A DNA stretch of 25,871 nt. It comes from Lachnospiraceae bacterium (GTDB lineage Bacteria > Bacillota > Clostridia > Lachnospirales > Lachnospiraceae). The notes under the pieces are model-generated. The model was not told where the DNA came from. It made no database searches and worked only from the letters and a program-made list of their open reading frames with translations. Positions 1 to 25,871 of the stretch are shown here, one piece after another. How positions within the stretch are numbered: the stretch's first letter is position 1; the number at the start of each line of letters is the position of its first letter. Made by a program: the position numbers and the translations under genes. The stretch lies in assembly GCA_900764225.1 (NCBI GenBank), contig CAAFNG010000184.1, positions 1 through 25,871 on the forward strand. The letters run 5' to 3'.

Positions 1-24
1 CTCGGAGATGTGTATAAGAGACAG
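1..24. other. Nextera/Tn5 sequencing adapter remnant (not genomic)
   Basis: Bases 6-24 are exactly the 19-base Tn5 mosaic end used in Nextera libraries, and bases 1-5 (CTCGG) match the adjacent part of the Read 2 adapter. Translated from the GTG at position 10 it gives the peptide MYKRQ, a known artefact at the start of proteins predicted from untrimmed contigs. Genomic sequence begins at about base 25. Any start codon placed here is false. Confidence 0.97.
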
Positions 25-1092
25 GTATATATACTGCCGGTTCTGAAATTTATTCTGGCATTTGTTTATTTTCTCTGGATCAACAGTAATATGGGATATA
101 TGAAGCAGCTGGATAATATTTTTGTTATCCTGATCCTGGCACTGGTATGTTCGATTCTTCCCACATCTGTGATGCTGTTTATCGGATTTGTGCTTATGAT
201 CGGACATTGTTATGCTGTAAGCATGGAAGTAGCCGGATTTATGTTGGTTCTGGTCCTGTTTATGATGATCCTGTTTCTGAGATTCAGCGGATCACAGAAT
301 CTTGCGATGATTCTGACACCGCTTTCTTTTGGATACAGTGTTCCGGCGCTTCTTCCAATCGGATCCGGTCTTTTAGGCAGTGCACTTTCTTCACTTCCGG
401 CAGGATGTGGTGTAGTGATTTATTATTTTATCCGTTTTGTGCATACACAGTCTGCTGCATTAAGTGATCCGGATACAGAGATTGCGGCCAAAATTAAGCT
501 GCTTTCTGACGGACTTGTACAGAACTGGGCAATGTGGATTACAGTGGTTGCGTTTGTTGCAGTTGTTCTTCTGGTGAACCTTCTGAGAACACGTTCTTTT
601 GACTATGCATGGAGGATTGCAATTATCGCAGGTGGTGTGACTTATATTCTGGTCATCCTTGCCGGAGATTTCTGCTTTGATGTGACAGTGTCCATGGTTC
701 CGATGATTATTTCTACAGTGATTTCAGTTCTCATTGGGTTTGTGATGGAATTTCTGGTATTTGGAGGAGACTACAGCAGAACAGAACGTCTGGAATATGA
801 GGATGATGAGTATTATTACTATGTAAAGGCGGTACCGAAGGCTGTTGTTGCAACTTCTGAGAGAAGCATCAAGAAGATCAATGCAGAGCCTGTACGCGAA
901 GAAAAAAAGAAAGAAGAATCTGTTCTTTCATACAACAGGAAGGACAAAAAGGAAAAACTTTCAGAACGGAAAGAACAAAAAACAGTACAGAAACCGGGGA
1001 AATTTTCAGAAAGCACAGTGATTGAAACACCGAAGGAGGTTGATGAGATCGACTTCGAGAAACAGCTTGAAGAGTCACTGAAAGATCTTTAA
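25..1092 (+). CDS. Polytopic membrane protein with charged C-terminal tail, 5' truncated
   Basis: Function unknown. The reading frame enters from the contig edge, so the true N-terminus is missing; the apparent start at base 10 is adapter. About 250 residues form roughly seven or eight hydrophobic segments with short loops. A highly charged, probably cytoplasmic tail of about 100 residues follows. The tail opens with an acidic and tyrosine-rich patch (EDDEYYYY), passes through a Lys/Glu-rich stretch and ends in an acidic helix (DFEKQLEESLKDL). No catalytic motif is visible. The gene lies 52 bp upstream of cdaA in the same direction. A link to the CdaA/CdaR membrane complex is possible but rests only on position. 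Transporter annotations sometimes given to such proteins have no support here. Confidence 0.8.
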   Translation, partial: VYILPVLKFILAFVYFLWINSNMGYMKQLDNIFVILILALVCSILPTSVMLFIGFVLMIGHCYAVSMEVAGFMLVLVLFMMILFLRFSGSQNLAMILTPLSFGYSVPALLPIGSGLLGSALSSLPAGCGVVIYYFIRFVHTQSAALSDPDTEIAAKIKLLSDGLVQNWAMWITVVAFVAVVLLVNLLRTRSFDYAWRIAIIAGGVTYILVILAGDFCFDVTVSMVPMIISTVISVLIGFVMEFLVFGGDYSRTERLEYEDDEYYYYVKAVPKAVVATSERSIKKINAEPVREEKKKEESVLSYNRKDKKEKLSERKEQKTVQKPGKFSESTVIETPKEVDEIDFEKQLEESLKDL

Positions 1093-1144
1093 GTCATTGG
1101 TAAGATAGTTTCTTTTAAATGGATCGGGAAGAAAGGAGGAAGTT

Positions 1145-2029
1145 ATGCAGAATATTCTTGCAATTCTTGGCGAATATATCGGAAAGATTACCTTGCCGGG
1201 AATTGGAGTGATAGATATTATTGAGATTGGACTGATTTCCTTTTTTGTATATCAGTTTATGGCTTGGATCAAATTTACTAGGGCGTACACACTGCTGAAA
1301 GGTATTCTGGTAGTGCTTGCTTTTATCCTGATCGCATATATATTTAAGATGAATACGATTCTGTGGATATTCCGGAATCTGGCCAATGTCCTGGTAATTG
1401 GTGTGATTGTAATCTTTCAGCCGGAGCTTCGACGGGCTCTGGAACAGCTCGGACAGAAGAAAATTGTTTCAACTATTATTCCGTTTGATACAGGCAGGGA
1501 AGTAAAAGAACGATTTAACGATAAGACAATCAATGAACTGGTCAAAGCCTGCTTTGATATGGGAGAGGTTAAGACGGGTGCACTGATCGTTATTGAAAAG
1601 GAGATACGTCTGGATGAGTATATCCGCACAGGTATCAATATTGATGGTATTCTTACCAGTCAGCTTCTGATTAATATTTTTGAGCATAATACACCCCTTC
1701 ATGACGGTGCGGTAATCGTCAGAGGAAATCGGGTAGTAGCTGCAACTTGTTATCTGCCGCTTTCAGATAATATGGAACTGAGCAAGCAGTTGGGAACAAG
1801 GCACAGAGCAGGAGTAGGCATCAGTGAGACTACGGATTCCCTTACGATCATTGTTTCCGAGGAGACAGGGCAGGTTTCTGTTGCACAGGAAGGAACTCTT
1901 TCCAGGGGCCTCAACAGTAAGCAGTTAAGAGAAGTACTTGTTTCTGCCCAGAATAAGAAGGTGGTTGATAATAACAAACTGAGAAGTCTGCTGAAAGGGA
2001 GAGTGAAACATGAAGAAAAATCTGACTAA
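1145..2029 (+). CDS. cdaA: Diadenylate cyclase CdaA (c-di-AMP synthase)
   Basis: This membrane-bound enzyme condenses two ATP into cyclic di-AMP, which controls potassium and osmolyte balance and cell-wall homeostasis. About 90 N-terminal residues carry three hydrophobic segments, and the DAC (DisA_N) catalytic domain follows. Both family motifs are intact: DGA at residues 187-189 (in LHDGAVIV) and RHR at 219-221 (in GTRHRAGVG). The length of 294 residues is normal for CdaA, which is typically about 270-290. A strong GGAGGA site ends 4-6 bases before the ATG. The 3' end overlaps the start of the YbbR gene by 20 bp, which implies coupled translation. This is the usual cdaA-cdaR pairing of Firmicutes, but the commonly linked glmM is not downstream here. 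Confidence 0.97.
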   Translation: MQNILAILGEYIGKITLPGIGVIDIIEIGLISFFVYQFMAWIKFTRAYTLLKGILVVLAFILIAYIFKMNTILWIFRNLANVLVIGVIVIFQPELRRALEQLGQKKIVSTIIPFDTGREVKERFNDKTINELVKACFDMGEVKTGALIVIEKEIRLDEYIRTGINIDGILTSQLLINIFEHNTPLHDGAVIVRGNRVVAATCYLPLSDNMELSKQLGTRHRAGVGISETTDSLTIIVSEETGQVSVAQEGTLSRGLNSKQLREVLVSAQNKKVVDNNKLRSLLKGRVKHEEKSD

Positions 2030-3314
2030 GAATATCCCTTTGAAGATTATGTCTGTTATAGTTGGTATTCTGGTCTGGCTGATCGTGGTAAATGTGGATA
2101 ATCCTATTGTTACAAAAGGCTTCGTGATCACAGATGTGCAGATTATCAATGAAGCCTATGTTGACCAGCTTGGTCAGATGGTCATGCAGGATGACAGAGA
2201 AAATTCAGTACGTGTTTATATTACAGGTGAGCGAAAAACAGTCAATCGTCTCACCTCAAGTGATATTAAGGCAGTTGCGGATCTGCAGCAGGCGGAATCC
2301 ATAGATACAGATCCTGTGATGATTCCGATTGTAGCTACGTGTCAGGGAATACTTCCGGAGAACATAAAAGTATCTCCACAGAATCTGAGTGTTCATCTGG
2401 AAAAAAAGGTCACTAAGGAATTTGCAATCAATGTAAGCAGCGGTGACAGCAAAGCTGCACAGGGAATGGAAATTGCTTCTCTTACAGCCAATCCGGAAAA
2501 AGTCCGGGTTACAGGACCGGAATCACTTGTTGGTAAAATAGATGGTGTGAGTGTAGATGTGAGTTCAAAGGTGGATGGAATTGCACAGGATACTACGATC
2601 ACAGATGCTGAGATGACTATTACAGATAAGAATCAGGACACACTTTCATCTAATTCCATGAGTTATCTTAAATTTGATAATAACGGAAAGGTCAATGTTA
2701 CAGCGAAACTCTGGAAGGTACGATCTGATATAAGAATCAGTGCCGGATATACAGGTGAGCCGGCGGAGGGTTACACAGTAGACAGTGTTACTACTGTTCC
2801 GGAGACTTTCAGTGTGGCCGGCAGTGAGGAAGCTCTCAATAATCTGAAACTTCAGGGAAATACAATTTATCTTGACAATGAAAACGTAGATATTTCCGGA
2901 AAGAGCAATGATGTTGAGAAGAAGATAAATTTGGCGGAGTTGCTTCCGGAAGGTCTGAAGCTGACATCAGGTTCAAGTGAGGATCTGTGGATAACAGTTA
3001 ATATTTTGCCTGAGGGCAGCAAGATATACAGTTTCCCTACAGAAGATATTAAAGTAAAAAATCTGCCGGATGATCTGCAGATGGCTTTTGAAGTAGCGGA
3101 TGTGGAATTGAAAGTGCAGGCTGAAGATGGTGATCTTTCAAAATTTAACCTGAAATCAGTGAGTGCATCACTTTCTATGGACGATTGGGAAGAAGGAAGC
3201 TATGAAGTACCGATTAAGGTTAATCTGCCGGACGGCTATAAGCTTCTGGAAAAAGCGACTGCTGAGATCAAAGTTTCAAAGGTTTCCAATGCGGATGCCG
3301 AAAACAGTCAATAG
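2010..3314 (+). CDS. cdaR: YbbR-domain protein, CdaA regulator CdaR
   Basis: CdaR-type proteins are anchored to the membrane by one N-terminal helix, carry several extracellular YbbR domains, and bind and modulate CdaA. Residues 10-28 form a single hydrophobic segment after a Lys-rich start (MKKNLTKNIP). The rest, about 400 residues, is beta-rich and hydrophilic. It contains recurring YbbR features such as V-x-V-TGPESLVGKIDGV and VAGSEEALNNL, which suggests three to four tandem YbbR domains. The start lies inside the end of cdaA, a 20 bp overlap. The assignment rests on the domain pattern and on the conserved neighbour; direct regulation of this CdaA is inferred. Confidence 0.92.
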   Translation: MKKNLTKNIPLKIMSVIVGILVWLIVVNVDNPIVTKGFVITDVQIINEAYVDQLGQMVMQDDRENSVRVYITGERKTVNRLTSSDIKAVADLQQAESIDTDPVMIPIVATCQGILPENIKVSPQNLSVHLEKKVTKEFAINVSSGDSKAAQGMEIASLTANPEKVRVTGPESLVGKIDGVSVDVSSKVDGIAQDTTITDAEMTITDKNQDTLSSNSMSYLKFDNNGKVNVTAKLWKVRSDIRISAGYTGEPAEGYTVDSVTTVPETFSVAGSEEALNNLKLQGNTIYLDNENVDISGKSNDVEKKINLAELLPEGLKLTSGSSEDLWITVNILPEGSKIYSFPTEDIKVKNLPDDLQMAFEVADVELKVQAEDGDLSKFNLKSVSASLSMDDWEEGSYEVPIKVNLPDGYKLLEKATAEIKVSKVSNADAENSQ

Positions 3315-3346
3315 TAGATGAAGAACAGGTATAGGAGACAGCAGAA

Positions 3347-3610
3347 ATGTTAAGTTGTAAAGTAACGGTCAGAAACCCGTCAGGGCTTCATCTCCGCCCC
3401 GCCGGACTTTTATGTGGTGAGGCGATTAAATATAAGTCTTCTGTAACATTTCAGTATGATGGAGGCACGGCAAATGCCAAGAGTGTACTAAGTGTTCTGG
3501 GAGCTTGTGTGAAAAGAGGGGATGATATCACTCTGATCTGTGACGGTGAGGATGAGCAGGAGGCCATAAATGCGCTTGCGGCTCTTATCGAGAGCGGATT
3601 GGGCGAATGA
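3347..3610 (+). CDS. HPr family phosphocarrier protein
   Basis: HPr carries phosphate from enzyme I to sugar permeases. In Firmicutes it is also phosphorylated on Ser46 by HPr kinase to act with CcpA in carbon catabolite control. The 87-residue length is typical. The active-site segment NPSGLHLRPAG places the phosphorylatable His at residue 15 and the conserved Arg at 17. Ser46 is present in NAKSVLSVLG, where the usual HPr sequence reads KSIMGVM, so the regulatory helix has diverged. An AGGAGA site lies 8 bases before the ATG. It sits 32 bp after cdaR and looks co-transcribed with cdaAR. It could be the main ptsH or a second, Crh-like copy; the retained His15 argues against a purely regulatory Crh. 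Confidence 0.93.
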   Translation: MLSCKVTVRNPSGLHLRPAGLLCGEAIKYKSSVTFQYDGGTANAKSVLSVLGACVKRGDDITLICDGEDEQEAINALAALIESGLGE

Positions 3611-3628
3611 TGCCGTGACTGATATATT
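3599..3628 (+). promoter_or_regulatory. Possible extended -10 promoter before the L,D-transpeptidase gene
   Basis: TGaTATATT at 3620-3628 is an extended -10 element, with five of six bases matching TATAAT. A weak -35 (TTGGGC at 3599-3604) lies 18 bp upstream and overlaps the end of the HPr gene. The gap between HPr and the next gene is 57 bp, and no terminator is visible in it, so read-through from cdaAR is equally possible. Confidence 0.35.
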
Positions 3629-3667
3629 AATAAACCACTATGGTGAGGAGAAGCAGGAGGGATTATT

Positions 3668-6496
3668 GTGAAGAGAAGAGTTGTGGCAATGCTACTCAGC
3701 CTTACATTATGTATGGGTGGCACACTGGAGGCAGGAGCGACAGCTTTAAGCACTCCGGATGTACAGGTAGCAGCTGAATCAGATCTGGGAGCAGATAGTT
3801 TCAGCGATGAAACGACAGAAAATGAACAGCAGCCTCAGATGGATGGGAACGATGTGGCTGAAGATGACACTGAGGTGACAGTTACACCGGAAATAACAGA
3901 AGCGCCAGAGGAACCAGAGCAACCGGAAATTACGGAGGCCCCGGAAGTAACAGAGACCCCTGAGAACACAGAGACACCGGAGATTACAGTTACCCCGGAA
4001 GTAACAGAAGCTCCGGAAGTACCGGAGGAACCGGAGACCACAGTTACCCCGGAAGTAACAGAGACCCCTGAGAACACAGAGACACCGGAAACAACGAAAA
4101 TACCTGAAGCGACAAAAGCGCCACAGGTTACGGTAACACCGGCTGCTGATGCTGAGAAACTGAAGATTGCGTCTGATAAAAAGACAGTAGATAAAGGAAA
4201 TGCAGATATTGCATCTGCGACAGGCGCATCTGTCGTAAATGGTGTTGTTGAAGCAAAGACCAGTGACTGGGTAAATGAGGGTGATGGTCTTTACAGACTT
4301 CGCAAAAAGAAAGTATCTGATGATATGGTACCGGAAGGAAAGACATCTGGAAATACTGCAGAATCAGAAGATGTGGATACTTTGTCAGAAGATACAGAAC
4401 AGCAGGCTGTTGTAACAGAAGATTCCGAAAATACAACAGAAGAAGCAGGGGAAACTACGGATGATGTAGAAGAAATGACCCTGGATAACGGAGATGCAGT
4501 ACCGGCAGAAGAGAGCACTCCGGCTGAAGCAGCTGCAACAGCTGCAACTGTTGAAGACAGTTACTTTACGGCACAGGATGGACTCCTTAAGATTAAAACC
4601 AATGGACATACCGGATATTATCTTTTTAATGAAGACGGCTACCTGGTAACAGGAAGAATGAGCCGTGAGCCGGGAACAGCCGGATATACCGGAACACAGA
4701 AAGTAGAATGGTATTTCGTTGAGAAAAGTAAGGCAACTTTATATTCAGACAGTCAGGGAAAAGCGATTACACCGTGGACATCCAACCTGGGACAGCAGAA
4801 GAAGAAGTACTGGCTGTGGACAGGAACTATGTTCCGTTATTATAATGCAAATGGAAACTTTACCTCTGTGGCAGCACTGAAGATTTCCGGTAAGCTTCAG
4901 AAGATTGGCAGTGATTATTATACACTGGATGGAAATGGCAAACCGTATACCGGAATTAAGAAACTTAAAGCAGGTTCTGAAACATTTGAGTACTATTTCC
5001 AGCCAGCCCAGAGTAAGGAAGATATTCCAGGAAAACTCTTCTACAGTGGCTGGATGTATTACAAAAACAGTAAAGGACAGAAACGTTTTATTTACTGCAG
5101 CCCCAAGTCATCTACAATTGGCCAGGTTATGAAGCACGGGGTTTATGTATCCAAGGTAATGTCAAAAACCAATACATTTATGCTTAATGCGAATGGTTAT
5201 GTGCTTAAGAATACTATGGCCAAGGCACAGAATAATGCTTATTATATTACAGATTCCAAGGGACATATTATTAAAGAAAAACTTGTGAAATATAAAGGAT
5301 ACAGGTATTATTTCGGAAGTGCAGGAAGAAGAGCCACATGGAAGAATCTCTGGCACAGCTGCCCGGGAGCATCCGGACACTACTACTATTTCGGAAGTGT
5401 AGCGGGAAGAGTTGTTGAGAAAAAAGGCTGGCAGAGGGTTGTAAACGGCAAGGGACAGTTTTACGGATGGTTCTATTTTAACAATAGCGGTAATAACTAT
5501 AAAAATCAGATGATTACCGTTGGCAGCTCAAAGAAGAGCTATTATTTCACAAAAACAGGTAAACTGGCCAGCGGCATTACAAAGATCAATAATAGATATT
5601 ACTTCTTTGCAACATCCAATTCCAATAGTCACAGAGGATGGCTGTACAAAAATACACTGATTCGTTATAAAAACAATTGGTACTATGCAAACAAGGCAGG
5701 TATTCTGAGAAAAAATGGCTGGCAGAAAGTCGGAAAATACTGGTATTATCTGAGTAACTATAAAGTTGTGACCAACAAGTCCATAAAGCATGGCAAAGTC
5801 AGCGGACGTCTGGACAGCCAGGGACGTTTCTCAACAGGATGGGTAGTTGTCAGTGACTATAATAATAAAGTAAGATATATTGATCCGGACAGTGGTGATA
5901 AATATCTGACAAGTACAAGTCGATGGATTGATGGTAAGCTGTATTATTTTGACAGAAATGGATATCGTCGCAATGATGTAAGTTCTATTTATGGCGGACC
6001 ATATTATCTTGAAGTTGACAAGACGAATGGTGTTATGACAGTATACACAGACTACAGCAAAAAAATTCCGGTTAAGACAATTCGTGTTTCCGTCGGACTT
6101 TCCGGTACACCTACATGGGATGGTACATACGGACTTAGTCGTAGCCTGAGATGGCAGCCTTTAATGGGACCATCCTGGGGACAGTATGGAACTCATGTTG
6201 ATGGCTGTGGACAGGGAGGAATTTTTATCCATTCTGTAGCAGGTGGAACACGGAGCGTTTATAACCTTCCGGCCGGGGAATATATGAAGCTTGGAAATCC
6301 GGCATCTCATGGATGTATTCGTGTTTGTGTTGCAGATGCAAAATGGGTATATGAAAGATGCGATGGTTCAACAATTCATATCTACAGCAGCGGCAAATAC
6401 AGCAATAATGAAGCCTTTAAGGGTCCATTAGGCCGTAAGCCAATTACACCATTGCGTGGATCACAGAATTTTGACCCAACAGATCCGGCAGTATAA
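3668..6496 (+). CDS. Secreted L,D-transpeptidase (YkuD) with cell-wall-binding repeats
   Basis: YkuD enzymes cross-link peptidoglycan 3-3, or attach proteins, through a catalytic cysteine. Domain order: signal peptide (about residues 1-26, ending GATA/L); Pro/Thr/Glu-rich linker with TPEVTEAPE-type units (about 65-155); acidic low-complexity region (to about 295); many aromatic and glycine-rich wall-binding repeats of the type GWxxxxGKxYYxxxxG (about 296-770); and a YkuD domain (about 778-917). The catalytic motif SHGCIR is intact, with His881 and Cys883, and an upstream IHS (in IFIHSVAGG). The start is a GTG with AGGAGG seven bases upstream. At 942 residues it is large for the family because of the repeats. 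A terminator follows the stop codon. Enzyme class is secure; the ligand of the repeats (choline or another wall polymer) is not known. Confidence 0.93.
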   Translation: MKRRVVAMLLSLTLCMGGTLEAGATALSTPDVQVAAESDLGADSFSDETTENEQQPQMDGNDVAEDDTEVTVTPEITEAPEEPEQPEITEAPEVTETPENTETPEITVTPEVTEAPEVPEEPETTVTPEVTETPENTETPETTKIPEATKAPQVTVTPAADAEKLKIASDKKTVDKGNADIASATGASVVNGVVEAKTSDWVNEGDGLYRLRKKKVSDDMVPEGKTSGNTAESEDVDTLSEDTEQQAVVTEDSENTTEEAGETTDDVEEMTLDNGDAVPAEESTPAEAAATAATVEDSYFTAQDGLLKIKTNGHTGYYLFNEDGYLVTGRMSREPGTAGYTGTQKVEWYFVEKSKATLYSDSQGKAITPWTSNLGQQKKKYWLWTGTMFRYYNANGNFTSVAALKISGKLQKIGSDYYTLDGNGKPYTGIKKLKAGSETFEYYFQPAQSKEDIPGKLFYSGWMYYKNSKGQKRFIYCSPKSSTIGQVMKHGVYVSKVMSKTNTFMLNANGYVLKNTMAKAQNNAYYITDSKGHIIKEKLVKYKGYRYYFGSAGRRATWKNLWHSCPGASGHYYYFGSVAGRVVEKKGWQRVVNGKGQFYGWFYFNNSGNNYKNQMITVGSSKKSYYFTKTGKLASGITKINNRYYFFATSNSNSHRGWLYKNTLIRYKNNWYYANKAGILRKNGWQKVGKYWYYLSNYKVVTNKSIKHGKVSGRLDSQGRFSTGWVVVSDYNNKVRYIDPDSGDKYLTSTSRWIDGKLYYFDRNGYRRNDVSSIYGGPYYLEVDKTNGVMTVYTDYSKKIPVKTIRVSVGLSGTPTWDGTYGLSRSLRWQPLMGPSWGQYGTHVDGCGQGGIFIHSVAGGTRSVYNLPAGEYMKLGNPASHGCIRVCVADAKWVYERCDGSTIHIYSSGKYSNNEAFKGPLGRKPITPLRGSQNFDPTDPAV
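3939..4089 (+). repeat. Coding direct repeat in the Pro/Thr/Glu linker
   Basis: A 43-base segment beginning CCCCGGAAGTAACAGAGACC occurs at 3939-3981 and again, identical, at 4047-4089. The offset is 108 bp (36 codons), so slippage or recombination would add or remove 36 residues in frame. Shorter related units (GTTACCCCGGAAGTAACAGA and degenerate TPE-coding triplets) fill the space between. Confidence 0.9.
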
Positions 6497-6520
6497 TATT
6501 TTTGGGCAGTAGCATAAAGT

Positions 6521-6571
6521 AAAAGGCAGACCGGTGTCCGGCTATATGATAGCTGGCACCGGCCTTTTTCT
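6521..6571 (+). terminator. Factor-independent terminator after the L,D-transpeptidase gene
   Basis: An A-rich start (AAAAGGC) leads into an imperfect hairpin whose outer stem pairs CCGGTG (6531-6536) with CACCGG (6557-6562). The inner stem is partial, with a loop around TATATGATA. CCTTTTT follows at 6563-6569. It lies 25 bases after the stop codon and before the next promoter. The A-run opposite the T-run means it might work on both strands, but no gene converges here. Confidence 0.88.
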
Positions 6572-6582
6572 GTATATATGGC

Positions 6583-6611
6583 TTTACTTTCTATTTGCCA
6601 GTCTGTATAAT
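6583..6611 (+). promoter_or_regulatory. Sigma-A-type promoter of the GH25-led transcription unit
   Basis: A perfect -10 hexamer TATAAT (6606-6611) has TTTACT (6583-6588, four of six bases of TTGACA) exactly 17 bp upstream. It follows a terminator directly and lies 47 bases before the GH25 start codon. No other convincing promoter was seen downstream, so it may drive the whole set of closely spaced genes that follow. No operator or riboswitch structure was recognised in the leader. Confidence 0.72.
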
Positions 6612-6658
6612 GAAAAATATGAAAAAATAGACAAAAATTTACAGGGAAGGAATACGAA

Positions 6659-8194
6659 ATGAGAGATTGGAAGAAGTGGCTTGCTGCTGGTTGCATGGCA
6701 GTATTGCTGGGGATTGGAACAATAGGGACTACAGCGATGGCGATGGGAGGCGGCGGAGTAGACCGAAGTGAGGCTGTTGCACAGGAAGAAAAAGTTCCTC
6801 TTGGAAAGGCAACACAGAGTTCCAGCTCCAGAGCGTGGAAAAAGATCAATGGGATCTGCTATAACGGAAGCGGACAGAAGCTGGAAGGAGCTATCACACG
6901 TGGAATTGATGTTTCGGAATGGCAGGATACCATTAACTGGGCTAAAGTGAAAAAGTCAAATATAGATTTTGCTTTTATACGTATTTCATATGGCCTGAAC
7001 AGGATCGATGAAAAATATGATTATAATATGAAACAGGCAGAAAAAGCAGGAGTACCGGCCGGAACATATGTGTATAGTCTTGCAACGACGACACAGCAGG
7101 CTCTGAAAGAGGCGCAGCTTGCAATCAGAAAAATGGATGGCTATAAGGTTTCCTATCCGGTTGTTTATGATATTGAATATAGCAGAATGCGCAGTTTATC
7201 TTCTTCACAGATTGCGAATCTGGCCAAGGCTTTTTGTAATGAAGTTAAAAAGGCCGGATACTATCCAATGATTTATTGTAATACAGACTGGTATGATAAT
7301 AAGATTGACTGGAGCAAGCTTACAGGCTATGATGTATGGCTTGCACGCTATGGCGACAGAATTATGGCACCGTCTATGAAAAACTATAAATATACAATAT
7401 GGCAGTCTACAGATGGAGATGGCGGCGGATATCTGAATTCTACCAAGGGGCTTGTTGCGGGAATTCCAAGCTATTCTACTGTAGATGTTGATTTCGGATA
7501 TGTGGATTATACAAAGATTATTACACCAAGATGGTCAGCGGTTAGTACTTATAAGGCATCGACAAAACCGGATACTGCTAATAGAAGAATTGGATGGTTT
7601 ACAGAAAACGGAAAAAAATTCTATTATCTTAATGGTTCAAAGAAGACAGGCTGGGTGGAAGTAAACGGAAAAAAATATTATGTTCATAAAACTCAGGGCA
7701 TGTATAAAAATAAGCTGATTACAGACTCAAAAAAAATAGTTCGATATGTGGATAAAAACGGAGTGCTTGTCAAGAATAAATGGATTACCGTAAATGGTAA
7801 AAAATATTATTTTGACAAAAATGGACATGCATTAAAAGGCATGAAAAAAGTTGGTGGCAATTATTACTACTTCCACACTGAAAAAGCCTACATGATGAAA
7901 AATACCAAATACAAAAACAGCAATGGTGATGTGTATTATTTTGAAAATAATGGAACCATGGCTAAAAGCGTATTCTATACATGGAAGGAAAACGGTAAAA
8001 GTAATACATATTATTTCACGGGAAATGGAAAAATGCACAGATCCTGGCTGACAAGAAATGGAAAAACATGTTGTTTTGACAAGACTACAGGAATTATGTA
8101 TAAAAATTGTACAGTTAAAATGAATGGAAGAACTTATACTTTTGATAAAGACGGAAGATATGTGCGACCAACACAGAAAAAGGATGAAAAATGA
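6659..8194 (+). CDS. Secreted GH25 muramidase with C-terminal wall-binding repeats
   Basis: GH25 enzymes cleave the MurNAc-GlcNAc beta-1,4 bond of peptidoglycan. Layout: signal peptide (about 1-30, with a glycine run after AMAM), GH25 barrel (about 80-290), and aromatic/glycine wall-binding repeats (about 310-500). Catalytic landmarks are visible: GIDVSEWQ with Asp84, and the DxE pair Asp171/Glu173 in VVYDIEYS. Several tracts match the family, such as YPMIYCN and TIWQSTDGDG. The tail is basic and rich in Lys, Tyr and Asn. The start has GGGAAGG eight bases upstream. The stop overlaps the start of the next gene by 4 bp (ATGA), tying this wall hydrolase to the biosynthetic genes behind it. The repeats resemble those of the L,D-transpeptidase upstream, which suggests a shared wall ligand. 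No phage genes are nearby, so an endolysin role is unlikely. Confidence 0.94.
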   Translation: MRDWKKWLAAGCMAVLLGIGTIGTTAMAMGGGGVDRSEAVAQEEKVPLGKATQSSSSRAWKKINGICYNGSGQKLEGAITRGIDVSEWQDTINWAKVKKSNIDFAFIRISYGLNRIDEKYDYNMKQAEKAGVPAGTYVYSLATTTQQALKEAQLAIRKMDGYKVSYPVVYDIEYSRMRSLSSSQIANLAKAFCNEVKKAGYYPMIYCNTDWYDNKIDWSKLTGYDVWLARYGDRIMAPSMKNYKYTIWQSTDGDGGGYLNSTKGLVAGIPSYSTVDVDFGYVDYTKIITPRWSAVSTYKASTKPDTANRRIGWFTENGKKFYYLNGSKKTGWVEVNGKKYYVHKTQGMYKNKLITDSKKIVRYVDKNGVLVKNKWITVNGKKYYFDKNGHALKGMKKVGGNYYYFHTEKAYMMKNTKYKNSNGDVYYFENNGTMAKSVFYTWKENGKSNTYYFTGNGKMHRSWLTRNGKTCCFDKTTGIMYKNCTVKMNGRTYTFDKDGRYVRPTQKKDEK

Positions 8195-10299
8195 AAAAAA
8201 TCGTAATCATCGGTGCGAATGATTTTCAGAGGCCGTTGATCCGCAAAGCAAAAAACATGGGTTATGAAACCCATGTTTTTGCCTGGCGGGAAGGTGCAAC
8301 AGGTGCCGCGGATGCAGACAGATTTTATGAAATCAGCATCACGGAAAAAGAGAAAATCTTAAGTATCTGTCAGAAAATTCAGCCAGATGCAGTGACAACG
8401 ATCGGATCAGATCTTGCTAATATCACAGTACAATACCTGGCAGAAAGACTGGGACTTCCGGGAAACAGTCATGAATGTATCATTAATTCGACCAATAAGT
8501 TTGCCATGCGAAATGCATTTCAGAAAGCGGGACTTCAAGTTCCGTTTTTTACAGCTGTGGGAAAAGATGAGAAGGTGATACCGCCTTCCTATCCGGTGAT
8601 TGTAAAGCCAACAGACCGTTCCGGAAGCCGTGCAATCACAAAAGTGGAATCATCGGAAGAACTGGAAACAGCTATTCAGCAGGCAATCGCTCAGTCTTTT
8701 GAAAAAAAGGCCATTGTGGAAGAATATATAAGTGGGGCAGAGTACAGTGTGGAAACCATCAGCTATCAGGGAGAGCACACACTTCTTGCTACCACAAAAA
8801 AATATACCACAGGAGAGCCGCATTATATAGAAGTGGGACACCTGGAACCTGCCCCCCTTTCCGGCGAGCTTCAGGATAAGGTAAAAGAAACCGTATTTGC
8901 GGCACTGACTGCTTTAAAGGTTGAGAATGGAGCCGGACACAGCGAGCTTAGGATCGATGAAAACGGAAATGTCCGGATCATTGAGATCGGTTCCCGTATG
9001 GGAGGCGACTGTATCGGATCGGATCTGGTGCCGCTTTCAACAGAGCAGGATTTTGTGGGAATGGTAGTGGATGTGGCAACTGGAAATCCGCCCCAAATAA
9101 AGCAGAACGCAGAGCAGCATGTGTCAGCGGTGCGTTTTATTATGAACCGACAGGATCTTGAAAAATTTCACTGGATAGAGGCCAATTATCCGGAGACTGT
9201 CCGTAAGACGGTTCTGGAAGGCGATGTAGAACATTGTCAGATCATAGACAGCGGAAGCAGACCGGGATTTTATATCCTTCAGACAGAAACAATGGAGGAG
9301 ATGAATCATATCCTGCACAGAGGACCACTGGAAAATCCGATCCAGCTGTTTGAGACACCGGTGCAGAGGCTGCGTATCCATGATGGGCGAAATACTTTTT
9401 ATATGAAGAGAGATGACCTGTTGCCATTCTCTTTTGGTGGAAACAAGGTGCGTTTTGCCCGCAAGTATGTGGAAAACATGCAGGCGGAAGGCTATGACAG
9501 CATGGTGATCTATGGGAATTATCATTCCAATCTCTGCCGGATCCTGGCAAGTCTCTGCAACGAGCTTTCCATTCCGTGCTACATGGTCCACAATACAGAG
9601 GATGTTAAAGAGACGAAGGAAACCGGAAACAGCCGGATTATCCGCAGAATGAATGTTCACGAAATTCCCTGTGAAAAGAAGAATATTGCAGCAGCCGTAC
9701 GAAAAGCAATGGCAGAGCTTACGGAAAAAGGCTTCCGCCCGTATTATATTTATGGAAATGAGTACGGACAGGGAAATGAATGGCCGCCGATGAAGGCCTA
9801 TGAGGAAGCCTACGAGGAGATCTTATCCTGGGAAAAAGCTTCCGGTACAAACCTAGACTATATTTTTCTGGCGTCAAGCACCAATGCAACGCAGTCAGGA
9901 CTGATGGCAGGAAAACTCCAGAACAAAGAGGACTGTAAGATCGTGGGAATTTCCGTTTCCAGAAATGCGAGCCGCGGAAAAGAAGTAATAGAGAACAACC
10001 TGCGTGAGTATGCAGAACGTTTTTCCATGGATTTTCCGGAGGACTGGGAAAAGGAGATCGAATTTACGGATTCCTATATGGAAGGCGGATACGGAGCCTG
10101 GTCAGAGCCTGTAGCTACGATGATCAGGAAAGTTTATGAGACCGATGGTGTGTATCTGGACATGACCTACACGGGAAAGGCTTTTTATGGCATGATGAAA
10201 TATCTTCAGGAAAAAAATATCCAGGGAAAAAATATTCTTTTTCTGCACACAGGTGGTCTGCCGTTATTTTTTGATTTTCTGGAGGATGAACGGACATGA
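8191..10299 (+). CDS. ATP-grasp ligase fused to a PLP enzyme of the ACC deaminase/D-cysteine desulfhydrase fold
   Basis: Two enzymes in one chain of 702 residues. Residues 1 to about 330 form an ATP-grasp domain: nucleotide-binding start KKIVIIGAND, lid segment VKPTDRSGSRA (138-148), and metal/substrate segment IEIGSRMGGD (264-273), as in carboxylate-amine ligases. Residues about 385-702 match fold-type II PLP enzymes: ETPVQRL, MKRDDL, then GGNKVR with the predicted PLP lysine at 419, YGNYHSN, the YTGKA motif, and LHTGG at 685-689. The ATP-grasp part probably activates a carboxylate for amide formation. The PLP part could eliminate, deaminate or racemise an amino acid that the ligase uses. 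Neither substrate can be read from sequence. It overlaps both neighbours by 4 bp. A perfect hairpin lies early in the coding region (8251-8280). Confidence 0.88.
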   Translation: MKKIVIIGANDFQRPLIRKAKNMGYETHVFAWREGATGAADADRFYEISITEKEKILSICQKIQPDAVTTIGSDLANITVQYLAERLGLPGNSHECIINSTNKFAMRNAFQKAGLQVPFFTAVGKDEKVIPPSYPVIVKPTDRSGSRAITKVESSEELETAIQQAIAQSFEKKAIVEEYISGAEYSVETISYQGEHTLLATTKKYTTGEPHYIEVGHLEPAPLSGELQDKVKETVFAALTALKVENGAGHSELRIDENGNVRIIEIGSRMGGDCIGSDLVPLSTEQDFVGMVVDVATGNPPQIKQNAEQHVSAVRFIMNRQDLEKFHWIEANYPETVRKTVLEGDVEHCQIIDSGSRPGFYILQTETMEEMNHILHRGPLENPIQLFETPVQRLRIHDGRNTFYMKRDDLLPFSFGGNKVRFARKYVENMQAEGYDSMVIYGNYHSNLCRILASLCNELSIPCYMVHNTEDVKETKETGNSRIIRRMNVHEIPCEKKNIAAAVRKAMAELTEKGFRPYYIYGNEYGQGNEWPPMKAYEEAYEEILSWEKASGTNLDYIFLASSTNATQSGLMAGKLQNKEDCKIVGISVSRNASRGKEVIENNLREYAERFSMDFPEDWEKEIEFTDSYMEGGYGAWSEPVATMIRKVYETDGVYLDMTYTGKAFYGMMKYLQEKNIQGKNILFLHTGGLPLFFDFLEDERT
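8251..8280. other. Perfect 13-bp inverted repeat inside the fusion gene
   Basis: AAAAACATGGGTT (8251-8263) pairs perfectly with AACCCATGTTTTT (8268-8280) around the 4-base loop ATGA. It lies 60-90 bases into the ATP-grasp/PLP coding region, just after the overlap with the GH25 gene. The 3' arm ends in five T residues, so it resembles a weak terminator or an attenuating RNA hairpin. The encoded residues (KNMGYETHVF) are ordinary for an ATP-grasp N-terminus, so it may have no function. Confidence 0.6.
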
Positions 10300-11483
10300 A
10301 AAAACTGATGATCTTGGGGGCAAGTTATTCACAGCTTCCACTTTATAAAATGGCGAAAAAACTTGGAGTTTCAACCGTTGCTGTGAGCACACCGGGAGAC
10401 TGGCCGTGTTTTGCGATCGCAGATGAATACTCTTACACGGATATTTCCGATCCGGAAGCTGTACTGAAAGCAGCCCGGGAGCATAACATTGACGGAATCA
10501 CAACCTGCTGTCTGGACGCAGGGATACGCTCCATAGGATATGTATGTGAGCATATGGGACTTAAGGGCTTATCCGAACAGGCCGGTTTTCTCTGCAGTGA
10601 CAAGTATTATATGAAGGAAGCCTTTGTAAAAGGTGGCGTGCGGTGTGCGAAGCATATCCGTATCCAGAGCCGGGAAGAACTTGAGAGCGCATTGGACCAG
10701 CTGGAATTTCCGGTGATCTTAAAGGCTGTGGATCTGATGGGAAGCAGAGGGCTTTTCCGCTGCGAGAACCGCGAGGAGGCACTTTCTCACTATCAGGATA
10801 CCATGGATGCCACGGGAAAAGATTACTGTTTGGTTGAGGAATTTATCCAGGGGCAGATGCTGGGCTGTGAAGCCATGATCTCGAACGGTAAGCTTCTGTT
10901 TTGCCTGCCGAACAATATCGAGAATTATCAGAGCCATGTTCCCACACCAATCGGCCATTCCGTGCCGTACCGGAAGCAGGATACGCTGGGAGCAGAAGTG
11001 GAACATCAGCTGAAGCTTGCGATTCAGGCACTTGGAATGGACAACTGCCCGATCAACTGTGACCTGATGGAGAAAGATGGAAAAATCTATGTGATCGAGA
11101 TCACCGGACGTGCAGGAGGAACCTGTCTGCCTGAGACAACGGGTATTTACTATGGAATCGACTATTATGAAGCAATCGTGCGGCTGGCCCTAGATATGGA
11201 AGCAGAGATCCTTTTCGAAAAAAAATCTCCACGCACAGCCAATCTTTCCCATATCCTGACCTCAGACAGGACAGGAATCCTGAAACAGATCCATAATGAC
11301 AACGAAATAACAGAAAATATCGTGGATCTTTCGTTTAATGTGGAGCCGGGAGAGGAGATCCGGAAGTACGAAAACGGTCGTGACCGTATCGGCCAGGTGA
11401 TCCTTAAGGGGAAAAATCTGGATGATTGCCAGCAGAATCTGGCAAAGGTTTTGTCGAAAATAAACATTGAATTTATATCATGA
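10296..11483 (+). CDS. Stand-alone ATP-grasp ligase
   Basis: An ATP-grasp enzyme of the carbamoyl-phosphate-synthase/amino-acid-ligase type, about 395 residues. Visible landmarks are the Rossmann-like start KKLMILGASYSQLPLY, the ATP-binding Lys143 in VILKAVDLMGSRG, the EEF segment in LVEEFIQGQ, and the metal/substrate loop VIEITGRAGG with Glu268. The C-terminal 90 residues form the usual extra beta domain. It is related to the N-terminal half of the preceding fusion protein but clearly diverged, so the two may add different residues or act in sequence. It overlaps the fusion gene by 4 bp, and GGAGG lies 10 bases before the ATG. The reaction expected is ATP-dependent joining of a carboxylate to an amine. 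With WecE in the same unit, the 4-amino group of a sugar is an attractive but unproven acceptor. Confidence 0.88.
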   Translation: MKKLMILGASYSQLPLYKMAKKLGVSTVAVSTPGDWPCFAIADEYSYTDISDPEAVLKAAREHNIDGITTCCLDAGIRSIGYVCEHMGLKGLSEQAGFLCSDKYYMKEAFVKGGVRCAKHIRIQSREELESALDQLEFPVILKAVDLMGSRGLFRCENREEALSHYQDTMDATGKDYCLVEEFIQGQMLGCEAMISNGKLLFCLPNNIENYQSHVPTPIGHSVPYRKQDTLGAEVEHQLKLAIQALGMDNCPINCDLMEKDGKIYVIEITGRAGGTCLPETTGIYYGIDYYEAIVRLALDMEAEILFEKKSPRTANLSHILTSDRTGILKQIHNDNEITENIVDLSFNVEPGEEIRKYENGRDRIGQVILKGKNLDDCQQNLAKVLSKINIEFIS

Positions 11484-11498
11484 TTGTGAGAGAATAAC

Positions 11499-11885
11499 AT
11501 GAGTAACCATGGAAATATAAAAAAAGGTCTTTTTCTGCTGCTGCACATCAGTCTTCTGTGCAGCTCACTGAGCGGTGTCTGCTCAAAAATGGCATCCAGA
11601 TATACGGACAATATTTTTTCATTACAGTTCATCTTCTGGTTCGGACTGGTATTTGTGATCATGTTCGGCTATGCCATTATCTGGCAGCAGATCTTAAAGA
11701 GGATGCCTCTGACTGTGGCCTATGCCAACAAGCCGGTCACACTGATCTGGGGAATCATCTGGGGAAAGCTGATCTTTGATGAGCGGATCACCTGGAACAT
11801 GCTTCTGGGAGCCTGCATTATTTTTGCGGGGATCTATCTGGTAACAGGCAGTGACGGAGAAGAAAACGGAGGGGAGCGCGTATGA
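11499..11885 (+). CDS. EamA/SMR-type four-helix membrane protein, first of a pair
   Basis: A 128-residue protein of four hydrophobic helices with the EamA/small multidrug resistance pattern. LTVAYANKPVTLIWGIIWG and GACIIFAGIYLVTG are typical of the third and fourth helices. Single-repeat EamA proteins act as dimers. In the Gram-negative Arn pathway a pair, ArnE and ArnF, flips undecaprenyl-phosphate aminoarabinose. The next gene encodes a second protein of the same type and starts within this gene's stop region (4 bp overlap), so a heterodimer is likely. The gene stands 15 bp after the ATP-grasp gene and shortly before an ArnC-like glycosyltransferase, which supports a lipid-linked sugar flippase over a drug exporter. 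Substrate is inferred from context only. Confidence 0.84.
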   Translation: MSNHGNIKKGLFLLLHISLLCSSLSGVCSKMASRYTDNIFSLQFIFWFGLVFVIMFGYAIIWQQILKRMPLTVAYANKPVTLIWGIIWGKLIFDERITWNMLLGACIIFAGIYLVTGSDGEENGGERV

Positions 11886-12226
11886 GTACACTGACAGGAG
11901 CCATATGTCTGCTTCTTGTTTCTGTGTTTATTTCTTCGGTATCCCAGATACTTTTGAAGAAAGCAGCAGACAGAACATATGAGAATCATCTCAGGGAATA
12001 CTTAAATCCACTGGTCATTTTTTCATACGGAATGTTTTTCTGTTCTGTGATACTGACCATGCTGGCTCTGAAGAAGGTTCCGCTTTCCATGCAGCCGATC
12101 CTGGAATCAACAGGATATATTTTTGTGGCTGTGATGGGATATATTTTTCTGAAGGAAAGACTGAACAGAAGAAAAATGGCAGGAATCGCACTGATCCTTG
12201 TGGGAATCATTATTTTTTCCCTGTAG
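11882..12226 (+). CDS. EamA/SMR-type four-helix membrane protein, second of a pair
   Basis: A 114-residue, four-helix protein of the EamA/SMR fold, with PLSMQPILESTGYIFVAVMG and the closing helix MAGIALILVGIIIFSL. It corresponds in size and position to ArnF. It is distinct in sequence from its partner, as expected for the two halves of a heterodimeric flippase. A GGAGGGG site lies seven bases before the ATG, and the start overlaps the upstream stop. It is followed after 31 bp by the GT2 gene. The most likely role is transbilayer movement of the polyprenyl-phosphate sugar made by that enzyme. Polyamine or drug export remains possible for the fold in general. Confidence 0.84.
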   Translation: MSTLTGAICLLLVSVFISSVSQILLKKAADRTYENHLREYLNPLVIFSYGMFFCSVILTMLALKKVPLSMQPILESTGYIFVAVMGYIFLKERLNRRKMAGIALILVGIIIFSL

Positions 12227-12257
12227 GCGGAGCGCCCTGTTTTAAGGAGAAAGAGAA

Positions 12258-13208
12258 ATGCTGGTATCAATCGTTATACCATGTTACAATTCTGAGCATA
12301 CCATTGGCGAGGTAGTAGAGCTTGCCATTGAGGAATTTAAGAAACTTGATAACTATGAATGTGAATTTGTGCTGGTCAATGATTATTCCAGGGATGGAAC
12401 CTGGAAGGCCATAGAAGCACTTGCTGATAAACATTCCAATGTAAAAGGTATTAATCTCGCCAAGAATTTCGGTCAGCATAACGCGATTATGGCGGCAATG
12501 TCCCAGGCAGAGGGTGAACTGATCGTGGGTATGGATGACGACATGCAGAATCATCCGTCACAGATCCCGCAGTTTCTGGCTAAGATGGAAGAGGGATACG
12601 ATATCGTATTCGGAGTATTTAAAGAGCGAAAATTTTCTGTGATGAAGAATATTACGGGAGCCATAAGCCGGTATCTTCTGTGGCATCTTCTGGACCGTCC
12701 GAAGGATATCCAGATGAGCAGCTTCTGGTGCTGCCGCAAATATGTGCGCGATGAGGTTGTGAAATACGACGGCTATAATATTTTTCTGCAGGTACTGTTT
12801 TTCCGTACTACGCACAATATCGCCAATATCGAGGTGGAGCATTTTGCAAGAGAGGTGGGAACCTCGAATTATAATTTCAGGAGAGGGCTGAAGCTTTTTA
12901 TGTCCTGCCTGAATTTTACTGTGATTCCACTGCGGGCAGCTACTATTTTTGGAACGGTATTTTCCGCTGCGGGCTTTATCGGAGCGATCATTGTTCTGAT
13001 CCGGAAACTGCTTGACCCGGCAATTGCGATTGGCTGGTCATCTCTGATGTGCGCTATGCTGGTATTTTTTGGCATCTGTTTTCTGATGCTGGGAATCATC
13101 GGAGAATATATCGGTAAGCTGATCCTGAATATCAACCGGACACCGCAGTATGTTGTACGGGATACCAGAAATATCGAAACGAAAGATAAAGAGGTAACAT
13201 ATGATTGA
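12258..13208 (+). CDS. ArnC/DPM1-like polyprenyl-phosphate glycosyltransferase (GT2)
   Basis: Inverting GT2 enzyme expected to move a sugar from a nucleotide donor to undecaprenyl phosphate on the inner face of the membrane. The GT-A domain starts at once (LVSIVIPCYNSE) and contains VNDYSRDGTW, NLAKNFGQHNA and the metal-binding DDD at residues 93-95 in GMDDDMQNHP. After about residue 225 come two membrane helices and the family's closing segment LGIIGEYIGKL followed by RTPQYVVRD, which closely recalls ArnC. AAGGAG lies before the ATG. The gene lies directly behind the EamA pair and overlaps the WecE gene by 8 bp, so dTDP-Fuc4N or a derivative is the likely donor. Bacillus CsbB and GtrB-type enzymes share the same fold and serve wall or O-antigen glycosylation. 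Confidence 0.92.
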   Translation: MLVSIVIPCYNSEHTIGEVVELAIEEFKKLDNYECEFVLVNDYSRDGTWKAIEALADKHSNVKGINLAKNFGQHNAIMAAMSQAEGELIVGMDDDMQNHPSQIPQFLAKMEEGYDIVFGVFKERKFSVMKNITGAISRYLLWHLLDRPKDIQMSSFWCCRKYVRDEVVKYDGYNIFLQVLFFRTTHNIANIEVEHFAREVGTSNYNFRRGLKLFMSCLNFTVIPLRAATIFGTVFSAAGFIGAIIVLIRKLLDPAIAIGWSSLMCAMLVFFGICFLMLGIIGEYIGKLILNINRTPQYVVRDTRNIETKDKEVTYD

Positions 13209-14331
13209 TTTTAACAGACCCGCATTTGTGGGGAAGGAGCTTTCGTATATAGAGGATGCCATACACAGAGGAATGCTCTGTGGAGATGGCGAATATACAA
13301 AAAAGTGTTCCCGCTGGATGGAGGAACGTTTTCATGTCGGACATGTAATGCTTACAACTTCGTGTACCCATGCGTTGGAGATGGCTGCGTTTCTGACGGA
13401 CATTCAGCCGGGCGACGAAGTGATCATGCCATCCTATACATTTGTATCCACTGCGGATGCCTTTGTACTGCGTGGAGCAAAGATCGTATTTGTGGATATC
13501 CGTCCGGATACCATGAATATCGATGAGAAACTGATCGAACAGGCAATCACAGACAGGACAAAGGTGATCGTGCCGGTTCATTATGCAGGTGTTGCCTGTG
13601 AGATGGACACGATCATGGATATTGCCAGAAAGCATAATCTGAAGGTAGTGGAGGACGCTGCCCAGGGGGTGGATGCTTATTATAAGGGACGTGCCCTTGG
13701 AACCATCGGGGATTTCGGATGCTACAGCTTTCACGAGACGAAGAATTATACCATGGGAGAAGGCGGTGCGGTACTTTTTAACGACGATGCCTATCAGGAG
13801 AAAGCAGAGATCCTCCGGGAAAAAGGCACAGACCGCAGCAAGTTTTTCCGGGGACAGGTGGATAAATACCGCTGGATGGACTATGGTTCATCCTATCTTC
13901 CAAGTGAGCTGAACGCAGCGTATCTCTATGCACAGCTGGAGGAGCACCAGAAAATAAGTGACAAGCGGATGGAAATCTATAATTTCTATAACCGTAACCT
14001 TGCGTTCCTGGCAGAGGAAGGTAAGATCGAGCAGCCTTATGTTCCGGAAGAATGTGAACATAATGCACATATGTACTATATAAAGGTACATGATATGGAT
14101 GTAAGGACAAGACTGATCAGGTATCTTCGCCAGAAAGAGATTGGCTGTGTATTTCATTATGTACCGCTTCACTCTGCACCGGCCGGTAAAAAATTCGGAA
14201 GATTTTCCGGAGAGGATGTTTATACCACAAAAGAAAGCGAGCGGCTGATGCGTCTTCCTATGTTTTACAATCTGGATATGGAGGATGCAAAAAAAGTTGT
14301 GGATGCGATCGTTTCCTTTGATGACTTCTGA
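13201..14331 (+). CDS. wecE: dTDP-4-amino-4,6-dideoxygalactose transaminase (WecE/RffA type)
   Basis: PLP-dependent sugar aminotransferase (DegT/DnrJ/EryC1/StrS family). It converts dTDP-4-keto-6-deoxyglucose to dTDP-4-amino-4,6-dideoxy-D-galactose (dTDP-Fuc4N) with glutamate as amino donor. From memory the sequence tracks the enterobacterial WecE closely along its whole length: IQPGDEVIMPSYTFVSTA, VFVDIRPDTMNIDE, VPVHYAGVACEMDTIM, FFRGQVDKYRW and GEDVYTTKESERLMRLP. The PLP lysine in SFHETKNY falls at residue 181, and the length of 376 also matches. This is a far tighter match than the general family, so product identity is fairly safe. It lies in one tight operon with the ArnC-like enzyme. 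The donor substrate requires RmlA and RmlB, which must be encoded elsewhere. Confidence 0.94.
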   Translation: MIDFNRPAFVGKELSYIEDAIHRGMLCGDGEYTKKCSRWMEERFHVGHVMLTTSCTHALEMAAFLTDIQPGDEVIMPSYTFVSTADAFVLRGAKIVFVDIRPDTMNIDEKLIEQAITDRTKVIVPVHYAGVACEMDTIMDIARKHNLKVVEDAAQGVDAYYKGRALGTIGDFGCYSFHETKNYTMGEGGAVLFNDDAYQEKAEILREKGTDRSKFFRGQVDKYRWMDYGSSYLPSELNAAYLYAQLEEHQKISDKRMEIYNFYNRNLAFLAEEGKIEQPYVPEECEHNAHMYYIKVHDMDVRTRLIRYLRQKEIGCVFHYVPLHSAPAGKKFGRFSGEDVYTTKESERLMRLPMFYNLDMEDAKKVVDAIVSFDDF

Positions 14332-14357
14332 TAAAGGGAGAAGGGGAAGAGAGTATT

Positions 14358-15662
14358 ATGAAAAGAATACAGAAAATATTTACATTTTTTACAGCTTTGA
14401 CAATAACTCTGCTGTTGCCGGTACAGGCTTTTGCGGCTGTGGATCTTAATGCAAAGTATGAGGTCAGTACCAATAAGATCGCAGGATGGCCACAGGCAGC
14501 AGATATTGCCAGTGACACAGGCGTCCTCATGGATGCAGACACAGGAACTGTGCTTTTTGACAAGGGTGCAGATCAGCAGCGATATCCTGCCAGTATTACA
14601 AAAATCATGACACTTCTGGTAGCAGTGGAAAATTCTTCTATGGACGATCAGGTGACTTTTACTGAGACAGGTGTGCGTAATGTAACCGCGGATTCCAGCA
14701 ACATTAATTCGAAGGTAGGAGAAGTGATGACCATGCAGGACTGCCTGCATGCACTGATTATAAAATCTGCCAATGATGTGGCGGCACAGATTGCTGAACA
14801 TGTTGGTGGAACGGAGCAGAATTTTATTGATATGATGAATCAGCGTGCTGCCGAGATCGGCTGCACGAATACGCATTTTGTCAATTCCAGCGGACTTCCG
14901 GATGAGAATCATTATTCTTCTGCAAGGGATATGGCTCTGATCTTCAGAGAGGGGTTGAAAAACCAGGATTTCCGTACAGTGATCGGTGATATAGATTATA
15001 CGATTGCGCCTACGAATATGACAGCTGAAAAACGTACGATGCATACGCATCATCCAATGCTTGCGCCGGAGAGTAATATCTATTATCAGGGAAGTATCGG
15101 TGGCAAAACCGGATTTACCAATCTGGCAGCGCATACACTGATTACAGCTGTCACGCAGAATGATACAACATATATCGCAGTTGTTATGCATGGAATGGAG
15201 CTTTCCACCTGTTGTATGGATTCAAAAGCACTTTTTGATTATGGATTTCAGAATTTCACGAAAACTGCAGTAAATGGTGGAAATGTGATCCTGCCCAAAG
15301 GAATGGACATAAATTCACTTACTACGAAGTCCGAGAATGTTAATGGAGAAACGGAAATCGCATATTATGTAGGTGATCATCAGGTAGGAAGCGGGATAGA
15401 ACCACAGGCGACAGCTACGCCCACACCGGAACCGACAGAGGATGCACAGGTGGCAGAAGAGACAGACACTCCGGAAACATCAGAAGCTTCTTCTGATTCG
15501 GACAACGGGAGCACACAGAACAGCAAGGAAGAAAACAGCTCCCCAAAAGGGATTCCGACTATGCGAAAAATTCTTCTTATGATCATGGCAGGAATGATCC
15601 TTGTGTTGATTGGTCTTTTGACGGCTCTTGGAAGAAAAGAGAGAAAAAACAGAAGAAAATAA
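14358..15662 (+). CDS. D-alanyl-D-alanine carboxypeptidase (S11, DacF/PBP5 type) with C-terminal anchor
   Basis: Removes the terminal D-Ala from peptidoglycan stem peptides outside the membrane. A signal peptide (about 1-27, ending QAFA) precedes the serine peptidase domain. All three motifs are present: SxxK at Ser79-Lys82 (ASITK), SxN at Ser137-Asn139 (KSANDVA) and KTG at 250-252 (GGKTGFT). A short beta domain is followed by an acidic Pro/Thr/Ser linker with a TPTPEPTE unit, then a membrane helix (about residues 401-425) and a basic tail (RKERKNRRK). Most S11 enzymes use an amphipathic C-terminal helix, so the linker and true membrane span extend the domain away from the membrane. It lies 26 bp after wecE and 43 bp before rfbC. 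Confidence 0.94.
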   Translation: MKRIQKIFTFFTALTITLLLPVQAFAAVDLNAKYEVSTNKIAGWPQAADIASDTGVLMDADTGTVLFDKGADQQRYPASITKIMTLLVAVENSSMDDQVTFTETGVRNVTADSSNINSKVGEVMTMQDCLHALIIKSANDVAAQIAEHVGGTEQNFIDMMNQRAAEIGCTNTHFVNSSGLPDENHYSSARDMALIFREGLKNQDFRTVIGDIDYTIAPTNMTAEKRTMHTHHPMLAPESNIYYQGSIGGKTGFTNLAAHTLITAVTQNDTTYIAVVMHGMELSTCCMDSKALFDYGFQNFTKTAVNGGNVILPKGMDINSLTTKSENVNGETEIAYYVGDHQVGSGIEPQATATPTPEPTEDAQVAEETDTPETSEASSDSDNGSTQNSKEENSSPKGIPTMRKILLMIMAGMILVLIGLLTALGRKERKNRRK

Positions 15663-15705
15663 TATATTATTACCTCACAATTTATAAGAAAAGGAGAATA
15701 AAAAA

Positions 15706-16260
15706 ATGGGAAAAATCAAAGTTACACAGTGTGGAGATATTGAGGGACTTAAGGTTGTAGAGCCAACTGTATTTGGTGATGCAAGAGGATATTTTATGGA
15801 AACCTATAATTACAATGATTTCAGGGAAGCGGGAATTGATGTGGAGTTTGTACAGGATAATCAGTCCAGCTCTCACAAAGGTGTTCTTCGTGGCCTTCAT
15901 TTCCAGATCAACTTTCCACAGGACAAGCTTGTACGTGTGGTAAGCGGAGAAGTATTTGATGTTGCAGTTGATCTTCGCGAAGGCTCCAAAACTTATGGAA
16001 AATGGTTTGGCGTTGTTCTGTCTGCTGAGAATAAAAAACAGTTCTTTATCCCGAAGGGATTCGCACATGGGTTCCTGGTACTTTCCGAGCATGCAGAGTT
16101 TGTTTACAAATGCTCTGATTTCTATCATCCAAATGATGAGGGTGGTCTGATCTGGAATGACCCGGACATCGGAGTAGAGTGGCCGATTCCGGAGGGAATG
16201 GAATTAAGCTTTTCTGACAAAGATACAAAATGGGGAAGCTTTAAGGAGTACCGTAAATAA
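15706..16260 (+). CDS. rfbC: dTDP-4-dehydrorhamnose 3,5-epimerase
   Basis: Cupin-fold epimerase of the dTDP-L-rhamnose pathway. It acts on dTDP-4-keto-6-deoxyglucose, the same intermediate consumed by the WecE-type enzyme upstream. The 184-residue length is normal. Family signatures are present: DARGYFMETYN, VQDNQSSSHKGVLRGLHFQ with the catalytic His65, VRVVSGEVFDVAVDLR, the FIPKGFAHGF segment and FVYKCSDFY with the conserved tyrosine. AAGGAG lies nine bases before the ATG. The genes rmlA, rmlB and rmlD are not in the window. Its position at the head of the ABC exporter and glycosyltransferase set points to a rhamnose-containing exported polymer. Confidence 0.96.
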   Translation: MGKIKVTQCGDIEGLKVVEPTVFGDARGYFMETYNYNDFREAGIDVEFVQDNQSSSHKGVLRGLHFQINFPQDKLVRVVSGEVFDVAVDLREGSKTYGKWFGVVLSAENKKQFFIPKGFAHGFLVLSEHAEFVYKCSDFYHPNDEGGLIWNDPDIGVEWPIPEGMELSFSDKDTKWGSFKEYRK

Positions 16261-16277
16261 TTAGGAGAGAAAGAGAT

Positions 16278-17090
16278 TTGAAAACGATTTTTTCTTTGCC
16301 AACAGACATTTATAAAAACAGAAGGCTGATCTTTAAGCTGGCTAAAAATGATTTCAAAACGAGATATGCGGGTTCCTATCTGGGCATCATCTGGGCTTTT
16401 ATTCAGCCGGTAGTTACGATTCTTGTGTATTGGTTTGTTTTTTCAGTGGGATTTCGTTCCGGTACCGGAAATCTTGGAGTGCCCTTTGTTCTGTATCTGG
16501 TAGCAGGTATTGTGCCGTGGTTTTTCTTTCAGGATGCACTGAATGGAGGAACTAATTCCATGCTGGAATATAATTATCTGGTAAAAAAAGTGGTATTTAA
16601 TATCAGTGTGCTTCCTGTAGTGAAGATTATTTCCGCATTTTTTGTGCATGCATTTTTTGTGCTGTTTACGATTGTTCTGTATGCGGCTTACGGGAAGTTT
16701 CCGGATGTGTATTATTTTCAGCTGATTTATTACAGCTTCTGTGTGTTTGTTCTTGTCCTGGGTTTAAGCTATGCAACAAGTGCTGTTGTTGTGTTTTTCA
16801 GGGATCTGACACAGATTATTAATATTGCACTGCAGGTTGGAATCTGGCTTACACCGATCATGTGGATCGCAGAAGAGTCTCTTCAGGGGCATGAGATACT
16901 TCAGAAGGTTCTGAAACTGAATCCTTTATATTATGTGGTTTCCGGATACAGAGATACCTTTATTATGAAATCCTGGTTTTTTGAGCATACAGGATGGACT
17001 GCATATTTCTGGGGATTTACGATTGTGTGCTTTCTGTTTGGCGGCTGGGTATTTAAGCGTCTGCGCATTCATTTTGCAGATGTACTGTAG
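16278..17090 (+). CDS. ABC-2 type polysaccharide export permease (Wzm/TagG family)
   Basis: Membrane subunit of an exporter that moves finished, lipid-linked polysaccharide (O-antigen, teichoic or rhamnan type) across the membrane. The 270 residues show an N-terminal amphipathic stretch and the family start (LIFKLAKNDFKTRYAGSYLG), about six membrane helices, and the characteristic LNPLYYVVSGYRD segment near the C-terminus. The start codon is TTG, supported by AGGAG ten bases upstream; no in-frame ATG nearby is better placed. The ATPase gene follows within about 25 bp. It acts in the pair Wzm-Wzt, and the downstream glycosyltransferases presumably build its cargo. Confidence 0.95.
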   Translation: MKTIFSLPTDIYKNRRLIFKLAKNDFKTRYAGSYLGIIWAFIQPVVTILVYWFVFSVGFRSGTGNLGVPFVLYLVAGIVPWFFFQDALNGGTNSMLEYNYLVKKVVFNISVLPVVKIISAFFVHAFFVLFTIVLYAAYGKFPDVYYFQLIYYSFCVFVLVLGLSYATSAVVVFFRDLTQIINIALQVGIWLTPIMWIAEESLQGHEILQKVLKLNPLYYVVSGYRDTFIMKSWFFEHTGWTAYFWGFTIVCFLFGGWVFKRLRIHFADVL

Positions 17091-17113
17091 AGAATGTGGA
17101 GGAAAGAAAAAAC

Positions 17114-18379
17114 GTGGAAAATAAAAATGCAATTCAGGTGAATCATCTCACCAAGATGTACAAGCTCTATGACAAGCCTTCTGACAGGTTGAAGGATGCG
17201 CTTGGACTTACGAAAAAAAAACTCTATCGTGAGCATTATGCACTTCATGATGTTAATTTTGACATTCATGAGGGAGAATGTGTGGGAATTATCGGAACCA
17301 ATGGTTCCGGTAAATCCACGATTTTGAAGATCATTACCGGCGTGCTGACTCCTACAGAGGGAGAAGTGAAGGTCAACGGACGTATCTCTGCTCTGCTGGA
17401 GTTGGGGGCCGGATTTAATATGGAATACTCCGGTCTTGAAAATGTGTATCTTAATGGAACCATGATCGGATTTTCAAAGGAAGAAATTGATGCCAGACTT
17501 GATGATATCCTGGAATTTGCAGATATTGGAGATTTTATTCACCAGCCTGTAAAAACATATTCCAGTGGTATGTTCGTGCGTCTGGCTTTTGCAGTTGCGA
17601 TCAATATTGATCCGGAGATTCTTGTAGTTGATGAAGCACTGTCTGTAGGAGACGTATTTTTTCAGTCAAAATGCTATCACAAATTTGAGGAATTTAAGAA
17701 ACAGGGCAAAACAATTCTGTTTGTAAGCCATGATCTGAGCAGTGTTTCCAAATACTGTGACCGTGTTATTCTGCTAAATAAAGGAAGAAAGCTGGATGAG
17801 GGTTCTCCGAAGCAGATGGTGGATCTTTATAAACAGCTTCTTGTAGGGCAGAATCCGGTGAAGCAGCAGGAAGAAAATGCAGAAAAATCCTCTGATGACA
17901 GAAAAAAGGGGAATTTTCAGTCCAATCCCAATATGCTGGAATACGGAAACCGAATGGCTGAGATCACAGATTTTGATGTGCTTGACGATAAAGGGATGCG
18001 CTCCAATACCATTGAGAAGGGCAGCAGTTTTAAAATCCGTATGAAAGTACGCTTCAATGAAACAATTCAGGAACCTATTATGGCCTACACCTTTAAGAAT
18101 ATCAAGGGAACTGAAATCACAGGAACCAATACTATGTTTGAAAAGACACATGTTGAAAGGTCCGATAAGAATGACGTATGTACAGTAACCTTTACCCAGG
18201 AGATGAATCTTCAGGGAGGAGAATATCTGCTTTCCTTTGGATGTACGGGCTATAAAGACGGAGACTTTACTGTGTTTCACAGACTGTATGATGCATGTAA
18301 TATTACAGTAGTTTCCGCAAAAAACACCGTGGGCTTTTTTGATATGAATTCCAGAGTAGAAATACAGTGCGAGGATTAA
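17114..18379 (+). CDS. ABC transporter ATPase with Wzt-type carbohydrate-binding C-terminal domain
   Basis: Nucleotide-binding subunit of the polysaccharide exporter. Walker A GTNGSGKS (Gly61, Lys67), signature YSSGM (150-153), Walker B with Asp173-Glu174 (VVDEALSVGD) and switch His206 are all intact. After about residue 245 comes a linker and a beta-rich C-terminal domain of about 140 residues resembling Wzt-C, which in ABC-dependent O-antigen systems recognises the capped non-reducing end of the chain. I prefer GTG 17114, giving 421 residues, with GGAGG 11 bases upstream. The in-frame GTG at 17096 has no ribosome binding site. It is followed after 2 bp by the methyltransferase-kinase gene, whose product is a candidate for making the cap. 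Confidence 0.94.
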   Translation: MENKNAIQVNHLTKMYKLYDKPSDRLKDALGLTKKKLYREHYALHDVNFDIHEGECVGIIGTNGSGKSTILKIITGVLTPTEGEVKVNGRISALLELGAGFNMEYSGLENVYLNGTMIGFSKEEIDARLDDILEFADIGDFIHQPVKTYSSGMFVRLAFAVAINIDPEILVVDEALSVGDVFFQSKCYHKFEEFKKQGKTILFVSHDLSSVSKYCDRVILLNKGRKLDEGSPKQMVDLYKQLLVGQNPVKQQEENAEKSSDDRKKGNFQSNPNMLEYGNRMAEITDFDVLDDKGMRSNTIEKGSSFKIRMKVRFNETIQEPIMAYTFKNIKGTEITGTNTMFEKTHVERSDKNDVCTVTFTQEMNLQGGEYLLSFGCTGYKDGDFTVFHRLYDACNITVVSAKNTVGFFDMNSRVEIQCED

Positions 18380-18381
18380 AT

Positions 18382-20571
18382 ATGGGAGAAAAAATTGGAA
18401 AGGTATTTCTGGATACCACTTATTATCCGGGAGAGGATTTATACAGCGATGGGGCTATTGAGGATGAAATGCTCTCTATTGCCCAGAACTATATGCCAGA
18501 AGAGTTTAATCGTGTGATTGCCGAAAGGGAAAGCTGGCCGATTCTGTATCATTTTTCTCATATCCGGGAGAACATTTTAAGCTGGGTTCCGTTTAAAGGT
18601 GATGAGAAGGTTCTGGAAGTTGGTGCAGGTTGTGGTGCAGTTACCGGTGCGCTCTGCCGGAAAGCAGGTGAAGTAACAAGTATCGATCTTTCCATGAAAA
18701 GAAGCCGTATCAACGCATACAGACACAGAGACCAGGAAAATCTTAAGATTCTTGTGGGAAATTTCCAGGAAATAGAGAAAAATCTTACAGAGAAATACGA
18801 TTACATTACGCTGATCGGTGTATTTGAGTATGGAGAAGCCTACATTCAGAGTGCTGATCCTTATGTGGATTTTCTGAAAATTATTTCCAGACATCTGAAA
18901 CCGGACGGAAAGATCATTCTTGCCATTGAGAACCGTCTGGGGCTGAAGTACTGGGCAGGCTGTACAGAGGATCACTTTGGTACATTGTTTGAGGGGCTGG
19001 AAGGATATCCCAGAACAAAGGGGGTCAAAACCTTTACCAGAAAGGAATTTGAGCAGATACTGAAAGAAGCTGGCAATCTTAAGGCGTCCTGGTATTATCC
19101 GTTTCCGGACTATAAATTTCCAATGACTGTATATTCCGAGGAATATCTTCCAAAAAAAGGAGAACTGAACCGGACAGAATATAATTTCGACCGTTTCCGT
19201 CTGCAGCTGTTCCAGGAATCGCCGGTTTATGATACACTTCTTGATAATGATCTGTATCCGGAATTTGCCAATTCTTTTCTTCTTATGATCGGCAGAGAGA
19301 AGCCGGATGTGGAGACGATATTTACCAAGTTTTCCAATGAAAGAGACAGGGATTTTGCCATCCGGACAGAAATCGTTTCCGGAAATAATGAGCGTATTGT
19401 AAAAAAAGTTCCGGAGACAAAGGAAGCTGGGAAACATGTATGCAATCTGGATAGAATCTATCAGGAGCTGGGAAAACTTTATGAGCAGGCCGGAATCTGT
19501 GTAAACCGTTGTCAGGTGAAGAAGAACACAGCAGAGTTTGAATATCTTACAGGAATCACGCTGGAAGAAAAACTGGATACACTTCTTAAAAACGGAAAAG
19601 AAGATGAGGCAGAAGAATTACTTTTTTCTTATATTGAGAAAATCAGAGAGATTCATGAGAAGGAAATATTTCATAAGACGGCAGAGTTTGTGGAGGTGTT
19701 TGGAGATGCAAAACTGCCGGAAAATCTGAAAAGTGCGCCGTTTTCCAATATTGATTTTGTTCCGTCTAATGTAATCCTGGATAGAGAGGAAACCACGGTG
19801 ATTGATTATGAATGGACGTTCTTTTTCCCGATTCCTTCGAATTTTCTGGTGTATCGCATGATTCATTATTATCTGGAAAGTGATGGAAAAAGAGAAGGTC
19901 TGAAGGGGCGTGAGTTTTACCGGAAAGCAGGACTTACAGAAAATGAATGCCGCATTTATCAGAATATGGAAAAGAATTTCCAGAAATACATGCTGGGAAA
20001 TCATAATTCGATGCTGAGCCTCTACCCAAAAATTTCTCCGGGTAAGGCAGATGCAGTACAGTTCTATGAGGAAAAAAAGTTCGAAGAAGCTCAGATGTTG
20101 CAGGTTTTCTGGGATACAGGCAGCGATTTTACAGAAGAAAATTCCAAAAAATATCCTGTAAAAAACAAAAGAATCAGTGCAGGGATATCTTTTCCGGAAC
20201 ATACGCGGAGATTACGCCTCGATCCGGGCGAACTGAGAACGGGCATTCATATAAACAGGATGAACTGGGAAGATGGTACTCCCGCAAAATTTTATACAAA
20301 TGGCAGCAGCATTGGCGGAGAGGTATATTATTTCGGCGGAGGGGATCCTCAGTTTGTTATTGCTGAAATTCCTGCAGGCTCCGGGAAACTGGAGATTCAG
20401 TTGGAATTTGTAAGTGAAAGAGAAGCAGGTCAGAAATTCTGGGAAAAATATAAAAAGAGAGAGCAAAAGCTTTTTCAGTCAGCAGAAGAGATGGAGAAAA
20501 GAGAGAAAAAAGAAGAGCTTATGAGAAAAAGTATATTATGGCGGGCATACTGTAAACTCAAAAAAATATAA
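18382..20571 (+). CDS. Methyltransferase-kinase-coiled coil protein, candidate chain terminator (WbdD-like layout)
   Basis: Residues about 60-310 are a class I SAM methyltransferase (motif I VLEVGAGCGA at 77-86). Residues about 330-525 look like an aminoglycoside-phosphotransferase-type kinase: SNIDFVPSN gives Asp458 and Asn463, and VIDYEW gives Asp475. The usual His of HxD is Asn456. A beta-rich module (about 590-680) and a charged helix likely to form a coiled coil (KKREQKLFQSAEEMEKREK, about 685-725) follow. The E. coli O9a protein WbdD has the same order: methyltransferase, kinase, coiled-coil ruler. It caps the polymannose chain before Wzm-Wzt export. Its place right behind a Wzt with C-terminal domain makes a capping and length-control role likely. 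The start is ATG 18382, with GAGG seven bases upstream; GTG 18367 lacks a site. Confidence 0.85.
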   Translation: MGEKIGKVFLDTTYYPGEDLYSDGAIEDEMLSIAQNYMPEEFNRVIAERESWPILYHFSHIRENILSWVPFKGDEKVLEVGAGCGAVTGALCRKAGEVTSIDLSMKRSRINAYRHRDQENLKILVGNFQEIEKNLTEKYDYITLIGVFEYGEAYIQSADPYVDFLKIISRHLKPDGKIILAIENRLGLKYWAGCTEDHFGTLFEGLEGYPRTKGVKTFTRKEFEQILKEAGNLKASWYYPFPDYKFPMTVYSEEYLPKKGELNRTEYNFDRFRLQLFQESPVYDTLLDNDLYPEFANSFLLMIGREKPDVETIFTKFSNERDRDFAIRTEIVSGNNERIVKKVPETKEAGKHVCNLDRIYQELGKLYEQAGICVNRCQVKKNTAEFEYLTGITLEEKLDTLLKNGKEDEAEELLFSYIEKIREIHEKEIFHKTAEFVEVFGDAKLPENLKSAPFSNIDFVPSNVILDREETTVIDYEWTFFFPIPSNFLVYRMIHYYLESDGKREGLKGREFYRKAGLTENECRIYQNMEKNFQKYMLGNHNSMLSLYPKISPGKADAVQFYEEKKFEEAQMLQVFWDTGSDFTEENSKKYPVKNKRISAGISFPEHTRRLRLDPGELRTGIHINRMNWEDGTPAKFYTNGSSIGGEVYYFGGGDPQFVIAEIPAGSGKLEIQLEFVSEREAGQKFWEKYKKREQKLFQSAEEMEKREKKEELMRKSILWRAYCKLKKI

Positions 20572-20597
20572 AGCTGAATCACAAGAGGGCTGTGACC

Positions 20598-23105
20598 ATG
20601 ACAAAAATATTCAGAAAATTGGAAAATCAGAAATATGACAGTATGAATTCTCATACCCTGATCCTGACAGGATGGGTTGGCGATACCCAAAAAGGAAGAG
20701 GGACTTTTGTTTTAACAGGAGATGGAAAAGAACTTTTTCAACTGGAACCGGAATATGTTTCCAGACCAGATGTATCAAAAAATCTGAGCAGATTCGGTGA
20801 AATAAAAGCAGCAGGATTTATTCTGAAAATACCGGAAATTCTGAATCTGGCAAAACAGTATAAAAAGATCGGACTGTTTCTGAAAATGGGAGACAGTAAG
20901 GTTGTTCTTTGGAATGCAGATGCTGATAAATTAAAAAATTTCTGCATGGAAAGTCTTCTGGAATATTGCATTGACCGGGCACAGATCATGGAAAATAATG
21001 AACTTCTGGTTGAAGGCTGGGTTCTGGATGAGACGAATAATGCAGAAGTTGCAGTTGAGGATCAGGCCGGACGACCTCTGAAATGTACAGTCACAAGAGG
21101 TCGGAGACCTGACGTGGAAGATAATAAGGGAATCCGGATACAGGGAGACTCTGAAATAGGCTTTACTGTCAGAGCAGATCTGAATAAATTATCAGTCAGG
21201 AATATTTTTATCTGTTTCAGTGGCAGAACAGTGTTAAAAAAATATAAGGTCAATATTTCTGATCTGAGAAAAAAAGATTCCGTTATATATCAGAGAATGA
21301 AGCTTCTGAGACTGCGTAACGGAAGAAAAAATCTGTCTTACATCAGGAAAAACGGACTGAAAAACTTTATCCGTTATATTGGGACATATCAGCCGGAAAG
21401 ACTTTCTCAGAACTATGAAATATGGCTGAAGACTCATTCAGCTGACAAAAAAGAACTGAAAAAACAGAGAGAAACAGTATTTTCCGAAATGCCTCTGATC
21501 AGTATTGTGATTCCCATGTATAATACCCCACAGGAATATCTGAAAGAACTGCTGGATTCCGTTAGTGTCCAGTCATATGAAAACTGGCAGCTCTGTCTTG
21601 CTGACGGAAGCGAAGATGATGCAATCAAAGATTTTCTTGAGAAAAAATACAGAGAAGAAAAACGGATCGTATACAGAAAACTCAAAGAAAACAAAGGAAT
21701 TTCAGAGAATACAAATGCGGCAATAGAAATGGCTTCCGGTGAATATATTATGCTTTGTGATCATGATGATATACTTGCTCCGGATGCGCTGTTTCATATC
21801 GCGAAAGCTTTCACCGAAAAAAATGCAGATGTCGTTTATACGGACGAAGATAAAATCAGTATGGATGGAAAACATTATTTTGAGCCAAATTTCAAGCCGG
21901 ATTTCAATCTGTTCCGTCTTCGGGAAAATAACTATATCTGCCATATTTTTGCTTTTAAAAAGAGCTTACTGGAACAGGTTGGAGCTTTTCGAAAAGAATA
22001 TGACGGGGCGCAGGATTTTGATCTGATTCTCAGATGCTGTGAGCAGGCAGAAAAGATCGTGCATATACCAAGGGTTCTGTATCACTGGAGGAGCCACATG
22101 AATTCTACAGCTGCAAATCCGGAAAGCAAAAGATATGCTTTTGAAGCAGGAAAAAAGGCGATCGAAGATCATTATCACAGAATGGGAATCCGGGCAGAAG
22201 TAGAAATGACAAAATATCCGGGATGGTACCGAAGCAGGATAGCGATTGCCGGCGAACCTTTAATTTCCATTATTATTCCGAACAAAGATCATATTGATGA
22301 TCTTGATCTGTGTATAAGCTCCATTGAAGAAAAATCCACATGGAAGAATTACGAGATCCTTGTAGTTGAAAACAACAGTGAAGATAAAAAAACTTTTGCA
22401 TATTATGAAGAACTTCAGCGAAGATATGAGAATGTAAGGGTAATTACCTGGAAAAAAGAATTTAATTATTCAGCTATCAACAATTTCGCAGTGAGAGAAT
22501 CCCAGGGAGAATATCTGTTGTTTTTAAATAATGATGTGGAGATCATCACACCGTCCTGGATGGAAGAAATGCTTCAGATCTGTCAGCAGCAGGGCGTGGG
22601 AATTGTGGGCGCGAAGCTGTATTATCCGGATGATACGATTCAGCATGCAGGGGTTGTGATCGGACTTGGAGGAATTGCAGGTCATGTTATGTGTAAAGCT
22701 CCGGCACAGGAAATCGGATATATGGGACGTCTGATCAGTGTGCAGGAGATCAGTGCTGTTACAGCAGCATGTATGATGGTAAAAACTTCTGTATTCCGAA
22801 GAACCGGCGGATTTGATGAAAAGCTTAAAGTGGCATTTAATGATATTGATCTGTGCATGCAGGTGCGAAGTATGGGCGAAAAGATCGTGTTTACCCCCTA
22901 TGCTGAACTGTATCATTATGAGTCAAAATCCAGAGGGATGGAAGACACTCCCGAGAAGATAGCACGTTTCAACAGGGAAGTAAACTGTTTCAAGGATAAA
23001 TGGAAAAAAGAACTTCTGGCAGGAGATCCCTATTACAGTCCGAATCTGACTCTGAAAGCAGGAGACTGTTCCCTGCAAAAAATGGAAGAAAGAAATGAGG
23101 AGTAA
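20598..23105 (+). CDS. Tandem-domain GT2 glycosyltransferase, copy A
   Basis: Polymer-building enzyme with two GT2 domains and N-terminal beta modules, 835 residues. Residues 1 to about 215 hold two beta-rich modules that share an R-P-DV...GF pattern. GT2 domain 1 begins at Pro299 (PLISIVIPMYN) and has DHDD at 388-391, then YDGAQDFDLILRC and LYHWRSH. GT2 domain 2 begins at Pro554 (PLISIIIPNKDH) and has NND at 644-646 in place of DxD, as in WbbL-like rhamnosyltransferases. Two active sites fit a polymerase that adds two linkages in alternation, perhaps rhamnosyl units given rfbC. ATG 20598 is preferred: AGAGGG lies eight bases upstream and is too close to the GTG at 20592. The next gene is a paralogue. 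Sugar and linkage cannot be read from sequence. Confidence 0.9.
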   Translation: MTKIFRKLENQKYDSMNSHTLILTGWVGDTQKGRGTFVLTGDGKELFQLEPEYVSRPDVSKNLSRFGEIKAAGFILKIPEILNLAKQYKKIGLFLKMGDSKVVLWNADADKLKNFCMESLLEYCIDRAQIMENNELLVEGWVLDETNNAEVAVEDQAGRPLKCTVTRGRRPDVEDNKGIRIQGDSEIGFTVRADLNKLSVRNIFICFSGRTVLKKYKVNISDLRKKDSVIYQRMKLLRLRNGRKNLSYIRKNGLKNFIRYIGTYQPERLSQNYEIWLKTHSADKKELKKQRETVFSEMPLISIVIPMYNTPQEYLKELLDSVSVQSYENWQLCLADGSEDDAIKDFLEKKYREEKRIVYRKLKENKGISENTNAAIEMASGEYIMLCDHDDILAPDALFHIAKAFTEKNADVVYTDEDKISMDGKHYFEPNFKPDFNLFRLRENNYICHIFAFKKSLLEQVGAFRKEYDGAQDFDLILRCCEQAEKIVHIPRVLYHWRSHMNSTAANPESKRYAFEAGKKAIEDHYHRMGIRAEVEMTKYPGWYRSRIAIAGEPLISIIIPNKDHIDDLDLCISSIEEKSTWKNYEILVVENNSEDKKTFAYYEELQRRYENVRVITWKKEFNYSAINNFAVRESQGEYLLFLNNDVEIITPSWMEEMLQICQQQGVGIVGAKLYYPDDTIQHAGVVIGLGGIAGHVMCKAPAQEIGYMGRLISVQEISAVTAACMMVKTSVFRRTGGFDEKLKVAFNDIDLCMQVRSMGEKIVFTPYAELYHYESKSRGMEDTPEKIARFNREVNCFKDKWKKELLAGDPYYSPNLTLKAGDCSLQKMEERNEE
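22213..23055 (+). repeat. Divergent tandem duplication: 3' half of GT2 copy A, repeated in copy B
   Basis: This segment, encoding GT2 domain 2 of copy A, matches about 24655-25498 in copy B along its full length. Both proteins run in register from PGWYRSR to NLTLK. DNA identity is high but interrupted. The longest exact runs I noticed are about 20-24 bases, for example TCCTGGATGGAAGAAATGCT and TATGAGTCAAAATCCAGAGG. The spacing is about 2.44 kb. The 5' halves of the two genes are much less alike. Confidence 0.85.
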
Positions 23106-23106
23106 C

Positions 23107-25542
23107 ATGTCCGAAAAAATACTTGGAGTTCAAAGCGAAAGATTTCATCTTCTGGACAGAAAACAGTATATTGTGCAGGGATATTTAAAGGAAGCTGACG
23201 GATTGCATGCTTATCTGGATGATAAAAAACTGCCGATAACTGTGACATGTTCAGAAAAAGAATATGAGGAAGAGGAAAAGATTTCCCAAATTACAGCGGT
23301 TGTTTTGATACCCGATGATATATCAGATTTTCGGAAGCTGGTGATTTATACAGAAGCAAATGGGAAAAAAAATGTATGGTTTTCCATTTCCGTAAAAGCA
23401 CTGGAGAAGAAGAGAGACAAACCTCAGGTATACTTTGAAGAAGAAAAAATTCAACAGGGAAATGTCCGGCTGAAAGGCTGGACGATTGCGGACCGTCCGG
23501 TAATGATCCGTGTTTACGATGAAAAAAAGAAGCCTGTAAAAGCAGAAATAAAAAGAACAGACAGAATCGATGTTACACAGCTTTACAGTGAAGCGGAAAA
23601 TCCGGGAGAAACCGGATTTTATATGGAGCTTGCAGGAATGACAGGAAACTGCCTGTATGTGCTGTTTCAGGCCGGAAACAAAAAATCCGTTAAAAAGATT
23701 TCATTAAAGAAATCCAGAATTATAGCTTCAAAAATAGAAAAATATGCGGAAAAAGGATATTATTACTGGAAAAACCAGGGAAACAGGGCGCTTATGAGAA
23801 AACTGGTGTCCAAACTAAAAAGGACAGCAGCAGAAGATATGTCTTATCAGAAATGGCGCAGATATCATATGCCGGATAAAAGAGAACTGGAACAGCAGAG
23901 AAAAACGAAATTCTCATATAATCCAAAGATATCAATTGTTGTTCCACTGTATAAAACACCGGAGAAGTATTTAAGAAAACTGGTAGATTCCGTGCAGAAA
24001 CAGACGTATGAAAACTGGGAGCTGTGTCTGTCAGACGGAAGCGGGAGTGATTCTCCGATAAAGAGTCTGTTGCAGGAACTGTCGGCAGGGAATAAAAGAA
24101 TCCGGATTGTTTCCCATGAACATGCATTACAGATATCAGAAAATACCAACAGTGCCATTGAAATAGCTACAGGAGATTTTATCGCATTTGCTGACCATGA
24201 TGATGAATTGGCGCCTCATGCTTTGTTTGAGTGTGTGAAAATTTTGAATGAAAGACCGGAAACAAAAATTCTGTATTCAGATGAAGATAAAATGTCCATG
24301 GATGGACGCAGATTTTTTGAACCAAACTTTAAATCAGATTTCAATCCACAGTTACTCTGCACAGTGAATTATATCTGTCATCTTTTCGTAGCTTCCAGCG
24401 AAGTAATCCGTCAGGTCGGTATGTTACGCCGGGAATTTGACGGCGCACAGGATTATGATTTTATATTCAGGTGTACGGAGAGGGTAAAGGAAGAAGAAAT
24501 TGTTCATATTCCGAAAATTCTCTATCACTGGAGATGCCATATGGATTCGACGGCAGAGAATCCGGAGAGCAAGAGATATGCTTTTGAAGCCGGAAAACGT
24601 GCAATAGAATCACATTATCAGAGAGTGGGAATAAAGGCGGATGTGGAGCTGACAGAGCATCCGGGATGGTACAGAAGCCGGGTGGCTGTTACAGGCGAAC
24701 CGTTGATTTCGATAATCATTCCAAATAAAGATCATATACAGGATCTTGAATTATGTATTTCATCTATTGAAGAGAAATCCACCTGGAAGAATTATGAGAT
24801 CATTATTGCTGAGAATAACAGCGAAAAAGCTGAAACATTTGCTTATTACGAAGAACTTTCCCGTAAATACCCAAATGTCAGAGTCCTCACATGGGAAAAA
24901 GAATTCAATTATGCAGCTATTAATAACTTTGCAGTAAAACATGCAGAGGGAGAGTATGTACTGTTTCTGAATAATGATGTGGAGATCATTACAGATTCCT
25001 GGATGGAAGAAATGCTTCAGCTTTGTCAGCAGAAGGGAATCGGAATTGTAGGTGCGAAGCTGTATTACCCAGATGATACGATTCAGCATGCTGGCGTTGT
25101 AATCGGGCTTGGAGGAATTGCAGGCCATGTTATGTGCAGGGCACCAAGGTATGATATCGGCTATATGGGCCGGATGATCAGTGTACAGGATATCAGTGCA
25201 GTTACAGGAGCATGCATGATGGTAAAAACTTCTGCATTTATAGAGGCGGGAGGTTTTGATGAAAAATTCAAGGTTGCATTTAATGACATTGATCTTTGCA
25301 TGAAAATACGAAATAACGGTGATAAGGTAGTATTTACTCCTTATGCTGAACTGTACCACTATGAGTCAAAATCCAGAGGAATGGAAGATACACCTGAAAA
25401 GATCGCACGTTTTAATAAAGAAATTGCCCTATTTGAAAAAAAATGGCCGGATATATTGAAAAAAGGAGATCCTTACTATAATCCGAATCTTACATTAAAA
25501 AGCCAGTTCTGCTATCTTAAGCAGATACAGGAGGGCAGATGA
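23107..25542 (+). CDS. Tandem-domain GT2 glycosyltransferase, copy B
   Basis: Paralogue of the preceding gene, 811 residues from ATG 23107. The N-terminal 210 residues form beta modules that differ strongly from copy A but repeat the same R-x-DV...GF feature (RIDVTQLYSEAENPGETGF). GT2 domain 1 starts at Pro273 (PKISIVVPLYK) with DHDD at 363-366. GT2 domain 2 starts at Pro532 with NND at 622-624. The second domain is very similar to that of copy A, including AKLYYPDDTIQHAGVVIG and LYHYESKSRGMED. Start choice is uncertain: ATG 23107 has AGGAG only four bases away; ATG 23095, four codons earlier, has GGAAG and would overlap copy A by 11 bp. The different first domains may give different acceptors or linkages within one polymer. 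Confidence 0.9.
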   Translation: MSEKILGVQSERFHLLDRKQYIVQGYLKEADGLHAYLDDKKLPITVTCSEKEYEEEEKISQITAVVLIPDDISDFRKLVIYTEANGKKNVWFSISVKALEKKRDKPQVYFEEEKIQQGNVRLKGWTIADRPVMIRVYDEKKKPVKAEIKRTDRIDVTQLYSEAENPGETGFYMELAGMTGNCLYVLFQAGNKKSVKKISLKKSRIIASKIEKYAEKGYYYWKNQGNRALMRKLVSKLKRTAAEDMSYQKWRRYHMPDKRELEQQRKTKFSYNPKISIVVPLYKTPEKYLRKLVDSVQKQTYENWELCLSDGSGSDSPIKSLLQELSAGNKRIRIVSHEHALQISENTNSAIEIATGDFIAFADHDDELAPHALFECVKILNERPETKILYSDEDKMSMDGRRFFEPNFKSDFNPQLLCTVNYICHLFVASSEVIRQVGMLRREFDGAQDYDFIFRCTERVKEEEIVHIPKILYHWRCHMDSTAENPESKRYAFEAGKRAIESHYQRVGIKADVELTEHPGWYRSRVAVTGEPLISIIIPNKDHIQDLELCISSIEEKSTWKNYEIIIAENNSEKAETFAYYEELSRKYPNVRVLTWEKEFNYAAINNFAVKHAEGEYVLFLNNDVEIITDSWMEEMLQLCQQKGIGIVGAKLYYPDDTIQHAGVVIGLGGIAGHVMCRAPRYDIGYMGRMISVQDISAVTGACMMVKTSAFIEAGGFDEKFKVAFNDIDLCMKIRNNGDKVVFTPYAELYHYESKSRGMEDTPEKIARFNKEIALFEKKWPDILKKGDPYYNPNLTLKSQFCYLKQIQEGR

Positions 25543-25543
25543 A

Positions 25544-25871
25544 ATGAAATTCATAACAAAAGAATCCAGAACAAGGCTACTGCTTCTGGCAGCTTTATTT
25601 TTCAGCTGCCTTTTTATTTTCCGACAGTATATTTTCGGTGATATGGTAATGGTTTTTGATGATGTCGGTGGTGACACCTGGCAGCAGTACACAATGTATT
25701 ATGCAGATATTGTCAATCACATTCGAACGGGAACTTTTTCGCTGTGGGATTTTAATAACGGAATCGGTATAAATCTGTTTGCTTTTCTGCAGGCAGATCC
25801 GTTTATGATACTGATTTGTCTGATCGGTGTGGTGACAGGACCTGCACATATGCTGTATTATCTGGTTATAC
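25544..25871 (+). CDS. YfhO-family GT-C membrane glycosyltransferase, 3' truncated
   Basis: Only the first 109 residues are present; the frame runs off the window. A basic start (MKFITKESRTR) precedes a membrane helix (about 11-27). Then come DDVGGDTWQQYTMYY and LWDFNNGIGINLFAFLQADP, with the D-x-x-Q-Q-Y element at residues 44-49, and a second membrane segment. Acidic residues in the first extracellular loop followed by a W-x-x-N-x-G-x-G stretch fit the YfhO family (GT-C fold). In Bacillus and Listeria, YfhO-type proteins transfer sugars from undecaprenyl phosphate to lipoteichoic acid, together with a GT2 enzyme and a flippase. AGGAGG lies nine bases before the ATG, one base after the stop of GT2 copy B. 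Assignment is from the N-terminus only. Confidence 0.75.
   Translation, partial: MKFITKESRTRLLLLAALFFSCLFIFRQYIFGDMVMVFDDVGGDTWQQYTMYYADIVNHIRTGTFSLWDFNNGIGINLFAFLQADPFMILICLIGVVTGPAHMLYYLVI

Follow-up and report, generated by a model that had tools for sequence, protein, structure and literature searches.

The 25,871-nucleotide stretch of DNA analyzed here, referred to as the window, is Blautia-like. Within it, a wall-polysaccharide locus with RmlC, Wzm/Wzt and glycosyltransferases encloses a cassette that extends from a fusion ligase to WecE. The genes are given below with the evidence for each.

8191..10299, + strand: fusion ligase, FUS_N plus PALP (Pfam, motifs, model, fold matches, PDB sequence matches)
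10296..11483, + strand: LIG2, second ATP-grasp ligase, with LAL_C2 (Pfam; full-length PDB 4dim relative)
11499..11885, + strand: EamA/SMR-type small membrane protein 1 (EamA1), ArnE-like, putative flippase subunit (Pfam, NCBIfam)
11882..12226, + strand: EamA/SMR-type small membrane protein 2 (EamA2), putative flippase subunit (Pfam, NCBIfam)
12258..13208, + strand: ArnC/PgfS-like GT2, putative undecaprenyl-phosphate amino-sugar transferase (Pfam, NCBIfam, PDB matches)
13201..14331, + strand: WecE, dTDP-4-amino-4,6-dideoxygalactose transaminase (638 bits against a cut-off of 375)
15706..16260, + strand: RmlC, dTDP-rhamnose branch, context (256 bits against 155.75)
16278..17090, + strand: Wzm-type ABC-2 permease, polymer export context (domain matches)
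17096..18379, + strand: Wzt-type ATPase with Wzt_C, context (domain match)
18367..20571, + strand: methyltransferase-domain protein, context (domain match)
20592..23105, + strand: double GT2 glycosyltransferase, context, presumed backbone synthesis (domain match)
23095..25542, + strand: second double GT2 glycosyltransferase, context (domain match)

In the L001 genome, a YfhO GT-C gene follows the double GT2 gene, at a place equivalent to a position past the window's end. The same GT-C was found in both relatives scanned (L048 and L050) and, by similarity, also in L013 and L014. A terminator scan was tried as a marker of operon borders. Between 6400 and 16300 it returned 18 terminator-like sites, compared with 7.2 in shuffles, and was discarded as uninformative since 16 of the 18 were intragenic.

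The cassette most likely makes an amino sugar, links this sugar to a small acid, which is probably an amino acid, exports the product on a lipid and decorates the wall polysaccharide. WecE passed both curated cut-offs, with 633 bits against 434.85 for TIGR02379 and 638 against 375 for NF008687, and its predicted product is dTDP-Fuc4N. RmlA and RmlB were above cut-off in all three relatives searched. In G002, the first ligase follows RmlB after a gap of about 150 bases, and RmlA is found on the 3' side within that locus. The best PDB matches of the GT2 were ArnC chains, followed by sll0501, and this protein is a putative membrane-linked GT-A transferase of undecaprenyl phosphate (Und-P) sugars. 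The flippase slot is taken by the EamA pair in the window and by GtrA at sister WecE sites. By a crude count, the K/R bias in the window was +1 for EamA1 and –4 for EamA2; among the 34 relatives included in this count, EamA1 was positive in 32 and the two subunits had opposite bias in 27. A search for SMR structures related to EamA2 gave no PDB match up to E 0.1.

The original prediction of a Fuc4N module on a lipid carrier, built from parts that resemble ArnC, ArnE and ArnF, is supported. The description of this module as Arn-like stands for its parts but not for membership in the Arn system, which was rejected on the missed ArnC, ArnE and ArnF equivalog cut-offs. The GT2 reached 164 bits against 529 for the ArnC equivalog NF007986, and the EamA proteins reached 39.8 and 34.8 against 92 bits and 27 against 99 bits for the ArnE/ArnF equivalogs. 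Additionally, no ArnA/ArnD/ArnT-type domain was detected by Pfam in the 19 window ORFs scanned.

The protein encoded at 8191–10299 had been predicted as an ATP-grasp ligase. The ATP-grasp half is borne out, but a PLP half was overlooked and the protein is a fusion. FUS_N (residues 1–375) is an L-amino-acid-ligase-type ATP-grasp with the fold and the conserved Glu/Glu/Arg stretch of these ligases, and its nearest solved relatives include the L-amino acid ligases BL00235 (3vot) and BacD. These two share 23% identity with the cassette ligase across the structural alignment and differ from it in acceptor, which in the cassette is expected to be a sugar amine. LIG2 scored 53 bits for LAL_C2 (Pfam cut-off 29.4) and matched PDB 4dim, deposited under the title phosphoribosylglycinamide synthetase, over residues 2–391 at E 3e-110; BacD was next after 4dim.

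PALP (about residues 380–697) has the PLP fold-type-II, D-cysteine-desulfhydrase/ACC-deaminase fold, with motifs GGNK (PLP lysine) at residue 416, SN at 446, YTGKA at 660 and HTGG at 686. These motifs were compared across 126 members, comprising 13 window-type fusions, 8 LIG2 fusions and 105 free proteins among the matches listed. GGNK and SN were present in all 126, HTGG in 124 and YTGK[AG] in 122. SN is followed by Leu in 124 of the 126 and by His in four aligned PDB chains. PALP scored 139.3 bits against 289.4 for TIGR01275 and fell still further under the other listed NCBIfam equivalogs. It therefore lies under all curated cut-offs of these models, and it differs from D-cysteine desulfhydrase and ACC deaminase (4d8t, 7ysk, 1j0a) also in its usual Leu where they have His and in its fusion to ligases. 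The partner of PALP in the window fusion is the first ligase, whereas in eight other proteins it is LIG2; at six loci PALP is a free-standing protein next to GT2 and LIG2. These arrangements suggest a single product.

The nature of the acyl group can be read in another way. D-cysteine desulfhydrase and ACC deaminase release keto acids, and the ATP-grasp class takes many carboxylates. The known-function relatives of PALP and this broad range are both consistent with ligases that would put a hydroxy or keto acid on Fuc4N, yielding a neutral product, as N-acetylation does. We consider this unlikely, as L-amino acid ligases are among the nearest relatives of known structure for FUS_N and, after 4dim, for LIG2, which also carries the LAL_C2 domain.

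The genes had been predicted to travel together, and a search for their co-occurrence across genomes bore this out in well-flanked fusion loci, in an order sample and in genus counts. Using the fusion alone as the query, 47 fusion-ligase loci were found; 34 had at least 4 kb on each side, and the 13 with short flanks were dropped. Within 6 kb of the fusion ligase, WecE was present at 26 of the 34 loci, GT2 at 28, an EamA protein at 25 and all three at 22. The order sample consisted of 196 genomes, including the centre G001. The first ligase occurred in 4 genomes and WecE above cut-off in 23; all four ligase genomes had WecE (Fisher 1.5e-4, ignoring relatedness), at a distance below 4 kb in three and of 53 kb in one. 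Among 64 genomes of the genus, 51 had WecE, 33 had LIG2 and 22 had the first ligase. LIG2 was confined to WecE genomes (33/33; Fisher p 1.6e-5), and the first ligase always occurred with LIG2 (22/22; p 2.4e-9), relatedness being ignored in both tests. Chance clustering of the cassette genes was ruled out by the locus counts together with the Fisher tests.

GT2 was present at 32 of 32 scorable genus loci with ATP-grasp, compared with 0 of 5 scorable WecE loci without it. This test took in 23 of the 33 LIG2 genomes (L001, L003, L018 and L105–L124) and all 18 WecE genomes without LIG2 (L125–L142). L123, L137 and L138 (contig ends), L139 (upstream cut) and L143 and L144, the WecE regions of two LIG2 genomes, were left out, and L133 was scored as having GT2, which is incomplete there because it lies at the border of the fetched stretch. 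L138 carries GT2 and EamA, with no ATP-grasp up to the contig end. At five Blautia loci, WecE is used in the absence of this module.

The ligases might also act on substrates unrelated to amino sugars, and some relatives of both do lie in loci without amino-sugar genes. Three FUS_N loci (L038, L039 and L043) had none of WecE, GT2 or EamA, and a LIG2 relative in G357 shares its neighbourhood with an MFS transporter, an opine-type dehydrogenase and another ATP-grasp, with no WecE. Neither ligase family is therefore tied to amino sugars. These partnerless loci and the small-molecule-like neighbourhood in G357 would fit ligases that yield a free dipeptide, or a small molecule resembling a peptide, attached elsewhere or secreted, with the locus shared incidentally; according to PDB structure titles, L-amino acid ligases of known function do form dipeptides. 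The lack of GT2 at all five scorable ligase-free WecE sites argues against this reading, as does the covariation of ligase type with GT2 type and not with WecE, making it distinctly improbable.

This covariation was seen with LIG3, a third ATP-grasp type identified within the fetched stretches. Eighteen genomes of the genus have WecE but no LIG2, and 10 of them carry LIG3 and its own GT2 near WecE. Mean WecE identity was 0.78 inside the LIG2 type and 0.77 between the LIG2 and LIG3 types. For GT2, mean identity was 0.71 (LIG2 type) and 0.77 (LIG3 type) inside types, compared with 0.31 across. Ligase type and GT2 type are swapped jointly around an equally conserved WecE. Related bacteria carry differing versions of the acid-attaching part, while its chromosomal place is mostly unchanged. 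EamA1 gave 0.66 and 0.71 inside the LIG2 and LIG3 types against 0.33 across, and EamA2 gave 0.66 and 0.72 against 0.37. The EamA pair tracks ligase type only in part; in diverged LIG2 loci (L109–L114) it is closer to LIG3 loci (0.59, 0.65) than to LIG2 loci (0.33, 0.35), and L125 has the pair with GT2 and ATP-grasp absent. A5, a LIG3 partner of about 321 aa, has motifs that we took to be those of a fold-type-I PLP enzyme. This assignment was set aside: Pfam and NCBIfam gave no family, the best match in a PDB profile search was an unrelated protein (E 0.016), and profile comparison with WecE gave a probability of 1.5% (E 0.033).

Other WecE sites carry a GNAT-family protein. It was present at 9 of the 23 order-sample WecE sites and at none of the four having ATP-grasp; 10 of the 23 had neither. 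The exclusion is not significant alone (0/4 vs 9/19, p 0.13, order sample), so we rejected it as a statistic and kept it as a supporting observation only. In the G139 genome both are present, at separate sites. A weak GNAT match in L088 (22.7 bits) was uncounted, as were L102 and L103, WecE-like sites under the cut-off with ATP-grasp and GT2. In all five of the nine GNAT proteins scanned, the best NCBIfam match was PseH, a 4-amino-4,6-dideoxysugar N-acetyltransferase, at 52–83 bits, under the cut-off of 93.1. In L086, the PseH-like GNAT is fused to an ArnC-like GT2.

The joint exchange and the GNAT at sister sites suggest that the ligases are tied to the sugar-lipid step. Under true Arn logic, a free-amine Und-P-Fuc4N would be flipped and transferred, with the ligases acting later or at another step. 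The ArnC/E/F resemblance and the looser way in which the EamA pair follows ligase type are compatible with this order. However, a PseH-like GNAT that is once fused to GT2 points to acylation ahead of transfer, and ligase and GT2 are exchanged together; we regard this order as very unlikely.

We infer, with confidence slightly better than even, a scheme in which ligase-acylated Fuc4N is loaded onto Und-P and, once flipped, is placed on a wall polymer that contains rhamnose. WecE would convert dTDP-4-keto-6-deoxyglucose to dTDP-Fuc4N. One or both ATP-grasp ligases would next join a carboxylic acid, likeliest an amino acid, to Fuc4N through an amide bond at its 4-amino group; the two could build a dipeptidyl group or offer a choice between two acyl groups. 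PALP would make or convert the dedicated acyl building block. GT2 would transfer N-acyl-Fuc4N to undecaprenyl phosphate, and the EamA pair would flip the lipid-linked sugar. The YfhO-type GT-C, which adjoins the site in relatives beyond the window's extent, would pass N-acyl-Fuc4N to the ABC-exported polymer. More tentatively, and with considerable doubt, the group may be a dedicated, probably non-standard amino acid, single or as a dipeptide, built by the PLP domain fused to the ligase. In that case, related species might switch the charge and identity of the wall polymer by swapping acyl modules around a fixed WecE, each module being either an N-acetyltransferase or an ATP-grasp of any of the three types together with its matching GT2.

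The cassette is probably a new version of the multi-component transmembrane glycosylation systems and is not a true Arn system. In enterobacterial common antigen synthesis, Fuc4NAc is put directly on the lipid-linked repeat. The cassette resembles that WecE/WecD route in its WecE above cut-off and in the sister-site PseH-like GNAT in a WecD-like role, and differs in its GT2/EamA lipid carrier and its ATP-grasp ligases. Amino-acid-acylated Qui4N exists in O antigens, e.g., that of Shigella dysenteriae type 7. In Arn chemistry a UDP-pentose and lipid A are used and the amino sugar is transiently formylated, whereas a dTDP-6-deoxy sugar, a wall polymer and permanent N-acylation are expected here. 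The Arn system (ArnB, ArnC, ArnE/ArnF, ArnT), outlined in PMC9574504, shares with the proposed cassette pathway a 4-amino sugar, an Und-P carrier, an ArnC-like GT2 and two SMR-type subunits, which by the crude count above mostly have opposite K/R bias in relatives of the cassette.

In Gram-positive walls, the multi-component systems covered in PMC8035078 include CsbB/GtcA/YfhO, CsdAB/CflA on lactococcal rhamnan and GacI/GacK/GacL. They have a GT-A-fold Und-P sugar transferase, a small membrane flippase, a GT-C partner and a wall locus with rhamnose genes; the cassette likewise lies in such a locus and has putative counterparts of the transferase and the flippase, with YfhO as the GT-C adjoining the site in relatives. 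Table 1 of that source gives Glc, Gal, GlcNAc or unknown sugars and GtrA or Wzx flippases; the cassette differs by a 4-amino sugar, a putative EamA/SMR-pair flippase and ATP-grasp ligases. In the Campylobacter jejuni capsule, Cj1438 joins a GT2 domain with a TupA-like ATP-grasp domain, as described in PMC11800379. As proposed for the cassette, it couples an ATP-grasp amide ligase to a GT2 for a surface polysaccharide, with amidation before glycosyl transfer. In that description, however, the sugar supplies the carboxylate and serinol-P or ethanolamine-P the amine, the ATP-grasp is TupA-like, the GT2 is polymerizing and a lipid-linked monosaccharide is absent. No described pathway with such a gene set was met in the literature searched, which excluded most subscription journals.

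If true, our scheme would add a wall decoration chemistry in gut Lachnospiraceae, alongside D-alanylation and plain sugar side chains. Two ATP-grasp families, of which one has a solved structure (4dim), would also gain functions, as would a PLP subfamily. The exchangeable modules of the scheme would make wall chemistry predictable from sequence.

The window is a Blautia-like piece of chromosome. It shares four DNA blocks at 80–87% identity with the Blautia schinkii MSK.6.26 contig (L001), and its proteins are colinear with those of L001 at 71–99% identity, except for GT2b (47% over the 161 residues compared, at the end of L001). Positions 8191–14331 hold six ORFs, overlapping or almost so. The letters at 6–24 are those of a Tn5/Nextera sequencing adapter at the contig start, and the N-terminus of the first ORF (10–24) is adapter-derived.

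Gene content of the window
5' of the cassette: CdaA, YbbR, HPr, a YkuD protein and a GH25 protein with choline-binding repeats
8191–14331: first ligase (FUS_N ATP-grasp fused to PALP, a PLP fold-type-II domain), second ATP-grasp (LIG2), EamA1, EamA2, ArnC-like GT2 and WecE
3' of the cassette: S11 carboxypeptidase, RmlC, Wzm, Wzt with Wzt_C, a methyltransferase-domain protein and two double GT2 proteins

The usual site of the cassette in the genus is likewise between the CdaA-YbbR-HPr-YkuD-GH25 genes and RmlC-Wzm-Wzt; two loci are located elsewhere (L118, L136) and three have different downstream genes (L109, L110, L112).

The original prediction that these genes travel together was borne out. 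Using the fusion protein as the only query, 47 loci were gathered, and partners were counted in the 34 loci having at least 4 kb on either side, up to 6 kb from the first ligase. Of these loci, 26 have WecE within that distance, 28 have GT2 and 25 have an EamA protein; 22 have all three, and 14 have LIG2. WecE lies about 7 kb away in two additional loci and was not seen in the stretch examined in six (L007, L037, L038, L039, L043, L045), with no partner gene at all in the stretches of L038, L039 and L043. In an order sample of 196 genomes, centred on and counting G001, the first ligase occurs in 4 and WecE above cut-off in 23; all four ligase genomes have WecE (p 1.5e-4, relatedness ignored), less than 4 kb away in three and 53 kb away in G139. 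Across 64 genomes of the genus, WecE is present in 51, LIG2 in 33 and the first ligase in 22, with LIG2 restricted to WecE genomes and the first ligase to LIG2 genomes (tests ignore relatedness). In 27 of its 33 genomes LIG2 is no more than 5 kb from WecE; in 4 it is on another contig and in 2 it is far off. The first ligase and LIG2 are at most 1.5 kb apart in 20 of 22 genomes and on separate contigs in 2. At the level of the class LIG2 is rare (2 of 391 genomes, including G001). The cassette is real, conserved and modular.

Forms of the cassette in the genus
Window type: first ligase fused to PALP, plus LIG2
L018, L115: first ligase without PALP, plus LIG2
L105: LIG2 fused to PALP, plus another ATP-grasp
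L106: LIG2 fused to PALP, without another ATP-grasp
L107, L108, L116: LIG2 alone
L109–L114: free PALP, GT2, diverged LIG2 and EamA
LIG3 type (10 of the 18 genus genomes with WecE and without LIG2): a third type of ATP-grasp (LIG3, about 432 aa) accompanied by a GT2 of its own and an EamA pair

At least eight more LIG2-PALP fusions occur among 120 matches listed, with identities of 54–57% in the LIG2 part and 51–58% in the PALP part. Since PALP is fused to either ligase, this suggests that PALP, the first ligase and LIG2 serve one product. Nine of the ten LIG3 loci carry an aligned protein of about 321 aa alongside LIG3 (L129:5911-6876 and eight relatives, alignment A5), with no Pfam or PDB match. 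Five scorable WecE genomes without LIG2 have neither ATP-grasp nor GT2 in their loci, with L125 retaining the EamA pair; the loci of the remaining three of the 18 are cut at contig ends. Thus all 32 scorable loci with an ATP-grasp had GT2, against 0 of 5 without ATP-grasp (p 2.3e-6, assuming unrelatedness; 23 of 33 LIG2 genomes covered). Four Blautia loci (L128, L134, L140, L141) hold WecE at the wall site without GT2, EamA or ATP-grasp, so its product must be used another way there. Two first ligases (P0105, P0106) carry a PLP-domain remnant of about 100 residues, and that of G207 has one TAA within its frame. L026:3138-4721 encodes a second ATP-grasp whose C-terminal part is GNAT-like, near the first ligase, a GT2 and WecE.

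Mean WecE identity was 0.78 among LIG2-type loci and 0.77 when LIG2-type loci were compared with LIG3-type loci. GT2 identity was 0.71 within the LIG2 type and 0.77 within the LIG3 type versus 0.31 between them; the corresponding values were 0.66, 0.71 and 0.33 for EamA1, and 0.66, 0.72 and 0.37 for EamA2. In each WecE-identity bin at or above 0.70, mean GT2 likeness was 0.63–0.95 for the same type versus 0.31–0.36 for different types. The diverged LIG2 loci (L109–L114) have an intermediate GT2 (0.52 to the LIG2 type, 0.29 to the LIG3 type), and their EamA pair is at 0.59 and 0.65 to the LIG3 type versus 0.33 and 0.35 to the LIG2 type. Therefore, ligase type and lipid transferase change jointly while the transaminase stays constant, and the putative flippase follows only in part. 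The simplest reading is that the GT2 acts on the ligase product, with a less selective flippase.

WecE scores far above the curated cut-offs, which makes dTDP-Fuc4N the expected sugar. RmlA and RmlB were above cut-off in all three relatives searched; in G002, RmlB (C3:111654-112676) immediately precedes the first ligase (C3:112829), with RmlA (C3:120286) in the same locus. In non-Blautia loci (L019, L031, L042), an SDR of about 339 aa related to dTDP-glucose 4,6-dehydratase lies near WecE and the ligase; that of L019 scores below the dehydratase cut-off, and similarity found the SDR in 9 of the 47 first-ligase loci.

One GNAT family occurs at 9 of the 23 order-sample WecE sites (stretches examined). 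In five of these nine that were scanned, the best NCBIfam match was PseH, a model for the N-acetyltransferase of a 4-amino-4,6-dideoxy sugar, at 52–83 bits, below the cut-off of 93.1. Beside WecE, L086:5438-6943 encodes a PseH-like N-acetyltransferase fused to an ArnC-like GT2. ATP-grasp genes lie beside or near WecE at four of the 23 sites (L001, L080, L084, L085), from which the GNAT family is absent (p 0.13, alone not significant). Ten sites carry neither. In G139 both occur, the GNAT at the WecE site and the first ligase together with a GT2 at a separate one. The GNAT family was not found in L001–L047, nor labelled in L105–L144. We infer that the 4-amino group is acylated either by ATP-grasp ligases or by the N-acetyltransferase. 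Neither ligase family is tied exclusively to amino sugars, because three FUS_N loci are without partners and a LIG2 relative in G357 (L145) is without WecE, accompanied by genes for an MFS transporter, a sugar-transfer-type ATP-grasp and an opine-type dehydrogenase. This neighborhood resembles a small-molecule cluster.

The best solved relatives of the GT2 are ArnC chains. By a crude hydropathy count, 27 of 34 EamA pairs have opposite K/R bias (+1 and -4 in the window), described as a mark of paired SMR subunits in PMC9574504, which places ArnE/F, glycolipid flippases, mainly in Proteobacteria. In the L001 genome a YfhO protein comes after the two double GT2 proteins, with a WbaP-type transferase farther on as well as an LCP protein, and L050 has an RmlA-type nucleotidyltransferase, RmlD and YfhO. 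Outside Blautia, polytopic proteins that we read as GT-C enzymes adjoin the module (DUF6056 in L029 and L033, DUF2142 in L027 and L080). In the same family, R. gnavus is described as having a wall-anchored rhamnose-rich polysaccharide (PMC12413058). These neighbors and this polysaccharide together make a rhamnose-containing wall polymer the probable acceptor.

The core idea of an Arn-like, lipid-linked Fuc4N module whose ATP-grasp ligases might acylate the 4-amino group is upheld and strengthened, and the PALP fusion and module exchange are new. The cassette would work like the Arn system up to the flip, yet is no member of it. Judged from sequence, it is probably a variation on multi-component transmembrane glycosylation whose ATP-grasp ligase would N-acylate the amino sugar before its transfer to lipid.
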